Assembly (NCBI RefSeq): GCF_002379095.1
Contig: NZ_NBZV01000019.1
Span: 1 to 64,000, forward strand
Origin: Polaromonas sp. AER18D-145
GTDB lineage: Bacteria > Pseudomonadota > Gammaproteobacteria > Burkholderiales > Burkholderiaceae_C
Length of the DNA: 64,000 nucleotides
Direction of reading: 5' to 3'
Shown here one piece after another: positions 1-64,000 of the stretch. The notes below the pieces were generated by a model. The model did not search any database. It saw only the letters and a program-made list of their open reading frames with translations, and was not told where the DNA came from. Made by a program: the position numbers and the translations under genes. Position 1 is the stretch's first letter. Every line of letters starts with the position of its first letter.

Positions 1-260
1 TGGCCCGCGTCGAACAGCACATCGAGGCGCTCGCCCGGCGCGAGAAAGGCTTCGCTCACCGTTTCCGGCCGTTCGATCAGGCCGCCATCGGTGCCGATGA
101 CGGTGAAGTCCAGCGCTGTCTTGCCCTTGACGAAGGCGAGCCGGTAGATGCGCGGTGTGACGGCCTGCGAGCTGCTGTCTACACCGTGGGTAGCGAGCCG
201 CTTCAGGTTCGTGGCTGTTTTCTCCGGAAGCGCATCTAGAAGCGATTCCTGATGCCGCAG
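1..260 (-). pseudogene. Multicopper oxidase fragment, truncated at its N-terminal side
   Basis: Reading the minus strand from about 152 down to 1 gives a piece typical of the second cupredoxin domain of multicopper oxidases (RIYRLAF, then FTVIGTDGGLIERP, then FLAPGERLDVLFD). It continues off the left edge. Upstream in the same frame (153-260) the protein no longer resembles the family, there is no plausible start codon, and an in-frame TGA lies at 261-263. The gene therefore looks cut at its 5' side by a rearrangement. The family oxidises metals or phenolics in the periplasm using copper. The copper-ligand segments are not visible here, so activity cannot be judged. The family call rests on a short stretch only. 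Confidence 0.45.
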
Positions 261-825
261 TCAGCCTTCGTTGAGAGGTGGCTGGCAGTGCGGGATAATC
301 AACCAGTGGGGCACTGTGCCTGGTGGGGCTTTTGAACCTAGGCTTCGGCCCTCCACCTTCACGCCTACATCCAATACCGACGACAGAGATAGCTGCTTCA
401 ATGCCGCGCGATCGCGGCGGACTCTGATCGGCATCATTGCGCCTGGGCGAGCTCCCATGGCCTTTCGCGTGGACACGCTAGATGTTGATCTCGATTGCGG
501 CGTACTTGCCGGCCACGGGCGCGATCACCTCCTGGCTATCGCTAGTCGAATGCTGGCCATCGATACATACCGATGGCTACTGGCTGGCTGATCCGCCTTC
601 CAGGCGTCGTGAGATGGCCAATGCTGCTTCGGAATACCATTCAGAGAAGATGACCATCCCTCTGAGAAAACTCGTTAAAGCTCAATGAGCTAGTGCATTT
701 CCGGCATGGTCAAAGTCGCTGCGGTCGCTCATTTACTCAAGAGACCCTCACGTTAGCCTGCTCTCGAAAGAAACGCATCCCCAGTTGAGGCTCGAACAAA
801 GCCCTCGAACCTGGACTACCCAAAG
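261..825. other. Gene-poor stretch without a recognisable gene
   Basis: About 565 bases between the oxidase fragment and the end of ftsH. Only short open frames of up to about 106 codons occur, overlapping on both strands, with no recognisable family, convincing ribosome binding site or inverted-repeat ends. Given the truncated gene at its left border, this may be debris of an old rearrangement. Confidence 0.4.
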
Positions 826-2835
826 TCATGGCAGCGGCGCAACAGGCGCCAGCGGCCGGTTCTCCAGTTCAGGTGCCGGCGGCAGGCCGGTGACTTTGAG
901 AATTTCCTCCTGGCCCAGCGTCTCGTGCTCCAGCAGCGCGGCGACCAAGGCGTCGAGTTGCGGGCGATGCTGGGCCAGCAGGCGCCTGGCTTCGTCCTGG
1001 CATTCGTTGATGATGCGTTGCACCTCGCTGTCGATGCGCTGCGCCGTGGCTTCGCTGAAGGGCTTGTCACCTCCGAAGCTGCCGGTGATGCCCAGGTAGC
1101 GGTTCTCGCGCGGGGCCAGTTGCACCATGCCGAGCTCGTCGCTCATGCCCCAGCGCGTGACCATGTTGCGCGCGATCTGGCTCACCTGTTCGATGTCGCT
1201 TTCGGCACCGGTGGTGCGGGTGCCATAAACCAGCTCTTCGGCGGCGCGCCCGCCCAGCATGCCGACGATGCGGGCGCGCATGTAGGCCTCGGGATAGTTG
1301 TAGCGGTCGGTTTGCGGTCGCTGGTAGGTCACGCCCAGCGTCTGGCCGCGCGGCACGATGCTGACGCGCTGCACCGGGTCGGAGCCGGGCACGACCAGGC
1401 CCAGGATGGCGTGGCCGCTCTCGTGGTAGGCGATGCGCTGGCGGTCATCGGCACTCAGCAGCAGCGGCCGCTCCGGACCGAGCACGATTTTCTCCAGCGC
1501 GTCGAGGATGTCTTTTTGCGTCACGCTGTCCTGCCCGCGCCGCGCCGCCAGCAGCGCCGCCTCGTTGACGAGGTTCTTCAGGTCGGCGCCGGCCAGGCCC
1601 GGGGTGGAGGCCGCCACATCGGTCAGGTCCACATCGGCCGCCAGCGGCACCTTGCGCGTGTGCACCTTGAGGATGGCTTCGCGGCCGGTCTTGTCCGGCA
1701 GGTTGACAACGACGCGCCGGTCGAAGCGACCGGGCCGCAGCAGCGCGCGGTCCAGCACGTCGGGCTGGTTGGTGGCGGCCAGCACGATCACACCCTCCTG
1801 GCCCGAGAAGCCGTCCATCTCGGCGAGGACCTGGTTGAGCGTCTGCTCCTGCTCGCTCGCGCCGCCGATCGCAATCTGCCCACGCGCCCGGCCTATCGAG
1901 TCGATCTCGTCGATGAAGATGATCGCAGGCGCGTTCTCACGCGCCTGCCTGAACAGGTCGCGCACCCGCGCCGCGCCGACACCGACGATCATTTCGACAA
2001 ACTCGGAGCCGCTCATAGAGAAGAAAGGCACGCCGGCCTCCCCGGCCACCGCCCGGGCCAGCAGCGTCTTGCCGGTGCCGGGTGCGCCCACCAGCAACAC
2101 GCCCTTGGGCGCACTGCCGCCCAGGCGGGTGTATTTGGCGGGTGACTTCAGGAAATCGACAACCTCGACCAACTCGTTTTCAGCTTCGTCGATGCCGGCC
2201 ACGTCGGCGAAGGTGACCTTGTTCGCCGTGTCCTGGTCGTAACGCCGCGCCTTGCTGCTGCCCAGGCCGAACAGTCCGCCGCCCATCAGGCCACCGCCAC
2301 CCTTGGCGGCACGCCGGAACATCCAGACATAAAAGCCGATGATCAGCAGTGCCGGCCCGAAACCGTAGAGCAGTGTGGACAGGCCACCCACGGTCTGCAG
2401 CGGGATCGCGCTGATTTCGACCTTGTGCTCAATCAGGAAGTTTTCCAGCCCCGGGTCGACAAAAGCCGGCAGCGTGGTGTCGAAGTGGGTCACCGAACGC
2501 GGCTTGGCAGGCAGCGGGCCGGCTGGGCTGGCCGCCCCATCGGCCGGCGGCGGCGGCCAGGTGATGGGCGCCACGAAGCGGCCCTCGATGCTGACACCAC
2601 GGCTGTAGATGGAGGCCACATTGCCTTTGGCCACCTGCTGGCGGAACTCGGTGTAGGGCACGGTGGCGGGAAGGTCGCCCCCCGGGAAAATCAGCCGCGC
2701 CAGCAGGTAGTTCGCTGCCAGCACGGCCAGCAGGATGAGCCAGGCCCGGCGCGGCGGGGTCGCGGGCGCCTGCGGCGGCGGGCCGGGTCGCTTGTTCTCG
2801 TTGGGACTTTTTACTTGTTGAGGGGGCCAACGCAT
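826..2835 (-). CDS. ftsH: ATP-dependent zinc metalloprotease FtsH
   Basis: Membrane-anchored AAA+ protease that extracts and degrades membrane and regulatory proteins, normally as a hexamer. The 669-residue protein has a Pro-rich cytosolic N-terminus, membrane segments at about 31-50 and 152-172, Walker A GAPGTGKT (about 250-257), Walker B IIFIDEID, the second region of homology around 365-373, and the zinc motif HESGH (471-475). A strong AAGGAG lies just upstream of the ATG. The C-terminus is Pro-rich. It is not next to rlmE (ftsJ), folP or glmM, the usual neighbours of the housekeeping ftsH, so it may be a second copy; that is inference. A Crp/Fnr regulator is encoded upstream on the same strand. 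Confidence 0.93.
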
Positions 2836-2928
2836 GATCTCTCCTTGGATGAGCCGATCTTAGCCATGCTGGCACTCCCACCCAACAAGCACCAGCCGGG
2901 ACGCTCCCGGCCCGCCTGCCCGCCGGCG

Positions 2929-3345
2929 CTACGCGCGCTCCGGCGTCAATGCGGTGCGCAGTTGCTCCATGGCCGCCACGCAATCGAGGACCACCACCTG
3001 AAGATGGGCGGCGGCATCGTCTGCTTGCAGCGCCGGGGATGGCGCGAGGCGCTCGCCCGCGGCTTTTCTGAGCCGCGACTGGACCGACTGGAACAGGATG
3101 TCCCAGTCCTCGAACGGAATCTGCAGACGGCACGCCGACCCCTGTCCAGCGGGTTCAGGTTCCTGTGGCAAGCCGGTGTCGCCCTGCGCCTGTAACTCCG
3201 TCGGTGGAGCGAGTGTGACGGGCGAAGGAGGAGGAGAAGGAGTAGCCTTGAACAGGAGATTGAGGTTGACGAAACCGAGCGCCTTGAGGGCTTTGTGCGC
3301 AAGATTTCGCATCTGTCTGGTGGGCAAGGAGGCTGTTCGCTTCAT
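2929..3345 (-). CDS. Hypothetical protein, 138 residues
   Basis: I do not recognise this protein. It has a basic N-terminus, a short hydrophobic stretch (about 20-33), a Pro-rich linker (34-65), and an acidic/amphipathic C-terminal half containing FEDWDILFQSVQSRL and a predicted final helix. It lies 93 bases upstream of ftsH on the same strand. The start at 3345 has no good ribosome binding site. Codon use resembles neighbouring genes. It could be a small helical accessory protein, but no function can be assigned and the gene may not be real. Confidence 0.45.
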   Translation of the reverse strand: MKRTASLPTRQMRNLAHKALKALGFVNLNLLFKATPSPPPSPVTLAPPTELQAQGDTGLPQEPEPAGQGSACRLQIPFEDWDILFQSVQSRLRKAAGERLAPSPALQADDAAAHLQVVVLDCVAAMEQLRTALTPERA

Positions 3346-3571
3346 GCGGGAACCTGCGGAATTTGCTGCATAACGCTGCAGCGACGGTAAGGCGCTAATG
3401 CGACCGAGGCTCGGTACGCCATTGCCTTGGGTCGTTTATAGAAGTTTCAGAAAGGTCAGTCGGTCCGGTAGCGGACTTAGCCGGAAAAAAATGAATAAAT
3501 ATGTAGGACGTCACGCCGTCTGGATGGGCGGGAGGGAGGCAGTTGAGGGCATCACACGGCCGGCTTTGCTC

Positions 3572-4435
3572 CTAGCCGGCCATCTCCATCGGAAGCAAGC
3601 GGTCGTATTCGTCCTTGACAACCTGGTAACACTCGCAGGAACGCTGCTCCAGCCCCTTTCGGTCCAGCACCTTAATGCGGCCGCGGGCGTAGCTGATCAG
3701 CCCGGCCTCCTGCACCTTGAGCGCCGCTTCCGTGACGCCGACCCGGCGCACGCCGAGCATGTTGGCAATCAACTCCTGGGTCATCACAAGTTCGTTGCCA
3801 GGCAAGCGGTCCAGGCTCAGCAGCAACCACCGGCACAGCTGTTCGTCCAGGGAGTGGTGGCGGTTGCAGACGGCCGTTTGCGACATCTGCGTGATCAGCG
3901 CCTGGGTATAACGCAGCAGCAGATTCGTCACCGGCCCGGCCTTGTCAAACTCGTCCTTCATGAACTTTGCTTTCAGGCGATAACCCTTGCCGCCGCTTTG
4001 CACCACGGCACGGCTTGGCGTGGTGTTTCCGCCCATGAAGAGCGCGATGCCGACAATGCCCTCATTGCCGACCACCGCAATCTCGGCCGAGTCGCCATTT
4101 TTCATGACGTATAGCAGCGACACGATGGACGAGGTCGGAAAATAGACGTAGTGCTCGACTTTGCCGGATTCATAAAGCACCTCGCCAAGCGGCATCTCAA
4201 ACAGTTCAAGATGCGGCAACCAGGCCTTGAGCTGCGCGTCGGGCAAGGCGGCGAGCAGACGATTGAGTTTTATTTCGCTCGAACTGGCCACCACAGCCTT
4301 CGCATGTGCGCTTGGCGAGGAAGAAGCCCGGAGCGGCTTTGTTTTGGGTGAAGGCATAAGCAATACAGAACCATGTGATGAGCCTGTCTTCTCAGCTTGC
4401 CGAGGTGGCAGCTGGACGGCCTCAGCTTTCAGCAT
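3572..4435 (-). CDS. Crp/Fnr family transcriptional regulator
   Basis: Predicted DNA-binding regulator of 287 residues. After a low-complexity N-terminal tail (about 1-50) there is a cyclic-nucleotide-binding-type beta-roll (about 55-165; GEVLYESGKVEHYVYFP, VGNEGIVGIALFMG) and a C-terminal winged helix (about 215-265; TQELIANMLGVRRVGVTEAA). The four-cysteine cluster of oxygen-sensing FNR is absent from the N-terminus, so it is probably not an iron-sulfur sensor. Translation may start at a later ATG (4357), which would remove 26 unusual residues; neither start has a clear ribosome binding site. Ligand and targets are unknown. Confidence 0.85.
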   Translation of the reverse strand: MLKAEAVQLPPRQAEKTGSSHGSVLLMPSPKTKPLRASSSPSAHAKAVVASSSEIKLNRLLAALPDAQLKAWLPHLELFEMPLGEVLYESGKVEHYVYFPTSSIVSLLYVMKNGDSAEIAVVGNEGIVGIALFMGGNTTPSRAVVQSGGKGYRLKAKFMKDEFDKAGPVTNLLLRYTQALITQMSQTAVCNRHHSLDEQLCRWLLLSLDRLPGNELVMTQELIANMLGVRRVGVTEAALKVQEAGLISYARGRIKVLDRKGLEQRSCECYQVVKDEYDRLLPMEMAG

Positions 4436-4528
4436 ACGGTGGTGACACCCGCTGGTCTGTGCGATGGCGAACGGCCGGGAATCGGCTCTTTTTGTAGGCG
4501 AATCGCCCGCCCAACAGCCACGCGCTTT

Positions 4529-5455
4529 CTAGGACTGTTTGCGCTCCATCAACTTCACCAGCGCCCACAACACCCGGTTCGCTGGCGTGGCCACGCCCAG
4601 CGCCTTGCCGCGTCTGACAATCAGCCCGTTGAGGTAGTCGATTTCGGTGGGCTTGCCGCGCGCCAGATCCTGCGCGGTCGATGAGAACTGACTGGGCATG
4701 CTGGCGGCGAGTTTGTCGACCGCCGCATACACGTCGCCGGCCACCTGCACCCCTTCGGCCCGGGCCACGGCCAGGCATTCGGCGACCACGTCGCGCATCA
4801 GGTCTTGCACACCCTCGCCGGCCACCGTCTGGCCGTAAGGCAGCTGGGTGATGGCCGAGACGGCGTTGTAGGCGCAGTTGAGGATCAGCTTGGCCCACAA
4901 GGCGCCGCGCACGTTGTCCGAGACCTCGGTGGGCACGCCGGCGGCAACCAGGGCCTGCGCCACGGCATCGCTGGCCTGGGACGGCTCGATCACCAGCTCG
5001 CCACGGCCATGGTGCTTGACGTGGCCGGGGCCGGCCATTTCGGTAGCGACGTAGACGACGGCGGCGGCCACGGCATGCTGCGGCAGCACCGTGCGCAGCC
5101 GGTCGGCGTTGTCCACGCCGTTTTGCAGGCACAGCACCAGCGCATCGGGCGCCAGATGCGGCCTTATCTGGGCGCCGGCGGCTTCGGTGTCGGTGGATTT
5201 GACGCAGAACAGCACCAGTTGGGCGCCCTGCACCGCGCCGGGCTCGCTGCTGGCGGCGAGGCGCACGTGCTCGTCGAAGCTCCTGGTTTCCAGGTGCAGG
5301 CCGTCGCGTGTGATGGCTTCCACATGGTGCGGCCGGGCAATCAGCACCACGTCGTGGCCGGCGCGCGCCAGCATGCCGCCGTAGTAGCAGCCGACAGCGC
5401 CTGCGCCCATGATGGCCACCGGGAGGGGGTTCGGGGAGAGGTGGACGTTTGTCAT
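4529..5455 (-). CDS. panE: 2-dehydropantoate 2-reductase
   Basis: NADPH-dependent reduction of ketopantoate to pantoate in pantothenate/CoA synthesis. The 308-residue protein has the Rossmann motif GAGAVGCYYG at about 17-26, the family segment LCLQNGVDNADRL near 112, and the C-terminal ApbA domain, including the KLILNCAYNAVSAI helix that carries the catalytic lysine in this family. Length is normal. It is convergent with nothing and divergent from the permease gene at 5682. Members of the ketopantoate reductase superfamily can have other substrates, so the exact substrate is slightly uncertain. Confidence 0.88.
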   Translation of the reverse strand: MTNVHLSPNPLPVAIMGAGAVGCYYGGMLARAGHDVVLIARPHHVEAITRDGLHLETRSFDEHVRLAASSEPGAVQGAQLVLFCVKSTDTEAAGAQIRPHLAPDALVLCLQNGVDNADRLRTVLPQHAVAAAVVYVATEMAGPGHVKHHGRGELVIEPSQASDAVAQALVAAGVPTEVSDNVRGALWAKLILNCAYNAVSAITQLPYGQTVAGEGVQDLMRDVVAECLAVARAEGVQVAGDVYAAVDKLAASMPSQFSSTAQDLARGKPTEIDYLNGLIVRRGKALGVATPANRVLWALVKLMERKQS

Positions 5456-5681
5456 GGGTAAAGTTCAGAAGAGGGGCGCCCGGCCTTTTCGACAGGCGAA
5501 GGATCGGGCAGGCTCGGGGGAAATGGATGGCGCATTCCAGGAAAACTTCAACAAGTGTGCCGGAGAAACCGCCATCCGGCCCCTTCGCCCTGCCCGTGCG
5601 CTGCCTGCCGGCAGGTTATCCTGCCCGCATGTGTATGCAATTTCCAGACTGGCGGGTGAACAACCCGCAGCGTGCGGGTGA

Positions 5682-6452
5682 ATGACGGCGTGGCAAATCG
5701 CGCTCTTCCTGCTGTGTGTGGCCCTGGCGACCTGCGCCCAGAACCTCAGCGGTTTTGCGTTCGCGCTGATTCTGCTGGGCCTGGCTGGCCTGCTGGAACT
5801 GGCGCCGCTGGCGGACCTGGCCAACGTGGCCACCGTGCTGGCGCTGGCCAACGCCCTGGTCGCCTTGCGTCGCTCGGGCCGCACGCTCGATGTGCCCGCT
5901 TTCCGCGACACCGCGATGGGCAGTGCCGTGGGCATTCTGGCGGGTGTGCTGCTGGTCGGCTGGCTCAGCACCAACGTCACGCTGGTTTTACGTGTGTTGC
6001 TGGGCCTGACGGTGCTGGCCTGCGCCATCGTGGTGCTGCTGCAGGCCGCGGCCCTGCGCGAACGCTCGTCCGCCGCCTCGTTTCGCACCTGGGGCGTGAT
6101 CTCGGGCCTGCTGACCGGCCTTTTTTCGACCGGCGGGCCGCCGCTGGTCTACCACCTGTACCGTCAGCCCATGCCGCTGCGAACGGTGCGCGACACCCTG
6201 GTCGCGACGCTGGCGGCCAGTTCGCTGATGCGGCTGGCGATGGTCCTGGGCACCGGGCAGTTCAGCGCCAACGCGCTCAAGCTGTGCCTGCTTGCCGCGC
6301 CGCTGGTGTTCGGGCTAAGCTGGTGGCTGGAGCGGCACCCGCCCGGCTGGTCGCGACCCACGGTGCTCAAACTGGTCTGTGCGCTGTTGTTGCTGACGGG
6401 TGTCGGGCTGCTGGTTCCGGCGCTGCTGCAGATCGCCAGGACCGGCCTCTGA
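5682..6452 (+). CDS. TauE/SafE family sulfite exporter-like permease
   Basis: Integral membrane protein of 256 residues with about seven to eight hydrophobic segments. It has the family hallmark GLLTGLFSTGGPPLVYHLY at about 146-164, where glycine/proline-rich loops mark the transport path. The family exports or imports small anions such as sulfite or sulfoacetate. The substrate cannot be told from this sequence. It is the first of three closely spaced plus-strand genes (EVE protein 23 bases downstream, then DUF1499). Confidence 0.82.
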   Translation: MTAWQIALFLLCVALATCAQNLSGFAFALILLGLAGLLELAPLADLANVATVLALANALVALRRSGRTLDVPAFRDTAMGSAVGILAGVLLVGWLSTNVTLVLRVLLGLTVLACAIVVLLQAAALRERSSAASFRTWGVISGLLTGLFSTGGPPLVYHLYRQPMPLRTVRDTLVATLAASSLMRLAMVLGTGQFSANALKLCLLAAPLVFGLSWWLERHPPGWSRPTVLKLVCALLLLTGVGLLVPALLQIARTGL

Positions 6453-6475
6453 ACCCCCATGGAATGCCTGAACCC

Positions 6476-6961
6476 ATGAACTACTGGCTGATGAAATCCG
6501 AACCCGGGGAATGCTCGGTCGACGACGCACTGGCGGCCCCGAAAGCCACGGTGCCCTGGGTGGGCGTGCGCAACTACCAGGCGCGCAATTTCATGCGCGA
6601 CGCCATGCGGGTCGGCGATGGCGTACTGTTCTACCACTCGAGCTGCGACCAGCCGGGCATCGTCGGCATCGCGCGCGTGGCCTCCACCGCCTCCCCCGAC
6701 CCGACACAGTTCGACCCGGCCTCGCCGTATTACGACGCCAAGTCCAGCCCCGAAGCGCCGCGCTGGCTGCTGGTGGACGTGCAGGTGCTCAGGAAAATCC
6801 CCACCATCACCCTGCCCGCGCTGCGCGCCCGGCCCGAGCTGGCCGAGCTGCTGGTGCTCAAAAAGGGCAACCGCCTGTCCATCACGCCGGTGGAGCCGCG
6901 CCACTGGCAGGCCATCACGGGCAGCGGCGCGGAGGCCCCAGCTAAAAAGGTCAGGTCATGA
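6476..6961 (+). CDS. EVE domain-containing protein
   Basis: Small soluble protein of 161 residues beginning MNYWLMKSEPGE, the usual start of this family. Further motifs are WVGVRNYQARNFMRD, GDGVLFYHS and PGIVGIARV. The EVE fold is related to PUA and YTH domains and is thought to bind modified bases in RNA or DNA. An upstream in-frame ATG (6464) would add four residues; I chose 6476 because family proteins begin there. The stop codon overlaps the start of the DUF1499 gene (ATGA), so the two are translationally coupled. Confidence 0.88.
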   Translation: MNYWLMKSEPGECSVDDALAAPKATVPWVGVRNYQARNFMRDAMRVGDGVLFYHSSCDQPGIVGIARVASTASPDPTQFDPASPYYDAKSSPEAPRWLLVDVQVLRKIPTITLPALRARPELAELLVLKKGNRLSITPVEPRHWQAITGSGAEAPAKKVRS

Positions 6962-7455
6962 AAACCATGGGACTGCTTCTGGGTGTGTTGCTGGTCGTGG
7001 CCGCGTTGCTGCTGGCGGCCAGGCAACTGGGGTTTTTCGCGGGCAAGCCGCCGCAAGACCTGGGCGTGCGGGATGGCCGCCTCAAGCCGCCCTCCCCCAC
7101 ACCGAACAGCGTGTCCAGCCAGGCCGGCGACTATGCCGACCACCCGCAGCGCAGGGAGGCCAACATCGCCCCCTTGCGCTACACCGGTGACGCCAAGGCG
7201 GCCCTGCGCCGCCTGGCCACCTTTCTGGAAACCACCCCCGGCTGCGTGCTGGTGACGCGGGAGCCGGCTTACCTGTATGCGCAGTGCCGCACCCGCTGGC
7301 TGAAGTTCACGGACGATGTGGAATTCTTCCTCGACGAAGCGGGAGGCGTGATTCAGGTGCGCTCCGCCAGCCGGCTGGGGAGCAAGGACTTTGGCGTCAA
7401 CCGCGCACGCGTGGAGGCCTTGCGGGCACGCTTTGATCAAGCCCCAAGACCCTAG
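6958..7455 (+). CDS. DUF1499 family protein
   Basis: Protein of 165 residues with an N-terminal hydrophobic anchor or signal (about 4-22), followed by a DUF1499 domain: LGVRDGRLKPPSPTPNSVSSQ, then a central segment with two cysteines, then VIQVRSASRLGSKDFGVNRARVE. The last motif is the most conserved part of the family. Function is unknown. It overlaps the EVE-domain gene by four bases. A dispersed palindromic repeat begins immediately after its stop codon. Confidence 0.85.
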   Translation: MKTMGLLLGVLLVVAALLLAARQLGFFAGKPPQDLGVRDGRLKPPSPTPNSVSSQAGDYADHPQRREANIAPLRYTGDAKAALRRLATFLETTPGCVLVTREPAYLYAQCRTRWLKFTDDVEFFLDEAGGVIQVRSASRLGSKDFGVNRARVEALRARFDQAPRP

Positions 7456-7458
7456 TCC

Positions 7459-7518
7459 GCTACCAAAACAATAGCTGATTGCGCCCGCCACTATTGGGCT
7501 GGAGGCACTTTCTTTTAT
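7459..7518 (+). repeat. Dispersed extragenic repeat, copy A
   Basis: Copy of a short repeat found at several places in this window, with the order ATAGCTG, GCGCCCG, TATTGGGCTGGAGGC and a T-rich tail ending in TTTTAT. It starts right after the DUF1499 stop and lies between convergent genes. Confidence 0.75.
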
Positions 7519-7530
7519 GTGTCCAGGGCA

Positions 7531-8682
7531 TCAACCCGCTGCCGGCCGGCGGTGGTGCGCAAAAAACGTCCACATCATCAGCGTGGCGTCGGGGCCTTCC
7601 GGCGCGCTGAAATCCACACTCGCATCGCCGCCGCTCCAGGCGTGGCCCAGGTGCTCGATCTCGCAGCTCACCAGATGGGGCTTTCTGCCGGCGTAGTACG
7701 TGGCGCTTTCGTAGGCGTGGCGCGGATGGCGCCCGGTGGCACGCGCCGGGTAGCGGCGCACCACCGGTTCCGGGCGGGTGATGGCCGCGGCGTTGAAGAT
7801 CGTGAACTGCTCGGTCAACTGCGCCATGTTGATGCGCCGCACCACGGCATCGCGCGCGCCGTGGATGAGAATCGCCGGCATGCCGGGGAAGGCCGGCAGG
7901 GCCGCGGTGAAGGAACGCGCCGCCTCGCTGTGGGCCGCGCCGGCGCCGTGCTGCATGGCCCGGTAGGCGCTCATGGGCGAGTCGGTCGTGCCGAACACCG
8001 GCGCCGAGTGCAGGCCGAGGGCGGCCACCAGGCCGGGGTAGCGCAGCGCCAGGATGTTGGCCAGCCCGGCGCCCGCGGACAGGCCCGCCACATAGGTGCG
8101 CGTCGGATCCAGCCCGTGTTTGACCTGCACATGGGCCATCATTTCTGCAATCAGCCTGACGTCGCCCTGCCCCTCCTGGGTGGCACGTTGGTACCAGTGC
8201 CAGCAACGGTGTGCGTCGGCCGTGGCCGACTGGTGCGGGTAGAGCACGGCAAAACCCTTGCGTTCGGCGAGCTGGTTCATGCGCGTGGCAATCGCAAAGT
8301 CGGTGGCGGTTTGCTGGCAGCCATGCAGCATGACCACCAGCGGCCGCGGCGCCGGGCTGGCTGCGGCCGGCAGGTAAAGCCAGTACAACATGCGCCGCGC
8401 GGGCGCAAGCTGGCCGGCGGCCGGCACGGAAAAATAGGCCTTTTGCCAGGTTCCGGGCAGGCCGGACACGGCGCGTGCCGGTGGCGCGGCGGGTTTGCGC
8501 AGGGCTTTCACCGCCTTGGGCCTGGGCAGCTTGACGGGTTTGGCGCGGCGCACCGGACTGGCGGCAACCGCGGGCACCAGGCTCTGGAACAGCCTGCGGC
8601 CCTGCGCCTGCTGGACCTTGCCCATGCGGCGCATGCTTTTGAGCCAGAGGCTGCTCAGGCTTTTGGCCATCGTGCTCCGCAT
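7531..8682 (-). CDS. PHB depolymerase family esterase
   Basis: Alpha/beta hydrolase of 383 residues in the polyhydroxybutyrate depolymerase/LpqC-type esterase family. Visible features are the oxyanion-hole region VVMLHGCQQTATDFA, the lipase box GLSAGAG with the nucleophilic serine, ILIHGARDAVV near the catalytic aspartate, and HLGHAWSGG with the catalytic histidine. The first about 90 residues are basic and Ala/Pro-rich with no clear signal peptide. Family members hydrolyse PHB oligomers or feruloyl-type esters; the substrate here is not decided. It is divergent from trhO. Confidence 0.85.
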   Translation of the reverse strand: MRSTMAKSLSSLWLKSMRRMGKVQQAQGRRLFQSLVPAVAASPVRRAKPVKLPRPKAVKALRKPAAPPARAVSGLPGTWQKAYFSVPAAGQLAPARRMLYWLYLPAAASPAPRPLVVMLHGCQQTATDFAIATRMNQLAERKGFAVLYPHQSATADAHRCWHWYQRATQEGQGDVRLIAEMMAHVQVKHGLDPTRTYVAGLSAGAGLANILALRYPGLVAALGLHSAPVFGTTDSPMSAYRAMQHGAGAAHSEAARSFTAALPAFPGMPAILIHGARDAVVRRINMAQLTEQFTIFNAAAITRPEPVVRRYPARATGRHPRHAYESATYYAGRKPHLVSCEIEHLGHAWSGGDASVDFSAPEGPDATLMMWTFFAHHRRPAAG

Positions 8683-8892
8683 AGGCTTGAATTAGTTAGC
8701 ATGCATTCATTTTGCTGCATTGCAGCAAACGCGTCCACGCCATCGACTGCCGTTTGTGTGGTCCTTCACGCCGCGTGTCTGTCAGGATGCTGACGTGGCG
8801 CAAGTGGCCCCGCCCCAGCCCTTGGTACGATGGCAAGTTCCGCGTTGCCTGCGGCCTTGTTTTCGCACGCTTTTTTCTCATCTCTGCCTGCC

Positions 8893-9864
8893 ATGCCTGA
8901 TTTCCTGACCGCCGCCCTCTATAAATTTATCGATCTTCCCGACTTTGCCGACCTGCAGGCGCCCCTGCAGGCCTTTTGCGAGGCCCAGGACGTACGCGGC
9001 ACGCTGCTGCTGGCCCGGGAAGGCATCAACGGCACGATTGCCGGGCCGGAAGCCGGCGTGCGTGCGGTGCTGGCCTATTTGCGCCGTGATCCGCGCCTGG
9101 CCGACCTGCCGCACAAGGAATCCTGGGCGCAGAAGCTGCCGTTTTACCGGATGAAGGTGCGCCTGAAGCGCGAAATCGTCACCCTCGGTGTGCCCGGCAT
9201 CAACCCGAACGAGATGGCCGGCGAATACGTGAAGCCGCAGGACTGGAACGCCCTGATTGCCGACCCTGACGTGGTGGTGGTGGACACCCGCAACGACTAC
9301 GAGTTCGGCATAGGCACGTTCGAGCGCGCGCTCAATCCCAAAACCCGGAGTTTTTCGGAACTGCCCGCCTGGGTGGAAGCGCAGTCCGCGCCGGGCGGAC
9401 TGCTGGCCGCCAAAGACGGCAAGAAGCCCAGGGTGGCGATGTTTTGCACCGGCGGCATACGCTGCGAAAAATCCACCGCCTTCATGCGCACCCAGGGTTT
9501 TGACGAGGTCTACCATCTCGAAGGCGGCATCCTCAAGTACCTGGAAACCGTGCCCGAGACCGACAGCCTGTGGCAGGGCGAATGTTTTGTCTTCGACGAA
9601 CGTGTCTCGGTGGTGCACGGCCTGGCCACCGGCCACTACGGCCTGTGCCGCGCCTGCCGCGACCCGATCAGCGAGGCCGACATGGCCTCGCCACTGTACG
9701 TGCCCGGCGTCAGCTGCCCGGCCTGCCACGACAAGAAAACCGACGAACAAAAGCGCGGCTTCATCGAGCGCCAGCGCCAGGTCGACTATGCGAACCGCCG
9801 GCGCCAGCCGCACATAGGCGCAAAACTGCCGTCGTCGGCCGCCGGGGACAGCGAAGGCGCCTGA
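8893..9864 (+). CDS. trhO: tRNA uridine(34) hydroxylase TrhO (rhodanese family)
   Basis: Oxygen-dependent formation of 5-hydroxyuridine at position 34 of certain tRNAs. The 323-residue protein has an N-terminal acylphosphatase-like domain ([14 protein letters not shown]), a central rhodanese domain with active-site [10 protein letters not shown], and C-terminal cysteine pairs ([15 protein letters not shown]) likely to bind zinc. I chose the ATG at 8893 because [12 protein letters not shown] fits the family start; upstream in-frame codons look non-coding. The stop overlaps the start of the GST gene (TGATG). Confidence 0.93.
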
Positions 9865-10526
9865 TGGGCGCCCTGCCCGCTCTGCCCGTCCTCTACTCGT
9901 TTCGCCGCTGCCCGTATGCGATGCGCGCGCGGCTGGCCCTCAGCGTCAGCGGCCAGGCGCATGAACTGCGCGAAGTCGTACTCAGGAACAAACCCGCCGA
10001 CCTGCTGGCCGCCTCGCCCAAGGGCACGGTGCCGGTGCTGATGCTTCCTGGCGGCGAGGTGCTGGACGAAAGCCTGGACATCATGCGCTGGGCGCTGGCC
10101 CGCCACGACCCGGCGCAGTGGCTGGCGCCGCCGGGCGCGTCGTCCGATGAAATGGTAGCGCTGATTGCTGCCAACGACGGCGACTTCAAGCGCCACCTGG
10201 ACCGCTACAAATACCCGAACCGTTATGCCGACGAGTCCGGCGGTGATGCGGCCGGTTTTGCGCTCAAGCATCGCACGGAAGCGGCGCACTGGCTGGCGCA
10301 ACTCGACATGTGTCTGGCTGGCGGCTGGCTGCTGGGCACCCAGGCCAGCCTGGTCGACATGGCCCTGCTGCCTTTTGTGCGCCAGTTCGCCCACACCGAT
10401 GCCGACTGGTTCGCCGCGCAACCGTGGCCGCGCCTGCAGGGCTGGCTGGCGGCGTTCGAGGCCAGCGACTTGTATGCGGGCGTGATGCAAAAACATGCGC
10501 CATGGCAGACGGTCGCTGTCGCGTAG
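9864..10526 (+). CDS. Glutathione S-transferase family protein
   Basis: Predicted 220-residue GST with a thioredoxin-like N-terminal domain containing SFRRCPYAMRARLAL (a CPYA motif, as in GrxB/Omega-like GSTs), cis-proline KGTVPVL and DESLDIM, followed by a helical C-terminal domain with the N-capping-box-like SLVDMALLPFVRQF. The cysteine at the active site suggests thiol-transferase or deglutathionylation activity rather than classical conjugation. The start overlaps the stop of trhO, so the pair is probably cotranscribed. Confidence 0.85.
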   Translation: MGALPALPVLYSFRRCPYAMRARLALSVSGQAHELREVVLRNKPADLLAASPKGTVPVLMLPGGEVLDESLDIMRWALARHDPAQWLAPPGASSDEMVALIAANDGDFKRHLDRYKYPNRYADESGGDAAGFALKHRTEAAHWLAQLDMCLAGGWLLGTQASLVDMALLPFVRQFAHTDADWFAAQPWPRLQGWLAAFEASDLYAGVMQKHAPWQTVAVA

Positions 10527-10570
10527 CGGTGATACCGGTTCACCTTTTCTTTCGGGCTTGCATGAAGATT

Positions 10571-10630
10571 CATGCATAAAATCGGCCTCTGGCCCTTTAG
10601 GGACAAGCGCAAGCAGCTATCAATAAAGAA
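10571..10630 (-). repeat. Dispersed extragenic repeat, copy B
   Basis: Read on the minus strand it has ATAGCTGCTTGCGC, an imperfect CCCTAAAGGGCCAGAGGCC core and TTTTATGCAT, matching copy C closely at both ends. It lies between the convergent GST and exonuclease I genes. Confidence 0.65.
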
Positions 10631-10659
10631 GCAAAACCACCTCTTCTGAGCGCACCAAC

Positions 10660-12129
10660 TCACACCTCCGGCGCCACCATCTCCGCATACTCGTACAGCG
10701 CCCCCAGCACCTCTTCACCGCGCTCGTCCGCCGTTTCCGACAGCACATCAAGCGCGGCCAGAAACGCATCCACATTGCGCGCCCCGCCCTCGCCTTCGAG
10801 CAGCCGCGCGGTGCGGTGCGCCTCCCAGCGCTCGGCGTCTTCCGGCGAGAGCGTTTCGGCGAAATTGCGCGCGCGGTAGCGAAACACCAGCTCTTCGAGC
10901 CGGTCGTCGTCGAAACCGGTGCGGCTGTGCGCGAGTTCGGCCGGCGGCAAGGCGCGCAGCTGGTTCAGGCGGCGCCGGTCGTCGTTGTTGATGAAGCCGC
11001 CGTACAGGTCTTCGTCCACGTCGGGAATGCCCTCTTTGGGCCGCGCAAAGACTTCGGGCCAGATCGCGCTCATGTCGGGCAGGCCGGCGGCTTTTTCGGC
11101 GTTGCGCAGCGCGGCCTCGAGGTCCACGCCCCACCGGGCCGCCATCTCCGGGCTCAGGGTGGCCAGCTTGCGCACCACCATGGGCGACTTGTTCAGGTGC
11201 ACCGACTTGATCGGCAGGCGCAGCACGCCTTCCGGCAGATCGGCGCTTTTGCTGAACAGGCGCTGGCGCAGGGTCGCCACGTCGAGCAGCGGCAACTCGC
11301 CGGGGTCCTGCGCCAGGTCCCAGGCCAGCAGCTCGTTTTTGTTGGCGGGGTGCATGGTCAGCGGCCACATGACGGCCAGGCAGCCGCGCTCGGGCGGGAA
11401 CATGCCCGATACATGCAGAAACGGCTGCGCCGTCTGCGGGCTGGTGGGCAGGCCGAGTTCGGCGGCCACCCGGTCTTTCTTGTGCAGCCCCAGGCAGAAG
11501 TCGAACAGCTTGGGCTGGGCCGTGCGGATCAGGCGGGCCAGCGCAATCGTGGCGCGCACGTCTGACAGCGCGTCATGCGCCGCCTCGTGCATCAGGCCAT
11601 TGGCACGCGCCAGGTCTTCGAGCTTGAAGCTGGGACGCAATGCACCGGCCTCGCCGGGGCGACGTTCATCGGGTTTCATCGGCCACTGGATGCCTTCGGG
11701 CCGCAGCGCATAAGCCATGCGCACCACGTCGAGCAGGTCCCAGCGGCCGCAGCCGTTTTGCCACTCGCGCGCATAGGGATCGATCAGGTTGCGCCAGAAC
11801 AGGTGGCGCGTGACCTCGTCGTCGAACCGGATGGTGTTGTAGCCCACGCCAATGGTGCCGGGCTCGGCCAGCACGGCCTCGATGCGCTCGGCGAATGCAT
11901 GTTCGGGCAGGCCGCGCTCCAGGCACAGCTGCGGCGTGATGCCGGTGAGCAGGCAGGAGGACGGGTCGGGCAGGTAGTCGCGCGCTGGCTGGCAGTAAAT
12001 CATCAGCGGCTCGCCGATCTCGTTGAGTTCGGCGTCGGTGCGTATGCCGGCAAACTGCGCCGGCCGGTCGCGGCGCGTGTTCAGGCCGAAGGTTTCGTAG
12101 TCGTGCCAGAGGAAGGTGTGCGTCGCCAT
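10660..12129 (-). CDS. sbcB: Exodeoxyribonuclease I
   Basis: 3'-5' single-strand DNA exonuclease of the DEDDh superfamily, used in recombination and mismatch repair. The 489-residue protein shows Exo I HDYETFG, Exo II around GVGYNTIRFDDE and Exo III with HDALSDVRAT, followed by the SH3-like and helical C-terminal domains. An open frame continues upstream to 12195, but that extension reads through a dispersed repeat. The ATG at 12129 (MATHTFLWHDYETFG) matches the family start. Confidence 0.93.
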   Translation of the reverse strand: MATHTFLWHDYETFGLNTRRDRPAQFAGIRTDAELNEIGEPLMIYCQPARDYLPDPSSCLLTGITPQLCLERGLPEHAFAERIEAVLAEPGTIGVGYNTIRFDDEVTRHLFWRNLIDPYAREWQNGCGRWDLLDVVRMAYALRPEGIQWPMKPDERRPGEAGALRPSFKLEDLARANGLMHEAAHDALSDVRATIALARLIRTAQPKLFDFCLGLHKKDRVAAELGLPTSPQTAQPFLHVSGMFPPERGCLAVMWPLTMHPANKNELLAWDLAQDPGELPLLDVATLRQRLFSKSADLPEGVLRLPIKSVHLNKSPMVVRKLATLSPEMAARWGVDLEAALRNAEKAAGLPDMSAIWPEVFARPKEGIPDVDEDLYGGFINNDDRRRLNQLRALPPAELAHSRTGFDDDRLEELVFRYRARNFAETLSPEDAERWEAHRTARLLEGEGGARNVDAFLAALDVLSETADERGEEVLGALYEYAEMVAPEV

Positions 12130-12152
12130 CGGTCGGGGCCTGTCAGCCAGGG

Positions 12153-12211
12153 TTATGCATAAAAAGTGCCTCCAGCCCATACAGTACGGACGCAAGCAGC
12201 TATGTTTTCAG
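12153..12211 (-). repeat. Dispersed extragenic repeat, copy C
   Basis: Minus-strand reading gives ATAGCTGCTTGCGTCCG, TATGGGCTGGAGGC and TTTTTATGCATAA, nearly the same as copies A and F. It lies just upstream of sbcB, so it sits in or next to the sbcB leader. Confidence 0.75.
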
Positions 12212-12456
12212 GAGCAATTCAAGCGGCCAAAGAAAAAGTCCCGCAGCGTGATGCTACCGGCCTTTTGGGCTCTTCCAGGCTCTTTCGAACCGTCACGTCA
12301 TTTTTCGGCGGCCCCACAGCAGTTCGTCGGCTCATGCGCGGCAGATCGTGTCCTGGCTCGCAGGAACCCGGCGGCCATCCCGTCGCCCGCCTCGCGCGCC
12401 AGAAATCCCGCCCGTGGCAGCGTGCCCGGACGGGGCGCCGCGCACCACCGTGAACC

Positions 12457-12499
12457 TTGCGATACATCAAGCGGGCAACGGCCCGCCAGTCCTGATAAT
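12457..12499 (+). promoter_or_regulatory. FNR-type binding site with -10 box upstream of the host-attachment gene
   Basis: TTGCGATACATCAA at 12457-12470 matches the FNR/Dnr consensus TTGAT-N4-ATCAA at eight of ten positions. A GATAAT -10 element lies at 12494-12499. The box centre would be about 41 bases upstream of the implied start site (near 12505), the position of a class II FNR-activated promoter. It lies 81 bases upstream of the start codon at 12580. Functional use is inferred. Confidence 0.5.
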
Positions 12500-12579
12500 T
12501 GCGGGTGTTCCGAGCAAATGCCGGCCATGAACCCCGAACGACGCAGGTTTCACGGACGGGAGTCTCCAAAGGAAACATC

Positions 12580-13038
12580 ATGGAAAAAACCTGGGTTCTG
12601 GTCGCCAATGCCGAGCGTGCACGCTGCTTCCAGCGTGATGCCACCCACCACACCCTCACCGAGCTGAACGACTTTGTGCATCCGCATGCCAGCCTCGCCG
12701 GCGAGGCCCAGGGCGGCGCCCTGACGGGCGCGGCGGGCAAGGGCCACGGGCGCACCGGGCACGCCGGCACGCAGTTCGAGCCGCACACACCAGCCCAGGC
12801 CAAGGAACGTGACAGCTTTGCACGCCAGCTCGCCGATTACCTCAACGAGGCGGTGGCCGCGAAGCGCTGCAACGGGCTGGTGCTGATTGCCTCCAGCCCC
12901 ATGCTGGGTGAGCTCCGACCCTGTTTGAGCAGTGCCGCTCAGAAGGTGGTGCAGAGCGCCGTTGTGAGCGACCTGACCCGCTACCAGGGCCCTGAGTTGA
13001 AAAAACGTGTCGATGACGCCTTGCGACTGCCCGATTGA
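12580..13038 (+). CDS. Host attachment family protein
   Basis: Soluble 152-residue protein of the Pfam host-attachment family, named after an Agrobacterium plant-attachment protein. It begins MEKTWVLVANAERARCF, and the C-terminal half contains ASSPMLGELRPCLSSAAQK, followed by SDLTRYQGPELKKRVDDAL. The actual biochemical role is unknown; in proteobacteria such genes often sit beside universal stress proteins. An AAAGGAAAC ribosome binding site precedes the ATG. An FNR-type promoter lies upstream and a universal stress protein remnant downstream, suggesting induction at low oxygen. Confidence 0.8.
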   Translation: MEKTWVLVANAERARCFQRDATHHTLTELNDFVHPHASLAGEAQGGALTGAAGKGHGRTGHAGTQFEPHTPAQAKERDSFARQLADYLNEAVAAKRCNGLVLIASSPMLGELRPCLSSAAQKVVQSAVVSDLTRYQGPELKKRVDDALRLPD

Positions 13039-13093
13039 AAGACAGGGACGAGGGACGGGGCGTTTTTTTCAACGAAAAAAGGAGTACAGCATA

Positions 13094-13228
13094 CTGAAAA
13101 TCCTGATTGCCGTGGATGGCTCCGGGCATGTTGACCGGGCGGTGGACGCCGTCGGCAACATGGTCCTGGGCTCGGTGGCCCAGCGCGTGATCCATCAGTC
13201 ACCGGTCCCCGTGCTGCGGGTCAAATAA
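13094..13228 (+). pseudogene. Universal stress protein remnant with internal deletion
   Basis: The reading frame joins a family N-terminus (LKILIAVDGSGHVDRAVDAV) directly to a family C-terminus (GNMVLGSVAQRVIHQSPVPVLRVK). An intact UspA-type protein has about 140-150 residues, so roughly 100 central residues are missing while the frame is kept. The first codon is CTG where ATG is expected, although an AAGGAG ribosome binding site remains at 13079-13084. The ATP-binding core of the family is therefore lost. It follows the host-attachment gene on the same strand. Confidence 0.8.
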
Positions 13229-13281
13229 GCGCCCGCCTGGGCGCGTCGCCGCCGGGTACCAAGCGTGGAGCCCGATAGGCC

Positions 13282-13339
13282 CATGAAACAGGCCTTTTGC
13301 CCAATAAAAACGGGCACAGGCAGCTATTATTTCAGGAGC
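13282..13339 (-). repeat. Dispersed extragenic repeat, copy D
   Basis: Minus-strand reading gives ATAGCTGCCTG, GCCCGTTTTTATTGGGC, AAAAGGCC and a T-rich end, a diverged member of the same family. It lies between the stress-protein remnant and the clpA terminator. Confidence 0.65.
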
Positions 13340-13345
13340 AAATAA

Positions 13346-13378
13346 AAAAGGCCGGTGGCATGACGCCACCGGCCTTTT
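13346..13378 (-). terminator. Rho-independent terminator of clpA
   Basis: Inverted repeat of AAAAGGCCGGTGG with CCACCGGCCTTTT around a short loop, followed on the minus strand by a T-rich run. It lies 21 bases after the clpA stop and could also stop plus-strand transcripts. Confidence 0.85.
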
Positions 13379-13398
13379 GCTGCTTGCCCGATGTTTTC

Positions 13399-15735
<2,337 letters not shown>

Positions 15736-15817
15736 TGCTTTTCCTTTCGGCTTGCTGCTGGGATATCTGATGGGATCATTGTGTAACTCTTCAAGCCGAT
15801 ATGGGCTGTTTTTTCAA

Positions 15818-16186
15818 TTATTCAATGGGCTCGCACACACACTGCAGCGGATGGCCATTCTTTCGCGCCGCTTCCGTGACCTGGTCGACCTTGGTCGACG
15901 CGACATCCTTGGAAAACACGCCACACACGCCTTTGCCGTCGAGGTGGATCTTCAGCATGATCTGCGTGGCCGTTTCCCTGTCCTTATTGAAAAATTCCTG
16001 GATCACCACGACGACAAACTCCATCGGGGTGTAGTCATCGTTGAGCAGCACGACCTGGTACATCTGCGGCGGCTCGGTCTTTTGCGGACGGCGCTCAAGC
16101 ACGACCGCATCCCCGCCGTTGGCATCCTCGGGCTTGAAGGCCGGTGCCTTGGGTGGTGCGGGAGTTTTGGGAGGTTTGCTGACCAT
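15818..16186 (-). CDS. clpS: ATP-dependent Clp protease adapter ClpS
   Basis: Adapter that recognises N-degron substrates and hands them to ClpA. The 122-residue form starting [12 protein letters not shown] has a disordered Pro-rich N-terminus and the core [17 protein letters not shown], a helix containing the downstream binding-pocket residues, and [15 protein letters not shown]. An open frame reaches 16255 and another ATG lies at 16195. I chose 16186 because the upstream residues do not resemble the family. It is followed by clpA. Confidence 0.93.
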
Positions 16187-16298
16187 GGAAATCATTCTAG
16201 CGACCGGAATTGTCCAGTGCGCCTGACAGGGAAATTGGTGGCGGGAACGCGACAATCAAGCGCGCGCAATTGACTTCTGGCCTGCCGGTTCAAAAGCC

Positions 16299-16336
16299 AA
16301 AAAAAAAAGCCGCCCAGCCTGAGCCGCGGCGGCTTT
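16299..16336 (-). terminator. Rho-independent terminator of icd
   Basis: Stem of AGCCGCC with GGCGGCT, followed on the minus strand by a run of ten Ts. It lies about 75 bases downstream of the icd stop. Confidence 0.8.
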
Positions 16337-16410
16337 GCAGCATATTCTGCCTGGTTTCCCGGCCACGCAGCCCCTGGCTGGCGCGGCGGGCTGCCAGGCA
16401 GCCTGCTTTT

Positions 16411-17664
<1,254 letters not shown>

Positions 17665-17871
17665 GTGAACAAGTCTCCGGTACGCGCCAGAAATTGCAGT
17701 GATCGACTGCCGGGCGCTGTTTAGGTGATAACCCGCAAATTTTAGCCCCAAATCTTCCCTCGACAGATTTAACGGCCTGCGTGTCAACCGTTTCCAAACG
17801 GGCCTCGTTACATTCAGGTCCACGAGTTTTTCGGGGGACCTGGTTCAAAAACTTATTTAGGAAAACTCCAA

Positions 17872-18204
17872 ATGAACAAGATTCTTGCTGCCCTGATTTC
17901 CGGTCTGTTTGCTGCAGGCGCTTTTGCCGCTTCCCACGCTGGCGCTCCTATGGCCGCTAAGCCTGCCACCCCTGCGACCGCTGCCGCACCGGCTACTGCT
18001 GCCGCACCGGCTACACCAGCGACCGCTGCAACGCCAGCCGTACCTGCTGCCAAGGTTGATGCCAAGGCCGCCAAGGCTGAAAAAGCTGCTGCTGCCAAAA
18101 AAGCCAAAGCTGAAAAAGCTGCCGCTGCAAAAGCTGCCAAAGCTGAAAAAGCCGCTGCCGCCAAGAAAGCCAAAGAAGACAAAGCTGCTGCCGCCAAGAA
18201 GTAA
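17872..18204 (+). CDS. Exported Ala/Lys-rich low-complexity protein
   Basis: Small protein of 110 residues. An N-terminal signal peptide (about 1-19, with MNKILAALISGLFAAGAFA) precedes an Ala/Pro/Thr-rich stretch and then heptad-like repeats of the type KAEKAAAAKKA to the end. The composition resembles the tail of histone H1-like proteins, but the signal peptide points to the periplasm. Good ribosome binding sequence (AGGAAAA) and a clear terminator follow, so it is a monocistronic real gene. Function is unknown. Confidence 0.72.
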   Translation: MNKILAALISGLFAAGAFAASHAGAPMAAKPATPATAAAPATAAAPATPATAATPAVPAAKVDAKAAKAEKAAAAKKAKAEKAAAAKAAKAEKAAAAKKAKEDKAAAAKK

Positions 18205-18221
18205 TTCTTCGCGCCTGTCTG

Positions 18222-18247
18222 AAATGCCCGCTTTGCGGGCATTTTTT
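18222..18247 (+). terminator. Rho-independent terminator
   Basis: Hairpin AATGCCCGC / GCGGGCATT with a run of Ts, placed just after the Ala/Lys-rich protein gene. Confidence 0.85.
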
Positions 18248-18295
18248 ATGGCGGTCGTTTATGCTGACCGTCTGACCTCTTTCCGGTGAACCCTT

Positions 18296-18781
18296 ATGTC
18301 CTTCCTGTCCGATGTCCCGAAGCCGTCCCTGCGCGGCCTGAAGCTCGCACTTTCCTGCCTGGTGTTGACCACCGGATGCGCGCTGGCCCAAGGAACGCCG
18401 CAAACAAACCTGCCGCGGGCCAAACTGTCGGCAGGCATGCACCAGATTGATGCGCAACTGGCGCTGACGCCCGAGCAACGGCAAATCGGCCTGATGTTTC
18501 GCCGGGAGATGCCGCAAACCGAAGGCATGCTGTTTGTCTTCGAACAGCCTGCCCAACAGTGTTTCTGGATGAAAAACACCCTGCTGCCGCTGACCGCAGC
18601 ATTTGTCGCCGACGACGGAACCATCGTGAACCTCGCCGACATGAAACCGCAGACGACAGACTCGCACTGTTCGGAAAAACCAGTGCGTTACGTGCTGGAG
18701 ATGAACGTCGGCTGGTTTGCCAAAAAAGGCATCAAGGCCGGCAGCAAATTGGCGGGACCGGTGTTCGCGCCGCCTCGCTGA
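18296..18781 (+). CDS. DUF192 family exported protein
   Basis: Protein of 161 residues with an N-terminal hydrophobic signal ending in a cysteine-containing segment (TTGCALAQG, possible lipoprotein or cleaved signal), then a DUF192 domain. Diagnostic parts are GLMFRREMPQTEGMLFVFE, FWMKNTLLPLTAAFV and ALEMNVGWF-like VLEMNVGWFAKKGI. The family is a small periplasmic or surface beta-barrel of unknown function. The gene is convergent with idh and shares a bidirectional terminator with it. Confidence 0.85.
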   Translation: MSFLSDVPKPSLRGLKLALSCLVLTTGCALAQGTPQTNLPRAKLSAGMHQIDAQLALTPEQRQIGLMFRREMPQTEGMLFVFEQPAQQCFWMKNTLLPLTAAFVADDGTIVNLADMKPQTTDSHCSEKPVRYVLEMNVGWFAKKGIKAGSKLAGPVFAPPR

Positions 18782-18813
18782 CCAGGCGTACGCCGCGCCA
18801 TTGGCGGCACCAT

Positions 18814-18843
18814 GAAAAAAGCCGACGTGAAGTCGGCTTTTTT
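18814..18843. terminator. Bidirectional terminator between DUF192 and idh
   Basis: AAAAAAGCCGACGTGAAG paired with TCGGCTTTTTT forms a stem flanked by A and T runs, so it can stop transcription from both sides. Confidence 0.88.
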
Positions 18844-18870
18844 GTGCGCTGGTCAAGGCGTCAAGTTTGT

Positions 18871-21108
18871 TTACGCCTGGAAAGACGCCAGTGCCGCGTT
18901 CAGGGTCTTGCTCGGCCGCATCACGGCGTCGAGCTTGTCGAAGTCAGGCTTGTAATAACCGCCAATATCCACCGCTTTGCCCTGCACGGACTGCAGTTCG
19001 GCGACGATGGCCTGCTCGTTGGTCGTCAGTTCCTTGGCCAGCGGAGCAAAGCGGGTAGCCAAGGCCGCGTCTTCGGTCTGTGCGGCCAGTTCCTGCGCCC
19101 AGTACATGGCCAGGTAGAACTGGCTGCCGCGGTTGTCCAGCTGACCGGTCTTCGGCGACGGATTTTTGTTGTTGTCGAGAAGCTTGCCAGTGGCGGCATC
19201 CAGCGTTTTGGCCAGAATCTTTGCCTGGGCGTTGCCAGTCTTTAGCCCCAAGTCCTCCAGCGACACCGCCAGGGCCAGGAATTCGCCCAGTGAGTCCCAG
19301 CGCAGGTGGTTTTCTTCCACCAGTTGCTGAACATGCTTGGGTGCGGACCCGCCGGCGCCGGTTTCATACATGCCGCCGCCGGCCATCAGAGGCACGATGG
19401 ACAACATCTTCGCGCTGGTGCCCAGCTCCATGATGGGGAACAGGTCGGTCAGATAGTCACGCAGGATGTTTCCGGTGGCGCTGATGGTGTCCAAGCCACG
19501 CACAACGCGCTCCAGCGTGTAGCGCATGGCACGCACCTGGCTCATGATCTGAATGTCCAGACCCGCCGTGTCGTGCTCGTGCAGGTACATCTTGACCTTG
19601 GTGATCATCTGCGCTTCGTGCGGGCGGTAGGAATCGAGCCAGAACACCACCGGCATGCCGGAGTTGCGCGCGCGGGTCACAGCCAGCTTCACCCAGTCAC
19701 GGATCGCGGCGTCCTTGACCTGGCACATGCGCCAGATGTCGCCAGCTTCAACATTCTGGCTCAGCAGCACCTCGCCGGTGGACAGGTCGGTGATGTTCGC
19801 CACGCCGTCTTCGGCGATCTCGAAGGTTTTATCGTGCGAGCCGTATTCCTCGGCCTGCTGGGCCATCAGTCCCACATTGGGCACCGTGCCCATGGTCTTG
19901 GGATCGAAGGCACCGTGCCACTTGCAGAAATTGATGATCTCCTGGTAGATGCGGGCGAAGGTCGATTCGGGCATCACGGCCTTGACGTCCTTCAGTCGGC
20001 CGTCGGCGCCCCACATCTTGCCGCCGTTGCGGATGGCCGCGGGCATGGATGCGTCCACGATGATGTCGTTGGGCGAATGGAAGTTGGTGATGCCCTTGGC
20101 CGAATCGACCATGGCCAGCTCGGGGCGGCCTTCGTGGCAGGCGTGCAGGTCGCGCTTGATCTCGTCCTGCTTGCTCTGCGGCAGCGTGCCGATCTTGTTG
20201 TACAGGTCGACCATGCCGTTGTTGACGTTAACACCCAGCTCCTCAAACAGTTTGGCGTGTTTTTCGAACGCTTCCTTGTAGAAGATCTTCACGCAGTGGC
20301 CAAACACAATGGGGTGCGACACCTTCATCATGGTCGCCTTCACGTGCAGGGAGAACATCACGCCGGTCTTGTGCGCGTCCTCGATTTCCTTCTCGTAGAA
20401 CTCCACCAGCGCCTTCTTGCTCATGAACATCGAGTCGATGATTTCGCGGTCCAGCAGCGCGACCTTCGGCTTGAGTACGATGGTCTTGCCGCTCTTGGCG
20501 ATCAGCTCCATCTTGACTTCGCGCGCGCGGTCCAGTGTGATGGACTTTTCTCCGTGGTAGAAGTCGCCGGCGTGCATATGCGAGACGTGCGAGCGCGAGG
20601 CCTGGCTCCAGTCGGCCATGCTGTGCGGGTTCTTGCGCGCGTATTCCTTGACGGCCTTGGGCGCGCGGCGGTCCGAATTGCCTTCGCGCAACACCGGGTT
20701 CACGGCGCTGCCGGTGCACTTGTTGTAGCGCGCACGGATGTCCTTGTCCTCGTCGGTCTTGGGGGCTTCCGGGTAGTCCGGGATCTTGTAGCCCTTGCCC
20801 TGCAACTCCTTGATCGCGTCCTTGAGCTGAGCCACCGACGCGCTGATGTTGGGCAGCTTGATGATGTTGGCTTCGGGTCTGAACGTGAGCCTGCCCAGCT
20901 CTGACAGGTTGTCCGCAACCCGTTGTTCCTCGGTCAGGCATTCCGGAAATTGCCCCAGAATCCGGCCAGCCACCGAGATGTCGCTGGTGGTCACCTTGAT
21001 TCCGACCGGCGCGGTGAAAGTGCGCACGATGGGCAGGAAGGCGCTGGTCGCCAGCAGCGGGGCCTCGTCGGTCAGGGTGTAGATGATGGTGGGTTGCTCG
21101 GTGCTCAT
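18871..21108 (-). CDS. idh: Isocitrate dehydrogenase (NADP+), monomeric type
   Basis: Large monomeric isocitrate dehydrogenase of 745 residues, the standard length for the family first described from Azotobacter and Corynebacterium. It begins [20 protein letters not shown]. Family segments include [19 protein letters not shown] with substrate-binding residues, [18 protein letters not shown], and [16 protein letters not shown]. It catalyses the same reaction as icd nearby but belongs to a different fold family. A ribosome binding site (GGAGATAAGCG) precedes the ATG. Confidence 0.96.
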
Positions 21109-21398
21109 CGCTTATCTCCAGAAATTGTTATGGGAACGCCACCGGCTGCGGCACAGCCCGGAGGTCACGATCGGATGTTGTCAGACGTTCCTTGGGGGAA
21201 TCTGACCCAAGCTGCATTTTATGCAACGCGATATCACAATGCGAAATTGCAGGTGGTTGCAGCAACTTTTTTCCACACAGCCGAAAAAAACCGGCGCCGC
21301 CAGGTCAAAAAACCGTCTGCGGCGCACCCGATGCGGATGTCCCGCGAAGGCATGACGCCAACCGTGCGAGCGCAGGCCCTGCTGACGGCCGTCAAACA
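21109..21398. other. Intergenic region upstream of idh
   Basis: Part of the 425-base gap between idh and sodB. I see no gene here: open frames are short, lack ribosome binding sites and resemble no family. It must contain the idh promoter on the minus strand, but no convincing -35/-10 pair stands out. Confidence 0.4.
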
Positions 21399-21431
21399 AA
21401 AGGGCTCGAAGATCAAATCTTCGAGCCCTTT
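21399..21431 (-). terminator. Rho-independent terminator of sodB
   Basis: Long perfect inverted repeat (AAGGGCTCGAAGAT / ATCTTCGAGCCCTT) with T-rich sequence on the minus strand, about 100 bases after the sodB stop. Confidence 0.75.
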
Positions 21432-21533
21432 GTATTTCCAGCCAGTGCATCAAGCAGCCCAGGCAGGTTTAAAACTGGCTTGTTCTACGCGGGCCCCTTT
21501 TCCAGAGGAACACAGGGAACAGCCCAATGGATG

Positions 21534-22115
21534 TCAGGCGAAGTTCTTGGCTGCAAAGTCCCAGTTCACCAGCTTGTCGAGGAAAGTCTCGACAAACTTG
21601 GGACGCTGGTTGCGATAGTCGATGTAATAGGCGTGTTCCCACACGTCCACCGTCAGCAGCGCCTTGTCGGCGGTGGTCAGCGGTGTGCCGGCCGGGCCGG
21701 TGTTGACGATGTCAACCGAGCCATCGGCCTTTTTCACCAGCCAGGTCCAGCCTGAACCGAAGTTGCCGACGGCCGACTTCACGAACGCTTCCTTGAAAGC
21801 CGCGTAGGAACCGAACTTGGCATTGATGGCCGCGGCCAGCGCACCGCTTGGCTCGCCGCCGCCGGCCGGCTTCATGCAGTCCCAGAAGAAGGTGTGGTTC
21901 CAGATCTGGGCTGCGTTGTTGTATACGCCGCCACTGGATTTCTTGATGATCTCTTCGAGCGTCATGGCCTCGAACTCGGTGCCTTTTTGCAGGTTGTTGA
22001 GGTTGACCACATAGGCGTTGTGATGCTTGCCATGGTGGTACTCAAACGTCTCCTGGCTGTAGTGGGGTGCCAGCGCGTCGATGGCGTACGGGAGTGGGGG
22101 GAGTTTGTGTTCCAT
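21534..22115 (-). CDS. sodB: Superoxide dismutase (Fe type)
   Basis: Dismutation of superoxide to oxygen and hydrogen peroxide in the cytoplasm. The 193-residue protein has the metal ligands in order: His in the N-terminal helix ([18 protein letters not shown]), His in [12 protein letters not shown], and Asp/His in [14 protein letters not shown]. The GGVYNNAAQ segment and length fit iron-type SodB better than the manganese type. It starts 57 bases downstream of the xseA stop on the same strand. Confidence 0.95.
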
Positions 22116-22172
22116 GTTTTTTTCCTCGTGAGGTGTTGTTGATAAAACCGGTTTCGACGGTCATTGTAAAAA

Positions 22173-23474
22173 CTAAATCAGCCGCGGCGCTGAAACGGTC
22201 AAATCGACCGCGCCGTCGGCAAGGGTAGCGCGCAACGCCTGGCCAGGATGGGTGGCGCGGGCACTGGTGACAGCCTGCCCCTGCAGGTCGGCCAGCCAGG
22301 CATAACCGCGCTGCAGCACGAGCTTGGGGTCGAGCGGCGCCAGCCTGAGCTGCGCCCGCTCAAGCCGCCGTTGCTGCTGCGCCAGCGCGCCCGCCATGGC
22401 CTGCGGGAAAGCCAGCGCCAGTCCCTGGAGACGGCTGTTCTCCCGCTGCACGCCCGACTGCAGCGCATGCCGCAGGCGCTGGGTCTGGCCGGCCAGCCGG
22501 GCCTGCTGGCGGGTGACCAGATGGGACGGCCGGCTCACGCGGGACGCGGCCCAGTCGAGCCGCTGGTTCTGGGCCTGCAGTTGCCGCTCCACGCCGTCCT
22601 GCATGCGCCCCTGGGCCAGGTCCAGCGCGCCGAGCCAGACACTTTGCGGCTGGGCGCACATTTCGGCCGCCGCGGTGGGGGTGGGCGCGCGCAGGTCAGC
22701 GCAAAAATCGGCAATTGTGAAATCCGTCTCGTGGCCGACGCCGCACACCACGGGCACCGGCGAAGCCACGATCAGGCGCGCCAGCTGCTCGTCATTGAAG
22801 GCCCACAGGTCTTCCATGGCCCCGCCGCCGCGCACCAGCAGCAGCACGTCCACCTCCGCGCGTTCGCTGGCCTTGCGCAGGGCCTGGCGCAACTCCTCGG
22901 GGGCCTGGGCACCCTGCACACTGGCCGGGTAAATCACCACCGGAATATGCGGCGCGCGGCGCTGCAAGGCCGTCACCACGTCATGCAAGGCGGCTGCGCC
23001 GAGTGAGGTCACCACGCCGATGGCGCGCGGCAGCAGCGGCAGGGGCCGCTTGCGGCCGGGCTCGAACAGGCCCTCGGCCTCCAGCCTGGCCTTGAGTAAC
23101 AGGAATTGTTCGAACAGGTTGCCCTGCCCGGCTTGCCGCATGGACTCGACCACCATCTGCAGCTCGCCGCGCGGCTCGTAGACGCCGAGCCGGCCACGCA
23201 CTTCGACCAGCTGGCCGTCGCGTGGCGAAAAATCCAGCAGGCCGGCGGCTCGCCGGAACATGGCGCAGCGGATCTGGCCCTGCTCGTCTTTCAGGGAAAA
23301 GTAACTGTGCCCACTGGCGGCCCGCGAAAACCCGCTGACCTCCCCTTGCACGGCCACCGGGTTGAAACGTGCCTCCAGACTGTCGGCGATCGCGCGCAGC
23401 AGGGAACCCACGGGCCAGACCCGTCCCCCCGGCGAAGCTCTCTCGGGCGCCCCCGCAGACTCAAACACGGGCAA
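22173..23474 (-). CDS. xseA: Exodeoxyribonuclease VII large subunit
   Basis: Catalytic subunit of exonuclease VII, which degrades single-stranded DNA with XseB. The 433-residue protein has an N-terminal OB fold (VQGEVSGFSRAASGHSYFSLKD), a catalytic domain with GVVTSLGAAALHDV, LLLVRGGGAMEDLWAFNDE and GVGHETDFTIADFCADLRAPTPTAAAE split over its core motifs, and a long helical C-terminal region. The small subunit gene xseB is not adjacent. Confidence 0.94.
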   Translation of the reverse strand: MPVFESAGAPERASPGGRVWPVGSLLRAIADSLEARFNPVAVQGEVSGFSRAASGHSYFSLKDEQGQIRCAMFRRAAGLLDFSPRDGQLVEVRGRLGVYEPRGELQMVVESMRQAGQGNLFEQFLLLKARLEAEGLFEPGRKRPLPLLPRAIGVVTSLGAAALHDVVTALQRRAPHIPVVIYPASVQGAQAPEELRQALRKASERAEVDVLLLVRGGGAMEDLWAFNDEQLARLIVASPVPVVCGVGHETDFTIADFCADLRAPTPTAAAEMCAQPQSVWLGALDLAQGRMQDGVERQLQAQNQRLDWAASRVSRPSHLVTRQQARLAGQTQRLRHALQSGVQRENSRLQGLALAFPQAMAGALAQQQRRLERAQLRLAPLDPKLVLQRGYAWLADLQGQAVTSARATHPGQALRATLADGAVDLTVSAPRLI

Positions 23475-23809
23475 ACCCCTCGATAAGACGGGGGTAATAC
23501 TCCACAGAGCCGCATGACAGCGGGGTCAAACCCCTGGTTTGCCGGGGAGGCCTCGATAAATTCGTGTAACTCATTGATTTAGAAGAACTATATTCTGCTT
23601 ATTTTTTCATCGTTCTGTTACAGGGCCCATTTGGCGCGGCTTGGCGGCCCCCCGCCGGCTACTTGCTAACAAAGTTATCCACAAGATCTGTGAGTTAGGT
23701 CCTACAACCCTACGCCTTGGGAAAAGGCCGCGGGCACACAACGCTGCGTCCGGGTCACGCCCCTGGCTGGGCCATAATCCACAGCAACTATTTGCCGGGA
23801 GACGTTTAC
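23475..23809. other. Divergent intergenic region between xseA and exbB with a DnaA-box-like site
   Basis: This 335-base gap holds no gene that I can support. It contains an exact DnaA-box consensus TTATCCACA at 23675-23683 and a near match (TAATCCACA) around 23775, plus an A/T-rich patch near 23570-23620 that may be a promoter. Two boxes are too few for a replication origin. Confidence 0.4.
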
Positions 23810-24448
23810 TTGTTTTCGATCATACAAGCCGCAGGCTGGCCCATCTGGCCCCTCGTTGCCTGCTCCATACTGGCCCTGGCCCTGGTCATCGAGCGTTTTG
23901 TCAGCCTTAAAACCGGAAAAATTGCCCCGCCCAGGTTGCTGGACGAAGCCATCACCGTGTCGCGCGGCACGGTTCCCGCCCCCGACGTGGTTTCGCACCT
24001 CGAGCAGAACTCCCTGCTCGGTCAGGTGCTGGCCAGCGGTTTTCGTGCGCTCAACACCAACCCGCGCATCAGCGAGGACGATCTGCGCTCCACCCTCGAA
24101 GGTGCGGGCCGGCGCGCTGCCCACACGCTGGAGCGTTACCTCGCGGCGCTGGCCACCATCGCCTCGGCCGCCCCGCTGCTGGGCCTGCTCGGCACGGTGA
24201 TCGGCATGATCGAGATTTTCGGCTCGCAGGCCGGCAGCGGCGGCGTGGCCAATGCCGCGGGCGGCAACCCCGCGCAACTGGCACAGGGCATCTCGATTGC
24301 GTTGTACAACACCGCCTTCGGCCTCATCGTGGCGATTCCATCGCTGATTTTCTGGCGTTATTTCCGCGCCCGGGTGGACGGTTACCTGCTCACGATGGAG
24401 ATTGCCTCCGAGCGTTTTGTGCGCCACCTGAACACCCTGCGCAAATGA
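23810..24448 (+). CDS. exbB: ExbB/TolQ/MotA family proton channel protein
   Basis: Inner-membrane subunit that uses the proton gradient to energise TonB-type transport with ExbD. The 212-residue protein has three membrane segments (about 8-28, 112-135, 160-185) and the family core APLLGLLGTVIGMIEIF, followed by ISIALYNTAFGLIVAIPSLIF. I chose a TTG start at 23810 because GGGAGA lies eight bases upstream and the protein then begins LFSIIQAAGWPIWPLV, as in relatives. An upstream ATG (23717) adds residues without family similarity. exbD follows; no tonB is nearby. Confidence 0.88.
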   Translation: MFSIIQAAGWPIWPLVACSILALALVIERFVSLKTGKIAPPRLLDEAITVSRGTVPAPDVVSHLEQNSLLGQVLASGFRALNTNPRISEDDLRSTLEGAGRRAAHTLERYLAALATIASAAPLLGLLGTVIGMIEIFGSQAGSGGVANAAGGNPAQLAQGISIALYNTAFGLIVAIPSLIFWRYFRARVDGYLLTMEIASERFVRHLNTLRK

Positions 24449-24456
24449 TGAACAGG

Positions 24457-24550
24457 GCCCCCACGCTCGTCGCTTCGCGTACGTCGCTGTCCCCCGGGGG
24501 GGCGCATTTTTTCTTGGGGCGGCCCGGCGAAAAAACATCGGCCCCCACGC
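24457..24550. repeat. GC-rich extragenic repeat between exbB and exbD
   Basis: Contains GGCCCCCACGCTCGTCGCTT, a CCCCCGGGGGGG palindrome and TTGGGGCGGCCCGGCG, then a second GGCCCCCACGC. A related arrangement (CCCCCGTCG..., CCCCCCTCGAGGGGGCGGCGC) occurs at about 37987-38084. Both look like copies of a dispersed Comamonadaceae-type repeat. Confidence 0.55.
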
Positions 24551-24560
24551 GGAGGCCATC

Positions 24561-24989
24561 ATGAATTTCCGCAGAAGCTCCCGCGATGAACCCGAGATTA
24601 ACCTGATTCCGTTCATCGACGTGCTGCTGGTCGTGCTGATCTTCCTCATGCTGTCGACCACCTACAGCAAGTTCACCGAACTGCAGATCAAGCTGCCGGT
24701 GGCCGACGCCGACCAGCAGCGCGATTACCCCAAGGAAGTGATCGTGGCCGTCAGCAGCGACGGCCACTACATGGTCAGCAAGGTGCCTGTTCCCGGCCGC
24801 AGCATCGAGGCGCTGAGTGCCGCCATCAGCGCGGCGGCCAAGGCCGGCAAGGACAGCGTGATCATCATCAGCGCCGATGCCAGCGCCACGCACCAGTCGG
24901 TCATCACCGTGATGGAAGCGGCCCGGCGCAGCGGCTTGAGCCAAATCACCTTTGCCACCCAGAGCGCGGCGCAGGCCGGCGCCCGGTAA
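24561..24989 (+). CDS. exbD: ExbD/TolR family biopolymer transport protein
   Basis: Partner of ExbB. The 142-residue protein has a short cytosolic N-terminus, one membrane segment (about 14-36) preceded by [17 protein letters not shown], which carries the conserved aspartate that is protonated, and a periplasmic domain ending in a basic tail. A GGAGG ribosome binding site lies five bases upstream of the ATG. The 112-base spacer from exbB is filled by a repeat. lpxK begins one base after the stop codon. Confidence 0.92.
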
Positions 24990-24990
24990 A

Positions 24991-26040
24991 GTGGCAACCC
25001 GGCTGCAGCAGGCCTGGCTGCGGCGCGGCATGCTCGCCCGCCTGCTCTGGCCGCTGTCCTGGCTGTACGGCCTGCTGGCCGAGTTGCGCCGGCTGGCGTT
25101 CCGGGCCGGCTACTTCAGATCTGAACGCCTGCCCGTGCCGGTGCTGGTGGTGGGCAACGTGGTGGCGGGCGGAGCCGGCAAGACCCCGGCGGTGATTGCC
25201 CTGGTGCAGCACCTGCAGGCCCGCGGTCTGCAGGTCGGGGTGGTGTCGCGCGGCTACGGGCGTACCAGCCCGCATTGCCTGGAGGTGTTGCCGGGCACCC
25301 CCATCGAAGCGTCGGGCGACGAGCCGGCCCTTATACAGCGGGCGACAGGCGCTCCTGTTTTTGTAGCACCCCGGCGCGCCGAGGCCGCGCGTGCGCTGCT
25401 CGCTGCCCATCGCCCGACACAGCTGATCGTCTGCGACGACGGCCTTCAGCACTACGCGCTGCAGCGTGATGTTGAGATTGCGGTGTTCGACGAGCGCGGC
25501 GTCGGCAACGGCTGGCTGCTGCCGGCCGGCCCCTTGCGCGAGCCGTGGCCGGAGCGCCTGCGACGCGGCGTGCGCGCCGGCGGGCGCGGCATTGACCTGG
25601 TGCTGCACACCGGCGAACACGCCGCCTTTACGGGTTCTTCGGATTTTGGCTCGACGCGGCGCCTGGCCGACCACGCGCTGCGCGCCGACGGCAGCCGCGT
25701 GGCACTGGAGAGCCTGGCCGGCCAGCCGCTGCTGGCGCTGGCCGGCATCGCCAAACCCGAGGCGTTTTTTGCCATGCTCCGCGCCCGCGGCCTGGTGCTG
25801 GCCGAAACCCGGGCATTGTCTGACCACTACACTTTTGATAGCTACCCGCGCCCGCAGGACAAGGGTTACACCGTTATTTGCACTGAAAAAGACGCGGTCA
25901 AGCTGTTTCCCCGGCAAGCGGATGTGCTGGCCGTGCCGCTGGAGTTTTCACCCGAACCGGCCTTTTTCACGGCGCTCGACGCCTTGCTGGCCCCCCTGCT
26001 TTCTCCATTACCATCCACCCATGGACACCAAACTGCTTGA
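24991..26040 (+). CDS. lpxK: Tetraacyldisaccharide 4'-kinase
   Basis: Phosphorylates the lipid A precursor at the 4' position at the inner membrane. The 349-residue protein has an N-terminal membrane-associated helix ([19 protein letters not shown]), a P-loop [13 protein letters not shown] and the family motif [19 protein letters not shown], followed by [16 protein letters not shown] and near the end [11 protein letters not shown] chose the GTG at 24991, directly after the exbD stop; the longer frame overlaps exbD. The gene overlaps the trm112-type gene by 20 bases. Confidence 0.92.
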
Positions 26041-26203
26041 ACTGCTGGTCTGCCCCGTGACCAAGGGCCCGCTCGATTACGACCGTGAAAAACAGGAGCT
26101 GATCTCGCGCAGCGCACGTCTGGCCTACCCCATCCGCGACGGCCTGCCGGTGATGCTCGAGAGCGAAGCGCGCACCCTCACAGACGAGGAACTCGGGCTG
26201 TGA
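26021..26203 (+). CDS. Trm112 family protein
   Basis: Small protein of 60 residues ([20 protein letters not shown]...), the bacterial Trm112/YcaR type commonly encoded between lpxK and kdsB. The fold is a zinc-ribbon-like domain, but only one cysteine (CPVTKG) is present in this bacterial branch. In eukaryotes and archaea Trm112 activates methyltransferases; its role here is unknown. It overlaps the end of lpxK, so it is translationally coupled. Its last codons are duplicated just downstream. Confidence 0.88.
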
Positions 26204-26240
26204 CCCTGGATGCTTGCGACGAGGAACTCGGCCTGTGACC
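26183..26240 (+). repeat. Direct duplication of the trm112-type gene end
   Basis: The 23-base block 26183-26205, containing the last codons and stop of the trm112-type gene, recurs at 26218-26240 with one mismatch, giving a 35-base period. The second copy is in the spacer before kdsB. Confidence 0.85.
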
Positions 26241-26248
26241 TGCCGCGC

Positions 26249-27016
26249 ATGAGTTTTACCGTCCTGATCCCGGCCCGCCTCGCGTCCACCCGCCTGCCCG
26301 ATAAACCGCTGGCCGATATCGCAGGCGTGCCCATGGTGGTCCGGGTGGCGCAGCGCGCCATCCAGAGTGGCGCAACCCGCGTGGTGGTGGCGGCTGACAG
26401 CCGCCAGATCGTGGCGGCCTGCGCCGCCTTTGGCGTGACCGCCGTGCTGACCCGTCCCGACCACCCGAGCGGCAGCGACCGGCTGGCCGAGGCCTGCGAC
26501 CTGCTGGGACTCGGTGACGCGGAATGTGTGGTCAATGTCCAGGGCGACGAACCACTGATCGACCCGGCGCTGATTGATGCCGTGGCCCATCTGCTGGACC
26601 AGCGCAGCGACTGCGCCATGAGCACGGCCGCCCATGCCATCGCCAGCCTCGAGGAACTGCTGAACCCGAATGTCGTCAAGGTGGTGCTGGATGCACGCGA
26701 CACGGCGCTGTATTTCAGCCGCGCGGCTATCCCGGCCGCGCGGGATTTTTCCGGCCAGGCCTGGTGGCAGGCCGGCCATGCTGCGCAGGATCTGCCGCCC
26801 CCATTGCGCCACGTGGGCATCTATGGCTACCGCGTCGGTTTCCTGCGGCAGTTTCCGGCCTTGCCCCAAGCGCCGCTGGAGCGGCTGGAACAACTCGAGC
26901 AGCTGCGCGCGCTCTGGCACGGCCATCGCATTGCAGTGCACGTCACCACGCAGGCACCCGGGCCTGGCGTCGACACCCCCGAGGACCTGGAGCGCGTGCG
27001 ACGGCTGTTTGTGTAA
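26249..27016 (+). CDS. kdsB: 3-deoxy-manno-octulosonate cytidylyltransferase
   Basis: Activates Kdo with CTP to CMP-Kdo for lipopolysaccharide core synthesis. The 255-residue protein has the nucleotide-binding start [31 protein letters not shown] with the metal-binding aspartate, [13 protein letters not shown], and [13 protein letters not shown] near the C-terminus. I chose the ATG at 26249 (MSFTVLIPA); an upstream ATG at 26210 lies inside the small duplication. It forms an lpxK-trm112-kdsB-adk run. Confidence 0.95.
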
Positions 27017-27059
27017 GCTGCGCGCAGGGGGACGCATGCTATCCTCCAGATCAAAATAA

Positions 27060-27782
<723 letters not shown>

Positions 27783-27799
27783 GCGCTCTCACCGCACCC

Positions 27800-27829
27800 A
27801 AAAAAAGGCCGTCGACAGACGGCCTTTTT
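27800..27829 (+). terminator. Rho-independent terminator of adk
   Basis: AAAAGGCCGTC / GACGGCCTTTTT stem with flanking A and T runs, 18 bases after the adk stop; it can act on both strands and also faces the end of the DUF6152 gene. Confidence 0.88.
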
Positions 27830-27861
27830 GCTGGGCGTCACTCACTGTCACTCACCGTCAC

Positions 27862-28341
27862 TCAGGCCGGACTGGACCTCAGGCCATACGCCTTGCCGTC
27901 GACAAACAGGTATTCGGCGCGCAAAATCGCGTCCCCCTTCTCGCCGGCGAAGGTGAAGCCCAACACCGAAATCTGCGTGCCGGGCTTGATCTCCGCGACT
28001 TTCCAGGCCTGCAGGCGCGTCAAGGGCGCCAGCTCGATCTCCCAGCGCCTGTCCTTGCGCGTGGGCAGCATGGCTTTGGCCAGCAAGGCCTTGCCATCGA
28101 CCGGGGCGCTCTGCGCCGGCAGCGCGCGCTGGGCAAGGTCGGCCGGCAGCTTCAGCGTGGCCGGCAATTCAATTTCCAGCTCGCCATGCGGGTTCTGCCA
28201 GAGGGACTTGAGCACCCTGCCTTCGAGGTAGATCGGCCGTTCCTGGTCAAAGCCGCTCCAGCCGTGGTGGGCCCGCGCAAAAGGCATCAGGCCGACACTG
28301 GAAACGGCACCTACGGCCCCGATCACGTCACGTCGTTTCAT
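27862..28341 (-). CDS. DUF6152 family exported protein
   Basis: Protein of 159 residues with a twin-arginine-like or general signal peptide (MKRRDVIGAVGAVSSVGLM, then ARA) and the family start HHGWSGFDQERPIYLEGRV. The remainder is a predicted beta-rich domain. Function is unknown. It is the last gene of a minus-strand series starting with an ECF sigma factor gene and including a periplasmic metal-sensor-like protein, which suggests a role in envelope or metal stress (inference). Confidence 0.7.
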   Translation of the reverse strand: MKRRDVIGAVGAVSSVGLMPFARAHHGWSGFDQERPIYLEGRVLKSLWQNPHGELEIELPATLKLPADLAQRALPAQSAPVDGKALLAKAMLPTRKDRRWEIELAPLTRLQAWKVAEIKPGTQISVLGFTFAGEKGDAILRAEYLFVDGKAYGLRSSPA

Positions 28342-28368
28342 CTGTCAACTCCTTGAGGGATGGTTTGC

Positions 28369-28788
28369 TTAGAGATAGGCGATCCAGCGACCGCACGCCA
28401 GTATGGCCAGCCAGATCAGGGTGGACATCGCCATCTGCACGCGCGCCCAGACATCGAGTTTGCCGAGCGAGCCGCGTCCGTGGAACCAGGCTGCATTACA
28501 CGCCGCGGTGAATAACAGCAGCATCTTCAGGGTAAAAGCCCGGTTGGCCAGCAATTCGCCCGGCTGGGACGCAAACATCAGCAGGCCGGACGCCGCAGCG
28601 ATGACGAAGCCGCTGAGGGCAAGGCCCAGGCTCAGGCGCGCCAGGTCTTTCACCGGAAGGGCCGCGCCCAAGCCGAACACCCGCAGTTCCAGCAGCACCA
28701 GGTTGCCCAAGAGCAGCGCGATACCGGTGATATGGACCATCTCCAGCGCTGGGTAGGCCCACAGATGGGATCTGAGCTCGGCAAACAT
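28369..28788 (-). CDS. DUF6644-like membrane protein
   Basis: Predicted membrane protein of 139 residues with about four hydrophobic segments: MVHITGIALLLGNLVLLEL, LSLGLALSGFVIAAASGLLM, FTLKMLLLFTAACNAAWF and MSTLIWLAILACGRW. The histidine near the N-terminus (VHITG) recalls small cytochrome-like or copper-related membrane proteins, but no cofactor motif can be named. I chose the ATG at 28788; an upstream frame to 28875 looks non-coding. It lies between the DUF6152 gene and the broken DnrO-like gene. Confidence 0.68.
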   Translation of the reverse strand: MFAELRSHLWAYPALEMVHITGIALLLGNLVLLELRVFGLGAALPVKDLARLSLGLALSGFVIAAASGLLMFASQPGELLANRAFTLKMLLLFTAACNAAWFHGRGSLGKLDVWARVQMAMSTLIWLAILACGRWIAYL

Positions 28789-28822
28789 GTCGGTGTGGAT
28801 CCCCCTGCGATGCGTCTGACTT

Positions 28823-29290
28823 TTAATGCGGCAACTTGACCGCCTGCCAGCCGGTGTGGTCGAAATACGTGCCATAGGTGTTCAGGCCCTGCGCGATTTT
28901 TACCACGCCTGATGCCCTGCTCTTGTCAGGCTGTTTGCCCTCTGCGGCTTCCGCGCCGTTCATCATGTCACCGATGATGATATGAAGTTGCGCATCCGCC
29001 TTGGGGTCAAGCTTGCAGTTTTAGGCGACCTGCACAGTGACTTCCCTGCCCAGCGCATCGTAGTCCGCCTTGCTGGCCTTGCCAGCGTGCGCTGCGGGCA
29101 AGGTGGTGGCAACGGATGACCTGATGGCGGTCATTGCCTGGCGTAAAGGGGCATCGGTCGCCCATTTCTTGCCAGCATTGAGTTCGATCTTTTGAGGCGC
29201 CGCGCCATCGTGCCCATGTTGATTGGCGGCCAGCGTTGCCAAAGGACTTGCCAGCGTTGCGACAATCAGTAAAGGTGTAAAAAATTTCAT
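28823..29290 (-). pseudogene. DnrO-like exported protein interrupted by an in-frame stop
   Basis: The frame starting at 29290 encodes a signal peptide and a small helical protein (HGHDGAAPQKIELNAGKKWA, TDAPLRQAMTAIR) and stops at TAA 29021-29023. The same frame continues for 65 more codons with clear family-like sequence (NCKLDPKADAQLHIIIGDM, then GVVKIAQGLNTYGTYFDH, VKLPH) and a stop at 28823-28825. A single base change, for example from a tyrosine codon, would explain the break. The family is exported, and its function is not known to me. The gene sits in the ECF sigma operon, where two other genes are also damaged. Confidence 0.8.
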
Positions 29291-29415
29291 GGTTTTCTCC
29301 GGTTCAGTTGAAAATGCTCAGCCAAACATTTGCCTGGCTTCTTACTTAAACGAGCAAGGACCGAAGATGTTCCATTTTTTTACCAAGCCGTCCGGAAAAC
29401 TGCCGCAGGACCGCA

Positions 29416-29889
29416 TCAATCACGATGCAGCAGCTCCTCCTTCGTGGCTTCCTGCTCGTAACGACTGAGCAGCAAGGCCATCAGCCTGGCGCGCTGGCTT
29501 TCATTGAGCAAATCGCGTTCGGCCAGCAGTTGGCTGATCACGCGCTGTTGCTGCGCATCTTGCAAGGCGGCAATCCGGGCTTGCTCGGCATCAATCGCGG
29601 CTCGCTGCGGCGTGCCTGCAAAAATGTGCCGTACCAGCGTTTCACGATGCTTGCGAATCTCACGCCAGTTGGCTGCAATATCCTGCAAAAAAACAGGTTC
29701 GAGTTGCTGCCAGCGCTGGCGCTGCTCATTGCTCAGTTGAAGGTAATCCGGCAAATTCACAGGCGGCGTTTGCGTGGTGTTCGCATGCGGCGGGAACGGC
29801 CGCAATTGGTTGAAGACAACAGTAGCGATGATGCCGAGATTCAGCGACAGCGACACGGCCAGTAGCCATTTCCATGCGGTGCGGTTCAT
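29416..29889 (-). CDS. Periplasmic heavy-metal sensor-like protein (CnrX/ZraP-type)
   Basis: Protein of 157 residues with an N-terminal membrane anchor (about 7-27) and a long helical periplasmic region: YLQLSNEQRQRWQQLEPVF, REIRKHRETLVRHIFAGTP and DAEQARIAALQDAQQQRVI. This LTxxQ-like helical hairpin arrangement is typical of the CpxP/ZraP/CnrX group, which sense metals or misfolding in the periplasm. A conserved H...H pattern is visible but the metal is not predictable. Its start overlaps the end of the anti-sigma gene (ATGA). It appears intact although its regulatory partners are broken. Confidence 0.75.
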   Translation of the reverse strand: MNRTAWKWLLAVSLSLNLGIIATVVFNQLRPFPPHANTTQTPPVNLPDYLQLSNEQRQRWQQLEPVFLQDIAANWREIRKHRETLVRHIFAGTPQRAAIDAEQARIAALQDAQQQRVISQLLAERDLLNESQRARLMALLLSRYEQEATKEELLHRD

Positions 29890-30262
29890 TGCATTCCTTT
29901 CGATAAGCGGCAGAGTTCAGCAGCGGCGCACAGTCCACCGGGCGGCACCGGATCGAACACGCGCACCATGCTTGCGGGCGGCGCGCCGCCGCCAAGCCGG
30001 CGGGCACCCAGTTCGACCAGAACGGCTGCGGGCGTCTTCGCACCGACCCGGCGCGCAGGCGGTCCTCGAGGCGCGCTCCAAGATTCAACCCCAGCGCCGG
30101 AGATGGCAGCGCGCCCAGGCTTTGCCGCAGCGCGCTAATCTCATCGAGCCGCAGCCGGCAGACCGGGCAGCCCGCCAAATGCGCGGCAAACCGTTCTTGG
30201 TCACGGGGCTTGAGCATGTGATCCGCGTAGGCGGAAAGGTCGTCATAGGGTGGGCAAGTCAT
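29886..30262 (-). pseudogene. Zinc-finger anti-sigma factor, apparently frameshifted with membrane segment lost
   Basis: The start MTCPPYDDLSAYADHM leads into the ZAS zinc motif HLAGCPVC and then LRQSLGALPSPALGL, as in anti-sigma factors of ECF systems. After WSNWVPAGLAA the frame continues into nonsense across the next gene start. In the +1-shifted frame a plausible ending follows (GGGAPPASMVRVFDPVPPGG, then LCRLSKGMQ and TGA at 29886-29888, overlapping the sensor start). Neither frame contains the membrane helix expected between these parts. I infer a deletion through the transmembrane region. Confidence 0.65.
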
Positions 30263-30276
30263 GGCAATTTCTCCAG

Positions 30277-30821
30277 TCAGCACTTTGTGTTGCCGAGCAG
30301 CGTAGCGCGCGCCCGCGCAATACGCGACTTGACAGTTCCGGGATTCAGGTCGAGCACAACAGCAATCTCCTCGTAAGACATTTCCTCGATTTCCCGCAGC
30401 AACAGAATCTCGCGATGTTCGACCGGCAAGCGCAACAATGCTGCCTCCAGCATGCGCAGGCGCTGGGACGTTTCGAGGGCAGCATCGGGCCCCGGCGCAG
30501 GGTCGGCAATTTCCGCATCTTCGTCCAGCGCCACAAATTCGACGCGTTTGTGGCGTCGCAACAGATCGAAGGCGAAATTGCGCGATGCGAAACAGCCAGG
30601 TCTTGTAGAGCGCGTCCGGCCGCCAACGCGGCAGACCCTGATAAGCACGCAAGAACGTCTCCTGCGTCAAATCCAGCGCGTCGTCCTCCGAGCGGGTAAG
30701 CCGCACAAGAAAGCGATAGATACGGTCCTGATAGCGTGCCACCAACTCCGAAAACGCTGCGACATCACCGCGCTGGGCGCGCGATGCATTCGTCCTCGTC
30801 GAGGTGGCTGAAATTTCGCAT
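30277..30821 (-). pseudogene. ECF-type RNA polymerase sigma factor with two frameshifts
   Basis: Three frames are needed to read one sigma-70 family protein. It starts MRNFSHLDEDECIAR, shifts near 30775 into QRGDVAAFSELVARYQDRIY and the region 2 segment LTRSEDDALDLTQETFLRA, then shifts again near 30590 into NFAFDLLRRHKRVEF and region 4 (LRLPVEHREILLLREIEEM, SYEEIAVVLDLNPGTVKSRI). The second break fits loss of one unit of a CATCG direct repeat. The stop is 14 bases before the anti-sigma start. A full-length sigma factor cannot be made without frameshifting. Confidence 0.82.
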
Positions 30822-30879
30822 GGTTGAAAGCTGATTTAACGAAGGGGCGCAAAAAAAGTTCCAACTCTCCAACTCTTGA

Positions 30880-31830
30880 TCAGGCGATCAGCTGAAGCAT
30901 CAGGTCCACACGTGCCTTCACCGGACTCAGACCCTGCGAATCCGCAATCGCGTCACCGTGCCTCGGCAACACCCTGCCCTCCAGGCAACGTGTGGCGCGA
31001 ACCACGCGCACGCCGGCCGCCTGCGCTTCCAGCAAGGCCGCCTCGAGCTCATGGTGCAACGTGCCGTTGCCCGTCGCCGCCACCACCAGGCCCTGCACGC
31101 CCGCGGCCACCAGTGCCTGCACCACGCCGGCGCCGACGCCCGCGTAATTCATCACGATCTCGACGCGGGGCCAACCCAGCCCGTCCTGCTGCTCCACTAC
31201 TTTTTTGATAGCGCCTGGCGCTTGATGGACGGGGGCTTCAGGCCAGTTTCTCACCATACGCAAACGCCCTTCCTCGACATAACCGACAGGCCCGGCATCG
31301 CCGGAGCTGAAGGCGTTGAGCCGGTAGGTATGCACCTTCTGCACGTCCGGCGCACCGTGAATGACGCCCGCGCACACGGCCAGCACGCCGCGTGCGCCGG
31401 GATGCGCGGCGACAGCCACCGCGTCCAGCAGGTTCTGTGGGCCGTCCGGCGCGAGCGCCGTGGCCGGACGCATCGCACAGGTCAGCACCACCGGCTTGCC
31501 GGGATGGAGCAACGCGTGCAGCAGCCAGGCGGTTTCCTCCAGCGTGTCGGTGCCGTGTGTCACGACGATGCCCTGCACATCGGGCTGCGCCAGAAAGTGG
31601 CTGACCCGCGCGGCGAGCCGGGCCCAGACCGCAAAACTCATGTCCTTGCTGTCGATTTGCGCCACCTGCTCGGTCACCAGATCGCAGGGGCCTTCGGCCA
31701 GGGCCGGCACGGCCTCGACCAGTTGGGCAATGCCCACCTGCGCGGCGGTGTAACCCGTATGGTCCGAGGCACTGGCGGCGGTGCCGGCAATCGTGCCGCC
31801 GGTACCCAGAATCACGATTTTTCTGTTCAT
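30880..31830 (-). CDS. L-asparaginase
   Basis: Hydrolyses L-asparagine to aspartate and ammonia. The 316-residue form starting MNRKIVILGTGGTIAG has both family signatures: GTGGTIAG with the first catalytic threonine and VTHGTDTLEETAW with the second catalytic Thr-Asp pair. The C-terminal domain contains NYAGVGAGVVQALVAAG and ATGNGTLHHELEAAL. An in-frame ATG at 31848 would add six residues. There is no obvious signal peptide, so it is probably cytoplasmic. A loop of about 17 residues (EAPVHQAPGAIKKVVEQQ) is encoded by a copy of a dispersed repeat. Confidence 0.9.
   Translation of the reverse strand: MNRKIVILGTGGTIAGTAASASDHTGYTAAQVGIAQLVEAVPALAEGPCDLVTEQVAQIDSKDMSFAVWARLAARVSHFLAQPDVQGIVVTHGTDTLEETAWLLHALLHPGKPVVLTCAMRPATALAPDGPQNLLDAVAVAAHPGARGVLAVCAGVIHGAPDVQKVHTYRLNAFSSGDAGPVGYVEEGRLRMVRNWPEAPVHQAPGAIKKVVEQQDGLGWPRVEIVMNYAGVGAGVVQALVAAGVQGLVVAATGNGTLHHELEAALLEAQAAGVRVVRATRCLEGRVLPRHGDAIADSQGLSPVKARVDLMLQLIA
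31196..31250 (+). repeat. Dispersed repeat copy H, inside the asparaginase gene
   Basis: ACTTTTTTGATAGCGCC, GGCGCTTGATGGACGGGGGC and TTCAGGCCAGTTT follow the same order as the intergenic copies (ATAGC, GCGC, GGGC, AGGCC, T-rich). It lies in frame in the minus-strand asparaginase gene and is translated. Confidence 0.6.
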
Positions 31831-31859
31831 AAGCGTTGAGACTTGCATTCTTTAAAAAA

Positions 31860-31894
31860 CTGGATGAAAATACAGCTACTGGTTATTAAAACAG
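31860..31894 (+). promoter_or_regulatory. Two tandem LexA boxes
   Basis: CTGG-N8-ACAG occurs at 31860-31875 and again at 31879-31894, 19 bases apart, close to the CTGT-N8-ACAG LexA consensus of proteobacteria. They lie 64-98 bases upstream of lexA and 12 bases beyond the asparaginase gene, so LexA autoregulation is expected and the divergent gene could also be affected. Confidence 0.78.
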
Positions 31895-31957
31895 CTCGCC
31901 AAGGTTCTTCATCCCATTCTGGACGATGGAATCACCTTTTTGACAAGGAGCCCCGTG

Positions 31958-32650
31958 ATGAGCAGCTTCAACGATTTTTCCGACATGCCCAAACTGACTG
32001 CACGCCAGCAGCAAATACTTGAACTGATTCAAAGCGCCATCGCCCGCACTGGCGCCCCGCCCACGCGGGCCGAAATCGCCAACGAACTCGGGTTCAAATC
32101 CGCCAACGCCGCCGAAGAACACCTGCAGGCGCTTGCCCGCAAAGGCGTGATCGAGCTGGTCAGCGGCACCTCGCGCGGCATCCGCCTGCGCAGCGACACT
32201 TTGCGCTCCATCAACGAGTCACGCATCAAACAGTTTTCCCTGCCGTTGCAAAGCCTGGCCCAACTCGCCCTGCCTCTGGTGGGGCGGGTTGCTGCTGGCA
32301 GCCCCATTCTCGCGCAGGAGCATGTGGACCACACCTATTATTTCGAAAGCAGCCTGTTCCAGCGCCAGCCCGACTACCTGCTGAAGGTGCGCGGCATGAG
32401 CATGCGCGATGCCGGCATCATGGATGGTGACCTGTTGGCCGTGCAGCAGACCAAGGAAGCCAAAAACGGGCAGATCGTGGTGGCGCGCCTGGGCGATGAC
32501 GTCACCGTCAAACGGTTCCGCCGCAACAAGAACCTGATCGAGTTGCTGCCCGAAAACCCCGACTTCAAAACCATTGTGGTCGAGCCCGGCGATGCCTTCG
32601 AAATCGAGGGCCTGGCGGTGGGCCTGATACGCAACACCATGCTGATGTAG
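31958..32650 (+). CDS. lexA: LexA repressor
   Basis: SOS-response repressor with RecA-stimulated self-cleavage. The 230-residue protein has an N-terminal winged helix ([35 protein letters not shown]), the cleavage-site region with [14 protein letters not shown], where the Ala-Gly bond is cut, and the S24 protease residues in [18 protein letters not shown] (Ser) and [16 protein letters not shown] (Lys). An AAGGAG site lies seven bases upstream of the ATG at 31958. The shorter start at 31985 is possible. Two LexA boxes precede the gene. Confidence 0.96.
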
Positions 32651-32798
32651 CCATGGTCCGGGCAGTGCGCATGCATGGACTGCCCATTTTTTTCCGCGCA
32701 ACAGGTGGCGGGCGTTTGGTCGCGTGGACCAACACCCTGGTGCGGCGGTTGTTCAGTTTGCAATCCTGCCTGTGTTTACCTCTACTTCTGGAGTTCTC

Positions 32799-33197
32799 AT
32801 GGGAATCGCCGTTTTTTCACGTTCACCCGCTCATTCACCCCTTTTGTCCCTGCTGCTCTCGCCGCTGCAGGCGCTTGCCTCTCTGCTGCGGCCGGTACAG
32901 CCAGTGACCCCCTTGCCCGCATTTGTCGCGGCATCACGGCGCGAGGCGACGGGTGAATTACCGGTGGCCCTCAAAGCCATGGCCACCAGCGCCCGCCACG
33001 CATCCGTGGCAGGCCACAAGCCTTGTCAAACCGTGGCCAAGGCCACGTCGCCGCGCCGGCTGAAAATCGTCCGCGAATTTGAGGCCGGCGTGAGTCCTTC
33101 ATGCGCCGGCCGCATGGTCATTTCGGGCCGCATGGCCGATGTCTGCGCCGAGCTCGATCGCATGGCCCAACGAGAGGCAGCTGTACAGTCCGCCTGA
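32799..33197 (+). CDS. Hypothetical protein downstream of lexA
   Basis: I cannot assign a family. The protein has 132 residues: a hydrophobic N-terminal third (LLSLLLSPLQALASLL), a variable middle, and a compact C-terminal segment (FEAGVSPSCAGRMVISGRM, then ADVCAELDRMAQREA) with two cysteines that looks conserved-domain-like. A GGAG ribosome binding site lies six bases before the ATG at 32799. It begins 148 bases after lexA in the same direction. Coregulation with the SOS system, as for sulA next to lexA in Pseudomonas, is only a possibility; no similarity to SulA is visible. Confidence 0.6.
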   Translation: MGIAVFSRSPAHSPLLSLLLSPLQALASLLRPVQPVTPLPAFVAASRREATGELPVALKAMATSARHASVAGHKPCQTVAKATSPRRLKIVREFEAGVSPSCAGRMVISGRMADVCAELDRMAQREAAVQSA

Positions 33198-33380
33198 AGA
33201 ACCTGGCGGGTCGGGTGCCCTGGCGCCCGCCCCGTCCCAAGCCGTAGAAACCGTTGGCGGCACTTGCTGTCGCGCAGCCGCCGGCAACATGGAAGGACCG
33301 CTACTTCCTTTCCGGGACTGCTACACCCCTTCATGCCCGTGCCGCGTCCCCGAGGGAAAACTTGCAGGCACAATATCGGC

Positions 33381-34388
33381 ATGAATATTGTGATCCTTGA
33401 CGACTACCAGGATGCGGTGCGCAAGCTCGCCTGTGCCGCGAAACTCGACGCTTACCAAGCCAAGGTCTACACCAACACCGTCAAGGGCATCGGCCAACTG
33501 TCCGTACGGCTCAAGGATGCCGATGTGGTCGTGCTGATCCGTGAGCGGACGCATTTGCCACGCCAGCTGATTGAGAAACTGCCCAAGCTCAAGATGATCG
33601 CGCAGACCGGCCGCGTCGGAAGTCATGTCGATGTCGGCGCCTGTACCGAGCGTGGCATTGTCGTCGCCGAGGGCGTGGGATCACCCACGGCACCGGCAGA
33701 ACTCACCTGGGCCCTGATCATGGCCGCCATGCGCCGGATTCCGCACTATGTCTCGCACCTCAAGCACGGCGCCTGGCAGCAGGCAGGCCTGAAAAACGCC
33801 TCGATGCCGCCCAACTTCGGCATCGGTTCGGTACTCAAGGGCAAGACCCTGGGCATCTGGAGCTACGGCAAGATCGGCCAGATTGTTGCCGGTTATGGCC
33901 GCGCTTTCGGCATGCGCGTGCTGGTGTGGGGCAGTCAGGCCTCGCGCGCACGTGCCCAGGCCGATGGTTATGAAGTAGCCCTTTCCAAGAACGAATTTTT
34001 CAGGGACAGCGATGTGCTCAGCCTGCACCTGCGGCTGCAGGACGACACACGCGGGGCAGTCACCCTGGAAGACCTGGCGCAGATGAAAACCTCGTCCGTG
34101 CTGGTCAACACCTCACGCGCCGAATTGATCGAACCCGAAGCACTGATTGCCAGCCTGAACCGCGGGCGCCCGGGAGTGGCGGCCGTCGATGTATTCGAGT
34201 CTGAACCCATCCTGCAGGGACATGCCTTGCTGCGCCTGGAGAACTGCATCTGCACGCCGCATATCGGTTATGTGGAGCAGGAAAGCTACGAGATGTATTT
34301 CAGCTCTGCCTTCGACAACGTGGTCAACTTCATCAAGGGCACGCCCACCAACATCGTCAACCCCGGCGCATTGCAGGTACGGCGTTGA
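33381..34388 (+). CDS. D-2-hydroxyacid dehydrogenase family protein
   Basis: NAD-dependent reduction of 2-oxoacids, related to phosphoglycerate dehydrogenase. The 335-residue protein has the catalytic triad regions: SRAELIEPEAL (Arg), VFESEPI (Glu) and CTPHIGYVE (His). The nucleotide-binding loop reads GIWSYGKIG, with serine where the first glycine of GxGxxG is usual. I chose the ATG at 33381 (MNIVILDDYQ), which fits the family; the longer frame from 33264 is untranslated leader. Substrate is unknown and it stands alone between unrelated genes. Confidence 0.88.
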   Translation: MNIVILDDYQDAVRKLACAAKLDAYQAKVYTNTVKGIGQLSVRLKDADVVVLIRERTHLPRQLIEKLPKLKMIAQTGRVGSHVDVGACTERGIVVAEGVGSPTAPAELTWALIMAAMRRIPHYVSHLKHGAWQQAGLKNASMPPNFGIGSVLKGKTLGIWSYGKIGQIVAGYGRAFGMRVLVWGSQASRARAQADGYEVALSKNEFFRDSDVLSLHLRLQDDTRGAVTLEDLAQMKTSSVLVNTSRAELIEPEALIASLNRGRPGVAAVDVFESEPILQGHALLRLENCICTPHIGYVEQESYEMYFSSAFDNVVNFIKGTPTNIVNPGALQVRR

Positions 34389-34454
34389 AGGTCAAAGGGC
34401 GCAAGGCCGCGAGCGCAGGCGGCCCCGGTGGCAGGCGGTTATAGACCCGGACGC

Positions 34455-36221
34455 TCAGAGTCGGGATTTGTCGACATCGTCGGGCCGGTAGCCCGTGTCG
34501 TAGTCATCAAAGTCCACCAGGGAATCCAGCCCCGTCGGCCTCACGGAGTTGGGCGCAATGGACAACGGTGAGGCCGCACCGGTACGCTGGCCGTCCCTGC
34601 GCCGTGCCGCGTGCGGCAGTTCCGCAAGGCTGGCGGGGGAATCGGCCCGTACAGGTTCCATTCGGGAAGCACGCCCCGTCGATGGAGTCCTGGCCGTTGC
34701 CTGGTTGTCCGCAGGCTTGCTGTCGCTGCCGTCTGACAGCCGGGTCAGGTCGATGTCCAGACCCAGGCGCGGCGAAGACCTCGGCTGCATGGCCAGATCG
34801 GGCCACTGGGTGTCGCCGCCGCGGCCGACCGAGCCGGATTCAAGTTCGATGATTTCGCGGCCCACGGCATACAGCAGCAGCAGTTCGCGATACTCCTCCA
34901 GGGCCAGCACCTCTGCGCCGTCGCCAGGCTCCCGAAACAGGGCCTCTTCAATGATCCTGAAGACCTGCCGCGTCGGCCACGCGGCCTGGATCTGCAACAA
35001 AATGGTGGCATAAGCGGCGCCTCCCGCACTGGCCGGCACGTAACGGTCGAAGGGCACAATCCGGGTGTTGAAAACCTTGTTGACATCGTCACGCAGGTCC
35101 TCGTAGTCCTGCACATTGCCGGTCTGGTGGTAGAGATCCAGCAGGTCCAGATAAATCAGCGCACTGGTTTTGACGTTGTCGACCAGGTGCTTGCGCAACA
35201 GCGCGATGGCATTGGCCTGCTGCCCCAGGGAGCTGAAAAACTCCACCTGCTGCTGAAGATCGAACAGTTCTGGAACCTTGACGGTCCGCGGCACGAAAGG
35301 CACGCTGACCGAGAAACGGGGGCGATCGCGGGGCGGCAGCGACGGGATGGAGTCGGCCGCTGGATAGCGGGACGCGCGCCTGAGCTCGTCGAAAAGCGAC
35401 TCATTGACGTCGAGATCAGCGGTCCGGCTTGCAGCCGCCATCGGCAAGCCTGTCGAGAGGCCGGATTCCGGGCTGAAAGTGCTGTGCTCGGAGGAAGAGA
35501 CGGTGCCCGCTGCCTGGGCGGTGGAGCGCAGGTACAACACGAAAAGCAGGCCCATGACCGCGAGGGAACAAAGAGCAGCCAGGCCATACACAACCACCTT
35601 GCCAAATCGCGCATTCTCGGCCTGCTCGAGTTGATGCCGGTTTTCGGCCAGCGCCGCCTGGTTGCGCATCATGTCTGCACGCAACTGGCGAAGCTCTGCT
35701 TCCAGCGTCTGGACCTTATTGCCGTCTGCTGTGCCGGCCACCGCTGACTGCGCCGGTGGTGCGCCCGCAGAAAGTGGCTGCGGATCTGCCGCCGCAAGCG
35801 TGGTTTGCAGACTGGCCCCCACCGCGCGCGGTTTGGTTGCCGCCAGCACCACATAACGGCGTATGGTTTTTTGTACGCACCCGGCACGCAGATGCACGGT
35901 GACCACGGGTCCTTCGACGGGTGTCGCAGAGCGGATATGGACCAGCCAGTCCTGGGCGGTGGCGCCCTTTTCCGGCGTTATCCGGACACTGGCCTTGTCG
36001 AGCGGCTTGTCCACGTAGAAAACATCGGCTTCAAGACACAGCGCCTGCGGGTCATCCCCGGTGTCAAGCATCAGCTGCATGGAAAGATCCAGCGGCTGGC
36101 CCAGCACGGCCGACCGGGTGCTGGGCCCCAATGTCACCGCCAAAGCACCCGCCGACAGACACAGCCACAGGCCCCCTGTCAGCAGGGCACGGTGTGGGAG
36201 TGGATGCAAAAAGGTGTTCAC
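34455..36221 (-). CDS. FimV-like membrane protein
   Basis: Protein of 588 residues. A signal peptide (about 1-28) precedes a FimV-type N-terminal domain (VTLGPSTRSAVLGQPLDLSM, then LEADVFYVDKPLDKASVRI), a coiled coil (about 165-203), one membrane segment (GKVVVYGLAALCSLAVMGLL, about 207-229), and a large cytoplasmic part with TPR-like helices (ANAIALLRKHLVDN, ALIYLDLLDLYHQTG). The C-terminal about 110 residues are disordered and end in an acidic tail. FimV-like proteins organise polar structures and type IV pili, but this one is shorter and lacks an obvious LysM motif. No pilus genes are nearby. Confidence 0.65.
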   Translation of the reverse strand: MNTFLHPLPHRALLTGGLWLCLSAGALAVTLGPSTRSAVLGQPLDLSMQLMLDTGDDPQALCLEADVFYVDKPLDKASVRITPEKGATAQDWLVHIRSATPVEGPVVTVHLRAGCVQKTIRRYVVLAATKPRAVGASLQTTLAAADPQPLSAGAPPAQSAVAGTADGNKVQTLEAELRQLRADMMRNQAALAENRHQLEQAENARFGKVVVYGLAALCSLAVMGLLFVLYLRSTAQAAGTVSSSEHSTFSPESGLSTGLPMAAASRTADLDVNESLFDELRRASRYPAADSIPSLPPRDRPRFSVSVPFVPRTVKVPELFDLQQQVEFFSSLGQQANAIALLRKHLVDNVKTSALIYLDLLDLYHQTGNVQDYEDLRDDVNKVFNTRIVPFDRYVPASAGGAAYATILLQIQAAWPTRQVFRIIEEALFREPGDGAEVLALEEYRELLLLYAVGREIIELESGSVGRGGDTQWPDLAMQPRSSPRLGLDIDLTRLSDGSDSKPADNQATARTPSTGRASRMEPVRADSPASLAELPHAARRRDGQRTGAASPLSIAPNSVRPTGLDSLVDFDDYDTGYRPDDVDKSRL

Positions 36222-36463
36222 TTGGCTGATTCTGGCATGTCCGGCCCCTGCAGGAAGTGCAGGCAGAGGTCACTTGAACGAAAAAAAGACACGGCCCCGG
36301 GCCGACCCGTCTGCCCCCGCAGCCCACGTCCCCGCACCTTGGTGGATAAAACCGTCGCACAAGTCTAACTCTCGACCCATGACCGCGCAAACGACGCGGG
36401 CCCTGCGAACGCCCCTCCAGCAGGATGTGGAACGCGGTCCGGGCTGCTGGATAATACTTTTCC

Positions 36464-37984
36464 ATGAAACCTCTTTTTAAAACTGTTGGCCTGGTTGGCA
36501 CGGGCGCCATGGGCCGGGGCATTGCACAAATCGCCGCGCAGGCGGGCAGCACCGTCAAGCTGTTCGACACCCAGGCGGGTGCAGCCGACAAGGCGCGCGA
36601 CGCACTGGCGGCGCAATGGGGCAAACTGGTGGACAAGGGCCGCCTCGACAGCGGCCTGGCCACCGGCCACAAAGCCCGCCTGCTGCGCGCCGACACACTT
36701 GAAGATCTGGCCGATTGCGACCTCGTTATCGAAGCGGTCGTAGAACGCCTGGATGTGAAGAAATCACTGTTTTTGTCGCTGGAAAGTGTTGTTTCCGAAC
36801 AAACCATCCTGGTGAGCAACACGTCCTCGCTGTCCGTCACGGCCATTGCCGCCGGACTCAAGCACCCGGGGCGTTTTGCCGGCTACCATTTTTTCAACCC
36901 TGTTCCGCTGATGAAGGTGGTCGAGGTGATTGCCGGCCTCAAGACGGACGCCGCAACCTGCAGCGCGCTGGCCGACTATGCGCGGCAAATGGGCCACACG
37001 CCGGTGCAGGCCCAAGACACACCGGGCTTCATCGTCAACCACGCCGGACGGGCCTACGGCACCGAGGCCCTGCGCATTGTCAGCGAAGGCATTGCCGATT
37101 TCGCCACCATCGACCGCATCCTCAAGGACCAGGCCGGCTTCAAGCTCGGGCCGTTTGAACTGATGGACCTGACCGCGCTTGATGTCTCGCACCCGGTGAT
37201 GGAGTCGGTGTACCACCAGTATTACGAGGAACCGCGCTACCGCCCCAGCGTGATCACGGCGCAGCGTCTGGCCGGCGGCCTGCTGGGCCGCAAAACCGGC
37301 GAAGGGTTTTACCGCTACACCGACGGCGCCGCACAAACCCCTGCAGAGCCGGCCGTGCCCGTGGTGGCCGAGATGCCCCCGGTCTGGGTGTCGCCCCGGG
37401 CGGCGCGCCGATCGGAGCTGCTGCAACTGCTCAAGAACCTCGGCGCCAGCATAGAGACCGGCGCGTCACCTTCGATGCATGCACTCGTACTGGTAGCGCC
37501 CCTGGGCTTTGACATCACCACCGTGGCCGTGGTCGAGCGGCTCGACCCCGCACGCACGGTGGGCATCGACATGCTGATCGACGACGCAGCCTGCAAGCGC
37601 CGCGTGCTGGCGACCAACCCTGCGACCCGCAGCGACATGCGTGACGCCGCGCACGCGCTGTTTGCGCGCGACGGCAAGGCCGTCAGCGTGATTCGCGACA
37701 GCGGCGGCTTTGTCACACAGCGTGTGGTGGCCGCCATCGTCAACATTGCCAGCGACATCTGCCAGCAGGGCATCTGCAGCCCCAAAGACCTGGAGACCGC
37801 CGTCACGCTGGGCTTGGGCTATCCCATGGGTCCGCTCGCCATGGGTGACCGTTACGGTCCCACCAACATCCTCGAAGTGCTGTTCAACATGCAGACCGTG
37901 TACGGCGATCCGCGTTACCGCCCTTCCCCGTGGCTGCGCCGCCGCGGCGCGATTGGCCTCAGCCTGATGCACGAAGAGGCATGA
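36464..37984 (+). CDS. 3-hydroxyacyl-CoA dehydrogenase (PaaH/PaaC type)
   Basis: NAD-dependent oxidation of 3-hydroxyacyl-CoA, probably 3-hydroxyadipyl-CoA. The 506-residue protein starts with the Rossmann motif GLVGTGAMGRGIAQIAA, has the catalytic histidine region FAGYHFFNPVPLMKVVEV, QDTPGFIVNHAGRAYG, and two consecutive C-terminal domains, the second with DSGGFVTQRVVAAIVNIA. This two-domain length matches phenylacetate-pathway dehydrogenases. An enoyl-CoA hydratase gene follows after a repeat. It could also serve the lower part of the box pathway encoded 8 kb away (inference). Confidence 0.88.
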   Translation: MKPLFKTVGLVGTGAMGRGIAQIAAQAGSTVKLFDTQAGAADKARDALAAQWGKLVDKGRLDSGLATGHKARLLRADTLEDLADCDLVIEAVVERLDVKKSLFLSLESVVSEQTILVSNTSSLSVTAIAAGLKHPGRFAGYHFFNPVPLMKVVEVIAGLKTDAATCSALADYARQMGHTPVQAQDTPGFIVNHAGRAYGTEALRIVSEGIADFATIDRILKDQAGFKLGPFELMDLTALDVSHPVMESVYHQYYEEPRYRPSVITAQRLAGGLLGRKTGEGFYRYTDGAAQTPAEPAVPVVAEMPPVWVSPRAARRSELLQLLKNLGASIETGASPSMHALVLVAPLGFDITTVAVVERLDPARTVGIDMLIDDAACKRRVLATNPATRSDMRDAAHALFARDGKAVSVIRDSGGFVTQRVVAAIVNIASDICQQGICSPKDLETAVTLGLGYPMGPLAMGDRYGPTNILEVLFNMQTVYGDPRYRPSPWLRRRGAIGLSLMHEEA

Positions 37985-37986
37985 AG

Positions 37987-38084
37987 CACCCCCGTCGGAC
38001 GCGCACTGCGTGTAGCGCCTTCCCCCCTCGAGGGGGCGGCGCCTGTGGACCGGCAAAGCCGGTTCCACGGCCCCCGTTGTTGCG
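37987..38084. repeat. GC-rich extragenic repeat between the dehydrogenase and hydratase genes
   Basis: Contains a CCCCCCTCGAGGGGG palindrome and a second hairpin (GGACCGGCAAAGCCGGTTCC). Its layout resembles the repeat between exbB and exbD. Confidence 0.5.
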
Positions 38085-38134
38085 GGAACGCATTTCCTGC
38101 CCATTCCCCATTTCTCTGTATTGGAAAAACTGAC

Positions 38135-38914
38135 ATGGCAGGCGCACTCAAAAGCACCAGCGACGGCGCCACCTTGGTGCTGACCCTGAGCAACCCGGAA
38201 TTCAAGAATGCACTCGGGCCGGAAATCTATGCCGCGGGCGTGGAAGCGCTCAACGCGGCCGAGAACAACCCCGACATCCGCAGCGTGGTCATCACCGGCG
38301 AAGGCGGCAACTTCTGCGCCGGCGGCAACCTGCATCGCCTGCAGGGCAACCGGCAACTGCCCATGGAAGTGCAGGCCCAGAGCATCAATGGGCTGCACAG
38401 CTGGATCGACTCGATACGCACCTTCCCGAAACCGGTGATTGCCGCGGTCGAGGGCGCCGCGGCCGGTGCCGGTTTTTCCCTGGCATTGGCCTGCGACTTC
38501 GTGGTCGCCGCAGACAACGCTGTTTTTGTGATGGCTTACAGCAGCGTCGCGCTGTCGCCTGACGGCGGCGGCAGCTGGGCCCTGAGCCGGGCTCTGCCGC
38601 GCGCGCTGGTCGCGGAGCTGCTGATGTGCGGTGAGCGCATAGGCGCACCGCGTCTCCATGCGCTCGGCCTGGTCAACCGCAGCGTCGCCGCCGGTGATGC
38701 GCTCAGCGAGGCACTGAAACTGGCCGACACGCTCAATGCGCGTGCGCCCAATGTACTGGCCAGCATCAAGGAACTCATCAATGACGCTCAGGCCAACACC
38801 CTGAGCCAGCAGCTGGACGCCGAACGCGGGCATTTCGTGCGCAACCTCCACCATCCCAATGGCGGCGAAGGCATTGCGGCCTTTCTGGAAAAGCGGCCGC
38901 CGGTCTACGACTGA
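38135..38914 (+). CDS. Enoyl-CoA hydratase/isomerase family protein
   Basis: Crotonase-fold protein of 259 residues. The oxyanion-hole segments are GEGGNFCAGGNLHRLQ and AVEGAAAGAGFSLALACDF, and SSVALSPDGGGSWALSRAL lies where the general acid/base region is expected. The protein resembles enoyl-CoA hydratases annotated in Burkholderiales as alternative oxepin-CoA hydrolases, but sequence alone does not settle the substrate. The ATG at 38135 begins MAGALKSTSDGATLVLTL. It follows the 3-hydroxyacyl-CoA dehydrogenase, suggesting consecutive steps of CoA-thioester beta-oxidation. Confidence 0.85.
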   Translation: MAGALKSTSDGATLVLTLSNPEFKNALGPEIYAAGVEALNAAENNPDIRSVVITGEGGNFCAGGNLHRLQGNRQLPMEVQAQSINGLHSWIDSIRTFPKPVIAAVEGAAAGAGFSLALACDFVVAADNAVFVMAYSSVALSPDGGGSWALSRALPRALVAELLMCGERIGAPRLHALGLVNRSVAAGDALSEALKLADTLNARAPNVLASIKELINDAQANTLSQQLDAERGHFVRNLHHPNGGEGIAAFLEKRPPVYD

Positions 38915-39045
38915 GCGGCCGCGGGAACGCCGCCCGTGCTTGCGCACGGGGCGGGCGGCCGGGACACCGAGGCGACAGATGGCGGCCTGTGGCATCGTCG
39001 CTGGCGCGACAATAGCTTTCTTGTGAGTCACCCAAAAGACAGGCT

Positions 39046-39771
39046 ATGGACGATCCCATTCTTACGATAGATGAAAGAGAGGCCATCAACGGTGGCCGCT
39101 GGTTTTCATCCCTATCCCCCTCACTCAGGCACGACATACTTCGATGCGCTTACGTCCAACGTTTCAAGGATGGCGAACTGATCGCCGCCCGCGGCGACCC
39201 GCCGGAACAATGGATTGCCTGCGCCAAGGGCGCAGTACGCGTGAGTTCGACCTCGATTTCAGGCAAGCAGATCACGCTGACCTATGTGGAGCCCGGCATC
39301 TGGTTCGGCGACGTGGCGATCTTCGACGGCGACCGGCGCACACACGACGCCTATGCGCATGGCGAGACCACCATCCTGTGTGTGGCCAAGGCCGACTTCA
39401 AGAAAATCCTGGCCGCGCACGTGGAACTGTACGAAGCCATGCTGCGCCTGCATGCGCGCCGCATCCGCCAGCTGTACGGCCTGGTGGAAGACCTCAACAC
39501 CCTGCCCCTGCGCGCGCGCCTGGCCAAGCAACTGCTGCACCTGGTGCGCAGCTACGGCGTCAGCAGCCTGAGCGACGGGCACGAGGTGCGCATCGGTTTG
39601 CAACTGGCGCAGGAAGAACTGGCGCAGCTGCTGGGTGCCTCGCGTCAGCGCGTGAACCAGGAACTCAAAGCCATGGAGCGCGAAAATGCCATCCGCATCG
39701 AGCCGGGTGGCCTGGTGGTGCGCAACCGCGAAGCGCTCATGCGTATTTCTGAAGCCGACCTGGAAAAATAA
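39046..39771 (+). CDS. Crp/Fnr family transcriptional regulator
   Basis: Regulator of 241 residues with a cyclic-nucleotide-binding-like beta-roll (about 40-130; DGELIAARGDPPEQWI, YVEPGIWFGDVAIFDGDRR) and a winged helix near the C-terminus (ELAQLLGASRQRVNQELKAM). The four-cysteine FNR cluster is absent. The stop lies four bases before the start of the phosphotransferase-like gene, so it is translated in one operon with acyl-CoA dehydrogenase genes and probably controls them. Ligand unknown; an acyl-CoA or cAMP-like effector cannot be told apart here. Confidence 0.88.
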   Translation: MDDPILTIDEREAINGGRWFSSLSPSLRHDILRCAYVQRFKDGELIAARGDPPEQWIACAKGAVRVSSTSISGKQITLTYVEPGIWFGDVAIFDGDRRTHDAYAHGETTILCVAKADFKKILAAHVELYEAMLRLHARRIRQLYGLVEDLNTLPLRARLAKQLLHLVRSYGVSSLSDGHEVRIGLQLAQEELAQLLGASRQRVNQELKAMERENAIRIEPGGLVVRNREALMRISEADLEK

Positions 39772-39775
39772 AGCA

Positions 39776-40876
39776 ATGAGCAACTTTGACCATTTCCTGG
39801 GCACCCGCGAAGTCTCGGGCCAGCACGCTTTTGACATGGAAGCGCTGAGCGCCTACCTCGAGAAGCACCTGCCGGGTTTCCAGGGACCGCTGAGCGCCGA
39901 AATCTTCAAGGGCGGCCAGTCCAACCCGACCTACAAGCTGATCACGCCGCAGCGCTCGTACGTGATGCGCGCCAAGCCGGGGCCGGTCGCGAAACTGCTG
40001 CCTTCGGCCCACGCGGTCGAGCGCGAGTTCAAGGTCATGACCGGCCTGCAGGGCACCGACGTGCCGGTCGCCAAGATGTACTGCCTGTGCGAAGACGAGG
40101 CCGTGATAGGCCGCGCCTTCTACGTGATGGAGTTTGTCGAGGGTCGCGTCCTGTGGGACCAGGCCTTGCCGGGCATGACGAATGCCCAGCGCGGCGATAT
40201 CTACCGGGAAATGAACCGCGTCATTGCCGCCCTGCACAAGGTCAAGTTCGCCGAGCGCGGGCTGGCCGACTACGGCAAACCCGGCAATTATTTCGAGCGC
40301 CAGATCGGACGCTGGAGCAAGCAATACACCGCCTCCATCACGCAGCCCATCCCCGAGATGGACGCACTCATGAAGTGGCTGCCCGAAAACATGCCCGCCA
40401 GCGCGCGTGACGAAACCATGGTTTCCATCGTGCATGGCGACTTCCGCCTCGACAACCTGATGTTCCACCCGACCGAACCGCGCGTGCTCGCCGTGCTGGA
40501 CTGGGAACTCTCGACCCTCGGCCATCCACTGGCCGACTTCAGCTACCACTGCATGGCCTGGCACATTCCGCCCGGTGCTTTTCGCGGCATCGGCGGCCTG
40601 GACGTGGCCAGCCTGGGCATTCCGCTTGAATCCGAGTACATCCGCCTGTACTGCGAACGCACCGGGTTTGCCAGTCCCGAGCTGATCAAGGCCGACTGGA
40701 ATTTCTACCTCGCCTACAACCTGTTCCGGCTCGCGGCTATTTTGCAGGGCATCGCCAAGCGGGTTGAAGCCGGCACCGCGGCGAGCGCCCAGGCCGTCGC
40801 CTCCGCCAAAGGCGCTCCCGCGCTGGCTCGCATGGCCTGGGACTTTGCGCAGAAGAGCCAATCACAGAGCGCCTGA
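39776..40876 (+). CDS. Phosphotransferase family protein (aminoglycoside phosphotransferase-like, ACAD10/11-associated)
   Basis: Kinase-fold protein of 366 residues. Motifs are GGQSNPTYKL and YVMRAKP (nucleotide-binding lysine region), VMEFVEGRVL, the catalytic loop HGDFRLDNLMF and the metal-binding VLDWELSTLG. Bacterial relatives lie beside acyl-CoA dehydrogenases, as here, and the two are fused in eukaryotic ACAD10 and ACAD11, where the kinase phosphorylates hydroxyacyl-CoA. A similar role for 4-hydroxy or related acyl-CoAs is a reasonable inference. It sits between the Crp/Fnr gene and the acyl-CoA dehydrogenase gene. Confidence 0.88.
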   Translation: MSNFDHFLGTREVSGQHAFDMEALSAYLEKHLPGFQGPLSAEIFKGGQSNPTYKLITPQRSYVMRAKPGPVAKLLPSAHAVEREFKVMTGLQGTDVPVAKMYCLCEDEAVIGRAFYVMEFVEGRVLWDQALPGMTNAQRGDIYREMNRVIAALHKVKFAERGLADYGKPGNYFERQIGRWSKQYTASITQPIPEMDALMKWLPENMPASARDETMVSIVHGDFRLDNLMFHPTEPRVLAVLDWELSTLGHPLADFSYHCMAWHIPPGAFRGIGGLDVASLGIPLESEYIRLYCERTGFASPELIKADWNFYLAYNLFRLAAILQGIAKRVEAGTAASAQAVASAKGAPALARMAWDFAQKSQSQSA

Positions 40877-40918
40877 CCGCCCTCACCCTTTACGACGACG
40901 CCACTCCAGGAGATAACG

Positions 40919-42178
40919 ATGGAATTCAACTACACCCCCAAAGTCCAGGAACTGCAAGCCCGCCTGCTGGCTTTCATGGACCAGCATGTTTACCCGAACG
41001 AGGCGCGTTTCTTCCGCGAGATAGCGGAGAACCGCGCCAAGGGCAATCCGTGGATTCCGACCACCATCATCGAGGAACTCAAGCCCAAGGCCCGCGCGGC
41101 CGGCTTGTGGAATCTGTTCCTTCCACATTCGCCGCGTGCACCGGAAGGCCTGTCCAACCTCGAGTACGCGCCGCTGTGCGAAATCATGGGCCGCGTGCCG
41201 TTTGCGCCCGAGATCTTCAACTGCTCGGCACCCGACACCGGCAACATGGAAACGATCGCCCGCTACGGCTCGGAAGCCAACAAGGACCGCTGGCTGGAAC
41301 CCCTGCTCAAGGGCGAGATCCGTTCCGCCTTCCTGATGACCGAGCCCGAAGTGGCCTCGTCCGACGCCACCAACATCCAGTGCAGCATCGTGCGTGACGG
41401 TGACGACTATGTGATCAATGGCCTGAAATGGTGGTCGTCGGGCGCCGGCGACCCACGCTGCGCGATTTACATCGTCATGGGCAAAACCAACCCCGACGCG
41501 GGCCGCCACGAGCAGCAGTCCATGATCCTGGTGCCAGCCAATGCACCCGGCATCACCGTGATCCGACCGCTCAGCGTGTTCGGTTACGACGATGCGCCGC
41601 ACGGCCACATGGAGGTGCGCCTGACCAACGTACGTGTACCGGCGACCAACCTGCTGCTTGGCGAAGGCCGCGGCTTTGAAATCGCGCAAGGCCGCCTTGG
41701 CCCCGGACGCATCCACCATTGCATGCGCAGCATTGGCATTGCCGAACGTGCACTGGAACTGATGTGCAAGCGCCTGAACACCCGTGTCGCTTTCGGCAAG
41801 CCGGTGGCACGCCAGTCGGTCTGGCATGAACGCATTGCCGACGCACGCTGCATGATCGACCAGGCCAGGTTGCTGACGCTGAAAGCTGCCTACATGATGG
41901 ACACCGTCGGCAACAAGATCGCCAAGGCCGAAATCGCCATGATCAAGGTCGTCGCGCCCAACATGGCTTGCCAGATCATTGACTGGGCCATTCAGGCGCA
42001 CGGCGGCGGCGGCGTGTCCGATGACTTCCCGCTGGCCTATGCCTACGCCCACCAGCGCACCCTGCGACTGGCCGACGGCCCCGATGAAGTGCACCGCGCC
42101 TCGCTCGCCAAACTGGAACTGGCCAAACACCTGGCCATGCCCGGCGAAGTCGAGATGCCGATCACCCGCGGCAGCTGA
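40919..42178 (+). CDS. Acyl-CoA dehydrogenase family protein
   Basis: FAD-dependent dehydrogenase of 419 residues. Signature regions are [19 protein letters not shown], the flavin/substrate-binding [32 protein letters not shown], and [19 protein letters not shown] near the C-terminus. Its length and N-terminal extension match ACAD10/11-like enzymes, which act with the neighbouring phosphotransferase-like protein. A GGAG ribosome binding site precedes the ATG. The chain length or hydroxy substitution of its substrate is not predictable. Confidence 0.92.
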
Positions 42179-42198
42179 TTGAGAAAACCGGGCGCTGA

Positions 42199-42257
42199 TT
42201 AGCTATAAAAATAATAGCTTAATGCGCCCGTATTTGTTGGGCTCAAGCCATTTTTTA
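42199..42257 (+). repeat. Dispersed extragenic repeat, copy E
   Basis: TAGCTATAAAAATAATAGCT inverted repeat, followed by GCGCCCG, TTGGGCTCAAGCC and a T run; a clear member of the dispersed family, between the convergent acyl-CoA dehydrogenase and hypothetical genes. Confidence 0.7.
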
Positions 42258-42263
42258 CTCGAA

Positions 42264-42947
42264 TCAGAGGAGGGTATCCGTCGATAGGCCGGCCAGCGCC
42301 GACTCACAGGCGCTGGTGTACACGATCGCCGCATGTTGCAGCGTGGCGATGCTGGGCGGGCTGTACTGCATGCGCAGGTAGGCCTTGCCGCGCAACAGCA
42401 TCAGGATGAACGGGGTTTGCACATCCAGGCCCGGCGCGGGCCAGTGGAGCAGCAGTTCGGCCAGGTTGCTGTCCAGCCATGCCAGGGCATTTTCGCGCCG
42501 GTCGGCCAGCACGGTGTAACGCTCCCAGAATTCGGGCACCAGGCTGCTCCAGCCGACTTCGTCATACATCGCGAGCCAGCGCATTTCCTCGGGCAGACTG
42601 GGGTCGGCCGTGGTCTGCAGCGTGTCGGTGTAAATCGCGTAGGCGCGTTTTTCCAGCGATTCCTTGAGGGGCCGGTTCATGATGAGCACCGCCGCATCTT
42701 CGTTGATGTCCAGCATCGCACGGGCGCGGAGTTCCTCGCCGACGATGTAGTCGCGTGATGCCGCCCCGCTCTCCAGCTTCCAGCTCTTGCCGCGCACCTT
42801 GCCGGTCAGCACAACACCGGCGCCCTTGCCCTGGCTGGAGTAACTGAAGCCGTGCGTGCTGGCCCACTCCGACACCGGGTCGGACCTTGCCGCTTCCAGC
42901 GGCTGAGTCTCGCTTCGCACAAAAACTTTTTTCAGGCGCTCAAACAT
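42264..42947 (-). CDS. Hypothetical protein, 227 residues
   Basis: I do not recognise this protein. It begins MFERLKKVFVRSETQPLE and has a possible small beta domain (VSEWASTHGFSYSSQGKG, VVLTGKVRGKSWKLESG), a segment with DYIVGEELRARAMLDI, and a helical C-terminal half. There is no signal peptide or membrane segment. An open frame continues upstream to 43934 through the GST gene and a tRNA, but that part is clearly antisense shadow. It is divergent from the GST gene at 43047. Confidence 0.72.
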   Translation of the reverse strand: MFERLKKVFVRSETQPLEAARSDPVSEWASTHGFSYSSQGKGAGVVLTGKVRGKSWKLESGAASRDYIVGEELRARAMLDINEDAAVLIMNRPLKESLEKRAYAIYTDTLQTTADPSLPEEMRWLAMYDEVGWSSLVPEFWERYTVLADRRENALAWLDSNLAELLLHWPAPGLDVQTPFILMLLRGKAYLRMQYSPPSIATLQHAAIVYTSACESALAGLSTDTLL

Positions 42948-43046
42948 GATTCCGGCTTTTCTCTTAAAGTGCTTGAGAACTCGTCCACCCGCCAGCAAGA
43001 CGGCGCGGACAGCCTCTTTTCCATCATAGTTCCAAAGGTTGCGCTC

Positions 43047-43751
43047 ATGCTCAAAGTCTATTCCTGGCCCACCCCCAACGGCCACAAGGTCCACATCATG
43101 CTGGAAGAATGCGGCTTTCGTCTCGGGCGCGACTGGGAAGCGGTTCCGGTCGACATCGGCGCCGGCGACCAGTTCAGGCCCGAGTTCCTGGCCATCAGCC
43201 CGAACAACAAGATTCCCGCGCTGGTGGACCCCGAGGGGCCGGACGGCAAGCCCATGGCGCTGTTCGAATCCGGCGCCATCCTGCTGTACCTGGCAGCCAA
43301 AACCGGCAAGTTCCTGCCCAAGAGCGACCGGTTGAAGTTCCAGGTCCTGCAGTGGCTGATGTTCCAGATGGGCAGCGTCGGCCCCATGATCGGACAGACC
43401 CACCACTTCCGCCAGTACGCGCCCGAGAAAATCGATTACGCGATCAACCGCTACACCAACGAGACCCGACGGCTCTACGGTGTGATGAACCAGCAACTGG
43501 CGGGCAGCAAGTTCATCGCCTGCAACCAGTACACGGTGGCCGACATCGCCATCTTCCCGTGGCTGCGCAACTGGGAAAACCACGGCATCGACTGGGCCGA
43601 CTACCCGCACCTGAAAAAATGGTTTGATGTCATCGCTGCCCGGCCTGCCGTGCAGCGCGGCGTCAAGGTGCTGGCCGAGCTGCGCCGCCCCATCACCGAC
43701 GACAAATCGCGGGACATCCTGTTCGGTAAAACGCAATACCAGAAACGCTGA
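43047..43751 (+). CDS. Glutathione S-transferase family protein (YfcG/YghU-like)
   Basis: Protein of 234 residues. The N-terminal thioredoxin-like domain contains SWPTPNGHKVHIMLEECG (Thr-Pro-Asn active-site region of Nu-class enzymes), NNKIPALVDPEG with cis-proline, and ALFESGAILLYLA. The helical domain contains YTVADIAIFPWLRNWENHG. Nu-class GSTs such as YfcG and YghU have disulfide reductase and peroxidase activity with glutathione. It lies upstream of two tRNA genes and no related enzyme is adjacent. Confidence 0.88.
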   Translation: MLKVYSWPTPNGHKVHIMLEECGFRLGRDWEAVPVDIGAGDQFRPEFLAISPNNKIPALVDPEGPDGKPMALFESGAILLYLAAKTGKFLPKSDRLKFQVLQWLMFQMGSVGPMIGQTHHFRQYAPEKIDYAINRYTNETRRLYGVMNQQLAGSKFIACNQYTVADIAIFPWLRNWENHGIDWADYPHLKKWFDVIAARPAVQRGVKVLAELRRPITDDKSRDILFGKTQYQKR

Positions 43752-43836
43752 ATCTCCCGCCACCGACTGCAGCCCGTGAAATAATTCAGCGCAGCGCGCA
43801 GCGGGCTGCGTGTTCGGGCTATAATCTTGAACTTGT

Positions 43837-43913
43837 CGGAGTGTGGCGCAGTCTGGTAGCGCACCTGGTTTGGGACCAGGGGGTCCAAGGTTCGAATCCT
43901 TGTACTCCGACCA
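43837..43913 (+). tRNA. tRNA-Pro (UGG)
   Basis: A 77-base cloverleaf: acceptor CGGAGTG pairs with TACTCCG with one G-T pair, D arm with GTCTGGTAGC, anticodon loop with TGG in TTTGGGA, T arm with GGTTCGAATCC, discriminator A and encoded CCA. Confidence 0.95.
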
Positions 43914-43922
43914 AAAAAATCC

Positions 43923-43949
43923 AAAAAAGCTCACTCTGTGGGCTTTTTT
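43923..43949 (+). terminator. Rho-independent terminator after tRNA-Pro
   Basis: AAAAAAGCTCAC / GTGGGCTTTTTT stem with a four-base loop, 9 bases after tRNA-Pro, so the two tRNAs are probably separate transcripts. Confidence 0.75.
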
Positions 43950-43985
43950 CGCATCTGCGTTTACATTCGCCTGTAGCCGCTTTTT

Positions 43986-44062
<77 letters not shown>

Positions 44063-44136
44063 CCACCACCACTCCACTACCGTCATCCAAAACCGTTCAA
44101 AATGGCGCTAGACCGTCTGTGCTGAAAGGATCTCGC

Positions 44137-44523
44137 ATGGCAGTAAAAATCATAAGACTGGGTACCGCCCAAAGCAGCGGAGAAGGCCTGCGCATAGGCA
44201 CCGTGCGGCGCCCGCCGCGCGGCGTGCCCAAAAGTGAATTCGCCTCGCAGGACTGGTACGACGTCTGGTACCCCAACCTGGCCCCCAGCGCGGAGACCAT
44301 GAAACTGGGCCAGTCGGTGGAGACGGAAAAGGACTGGGTGGCGTTCAGCAAAAAATACCGCGCCGAGATGAACGAGCCGGATGCCAGCCGCAACCTGGAC
44401 CTGCTGGCGGCGCTGTCGCACCAAACGAATTTTTCGATGGGTTGTTATTGTGAAAATGAAGCGCGCTGCCACCGCTCTCTGCTTCGCGGATTGCTCAGCG
44501 AGCGCGGCGCGACCATCGTTTAA
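44137..44523 (+). CDS. DUF488 family protein
   Basis: Soluble 128-residue protein starting MAVKIIRLGTAQSSGEGLR and containing DWYDVWYPNLAPS and the C-terminal CYCENEARCHRSLLRGLL, the hallmark cysteine/histidine pattern of DUF488. Function is unknown. The ATG at 44137 is preferred over 44119 because relatives begin at this point. It lies just after tRNA-Arg and just before a toxin-antitoxin pair. Confidence 0.85.
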   Translation: MAVKIIRLGTAQSSGEGLRIGTVRRPPRGVPKSEFASQDWYDVWYPNLAPSAETMKLGQSVETEKDWVAFSKKYRAEMNEPDASRNLDLLAALSHQTNFSMGCYCENEARCHRSLLRGLLSERGATIV

Positions 44524-44566
44524 TGGATTCATTGCACTGAGACTAAATAAAGACTATATTCAGTCC

Positions 44567-44881
44567 ATGCGTTACTCCACCCAAATCAAACCCATCAGCT
44601 ATCTCAAGGCAAACGCCGCTCAAGTTCTGCGAGACATTGCCGAGCAGCGCGAGCCTATGGTGATTACCCAGAATGGTGAAGCCACAGCCGTCATCCAGGA
44701 CATCGCTTCCTATGAAAACAATCAGGAAACACTGGCCCTGCTGAAAATCCTGGCGCTCGGCAACCAGCAAATCGAGCAAGGCCGGGTTGTTCCGGCGGCT
44801 GAAGCCATCGCGCGCATCCGCCAGCGTGCTACCAAAATCCAAAGACTAAGCAGAAATGACGAGCAAACCGGCGCGGTATGA
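44567..44881 (+). CDS. Type II antitoxin, Phd/YefM family
   Basis: Antitoxin of 104 residues. The N-terminal DNA-binding fold reads TQIKPISYLKANAAQVLRDI, then EPMVITQNGEATAVIQDIASY, typical of Phd/YefM. The C-terminal tail (about 70-104) would wrap the toxin. It overlaps the toxin gene by 26 bases, so the two are co-translated, and antitoxins of this family usually repress their own operon. Confidence 0.9.
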   Translation: MRYSTQIKPISYLKANAAQVLRDIAEQREPMVITQNGEATAVIQDIASYENNQETLALLKILALGNQQIEQGRVVPAAEAIARIRQRATKIQRLSRNDEQTGAV

Positions 44882-45197
44882 AGTCGTGCTGACCGAGGAC
44901 GCGCAACGCGACCTGGAAGAAATCTGCGACTACATTGCCGAGCACGATGCCTCTGCGAAGGCGGCCCATGTGCTGGCAGCCATAGAGAAACTGCTGGCCA
45001 CGCTAGCGCTATTCCCTGAACGCAGCCCCATCACCAAGGAACTGCTGTCAGTCGGTATCCGTGACTATCGGGAGACCTACTTCAAGCCCTACCGCGTGAT
45101 TTACCGCATCGTCAACCGGCGGGTCTATGTGTACCTGATCGTGGATGGCAGGCGCGACATGCAAGCCTTGTTGATGCGCCGGCTCCTTCGTAGCTAG
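44856..45197 (+). CDS. Type II toxin, RelE/ParE family
   Basis: Toxin of 113 residues with the family layout: VVLTEDAQRDLEEICDYIAEHD (N-terminal helices), LALFPERSPITKEL, then RETYFKPYRVIYRIVNRRVYVYLI and DGRRDMQALLMRRLL. RelE-type members cleave ribosome-bound mRNA and ParE-type members act on gyrase; the tail residues do not decide between them. It overlaps the antitoxin gene and is convergent with boxB. Confidence 0.9.
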   Translation: MTSKPARYEVVLTEDAQRDLEEICDYIAEHDASAKAAHVLAAIEKLLATLALFPERSPITKELLSVGIRDYRETYFKPYRVIYRIVNRRVYVYLIVDGRRDMQALLMRRLLRS

Positions 45198-45227
45198 CGC
45201 AGCAACTCACTATGCTGAGACTCCTTC

Positions 45228-46652
45228 TCAAAGCTTCACGTACTCGTACTCCACCGCGTTCGCGTTGATGCCGCGATCCGGCGGTGCAATCCAGCCGGCC
45301 ATCTTGCCAGGTTCGGTGACGCGCTGCATCAGGCTGTGGATGAAGGTCTTGTCTTCGTCCGTCGGCAGCCAGGCGTCTTTTTTCGCCTCAAACTCGGCGG
45401 CGCTGATGGGGTTGCCCTGCGGGTCGGTGTGGGCGGCCGACCAGGCGCCCACGCTGCGGCGAAAACGCGAGTTCGGCAGGCCCAGTTCGAAGTCCACGCC
45501 GGCACGTTTGATGGCCATGTTCCAGCGCGTCACGCCGACATTGCAGTCTTTCACGTATTCCAGGCGCGTGATTTCGTTCATGCCGTTGCGGGTGGAAATG
45601 GTTTCATTCTTCAGGCCGCCCTTGCCGTCCGGCACCTGGATGGTCATTTCGCTTTCGAGCTCGACGTGGTCGGCAAACTTGGCTTCATCGGGCCGGCCCT
45701 TGATACCGTTGCTGAAGTAGTTGGCGGCATTCGACGAGGCCTCCGAGCCGAACAGGTCCAGCGAGGAGGTGAACCAGAAGTTCATGAATTTCTGGATGGT
45801 CGGCAAGTCGATCACGCCGGCCTTGCGCAAGGTGTCCACGTTGTCGGTGTCCAGCTCTTTCATGACTTCCAGCGTGCGCTTGATCACGCGGCCGATGCCG
45901 GTCTCGCCGACAAACATGTGGTGCGCTTCTTCCGTCAGCATGAAGCGCGTGGTGCGGGCCAGCGGATCAAAGGCGCTTTCGGCGAATGACTTGAGCTGGA
46001 ACTTGCCGTCGCGGTCGGTGAAGTAGGTGAACATGAAGAAACTCAGCCAGTTGTCCATGGGCTCGTTGAAGGTGCCCAGGATGCGCGGCTTGTCGGCGTC
46101 GCCGCTGTGGCGCGTCAACAGCTCTTCGGCCTCCTCGCGCCCATCACGGCCGAAGTGGGCATGCAGCAGGTAGACCATGGCCCAGAGGTGGCGGCCTTCC
46201 TCGACGTTGACCTGGAACAGGTTGCGCAGGTCGTACAAACTGGGCGCGGTGTGGCCCAGCAGGCGCTGCTGCTCGACGGACGCCGGCTCGGTGTCGCCCT
46301 GGGTCACGATCAGGCGGCGGAAGGCGCTGCGGTACTCGCCCGGCACTTCCTGCCAGACGTCCTCACCCATGTGGTCGCCAAAGCCGATTTTCCGGTTTTC
46401 TTCCTGGTCGGCCAGGAAGATACCCCAGCGGTAGTCGGGCATGGGGGTGTAGCCGTAGCTGGCCCAGCCGGAAGCGTCCACGCCGACGGCGGTGCGCAGG
46501 TAGACCTCCTTGGCATTGAAGTCGCTCGGGCCCATTTCGTCCCACCAGCTCATGAAGGCCGGCTGCCAGTGCTCGAGCGCACGCTGCAGCTGGCGGTTTT
46601 CGCCGAGGTTGACGTTGTTGGGGATCAGGGCTTGCAGGTCAATGGTGCTCAT
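45228..46652 (-). CDS. boxB: Benzoyl-CoA 2,3-epoxidase oxygenase subunit BoxB
   Basis: Di-iron oxygenase that converts benzoyl-CoA to its 2,3-epoxide in the aerobic benzoate pathway. The 474-residue length is standard. Iron-ligand regions are visible: NVEEGRHLWAMVYLLHAHFG and LTEEAHHMFVGETGIGRV (E...EExH patterns). The C-terminal region with IAPPDRGINANAVEYEYVKL is characteristic. It lies 146 bases downstream of boxC on the same strand, separated by a hairpin-forming repeat. The reductase partner boxA is not in the window. Confidence 0.96.
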   Translation of the reverse strand: MSTIDLQALIPNNVNLGENRQLQRALEHWQPAFMSWWDEMGPSDFNAKEVYLRTAVGVDASGWASYGYTPMPDYRWGIFLADQEENRKIGFGDHMGEDVWQEVPGEYRSAFRRLIVTQGDTEPASVEQQRLLGHTAPSLYDLRNLFQVNVEEGRHLWAMVYLLHAHFGRDGREEAEELLTRHSGDADKPRILGTFNEPMDNWLSFFMFTYFTDRDGKFQLKSFAESAFDPLARTTRFMLTEEAHHMFVGETGIGRVIKRTLEVMKELDTDNVDTLRKAGVIDLPTIQKFMNFWFTSSLDLFGSEASSNAANYFSNGIKGRPDEAKFADHVELESEMTIQVPDGKGGLKNETISTRNGMNEITRLEYVKDCNVGVTRWNMAIKRAGVDFELGLPNSRFRRSVGAWSAAHTDPQGNPISAAEFEAKKDAWLPTDEDKTFIHSLMQRVTEPGKMAGWIAPPDRGINANAVEYEYVKL

Positions 46653-46691
46653 GGTGTTGTCCTTGAAAATCTACAAAACAGGTGACCAGTT

Positions 46692-46787
46692 CCCTCGCCC
46701 TTTGGGAGAGGGTCAGGGTGAGGGGGTCTGCGGCGTTGAACGCGGCAACGGGGAGCCCTCACCCCTGCCCTCTCCCAGAGGGAGGGA
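46692..46787. repeat. Hairpin-forming repeat between boxC and boxB
   Basis: The C-rich block CCCTCGCCCTTTGGGAGAGGG plus TCAGGGTGAGGG (46692-46724) is nearly the inverted complement of the block at 46756-46787 (CCCTCACCCC, TGCCCTCTCCC, AGAGGGAGGG). The two arms flank about 31 bases and can form a long stem that lies within the boxC-boxB transcript. Confidence 0.7.
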
Positions 46788-46798
46788 GTAAAAAAAAA

Positions 46799-48502
46799 TC
46801 AGATCCTTTTCCAGTCGAATTTGGCCTTCTTGCCGGTGCCGAAGAGCTTGAGGGCACCCTCTTCGCCCACCGCATTCGGGCGGATGAAAATCCAGTTCTG
46901 CCAGGCGCTGAGCCGACCGAACACACGGGTCTCCATGGTCTCCTTGCCGGGAAAGCGCAGCGAGGCCTCCATGCCGGTCATGGCGTCGGGCGACATGGAC
47001 GCACGCTCTTCCAGCATGATGCGGATCTCGTCGTCCCAGTCGATGTCGTCGGGGCTCAGGGTGACCAGACCCAGCGCCAACGCCTGGTCGGCACGCAGCG
47101 GGCTGTCGCCGAGTTTTTGCAGCTGCGCGATGGTGGCCTCGTCTTCATAAAACCGGGTCTGCAGCCGCGTCAGGTGATTGACGGCCGGGAACCAGCCAAA
47201 GTTGGCGGGGCTCAGCTGCAGCGCGGGCGCAGCGTCGGGCGAATCCGGCAGGTCCAGCATGTAGATGCGGTCGCAGGCCAGCGCCAGTTCGTAAAACGTG
47301 CCGGCGAAACAGGAGCCGGTATCGACCAGCGCAATCAGCGATCGGCTGGTCACGTCCAGCCGCGCCAGCGTGCGGCGCAGCGCGCCTGTGGTTTCCTTGA
47401 CCAGCCAGTGGTCCTTCAGTCTGGCCAGCACCTCGTCCATGCGGATCACCTGGCCGGCGTCGCCCTGCGTCTTGATGACCCAGGTACCGACTTCGAGTTC
47501 GTTGGTGCGCAGGTTCAGGATGGCGTCGTCGAGTTCACGCTGCAGCTTGAGCGGGTACCAGTGGGCGCCGGCGGCTTCGATGGCTTCCGGCGTGGACTCA
47601 ATGGCGGCGGCCGGTGCCTTGACGGTAAGGGTGGCGATGCGTTTTTCGCGGTCCACCTGCGCATCGACCACGCTGTAGTGGTAGCCGGCATCGTCGATCA
47701 CCACCTTGAGTGGCGTCAGTTCAATGCCTTTTGACCCCGCAGCCCTCGTGGAATGGGCGCGAAGCGCTTCTATTTCAGTAGCAAGCAAGGCGCCGAACTG
47801 TTGCGGCTTGGCATACGCGTCGATCAGCTTCCAGTCTTTGGCGCGGTCGGCGCGCACGCCTTCGGACGTGGTGCAGAAGATGTCGGCCAGGTCGCGGCGC
47901 ACCTTGCGCTTGTCGGTCACGCGCGTCAGGCCACCGGTGCCCGGCAAGACGCCGAGCAAAGGCACCTCGGGCAGGCTCACCGTGCTGGAGCGGTCGTCGA
48001 CCATCACGATGCGGTCGCAGGCCAGTGCCAGCTCGTAACCGCCGCCGGCGCAAGCGCCGGTGACCGATGCGATGGCTTTCAGGCCGTCATGGCGCGAGGA
48101 GTCTTCCAGGCCGTTGCGGGTTTCGTTGGTGAACTTGCAGAAGTTGACCTTCCAGCCGTGCGTGGACAGGCCCAGCATGTAGATGTTGGCGCCCGAGCAC
48201 CAGATCTTTTCCTTGCCCGACTCAAACACCACCACCTTGACGGCCGGGTGCTCGAAACGGATGCGGTTGATCGCGTCGTGCAGCTCGATGTCCACGCCGA
48301 GGTCGTAGCTGTTGAGCTTGAGCTTGTAGCCGGGCTTGATGCCGCCGTCTTCATTGATGTCGAGCTTCAGGCGGGCCACGTCGCCCTCCACGCTCAGTGT
48401 CCAGTGCTGGTACTTGGTCGGGTGGGTGGCAAAGCTCACGAGCTCGCGCTCCTGGCCTTCGATCACCTGCTTGAATAACAGCGGTTCAGTCATGGCATTC
48501 AT
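46799..48502 (-). CDS. boxC: 2,3-epoxybenzoyl-CoA dihydrolase BoxC
   Basis: Opens the benzoyl-CoA epoxide ring hydrolytically, giving 3,4-dehydroadipyl-CoA semialdehyde and formate. The 567-residue protein is a double crotonase-type: SVTGACAGGGYELALACDRI in the first half and LVDTGSCFAGTFYELALACDRI in the second. I chose the ATG at 48502 because AGGAGACC lies just upstream (the longer frame to 48553 lacks one) and MNAMTEPLLF follows. It is cotranscribed with boxB, and boxR lies upstream. Confidence 0.95.
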   Translation of the reverse strand: MNAMTEPLLFKQVIEGQERELVSFATHPTKYQHWTLSVEGDVARLKLDINEDGGIKPGYKLKLNSYDLGVDIELHDAINRIRFEHPAVKVVVFESGKEKIWCSGANIYMLGLSTHGWKVNFCKFTNETRNGLEDSSRHDGLKAIASVTGACAGGGYELALACDRIVMVDDRSSTVSLPEVPLLGVLPGTGGLTRVTDKRKVRRDLADIFCTTSEGVRADRAKDWKLIDAYAKPQQFGALLATEIEALRAHSTRAAGSKGIELTPLKVVIDDAGYHYSVVDAQVDREKRIATLTVKAPAAAIESTPEAIEAAGAHWYPLKLQRELDDAILNLRTNELEVGTWVIKTQGDAGQVIRMDEVLARLKDHWLVKETTGALRRTLARLDVTSRSLIALVDTGSCFAGTFYELALACDRIYMLDLPDSPDAAPALQLSPANFGWFPAVNHLTRLQTRFYEDEATIAQLQKLGDSPLRADQALALGLVTLSPDDIDWDDEIRIMLEERASMSPDAMTGMEASLRFPGKETMETRVFGRLSAWQNWIFIRPNAVGEEGALKLFGTGKKAKFDWKRI

Positions 48503-48631
48503 CGTGGTCTCCTGTGTTTCAGTTGGTTTCGGTACTGCCTGGGTGTCGACCACCCAAAGTCATTCCGCGTGTCGATCCCCAGCAAGCTGGGGCCCCTCGC
48601 CATGCGCTCCATGACTTTTCTCCTGTGGGTG

Positions 48632-49528
48632 TCAGGCGCCTGCGACCGGCGGAACGGCGCGTTCCAGGTCTTTCAGGCTTTGTTTGAGGGTTCGGGCAGC
48701 GGTGTCCACCACGGCATCGGCGCGGGCATACAGCGCTTCGCGGCTGGCCAGGATGCGGCGCAGGTCTTCCATCGCCTCGTCCGTGGCACCGCGGGTGGCA
48801 TTGAAAGGCCGCATGTCGCCCTGCGCCACCACCCGTGCCATGTGTTCTTCCGGGCTGGCCTTGAGCCAGACGCAGTAAAAGCGGCTTTGCAGCAGGTCAA
48901 AGGTTTCCCGCTCGCTGACAATGCTGCCGCCGGTGGTCATCACAACGCCGTCGGCATGGTCCTCGGCGATGCGGAACAGTGCGCGACGCTCGTAGCGGCG
49001 GTAGCCGGCCTGCCCGTGCAGCAGCAGGATTTCGTTCATGCTGGTGCCGGCTTCGCGTTCGATCTCGCGGTCGAGTTCGACAAAAGGCACGCCGCGCTCT
49101 GTGGCCAGCTTCAGGCCCAGGGTGGACTTGCCCGCACCGCGCAGGCCGATCAGCGCAATGCGCTGTTCGCGACCCAGCGCATCGCTCAGGCCGAAGGTGC
49201 TGCCGAGCAGCGCGTAGGCCTGGTCCAGCTGCGTGTCGTCGAGCCGGCCCAGCAGCCCGTGGACACGGGCCAGCGCCGGGCGCGGTGCGTCCTGCAGCAG
49301 TTCCAGAATGGAGATGTTCAGCGCGCGGGCCGCGGCTTCCAGCGAGTTGATCGAGACGTTGCCCTTGCCGCTTTCCACGTCGGCCAGGAAACGCTCGCTC
49401 AGGCCGGAATCACTCGCCAGCGCCTTGCGTGTCATGCCACGGCGAGCGCGCCAGGCCCGCACCCGGGCACCCAGCTCGGCGAGCGTGGCTTTGTTCGCCT
49501 GTTCGGATAGGGTTTCGACGTTGGACAT
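48632..49528 (-). CDS. boxR: BoxR/BzdR-type regulator (HTH plus shikimate kinase-like domain)
   Basis: Transcriptional repressor of benzoate degradation responding to benzoyl-CoA. The 298-residue protein joins an XRE-type helix-turn-helix (LGARVRAWRARRGMTRKALA, about 20-75; ESGKGNVSINSLEAAARAL) to a shikimate kinase-like domain with P-loop IGLRGAGKSTLGLKLA (about 125-140) and GGSIVSERETFDLL. In BzdR the kinase-like domain senses benzoyl-CoA. It is divergent from the flavodoxin-like gene, with a strong promoter and TGCA motifs between. Confidence 0.93.
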   Translation of the reverse strand: MSNVETLSEQANKATLAELGARVRAWRARRGMTRKALASDSGLSERFLADVESGKGNVSINSLEAAARALNISILELLQDAPRPALARVHGLLGRLDDTQLDQAYALLGSTFGLSDALGREQRIALIGLRGAGKSTLGLKLATERGVPFVELDREIEREAGTSMNEILLLHGQAGYRRYERRALFRIAEDHADGVVMTTGGSIVSERETFDLLQSRFYCVWLKASPEEHMARVVAQGDMRPFNATRGATDEAMEDLRRILASREALYARADAVVDTAARTLKQSLKDLERAVPPVAGA

Positions 49529-49537
49529 CTGCGTTAT

Positions 49538-49609
49538 TTGAAAAAAGTTTGCGTTAAATCAATATTGCACTATACTTCACACAATTAACTTGTCAAGCAG
49601 TTTATTGCA
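49538..49609. promoter_or_regulatory. Divergent boxR / flavodoxin promoter region with TGCA motifs
   Basis: On the minus strand TTGACA (49591-49596) and TATAGT (49569-49574), 16 bases apart, form a near-consensus promoter for boxR. On the plus strand TTGAAA (49538-49543) and AATATT (49561-49566), 17 apart, form a weaker candidate. TATTGCA occurs at 49563-49569 (overlapping both -10 boxes) and again near 49603-49609, just upstream of the boxR -35. BzdR-type repressors bind TGCA motifs, so these are candidate BoxR operators. Confidence 0.65.
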
Positions 49610-49651
49610 TCTTTTTTCGCCCTTCGACAAACTCAGGATGATCGGAACAAC

Positions 49652-50140
49652 ATGAAACTCAAAATTCTCGTGGGCACCATGACCAGCACGGCCGACTATG
49701 TGGCCCAAGCCATCCAGATGGATTGCGCCGATCTCGTCAGTGATATCGAGGTGCAGTTGATGGACGGTCTGGATATCAGCGTGTTTGATAACGCCGCCGA
49801 AGAAGATGCAATATATCTCATCTGCTCTTCCACCTACGGCCAGGGCGATGTGCCGGACAACGCCCGGCTGCTGTATGACTCGCTCGATGCCCAGCCCAAA
49901 TTCCTGGGCCATGTGCGTTACGGCGTGATCGCCCTCGGCGACCGCACCTACCTGCAGACCTTCTGTTTCGGCGGCAAGAAGTTTGACGAGCGCCTGCAGA
50001 GCCTGGGCGCGCAGCGTATCGGCGAGGTCTGGTGCCACGACGCCAGCGCCGGCACCCTGCCCGAAACCGAGGGTGCCGCCTGGTGCCGCGAATGGCTGGC
50101 GCTGGCACTGAGCAGCACGCCCAGCACCGAAGCCGCCTGA
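49652..50140 (+). CDS. Flavodoxin-like protein (MioC type)
   Basis: Short-chain flavodoxin of 162 residues, expected to bind FMN. The phosphate-binding loop is GTMTSTADYVAQAI and the flavin-stacking regions are CSSTYGQGDVPDNA and ALGDRTYLQTFCFGGKKFD, close to MioC and CysJ-type flavodoxin domains. The first gene of the plus-strand benzoate arm, it is followed after a repeat by the benzoate-CoA ligase. It may supply electrons to the di-iron BoxB, but this is inference. Confidence 0.85.
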   Translation: MKLKILVGTMTSTADYVAQAIQMDCADLVSDIEVQLMDGLDISVFDNAAEEDAIYLICSSTYGQGDVPDNARLLYDSLDAQPKFLGHVRYGVIALGDRTYLQTFCFGGKKFDERLQSLGAQRIGEVWCHDASAGTLPETEGAAWCREWLALALSSTPSTEAA

Positions 50141-50143
50141 GTT

Positions 50144-50201
50144 TCAATAAAAACAGCCTCCAGCCCAATAGCAGCGGGCGCAGGCAGCTATAAAAAATAG
50201 A
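50144..50201 (-). repeat. Dispersed extragenic repeat, copy F
   Basis: Minus-strand reading gives ATAGCTGCCTGCGCCCGC, TATTGGGCTGGAGGC and TTTTTATTG, almost identical in core to copy A. It begins four bases after the flavodoxin stop and ends near the benzoate-CoA ligase ribosome binding site. Confidence 0.78.
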
Positions 50202-50216
50202 GCATCCGGAGACCCC

Positions 50217-51797
50217 ATGAACCTGAGCCGCGCCGACCATTCGGTGACCCCCCCTCGCGTCGACATTCCCCGCGACTACAACGCCGCCCATGACCTGCTG
50301 GCGCGCAATACCGGCCGCGCCGGCAAACTCGCGTTTATCGATGCCGTCAGCGGTGCGACGCTGAGCTACGGCGAGCTGGACGACCAGGCCCACCGCTTCG
50401 CCAATGCGCTGCGGGCCCAGGGCTTCGCGCCCGAGAGCCGTGTCCTGCTGGCCATGCTGGACACCCCTGAATGGCCGGTGGCTTTTCTGGGTTGCATCCT
50501 GGCCGGTGTGGTGCCGGTGGCCGCCAACACCTTGCTGACCACGCCCGACTTCGACTTCATGCTGCACGACTCGCGCGCCCAGGGCCTGATCGTGTCCCAG
50601 GCGCTGCTGCCCGCGTTTGAGCCGCTGATCGGGAGCATCCCCACGCTGCGCAGCGTGATCGTTGCCGGCGCGGAAGACGCCGCACCGCATGCGAGCCTGG
50701 CCCAGATGGTGCGCGCGCAGGAAGCTACCAAAACCATAGCACCCACCTGCGCCGACGACGCCTGTTTCTGGCTGTATTCGAGCGGCTCCACCGGTGCGCC
50801 CAAGGGCACGGTGCACCTGCACAGCCACCTGATCCAGACCGCCGAGCTGTACGGCCGCGGTGTGCTGGGCATCCAGGAGACGGACGTGGTGTATTCCGCG
50901 GCCAAGCTGTTTTTTGCCTACGGGCTGGGCAACGGCCTGACCTTCCCGATGAGTGTGGGTGCCACGGCCATCCTGCTGCCGGCGCGCCCGACCACGGCCG
51001 AGGTCTTCCGCATCCTGAAAGAACACCAGCCCACCATCTTCTACGGCGTGCCGACGCTGTACGCCTCGCTGTTGGCAGACCCCGCCCGTCCGCCCCGGGC
51101 TGCGCTGAACCTGCGCGTCTGCACCAGCGCCGGCGAGGCCCTACCCGCCGGCATCGGCCACAAGTGGGCCGCCGAGTACGGCTGCGACATCCTCGACGGC
51201 ATCGGTTCGACCGAAATGCTGCACATCTTCCTGAGCAACCGGCCCGGCGAAGTACGTTACGGCAGCACCGGCAAGGCCGTGCCCGGTTATGCGCTGCGCA
51301 TCGTCGGTGATGACGGCCAGGACTGCGGCGTCGGTGAGATCGGCGAGCTGCAGATCCAGGGCCCGAGTTCGGCCCTGATGTACTGGAACAGCCGCGCCAA
51401 GACCAAGGCCACGTTTGCCGGCGAGTGGACACGCAGCGGCGACAAATACACGGTGGATGCCGATGGCTACTACACCTACAGCGGCCGCACCGACGACATG
51501 CTCAAGGTTGGCGGCATCTATGTCTCGCCTTTCGAGGTGGAAGCGTCGCTGATGACCCACCCGGCGGTGCTGGAAGTGGCGGTGGTCGGTCTGGCCGATG
51601 CCGACCAGCTGGTCAAGCCCAAGGCGTTTGTGGTGCTCAAGAAAGGCCAGGCCGCCTCGGCCGATGACCTCAAGGCGCACGTCAAGCAACAACTGGCGCC
51701 TTACAAATACCCGCGCTGGATTGAGTTTGTGGACGAGTTGCCGAAAACCGCGACCGGCAAGATCCAGCGCTTCAAGTTGCGCCAGGGCACAGCTTGA
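50217..51797 (+). CDS. Benzoate-CoA ligase
   Basis: ATP-dependent activation of benzoate to benzoyl-CoA, the entry step of the box pathway. The 526-residue ANL-superfamily protein has the AMP-binding motif YSSGSTGAPKGTVHLH, the substrate-pocket region SAAKLFFAYGLGNGLTFP typical of benzoate-CoA ligases, DGIGSTEMLHIFLSNRPGEV, and the C-terminal lysine in KTATGKIQRFKLRQ. The symbol differs between species (bclA, badA), so I leave it open. It follows the flavodoxin-like gene and precedes the transporter genes. A segment near residue 178 (EATKTIAP) may derive from a repeat fragment. Confidence 0.95.
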   Translation: MNLSRADHSVTPPRVDIPRDYNAAHDLLARNTGRAGKLAFIDAVSGATLSYGELDDQAHRFANALRAQGFAPESRVLLAMLDTPEWPVAFLGCILAGVVPVAANTLLTTPDFDFMLHDSRAQGLIVSQALLPAFEPLIGSIPTLRSVIVAGAEDAAPHASLAQMVRAQEATKTIAPTCADDACFWLYSSGSTGAPKGTVHLHSHLIQTAELYGRGVLGIQETDVVYSAAKLFFAYGLGNGLTFPMSVGATAILLPARPTTAEVFRILKEHQPTIFYGVPTLYASLLADPARPPRAALNLRVCTSAGEALPAGIGHKWAAEYGCDILDGIGSTEMLHIFLSNRPGEVRYGSTGKAVPGYALRIVGDDGQDCGVGEIGELQIQGPSSALMYWNSRAKTKATFAGEWTRSGDKYTVDADGYYTYSGRTDDMLKVGGIYVSPFEVEASLMTHPAVLEVAVVGLADADQLVKPKAFVVLKKGQAASADDLKAHVKQQLAPYKYPRWIEFVDELPKTATGKIQRFKLRQGTA

Positions 51798-51941
51798 AGC
51801 TGCAGGCTGGCAGGACAATTGATTTAGGCATAAACAATTTAATCCTCAATCTCGGGTTTTTCACTAGGTCCTCGGGCGAAGACCGCCATTACTATTGAAG
51901 CCTTCCGGCGCATCCCCTTCCGTTCCAACCAGGAGTTATCC

Positions 51942-53141
51942 ATGACCTCACGCCTTCCTTCACGTCGTTTGATCCTGAGCCAGAGTGCGGCCGTCATCGG
52001 CGCCGCCTCCACCGGCTTGCTGCTCCCCCAGATGGCGCGGGCGCAATCGGGCAAGGTGCGCGTGGGTTTCATGCTGCCCTACACCGGCACCTTCGCGCAG
52101 CTCGGCGTGGCGATTGAAAACGGTTTCCGCCTGGCCATCGACCAGCAGGGTGGCAAGCTCGGCGGCCGCGAGATCGAGTACTTCAAGGTGGACGACGAGT
52201 CCGAGCCTTCCAAAGGCATTGAAAACGCCAGCAAGCTGGTGCAGCGCGACAAGGTCGATGTACTGGTCGGCACCGTGCACTCGGGCGTGCAGATGGGCAT
52301 CCAGAAAGTGGCGCGCGATTCCGGCGTGCTGAGCCTGATCCCGAACGCCGGTGTGCATGCCGCCACCCGCGGCCTGTGCGCGCCCAATGTCTTCCGCACC
52401 TCTTTCAGCAACTCCCAGCCCACCCGCGCGCTGGGCCAGGCCATGGTCGCCCGCGGCCACAAAAAAGCCGTCTGGATCACCTGGAAATACGCTGCCGGCG
52501 ACGAGGCCTTTGAAGGCTTCAAGGAAAGCTACACCGCGGCCGGCGGCACCATCGTCAAGGAACTGGGCCTGCCATTCCCCAACGTCGAGTTCCAGGCGCT
52601 GCTGACCGAAATCGCCGCCCTCAAGCCCGACGCCGTGGCCTGCTTCTTTGCCGGCGGCGGCGCTGCCAAGTTCATCCGCGACTACGCGGCGGCTGGCCTG
52701 AAAGGCAAGATTCCCCTGTACGGTTCGGGTTTCCTGACCGAAGGTGTGCTGGACGCCGCCGGCCCTGCGGCCGACGGCATCATCACCACCATGCATTACA
52801 GCGACTCGCTGGACACGCCGCGCAACAAGGCTTTCCGCACTGCCTATGCCAGCCGCTTCAAGATGCAGCCCGACGTGTATGCGGTGCAGGGTTACGACAC
52901 CGGCCTGCTGCTGGTCCAGGGTGCCAATGCTGTCAAGGGCGACCTGAACAGCAAACCGGCCCTGTACAAGGCGCTCGAGTCCGCCGTGATCGACAGCCCG
53001 CGCGGCAAGTGGACCATGAGCAAGGCCCACAACCCGGTGCAGGACATCTACCTGCGCCAGGTCGAGAACAAGGAAAACAAGGTGATCGGCGTGGCCGCCA
53101 AGGCGCTGGCCGACTCCGGCGCCGGCTGCAAGATGGGCTGA
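51942..53141 (+). CDS. ABC transporter substrate-binding protein, branched-chain amino acid/benzoate type
   Basis: Periplasmic binding protein of 399 residues. The N-terminal signal has twin arginines (SRRLILSQSAAVIGAAS, about 8-24), followed by a type I periplasmic binding fold starting KVRVGFMLPYTGTFAQLG and ending in CKMG. The gene lies between the benzoate-CoA ligase and livHMGF, so its ligand is probably benzoate or a related aromatic acid rather than an amino acid. A GGAG ribosome binding site precedes the ATG. A strong terminator directly follows, which would make it more abundant than the downstream subunits. Confidence 0.92.
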   Translation: MTSRLPSRRLILSQSAAVIGAASTGLLLPQMARAQSGKVRVGFMLPYTGTFAQLGVAIENGFRLAIDQQGGKLGGREIEYFKVDDESEPSKGIENASKLVQRDKVDVLVGTVHSGVQMGIQKVARDSGVLSLIPNAGVHAATRGLCAPNVFRTSFSNSQPTRALGQAMVARGHKKAVWITWKYAAGDEAFEGFKESYTAAGGTIVKELGLPFPNVEFQALLTEIAALKPDAVACFFAGGGAAKFIRDYAAAGLKGKIPLYGSGFLTEGVLDAAGPAADGIITTMHYSDSLDTPRNKAFRTAYASRFKMQPDVYAVQGYDTGLLLVQGANAVKGDLNSKPALYKALESAVIDSPRGKWTMSKAHNPVQDIYLRQVENKENKVIGVAAKALADSGAGCKMG

Positions 53142-53156
53142 TTTTTTTTCTGCTTC

Positions 53157-53188
53157 AAAATGGGAGGTTTCGGGCCTCCCATTTTTTT
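53157..53188 (+). terminator. Terminator or attenuator within the transport operon
   Basis: AAAATGGGAGG / CCTCCCATTTT stem followed by seven Ts, 15 bases after the substrate-binding protein stop. It separates it from the LysE-family and liv genes and probably reduces their expression. Confidence 0.85.
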
Positions 53189-53222
53189 GCCTTGTTTCGC
53201 AGCGAAGCCTCCACTTCCCACC

Positions 53223-53849
53223 ATGACCCTCACCACCTACTTTCTCTACCTCGCAGCAGTTGCCCTGCTGATCTTCACGCCAGGCCCGACCATGCTGATG
53301 TGCATGACGACCTCGCTGAACCATGGCCCGCGCAAGGCCATGACCTCGGTGGCCGGCAGCGTCAGCGCCGTGCTGGGCGTGATGCTGCTGTCGGCGCTGG
53401 GCCTGGGCGCGCTGCTGGCGGCATCGGAAACGGGCTTCATGGCAGCCAAGGTGCTGGGCGCCGCCTACCTGATTTACCTGGGCGTCAAAACCTTTCGCAA
53501 TGACGCCTCGGTGCTGCGGGCCGATGCGGGTCCGGCTGAAACGCCGCGCCGCTCGTTTTTCCTGCGCGGCTTCCTCGTCGGTGCGAGCAACCCCAAGGCC
53601 GTGCTTTTTTTCGCCGCTTTCTTTCCCCAGTTCCTCGATCCGCAAGCGCCCTTCGCGCCACAGTTCGCCATCCTCGCACTGACCTTCATGGCCTTCGAGT
53701 TCAGCGTGCTCAGCGGCTGCGCGCTCGGCGTGTCACGCATTGCACCGCTGCTGCGTTCGAGCCGCGCGGTGCGCTGGTTCAACCGGATTTCCGGCGGGCT
53801 GTTCACGCTGATGGGCGGGCTGTTGCTGCTGACCCGCCGCCAAGCCTGA
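53223..53849 (+). CDS. LysE/RhtB family exporter
   Basis: Membrane protein of 208 residues with about six hydrophobic segments and the family start FTPGPTMLMCMTTSL, KVLGAAYLIYLGVKTFR, and GASNPKAVLFFAAFFPQF. LysE-family proteins export amino acids or other small metabolites. I chose the ATG at 53223; an upstream frame runs through the terminator hairpin. Its place between the benzoate substrate-binding protein and the permeases is unusual and suggests an efflux function tied to aromatic acid metabolism, or only a local insertion. Confidence 0.9.
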   Translation: MTLTTYFLYLAAVALLIFTPGPTMLMCMTTSLNHGPRKAMTSVAGSVSAVLGVMLLSALGLGALLAASETGFMAAKVLGAAYLIYLGVKTFRNDASVLRADAGPAETPRRSFFLRGFLVGASNPKAVLFFAAFFPQFLDPQAPFAPQFAILALTFMAFEFSVLSGCALGVSRIAPLLRSSRAVRWFNRISGGLFTLMGGLLLLTRRQA

Positions 53850-53858
53850 AGCTGAGCC

Positions 53859-54722
53859 ATGGATCTCGCGAACTTCCTCATCCAGCTGCTCAACAGCGTC
53901 CAGTACGGCCTGCTGCTGTTCATGCTGGCCGCCGGCCTGACGCTGATTTTCGGCATCATGGGCGTGGTCAACCTGGCCCACGGCAGCTTCTACATGCTGG
54001 GCGCTTACCTGGCCTGGTCGCTCAGCGCCTATTTCGGTAGCCTGACCCTGGCCATCCTCGGCGGGGCCGTGCTGTCGGCGATTTTCGGGCTCGCGCTGGA
54101 GTGGCTGCTGTTTCGCCACTTCTACCAGCGCGACCACCTCGACCAGGTGTTGCTGACCTTCGGCCTGATCTACATCTTTGAAGAGCTGCGTTCCATTGTC
54201 TGGGGCGACGATGTCCACGGCGTGCCGATTCCCGAGCTGCTCAGCGCGTCGATCCCGCTGACCGAGAACCTGTCCTACCCGGTCTACCGCCTGTTCATGT
54301 CGGGCGTGTGCATCGCGCTGGCCGTCGGCCTGTACCTCCTGATTTCAAAAACCCGGCTGGGCATGAAAATCCGGGCCGGCGCCTTCAACCGCGACATGGC
54401 CGGCGCCCTGGGCATCAACATCAAGCTGATTCACGCGGTGGTGTTTGCCCTCGGCGTGACCCTGGCCGCGGTGGCCGGCATGATCGCCGCACCGATCGCC
54501 AGCGTCTACCCCAACATGGGCTCGCAAGTGCTCATCATGTGTTTTGTGGTGGTGGTCATCGGCGGCATCGGCTCGGTGCGCGGCGCCCTCATTTCTGCGC
54601 TGCTGGTTGGCCTGGTCGACACCTTCGGCAAGGTGCTGTTGCCCCAGGTGGCCGGCATGCTGGTTTACATGTTGATGGCGGCGGTGCTGCTCTGGAAACC
54701 TGAAGGTTTGTTCAAGCAATGA
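53859..54722 (+). CDS. livH: Branched-chain amino acid-type ABC transporter permease LivH
   Basis: Inner-membrane permease of 287 residues. Hydrophobic segments span most of the protein. Motifs include LTLIFGIMGVVNLAHGSFYM, LGINIKLIHAVVFALG and GGIGSVRGALISALLVG, as in LivH. It lies 9 bases after the LysE-family gene and overlaps livM by four bases (ATGA), so the permeases are translated together. In this operon it probably imports benzoate. Confidence 0.93.
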   Translation: MDLANFLIQLLNSVQYGLLLFMLAAGLTLIFGIMGVVNLAHGSFYMLGAYLAWSLSAYFGSLTLAILGGAVLSAIFGLALEWLLFRHFYQRDHLDQVLLTFGLIYIFEELRSIVWGDDVHGVPIPELLSASIPLTENLSYPVYRLFMSGVCIALAVGLYLLISKTRLGMKIRAGAFNRDMAGALGINIKLIHAVVFALGVTLAAVAGMIAAPIASVYPNMGSQVLIMCFVVVVIGGIGSVRGALISALLVGLVDTFGKVLLPQVAGMLVYMLMAAVLLWKPEGLFKQ

Positions 54723-55732
54723 GCACGATGAAAGCCAACCTTGAAGTCCTGCCGCGCGGCGTGCAGGTCACGCTGGTGCTGGGCCTGGTCGCCCTCGTCG
54801 CCTTTCCGTTTGCGGGCACCGACTTCTACACCCAGATGGTCACGCGCATGATGATCATGGCGATTTTTGCCATGAGCCTGGACTTGTTGCAGGGCGTCAC
54901 CGGCCTGGTGTCTCTGGGACACGCCGCCTACTTCGGCCTGGCCGGCTACGCACTGGCCTTCCTCATGCCGCAGGGCGAAGCCGTCAGCCTGTGGTGGACG
55001 CTGCCCGTGGCGGTGCTGGCCTCGGGGTTGGCCGCGCTGATCATCGGATTTTTCGTTGTTCGCACCCACGGCATCTACTTCATCATGGTCACCATGGCCT
55101 TTGCGCAAATGGTGTTCTTCCTGTTTTTCGACAACAAGGTGCTGGGGGGGTCGGACGGGCTGTACATCAATTTCAAGCCCGACACCACCTTGTTCGGCTG
55201 GATGCCGTTCGACCTGGACAACAAGCGAACGCTGTATTACTTCACGCTGGCCGTGATGCTGCTGGTCTACGCCTTTTTGCGCCGCCTGCTGTGGAGCCCG
55301 TTCGGCCGCGCGCTGGCCGGCATCCGCGTCAACGAACACCGCATGCGTGCCATGGGCTTCGGCACCTTCCGCTACAAACTCACCGCCTTCACATTGGCCG
55401 GCGCCCTGGCTGGCCTGGCAGGCTACCTGTGGGGCACACAAACCGGCTACATCAACCCCGAACTCATGGGTTTTCACATGAGCGCGCACGCCATCATGAT
55501 GGTCATTCTCGGCGGCATGGGCAACTTTGCCGGCGCGATTGTCGGCGCCTTCGCTTTTGAATACCTGCTGCATGTCTTCAAGGACCTGCCGCAGGTCGGC
55601 AGCGTCAACCTCGGCAAGCACTGGCAGTTGTGGATGGGATTGTTCATCGTGCTGCTGGTGACCTTTGCGCCGCGCGGCATCCTGGGCCTGGTCGAGCGCT
55701 TTGGACGACGCACGGAAGCCGGTCATGAATGA
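54719..55732 (+). CDS. livM: Branched-chain amino acid-type ABC transporter permease LivM
   Basis: Second permease, 337 residues, with about eight to ten hydrophobic segments and the conserved GVTGLVSLGHAAYFGLAGYA and MRAMGFGTFRYKLTAFTLAG followed by GGMGNFAGAIVGAFAFEYL. It overlaps livH (ATGA) and livG (8 bases), so it is a fully coupled member of the transporter operon. The longer N-terminal region before the first family motif is normal. Confidence 0.93.
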   Translation: MSTMKANLEVLPRGVQVTLVLGLVALVAFPFAGTDFYTQMVTRMMIMAIFAMSLDLLQGVTGLVSLGHAAYFGLAGYALAFLMPQGEAVSLWWTLPVAVLASGLAALIIGFFVVRTHGIYFIMVTMAFAQMVFFLFFDNKVLGGSDGLYINFKPDTTLFGWMPFDLDNKRTLYYFTLAVMLLVYAFLRRLLWSPFGRALAGIRVNEHRMRAMGFGTFRYKLTAFTLAGALAGLAGYLWGTQTGYINPELMGFHMSAHAIMMVILGGMGNFAGAIVGAFAFEYLLHVFKDLPQVGSVNLGKHWQLWMGLFIVLLVTFAPRGILGLVERFGRRTEAGHE

Positions 55733-56477
55733 AGTGCTCCTCTCCGCCAAAAACCTGACCAAACGCTTCGGCGGACTGGCGGCGGTCAACGATGTGTCGC
55801 TGGACCTGCAGCGCCAACAGATCCACGCCGTGATCGGCCCCAACGGCGCTGGCAAATCGACGCTGACCAACCTGCTGTCCGGTGACCTGCCGCCCACCTC
55901 GGGCTCGGTGCGGCTCGGCGACCGCGACATCACCGGCTGGAACCCCGAAAAAATTTCACGCCAGGGCCTGGGCCGCAGCTACCAGAAAACCAATATCTTC
56001 CTGCCCTTCACGGTCTGGGAAAACGTCCGCCTGGCCGCGCAGTCGCGCCAGCCGCATGCCCTGCACTGGCTCAGCCGTGCGACCCATTTGAAAGCAGTCA
56101 ACACCCGGGCGGAAAGGGCTATCGAGCTTTCTGGCCTGGAAAACCGCAAACAGGCGGTCGCCGGCGCCACCAGCCATGGCGAACAGCGCCAGCTTGAAAT
56201 TGCCATGACGCTGGCCACCGAGCCGCAGGTGCTGCTGCTCGACGAGCCACTGGCCGGCATGGGTGTGGCCGAGGCCGAACGCATGGTCGCGCTGCTGCTC
56301 AAGCTCAAGGCCGACCACGGTATCCTGCTGGTCGAACACGACATGGACGCGGTCTTCACGCTGGCCGACCGGCTGACCGTCATGGTCAACGGCCAGGTGA
56401 TTGCCACCGGTACCCCCGCCGAGATCCGGGCCGATGCCGGCGTGCAGGCCGCCTACCTCGGGGAGGAACACGCATGA
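55725..56477 (+). CDS. livG: ABC transporter ATP-binding protein LivG
   Basis: Nucleotide-binding subunit of 250 residues. Walker A is GPNGAGKST (about 37-45), the signature is SHGEQRQLE, Walker B is VLLLDEPLAGM and the H-loop is EHDMDAVF. The signature begins with SHGEQ instead of the usual SYGEQ or SGGEQ, a mild variant. I chose the ATG at 55725, overlapping the end of livM; the longer frame from 55665 lies inside livM. It is followed by a repeat-filled spacer and livF. Confidence 0.93.
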   Translation: MNEVLLSAKNLTKRFGGLAAVNDVSLDLQRQQIHAVIGPNGAGKSTLTNLLSGDLPPTSGSVRLGDRDITGWNPEKISRQGLGRSYQKTNIFLPFTVWENVRLAAQSRQPHALHWLSRATHLKAVNTRAERAIELSGLENRKQAVAGATSHGEQRQLEIAMTLATEPQVLLLDEPLAGMGVAEAERMVALLLKLKADHGILLVEHDMDAVFTLADRLTVMVNGQVIATGTPAEIRADAGVQAAYLGEEHA

Positions 56478-56496
56478 AACGTTATCCGTTCGGGCT

Positions 56497-56578
56497 GAGC
56501 CCTTCGTCAAGCTCAGGACAGGCCCTGTCGAAGCCCAACCGAGTCGTCAAGAACCCTTCGACAAGCTCAGGGCGAACG
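56497..56578. repeat. REP-like repeats between livG and livF
   Basis: Two cores, CCCTTCGTCAAGCTCAGGAC (from 56499) and CCCTTCGACAAGCTCAGGGC (from 56553), with a facing CCTGTCGAAG between them. A shorter related copy (CCCTTCGACAAACTCAGGAT) lies at about 49620-49639. The last copy ends a few bases before the livF start codon. Confidence 0.75.
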
Positions 56579-56580
56579 GC

Positions 56581-57324
56581 ATGAAGCAACCCGACCTGCT
56601 GATCGACGCCAAGGACTTGCACACCTATTACGGCGCAAGCCACATCCTGCGCGGCATCAACTTTTCCGTCGCGCGGGGCGAAACCATAGGCCTCATGGGT
56701 CGCAACGGCATGGGCAAAAGCACCCTGCTCAAAAGCATCATGGGCCTGGTCAAGCCGCGCTCGGGCAGCCTGGACATCATGGGCCAACCGATGCTAGGCC
56801 GCGCACCCTACGAAATTTCCCAGCTCGGCATCGCCTATGTGCCCGAAGGCCGCGGCATCTTCGGCAACCTCAGCGTGGTCGAGAACCTCAAGATGGCCGC
56901 GCGTGCCGGCAGACCGGGAAGCGCCGCAGACGGCGTTGGCCGAAGAAACGACTGGACCTACGACCGGGTGCTGGAGACCTTCCCCCGGCTGAAAGAGCGC
57001 CTGGGCCACGGCGGACAGCAACTGTCGGGCGGCGAGCAGCAGATGCTCACGATAGGCCGCGCGCTGATGACCAACCCCGACGTGCTGATCCTCGACGAAG
57101 CCACCGAAGGCCTGGCACCGCTGATTGCACGCGAGATCTGGCGCATCTGCGGTGTGATTCGCGAAAGCGGCATCAGCAGCGTGATCGTCGACAAGAACTG
57201 GAAACACGTCACCCAAATCACCGACCGCAACGTGATTCTGGTCAAGGGCGAGGTGGTGTTCGAAGGCAGCTCGGCCGACCTGCATGCCCGGCCGGAACTG
57301 TTGACGCAATACCTCGGCGTCTAG
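56581..57324 (+). CDS. livF: ABC transporter ATP-binding protein LivF
   Basis: Second nucleotide-binding subunit, 247 residues. Walker A is GRNGMGKST, the signature LSGGEQQM, Walker B VLILDEATEGLAP, as in LivF. The open frame extends upstream to 56401 through REP-like repeats, so I chose the ATG at 56581 (MKQPDLLIDAKDLHTYYG). The repeat supplies the sequence (AGGGCGAACGGC) in front of the start codon. It overlaps the end of the minus-strand hybrid kinase gene by four bases. Confidence 0.93.
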   Translation: MKQPDLLIDAKDLHTYYGASHILRGINFSVARGETIGLMGRNGMGKSTLLKSIMGLVKPRSGSLDIMGQPMLGRAPYEISQLGIAYVPEGRGIFGNLSVVENLKMAARAGRPGSAADGVGRRNDWTYDRVLETFPRLKERLGHGGQQLSGGEQQMLTIGRALMTNPDVLILDEATEGLAPLIAREIWRICGVIRESGISSVIVDKNWKHVTQITDRNVILVKGEVVFEGSSADLHARPELLTQYLGV

Positions 57325-58886
57325 GCGCCTGCCGGGCTTGCGCCGCCCAGCGTGAAATAAAAAGTGGCGCCTTGGCCCGGGGCGGACTCGGCCCAGACCC
57401 TGCCCCCGTGACGCGTGATAATTCTGAACACGGTGGCCAGGCCAATGCCGGCCCCGGTAAATTCCGACTCTGCGTGCAGCCGCTCAAAAGCGCCAAAAAG
57501 CTTCTCCGAATAGGCCATATCAAAACCCGCGCCGTTGTCCCGCACGGCATACACGGTCTCACCGTCCGGGCCGCTCTCGCGCCCGAAAGCAATATGGGTT
57601 TGCGGCTGCTTGCCGCTGAACTTCCATGCATTGCCCAGCAGATTGTCAAGGGCCTGCTGCAGCAGGCGCGCGTCGCACTGGACCACCAGATCAGGCTGGA
57701 TATCAAATTGCACTACCCGGTCAGGCTCGCGCTTCCGGCAAGCACTCAGTACCGTTTCGGCCATGGCGCTCAGATCGACGCTGTCCCAGCGCAGGCTGGT
57801 CCGCGAGACCTGGGCCAGCGACAACAAGGCGTCAATCAACTCGCCCATTTGTACAACCCCGGCGCGGATGCGGGCAAGGTAGTGCTTGCTGCGCTCACTC
57901 GCCACGCTGGCGCCGATTTCCTTGCCGAGCAGGCCGCTGAATCCGTTAATGCTGCTCAGCGGCGTGCGCAGGTCGTGGGACACCGAATAGGAAAAAGCCT
58001 CCAGTTCCTGGTTGGCCGCCTGCAGCTGCGCCGTGCGTCGCTGCACACGATCTTCCAGTTCCGCATTGAGGCGAAAAATTTCTTCCTGGGCCTGTTTGCG
58101 TTCGGTGATGTCGCGCAACACGCTGACAATGATCCAGTCCGTGCCGAAGCGCTGGGCCTGTCGATGCACTTCTACCTGCAACGAGGAGCCATCCTTGCGC
58201 CGTACGTGGATTTCCGTCAACTCATTCGTAACGGTACCAGCGATGATGGCATCGTAAGCGCTCTCCAGCTGTTCATGCGTAGCCGCACCTAACTGCGCTG
58301 GGTTCATCTGGAATAATTCTTCGTGTGTATAGTCGAGCATGGTGCAGGCTGTAGCATTGACCTCGACAAAACGCATGGTGCTGCGGTTTGTCAGAAAAAT
58401 CGCATCGGCGGTGGCGTCCATCGCCGTACGGAAGCGTTGCAAGTCGGCCGTGCGCGCCTGCACCTGTTGTTCCAAGAGACTGCTATGGATTTGGAGATCG
58501 CCAAATGCTTTCAAACGCAATAGGTTGCGCACTCTCACCCACAATTCTCCCCTGTCGACTGGTTTCGTCAAAAACTCTTCCGCCCCGGCATTGAGACTAG
58601 CCATAAGGGCGCCGCGGTCGATTTGCGCTGTCACCATGATGATCGGAATGTTCGCGGTGGCGGGGTTGGCCTTGAGCAGGCTGGCCACCTGGTAGCCGTC
58701 CATGCCCGGCATCATGACGTCGAGCAAAACCAGGTCCGGCGCGCGCCGCGCAATCGAGGCCAGCGCCTCTTCGCCACTGGCGGCGCTGAGCGTGAGATAA
58801 CCTTCGGGCTGCAGCAGCGCTTCGAGCAGCTTGCAGTTCTGGCGTTCGTCGTCGACGATGAGGATGGTGGCGGGGGAACGGGTCAT
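57321..58886 (-). CDS. Response regulator/PAS/histidine kinase hybrid
   Basis: Signalling protein of 521 residues. An N-terminal receiver domain (ILIVDDERQNCKLLEALLQP; phosphoacceptor Asp in DLVLLDVMMPGMDG; TKP lysine) is followed by one PAS domain (about 155-275; DATADAIFLTNRSTMRFVEV), a coiled coil, the dimerisation helix with the phospho-histidine SHDLRTPLSSINGF, and a HATPase domain (N box LDNLLGNAWKFSG, G1 VRDNGAGFDM, G2 GAGIGLATVF). No membrane segment is visible, so it is cytoplasmic. Its start overlaps the stop of the response regulator gene (58883-58886). Confidence 0.9.
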   Translation of the reverse strand: MTRSPATILIVDDERQNCKLLEALLQPEGYLTLSAASGEEALASIARRAPDLVLLDVMMPGMDGYQVASLLKANPATANIPIIMVTAQIDRGALMASLNAGAEEFLTKPVDRGELWVRVRNLLRLKAFGDLQIHSSLLEQQVQARTADLQRFRTAMDATADAIFLTNRSTMRFVEVNATACTMLDYTHEELFQMNPAQLGAATHEQLESAYDAIIAGTVTNELTEIHVRRKDGSSLQVEVHRQAQRFGTDWIIVSVLRDITERKQAQEEIFRLNAELEDRVQRRTAQLQAANQELEAFSYSVSHDLRTPLSSINGFSGLLGKEIGASVASERSKHYLARIRAGVVQMGELIDALLSLAQVSRTSLRWDSVDLSAMAETVLSACRKREPDRVVQFDIQPDLVVQCDARLLQQALDNLLGNAWKFSGKQPQTHIAFGRESGPDGETVYAVRDNGAGFDMAYSEKLFGAFERLHAESEFTGAGIGLATVFRIITRHGGRVWAESAPGQGATFYFTLGGASPAGA

Positions 58887-59296
58887 GGCGGCTGATGCAA
58901 GGAGTTTGCTGTGCTGGCCGCTTGCGATTTTCTAGCAGTCAAGAGGGTGTCGATCACTGCATACAGTTCCTGGTAGCGCAAAGGCTTGGCGATATACGCG
59001 TCGCAACCGGCTGCCCGGGTTTTTTCCTGGTCCTCTTTCATCGCCATCGCGGTCAGCGCAATGACGGGAATGGTGGCGGTGGCCGGATCCTGTTTCAGCA
59101 GGGCCGTCGCTGCCAGGCCATCCATGCCGGGCAGCTGGATGTCCATCAGGATCAGGTCGGGCTGGTCGGCGCGTGCCAGTGTCAAGCCGGTCTCGGCATC
59201 GACGGCGCACAGTACCGCATGGCCAGCGCTATGCAGCAGAAGACAGGCCAGTTTCATGTTCGCCGCGTTGTCTTCAATGATCAATACTCTGGCCAT
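58883..59296 (-). CDS. Stand-alone response regulator (receiver domain)
   Basis: Single-domain receiver of 137 residues. The acidic pocket and phosphoacceptor are in ARVLIIEDNAANMKL and LILMDIQLPGMDG, with the switch threonine in ALTAMAMKEDQEK and the lysine in YIAKPLRYQE. There is no output domain. This DivK-like type relays phosphate between kinases. It sits between two histidine kinase genes on the same strand, 12 bases after one and overlapping the other. Confidence 0.9.
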   Translation of the reverse strand: MARVLIIEDNAANMKLACLLLHSAGHAVLCAVDAETGLTLARADQPDLILMDIQLPGMDGLAATALLKQDPATATIPVIALTAMAMKEDQEKTRAAGCDAYIAKPLRYQELYAVIDTLLTARKSQAASTANSLHQPP

Positions 59297-59308
59297 CTGA
59301 TGCTCTCC

Positions 59309-62300
59309 CTAATGTGGCAGCAATGCGCGTCTGACCTCGTTGATAAACTGGACACGGTTGAATCCGGCTTTTCCGACAAAGTGGATGTGCTTGCCTGAGT
59401 TGGTATTGAGCGCAGCACGGTCCAGTGCCGTGATCTGTTTGGCGGTGACCACCAGGATAGGGATGCGCGCCGTGTCGGTATTGCGCTGAAGTGCTTCAGC
59501 GACATCGAAGCCGCTGACTTCCGGCATCATCAAGTCAAGCACAATCAGGTCCGGCCGCAGCCGCTGGGCCAGGGTGATCGCTTCGGCGCCGCCGTACGCG
59601 CGCACGATCGCATAGGCCGGGGCCGGCAAGAACACGGCAATCACTTCGACGGCTTTCGGGTCGTCGTCGACGATCAGTACCGTGTGGGTACGTTCCGCGG
59701 CTGGTTGCAGGCCCAGATTGGCCAGGGAGAATTTCAGCTGGGCGTGGCTGATCGGCTTTTGCAGTACGGCGGCTGCGCCACAGGTCAGTGCCATAGTACT
59801 GTCGGCCACGCCTGAAATAATCACCACCGGAACGTGGGCCAGCGTGCTGTTTTCGCGTAGCTGCAGGAGAAACTCCCAGCCACCGATGCCGGGCAGCTGA
59901 ATATCCAGCGTGATCAAGCTGAGGGTTTGCTGCGGTGCCAGCAGCAGGGCGTCCTCGGCATTGGCAACGCGCAAGACGGTAAAGCCCTCGGCTTCGAGCA
60001 CCAGGCGAACCAGGTCAGCCACCAGGTCGTCGTCCTCGACCACCAGCGCAATGTGCTCCTTCTGGTCGGCTACAGCCAGGGTCGCAGCGCCGACGCTGTG
60101 GGGCAGGATGGAGGAGGCTGGCGTCGGCATGCGCAGCGGCAACCAGGCGGCGAAGCGCGAGCCCTCGCCCTCCGCGCTGGCCACGGCCACGGCGCCGCCA
60201 TGCAGTTCAGCCAGTTGTTTGACCATCGCCAGACCGAGACCGGTGCCTTCGAATTTGCGTGCCAGGCTGCTGTCGATTTGACTGAAGGCCTGGAACAATT
60301 TCGCCATGTTTTCCTTCGAAATGCCGATGCCGCCGTCGCTCACGGAAATTTCGAGAAATTCGTCGTACTCATTGTCGGCCAGGGGGAAGCTGTGCACTGG
60401 CCAGGCGCCTGACAGCGTGCCAACGGCATTGCGTGACACACGCCGCGCGCGCAAGGTCACGCACCCGCCGTTGGCGCTGAATTTAACGGCATTCGACAGC
60501 AGGTTGTAGACAATCTGCTTGGTCTTGCGCATGTCCAGCAGGGGCAGGCCCAGGTCGCCGGCTGTTTCGAGTTCGAGCTGGATGCGCTGGGCCAACGCCT
60601 TCTCCTTGACGATGGACAGGCTGTTCGACAGCAGGCTGTTCAAGTCGCCCGCCTCCAGCTCGAGTGTCATCATGCCCGCTTCGACCTTCGACAAATCCAG
60701 AATGTCATTGATCAGGGACAGCAAGTGCTGTCCGCTGAAAAAAATATCGCCGATGTATTCGTGCTGGACATCGCTCATCTGGCCCATCAGGCCATCCTTG
60801 AGCGCCTCGGAAAAGCCGATGATGGCGTTCAGCGGCGTGCGCAGTTCGTGCGACATGGTGGCCAGGAATTCCGATTTCATGCGGCTGGCATGTTCCAGCT
60901 CGATATTTTTCTCTTGCAAGGTGCGCTCGAAGCGCTTGAGCTCGGTCACATCGCGCGCCGCCGCGAATACGCCCTGCAGCTTGCGGTCGCGGTTGTGGAA
61001 GGTCGCGGCGTTGTAGGACACCACTGTTTCTTCGCCATTCTGGGCGCGCACGGTCAGTTCGTAGTTGCTGACCTTGTTCTCCGTGAGGGCGCGTTTGATC
61101 GCCGCGTCGGCCCGCACCGGGTCGGTGAAGAATTTCTTGCAGGGCGCGCCGATCAATTCATCGCGCGTGCGCCCCGTGAGCGTCATCATCTGCTGGTTCA
61201 CGTCCGAGATGATGCCCTGCGGGTCGGTCATCATGAGTGCGTCGATATTTGATTCGATCAGGGAGCGGGTATAAAACTGCTGGTCGCGCAGCCGTTGATC
61301 GAGCAGCGCCTGGGCTGCCTCGACTTCCTTGCGGGCCGTGTTGTCGGTGCCGATCAGTAAATAGCCGATGATGCCCTCCTGCGCATCGCGCAGTGCCGTG
61401 ACCGAGACGATGGCGGGAAAGCGGCTGCCGTCCTTGCGGATATAGGTCAGCTCGTAAATATCTTCGATGCCGCGCGAGGCCTTGAACACCAGTGCCTCAA
61501 AGCCCGGCGCAATCGGGGTTCCGAGTTCGAGGCTCAATGCTTCGGCGCGTGTGATCACTTCCTGCGGATCGGAAATATCGGCCGGCGTGATCTTGTTCAT
61601 CACTTCGGCGGCCGTGTAGCCCAGCATGCGCTCGGCGCCGACGTTGAAAATCTGAATGACACCTTTTTCATCCGTGGCGATGCTGGAGAAATTGGCGCTG
61701 TTGAAAATCGCGCTCTGCAGTGCCCCGGCCTGGAGCAGCGCCTCTTCCGCCTGCTTGCGCGCGGTGTTGTCGGTGCCGATCAACAGATAGCCGATGATGG
61801 CGTCATGATCGTCGCGCAGCGCCGTGACCGACACCACCGCCGGGAAGCGGCTGCCGTCCTTGCGGATGTAGGTCAGCTCGTAGATGTCCTCGATGCCGCG
61901 CGAGGCTTTGAAGACCAGCGCCTCAAAGCCCGGCGTAATCGAGGTTCCGAGCTCGACGCTCAATGCCTTGGCGCGCGCGATCACTTCCTGCGGATCGGAA
62001 ATATCGGCCGGCGTGATCTTGTTCATCACTTCGGCGGCCGTGTAGCCCAGCATGCGCTCGGCACCGACGTTGAAAATCTGGATCACGCCCTTCGCGTCCG
62101 TCGCGATACTGGAGAAATTGGCGCTGTTGAAAATCGCGCTCTGCAGTGCCCCGGCCTGGAGCAGCGCCTCTTCCGCCTGCTTGCGCGCGGTGTTGTCGGT
62201 GCCGATCAACAGATAGCCGATGATGGCGTTTTGAGCGTCGCGCAGCGCCGTGACCGACACCACCGCCGGGAAGCGGCTGCCGTCCTTACGGATGTAGGTC

Positions 62301-62674
62301 AGCTCGTAGATGTCCTCGATGCCGCGTGAGGCCTTGAACACCAAGGCCTCGAAGCCCGGCGTAATCGGCGTGGAGAGCTCGACGCTCAATGCCTTGGCGC
62401 GCGCGATCACTTCCTGCGGATCGGAAATATCGGCCGGCGTGATCTTGTTCATTACTTCGGCGGCCGTGTAGCCCAGCATGCGCTCGGCACCGACGTTGAA
62501 AATCTGGATCACGCCCTTCGCGTCCGTCGCGATACTGGAGAAATTGGCGCTGTTGAAAATGGCGTCCTGCAGGGCGCCCGTCTTGAGCAGTGTTTCCTGG
62601 CGCCGAAATTCCATGACGCCGTCAGAGCCGCCTTGTTTTTCGGCAGAGCCATCAGCAAAACCGGTTTTCGACAT
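59309..62674 (-). CDS. Multi-PAS hybrid histidine kinase with two C-terminal receivers
   Basis: Large cytoplasmic-looking kinase of 1121 residues from the ATG at 62674, which has AAAGAG upstream; a GTG at 62725 is also possible. Three nearly identical PAS-PAC units of 142 residues (each starting with GALQxAIFNSANFSSIA) are followed by a fourth, different PAS domain (SNIDALMMTDPQGIISDVNQ), the H box SHELRTPLNAIIGFSEAL, the ATPase motifs YNLLSNAVKFSA, DGGIGISKENM and GTGLGLAMVKQ, and two receivers (LITLDIQLPGIGG; DLIVLDLMMPEVSGFD). No signal or membrane segment is visible. It heads a three-gene signalling series. Confidence 0.9.
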   Translation of the reverse strand: MSKTGFADGSAEKQGGSDGVMEFRRQETLLKTGALQDAIFNSANFSSIATDAKGVIQIFNVGAERMLGYTAAEVMNKITPADISDPQEVIARAKALSVELSTPITPGFEALVFKASRGIEDIYELTYIRKDGSRFPAVVSVTALRDAQNAIIGYLLIGTDNTARKQAEEALLQAGALQSAIFNSANFSSIATDAKGVIQIFNVGAERMLGYTAAEVMNKITPADISDPQEVIARAKALSVELGTSITPGFEALVFKASRGIEDIYELTYIRKDGSRFPAVVSVTALRDDHDAIIGYLLIGTDNTARKQAEEALLQAGALQSAIFNSANFSSIATDEKGVIQIFNVGAERMLGYTAAEVMNKITPADISDPQEVITRAEALSLELGTPIAPGFEALVFKASRGIEDIYELTYIRKDGSRFPAIVSVTALRDAQEGIIGYLLIGTDNTARKEVEAAQALLDQRLRDQQFYTRSLIESNIDALMMTDPQGIISDVNQQMMTLTGRTRDELIGAPCKKFFTDPVRADAAIKRALTENKVSNYELTVRAQNGEETVVSYNAATFHNRDRKLQGVFAAARDVTELKRFERTLQEKNIELEHASRMKSEFLATMSHELRTPLNAIIGFSEALKDGLMGQMSDVQHEYIGDIFFSGQHLLSLINDILDLSKVEAGMMTLELEAGDLNSLLSNSLSIVKEKALAQRIQLELETAGDLGLPLLDMRKTKQIVYNLLSNAVKFSANGGCVTLRARRVSRNAVGTLSGAWPVHSFPLADNEYDEFLEISVSDGGIGISKENMAKLFQAFSQIDSSLARKFEGTGLGLAMVKQLAELHGGAVAVASAEGEGSRFAAWLPLRMPTPASSILPHSVGAATLAVADQKEHIALVVEDDDLVADLVRLVLEAEGFTVLRVANAEDALLLAPQQTLSLITLDIQLPGIGGWEFLLQLRENSTLAHVPVVIISGVADSTMALTCGAAAVLQKPISHAQLKFSLANLGLQPAAERTHTVLIVDDDPKAVEVIAVFLPAPAYAIVRAYGGAEAITLAQRLRPDLIVLDLMMPEVSGFDVAEALQRNTDTARIPILVVTAKQITALDRAALNTNSGKHIHFVGKAGFNRVQFINEVRRALLPH
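61313..62590 (-). repeat. Triplicated PAS-domain unit, 426-base period
   Basis: Three consecutive 426-base copies (142 codons each) inside the kinase gene, matching closely at DNA level: the block with CTCTGCAGTGCCCCGGCCTG recurs at spacings of exactly 426 bases (61711, 62137, 62563, the last one diverged). Copies differ by scattered substitutions only. Confidence 0.92.
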
Positions 62675-62955
62675 AAGCTCTTTCGTTCGAACAATCACAT
62701 CAGCAAGTGGCTCGGGAAACAACACGCTACCGTAACGAGCTCACAGATTACCACTCTACCCGCTCTGCAACGCGAAAAGGCCGGTATAGAAATTAGATGG
62801 AGTTCGAAAACCACATCAGAGAAGCTGCAATAGATGATGCGCTACGCCATCGCTGGACGCGGTACTCTGGACGAGGGGGAGGCCAACGAGAGATCTGGGA
62901 AATCAAGGTGGTACATATCAAAGTCACCACACAAGCGGACCGCTCGGTTTACAGC

Positions 62956-64000
<1,045 letters not shown>

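Follow-up and report, generated by a model that had tools for sequence, protein, structure and literature searches.

A compact regulatory cassette of ~2.1 kb in Polaromonas sp. AER18D-145 very probably entered this lineage after its split from the closest known relatives, with horizontal transfer as the probable route, settled within an asparaginase-DUF6644-DUF6152 unit and was then disabled by deletions. In the window (the whole stretch of 64,000 nucleotides analysed here) the cassette genes occupy 28823-30821 of the minus strand, in the order sigma factor, anti-sigma factor, sensor and DnrO-like gene. As a unit it would comprise an autoregulated sigma factor, a membrane anti-sigma factor, a CnrX-like periplasmic sensor and an exported helical protein, DnrO-like, with a sigma-type promoter of its own. 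The name DnrO is a label carried over from the initial annotation of this DNA, and no Pfam family matched the protein in the two intact relatives scanned. The features are the following:

30880-31848, minus strand: asparaginase gene, with a stop that differs from that of close genomes
28789-30882, no strand: whole cassette, the putative inserted stretch of ~2.1 kb; 16-33 bp occupy the same place in the five closest genus members (BLAST anchors)
30838-30862, minus strand: ECF-type promoter-like site GGAAC-N16-CGTT, 5' of the sigma gene
30277-30821, minus strand: ECF sigma factor gene, broken, with regions 2 and 4 out of a common frame
29888-30262, minus strand: zf-HC2 anti-sigma factor gene, broken
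29416-29889, minus strand: Metal_resist (PF13801) sensor gene, intact, with a presumed N-terminal membrane helix
29349-29373, minus strand: second ECF-type promoter-like site GGAAC-N16-CGTT, 5' of the DnrO-like gene
28823-29290, minus strand: DnrO-like gene, broken, with TAA at 29021-29023
28369-28788, minus strand: DUF6644-like gene, open, an older resident of the site (Pfam score of 15.9 bits, short of the 27 required)
27862-28341, minus strand: DUF6152 gene, open, an older resident of the site

Deletions in three cassette genes

The lesions, read from one draft assembly of 135 contigs, were defined by a DNA alignment of the window cassette with the cassettes of six relatives, one of which (L009) ends at a contig edge inside DnrO. 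The sigma gene lacks 2 nt near 30782 and a further 2 nt near 30585, the exact placement being ambiguous within CG runs. Regions 2 and 4, the sole promoter-binding domains of the sigma-70 type and both matched in the window and in L008, lie in one frame in L008 and in separate frames in the window, where the sigma coding sequence is spread over three frames instead of occupying a single open reading frame. In the anti-sigma gene a deletion of ~58-61 nt near 29986 relative to the six relatives shifts the frame and takes out a hydrophobic, presumably membrane-spanning stretch that by eye is present in all six. The shortened anti-sigma factor retains its zinc-finger part, and a different frame still encodes the conserved C-terminal peptide. 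From the DnrO-like gene 9 nt are missing at 29023/29022, which creates the TAA at 29021-29023; origin of this stop by substitution is rejected because the 9 nt are absent relative to the relatives. All four lesions are thus deletions spread over three genes, each of which carries a frame-disrupting change relative to intact orthologues, the mark of a pseudogene, and the sensor gene is full length and open.

The initial annotation had described two frameshifts in the sigma gene and a frameshift with loss of the membrane segment in the anti-sigma gene, and the alignment to intact homologues that it had proposed as a check bears out both, resolving the damage in these two genes into three deletions. 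Its open frames for the sensor, DUF6644 and DUF6152 agree with the list of open reading frames. The in-frame stop it saw in the DnrO-like gene is present too, as the product of the 9-nt deletion.

With tblastn the sigma gene is recovered in three pieces and the anti-sigma gene in two in the window, and every gene is recovered whole, as one match, in the 20 relatives' loci that carry DnrO. No internal breaks were found in the 21 relatives' loci checked; seven sigma genes flagged among the relatives reflect the natural gene end, and contig ends cut two relatives, L009 in DnrO and L045 in sigma. No second copy of the sensor or of DnrO that could act as a backup was found in the organism's own genome.

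Two further observations concern the anti-sigma gene. Because of the frameshifts, a single 339-codon open frame with a TTG start (29726-30745, minus strand) runs through both sigma region 2 and the zinc-finger part of the anti-sigma factor, which is probably accidental. The peptide RVFDPVPPGGLCA at the C-terminus of the anti-sigma factor does not vary among the six aligned relatives (for example L008:3055-3504); it may contact the sensor.

Probable insertion site and distribution of the cassette

Judged by asparaginase, the closest genus members are G025, G103, G087, G048 and G032 (flank identity ~90-95%). In all five, asparaginase is followed directly by DUF6644 and DUF6152, without the cassette, and from this arrangement an older asparaginase-DUF6644-DUF6152 unit most likely received an insertion of ~2.1 kb (28789-30882). 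Asparaginase is matched in 77 of 87 genus genomes (own included), and the 29 best matches besides the own genome were followed. The cassette-free arrangement recurs at 13 of these 29 loci, adk adjoins asparaginase with the DUF genes absent at 10, and 6 were not resolved in the fetched flank; none of the 29 carries the cassette at this site. Parsimony accordingly favors an insertion here over repeated loss elsewhere. Conversely, tblastn with the window proteins found neither DUF6644 nor DUF6152 in the 23 fetched cassette loci, whose flank lengths vary, and in the fetched stretches of intact relatives neither the window's asparaginase nor adk lies beside the cassette. Asparaginase in the close genomes reads a few codons past the window's stop, which would fit an insertion that cut off the end of the gene. 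Among the frames listed for 28789-30882 none was recognised as a mobility gene, and no clear target duplication was seen at the cassette ends.

In the closest genomes DUF6644 starts a few bases after the asparaginase stop (window equivalent of the DUF genes 27862-28788), a spacing that suggests a shared transcript for asparaginase and DUF6644 there.

Presence of the cassette is patchy. The sensor profile matches 4 of 87 genus genomes, namely the own genome, G007 (71%) and the distant G027 and G035 (40-42%), so that near copies of the cassette number two of 87 with the own genome included. At E 1e-20 the profile matches 17 of 399 family genomes (own included) in 9 of 141 genera, and the nearest sensors are 69-77% identical. 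Intact cassettes in Acidovorax soli (L005), Acidovorax defluvii (L006), an Oxalobacteraceae MAG (L007), Rhodoferax sp. BP02 (L008, the same place as L031) and other family members have the window's four genes, their order and the two promoter sites, with no internal breaks found. In a tree of the joined proteins (20 rows) the window copy joins L031 of Rhodoferax sp. BP02, another genus in the set (support 93.8/92), and its pairing with the same-genus copy of G007 is rejected (AU p 0.013).

Among the relatives, L036 and L038 (genus g128) have the cassette alone in common, at 84%, with unrelated flanks. Against this, L038, L040, L041 and L042, from three genera in the set, have cassette and flanks in common over 8-12 kb at 94.8-99.7%, so there the cassette did not move alone; in L036 and L037, too, cassette and flanks go together, at 98.5% over 6.9 kb. 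Absence from the site in close relatives and conflict with the tree are both signs of horizontal acquisition, and they stand beside the missing mobility gene and target duplication; together the sequence comparisons point to horizontal movement of a compact unit.

As a separate observation, L038, L040 and L041 (genomes G448, G313 and G132) agree at 99.5-99.7% over 7.7-11.7 kb around the cassette, with one of them assigned to another genus, which reflects either a larger stretch that was transferred recently or bins that are mislabelled or contaminated.

Promoter sites and a comparison with CnrYXH

The pattern GGAAC-N16-CGTT lies 5' of sigma in all 19 relatives whose contig includes the sigma start, and 5' of DnrO in 20 of 20 relatives, with a spacing of 17 in two (L043 and L044); both promoter-like sites are retained in the window. 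In the distant cassettes without DnrO (L048-L050) the pattern is found 3' of the sensor in three of three and 5' of sigma in two of three, L050 having no strict match before sigma. Other matches are located elsewhere in L032, in L033 and in the window at 56465. AAC and CGT boxes are described as typical of ECF sigma factors, most of which activate their own operon (PMC8103513). Judged by sequence, promoter-like sites of this type are present in the window and in the relatives, where the four-gene cassette keeps the same genes in the same order, and by comparison with that description the cassette resembles a self-contained regulon that controls its own expression and has DnrO for output. A scan of the own genome for a wider regulon, using a pattern that excludes the DnrO site, returned one match (the sigma promoter) against two for the reversed control.

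A protein with the motif AHCDTEDGP recurs near some of these cassettes. L043-L045, of one genus, have an extra GGAAC/CGTT site 5' of its gene and an S26 signal peptidase gene (L043:5978-7149; L045:1198-2377; L044, minus strand from 5574), and the protein of L043 matches DUF6448 (6.4e-51). The HCD motif together with an S26 peptidase is reminiscent of nickel superoxide dismutase with its maturation protease. In the distant cassettes L048-L050, AHCDTEDGP-like proteins appear by eye 3' of the sensor, in the place of DnrO.

The sensor matches PF13801 (Metal_resist) over the full family length (8.9e-19). Its model consists of an N-terminal helix followed by three helices (mean pLDDT 68.6), with the N-terminal helix (residues 3-28) at pLDDT <50. 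Foldseek places CnrX, ZraP, CpxP and Spy chains among the top rows at E 0.31-0.62, which is not significant (no CnrX row falls below E 0.36), and with VIA CnrX scores Z ~7, with unrelated helical proteins as high or higher; a comparison with PDB sequences gave no match to solved chains. The Pfam family and the weak fold similarity of the model suggest that the sensor probably senses metal. The intact DnrO-like protein of L008 is modelled as a four-helix bundle after a low-confidence stretch of 41 residues (mean pLDDT 72.5), and its fold search returned no row at E 0.001. The N-terminus of the DnrO-like protein resembles a signal sequence by eye. DnrO-like proteins on plasmids are represented by six records, all <60% identical, and the three of six neighbourhoods inspected were mixed.

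The closest known counterpart in layout considered here is CnrYXH, which likewise combines a sigma factor, a membrane anti-sigma factor and a membrane-anchored periplasmic sensor (anchoring of the cassette sensor is predicted, and this sensor belongs to Pfam Metal_resist). It differs in gene order, which in the cassette is sigma, anti-sigma, sensor, and in output, since the cassette has no efflux genes and carries the DnrO-like protein instead; moreover CnrY presumably has no zinc finger. The cassette anti-sigma factor has a zf-HC2 domain, and CnrY is assigned to another structural class (PMC8103513). When periplasmic Co or Ni is bound by CnrX in C. metallidurans, CnrY releases CnrH, and freed CnrH promotes transcription of cnrYXH and cnrCBAT (PMC4803752, PMC7689651). 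A similar mechanism is probable for the intact cassette: a signal in the periplasm, most plausibly a metal, would act through the sensor on the membrane anti-sigma factor, which would free the sigma factor to transcribe its own operon and DnrO.

In the own genome a working sigma factor would not be made and the switch would be dead. A functional sigma factor cannot be made from the listed frames, and both promoter sites should therefore be silent unless another sigma factor reads them; other ECF matches exist in this genome, the best at C84:16238-16783 (E 3.4e-36). The open sensor gene would simply not yet have been hit. By arithmetic, four random deletions over ~2 kb spare a 474-bp gene about 1 time in 3, so the intact sensor needs no selection.

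Age of the breaks and competing explanations

Only one of 171 columns invariant in the other distinct relatives is changed in the window (sigma 0/54, anti-sigma 1/27, sensor 0/51, DnrO 0/39). Single relatives mostly score similarly, with L046 as an outlier. Relative-rate differences in dN between the window and L007, L008 and L002 range from -0.157 to +0.055 with no consistent excess, in a comparison where dS is near saturation and a change of a few percent would be invisible. Relaxed selection was thus not detected by this weak test. With conserved columns almost unchanged and no excess in dN, the breaks are therefore either very young or absent from the organism.

To gauge noise in the assembly, the window was aligned with G087, G025 and G103, all three of which cover 47,685 bp of the 64,000. 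Indels were counted as private when the same kind and length of difference occurred within 8 bp in all three genomes, a definition that differently placed or sized indels can escape. Ten were private to the own genome, four of them multiples of 3 and six single-base, and no private frame-breaking indel was found in a recognised gene over the 47,685 bp. The single-base indels at 24991, 33305 and 43000, read in detail, lie between genes or outside recognised genes; those at 7517, 49639 and 49651 lie outside likely genes by their position in the list of open reading frames. When frames were chosen by G+C pattern, 5 of 50 matches (G087), 10 of 48 (G025) and 6 of 45 (G103) were still flagged as broken, and 10 of the 12 flagged matches with internal stops had these within 40 codons of an end. 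G025_23 was discarded as a broken gene, its stops at codons 15 and 84 of 686 falling ahead of the start of the window's 588-codon frame, as was G025_54 with its mid-frame stop, a frame that runs antisense to an intact TauE gene (5682-6452). The follow-up covered the frame-change cases around 24991, 48513, 8880 and 5500. Whereas the 2-kb cassette holds four deletions, no recognised window gene was found frame-broken. The claim that neighboring genes are intact thus holds over the 47,685 bp aligned to three close genomes, and general assembly noise is not supported.

Three other features of the window emerged alongside. The 1-nt insertion at 43000 relative to the three close genomes fuses frames into a 556-codon open frame with no Pfam match, probably spacer and not a gene. 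A dispersed G+C-rich repeat at 37985-38092 is listed 44 times in the own genome, counting this copy (78-100% identity), is frequent in genus relatives too and folds somewhat better than shuffles (z -2.43). Another frequent element near 24456-24550 folds no better than shuffles; no Rfam match was found in 24000-39000.

Errors of reading or assembly confined to the cassette, leaving the switch intact in the living organism, would accommodate the almost unchanged conserved residues, a draft of 135 contigs and the uniform nature of the lesions, which are deletions throughout and in two cases losses of 2 nt in CG runs. We nevertheless consider such errors unlikely, as the 47.7 kb compared with three close genomes showed no frame-breaking indel in a recognised gene under the definition above and losses of ~60 nt and 9 nt are atypical of base-call errors. 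If the deletions are real, they may have preceded or followed arrival. The young appearance of the copy and the lack of an intact one at this site in 29 genus loci are compatible with a cassette already broken when it came, but decay after arrival fits equally and the former is an improbable account. The order of the lesions bears on a further proposal, that loss of the anti-sigma membrane segment came first and left an uncontrolled, costly sigma factor that was then inactivated. Inactivation of CnrY or CnrX derepresses CnrH target genes in Cupriavidus metallidurans (PMC4803752), and the sigma gene has two separate breaks; yet lesion order is unreadable from one genome, and the shortened anti-sigma factor, which keeps its zinc finger, might still bind sigma, so we hold this sequence of events to be doubtful.

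The arrangement that the initial annotation proposed, in which six resident genes form one decaying operon and DUF6644 and DUF6152 have lost their regulator, draws on the closely spaced, co-directional window genes. It is scarcely credible given that asparaginase directly precedes DUF6644 at 13 of 29 genus loci, that the cassette is there in none, and that 23 fetched cassette loci contain no match to either DUF gene. The genes that lost a regulator are the cassette's own, and any effects on the DUF genes would be secondary: the insertion separated them from asparaginase and placed them behind the DnrO promoter site. The annotation's view that the sigma/anti-sigma/sensor switch was lost recently fits the data as to the loss, but the switch itself looks like a recent arrival and not the native regulator of the DUF genes. 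It is conceivable, though quite improbable, that a minimal mobile regulon moves precisely from promoter to last stop, rewired DUF6644-DUF6152 behind a sigma-dependent promoter and was silenced quickly by several deletions under host selection.

Acquisition of the cassette followed by its disabling is thus the reading we prefer, and the locus then holds an accessory regulon whose gain and breakage are both recent, a case of a common kind that calls for no new mechanism. Horizontally acquired genes turning into pseudogenes are a known general kind, with which the window has its recent arrival, patchy presence and disruptive deletions in common, and from which it differs in being almost free of amino-acid decay. 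Four deletions with conserved residues nearly untouched weigh against this reading, as ordinary neutral decay would lead one to expect a smaller share of indels. For this organism the regulator looks like a newcomer and not the lost master of neighboring genes, and close relatives whose site lacks the cassette set a limit on how long ago it was inserted. The intact copies in relatives outline a small conserved regulon of sigma factor, anti-sigma factor, sensor and DnrO whose promoter sites are clear, and in which the role of DnrO and the signal of the sensor are easily tested.
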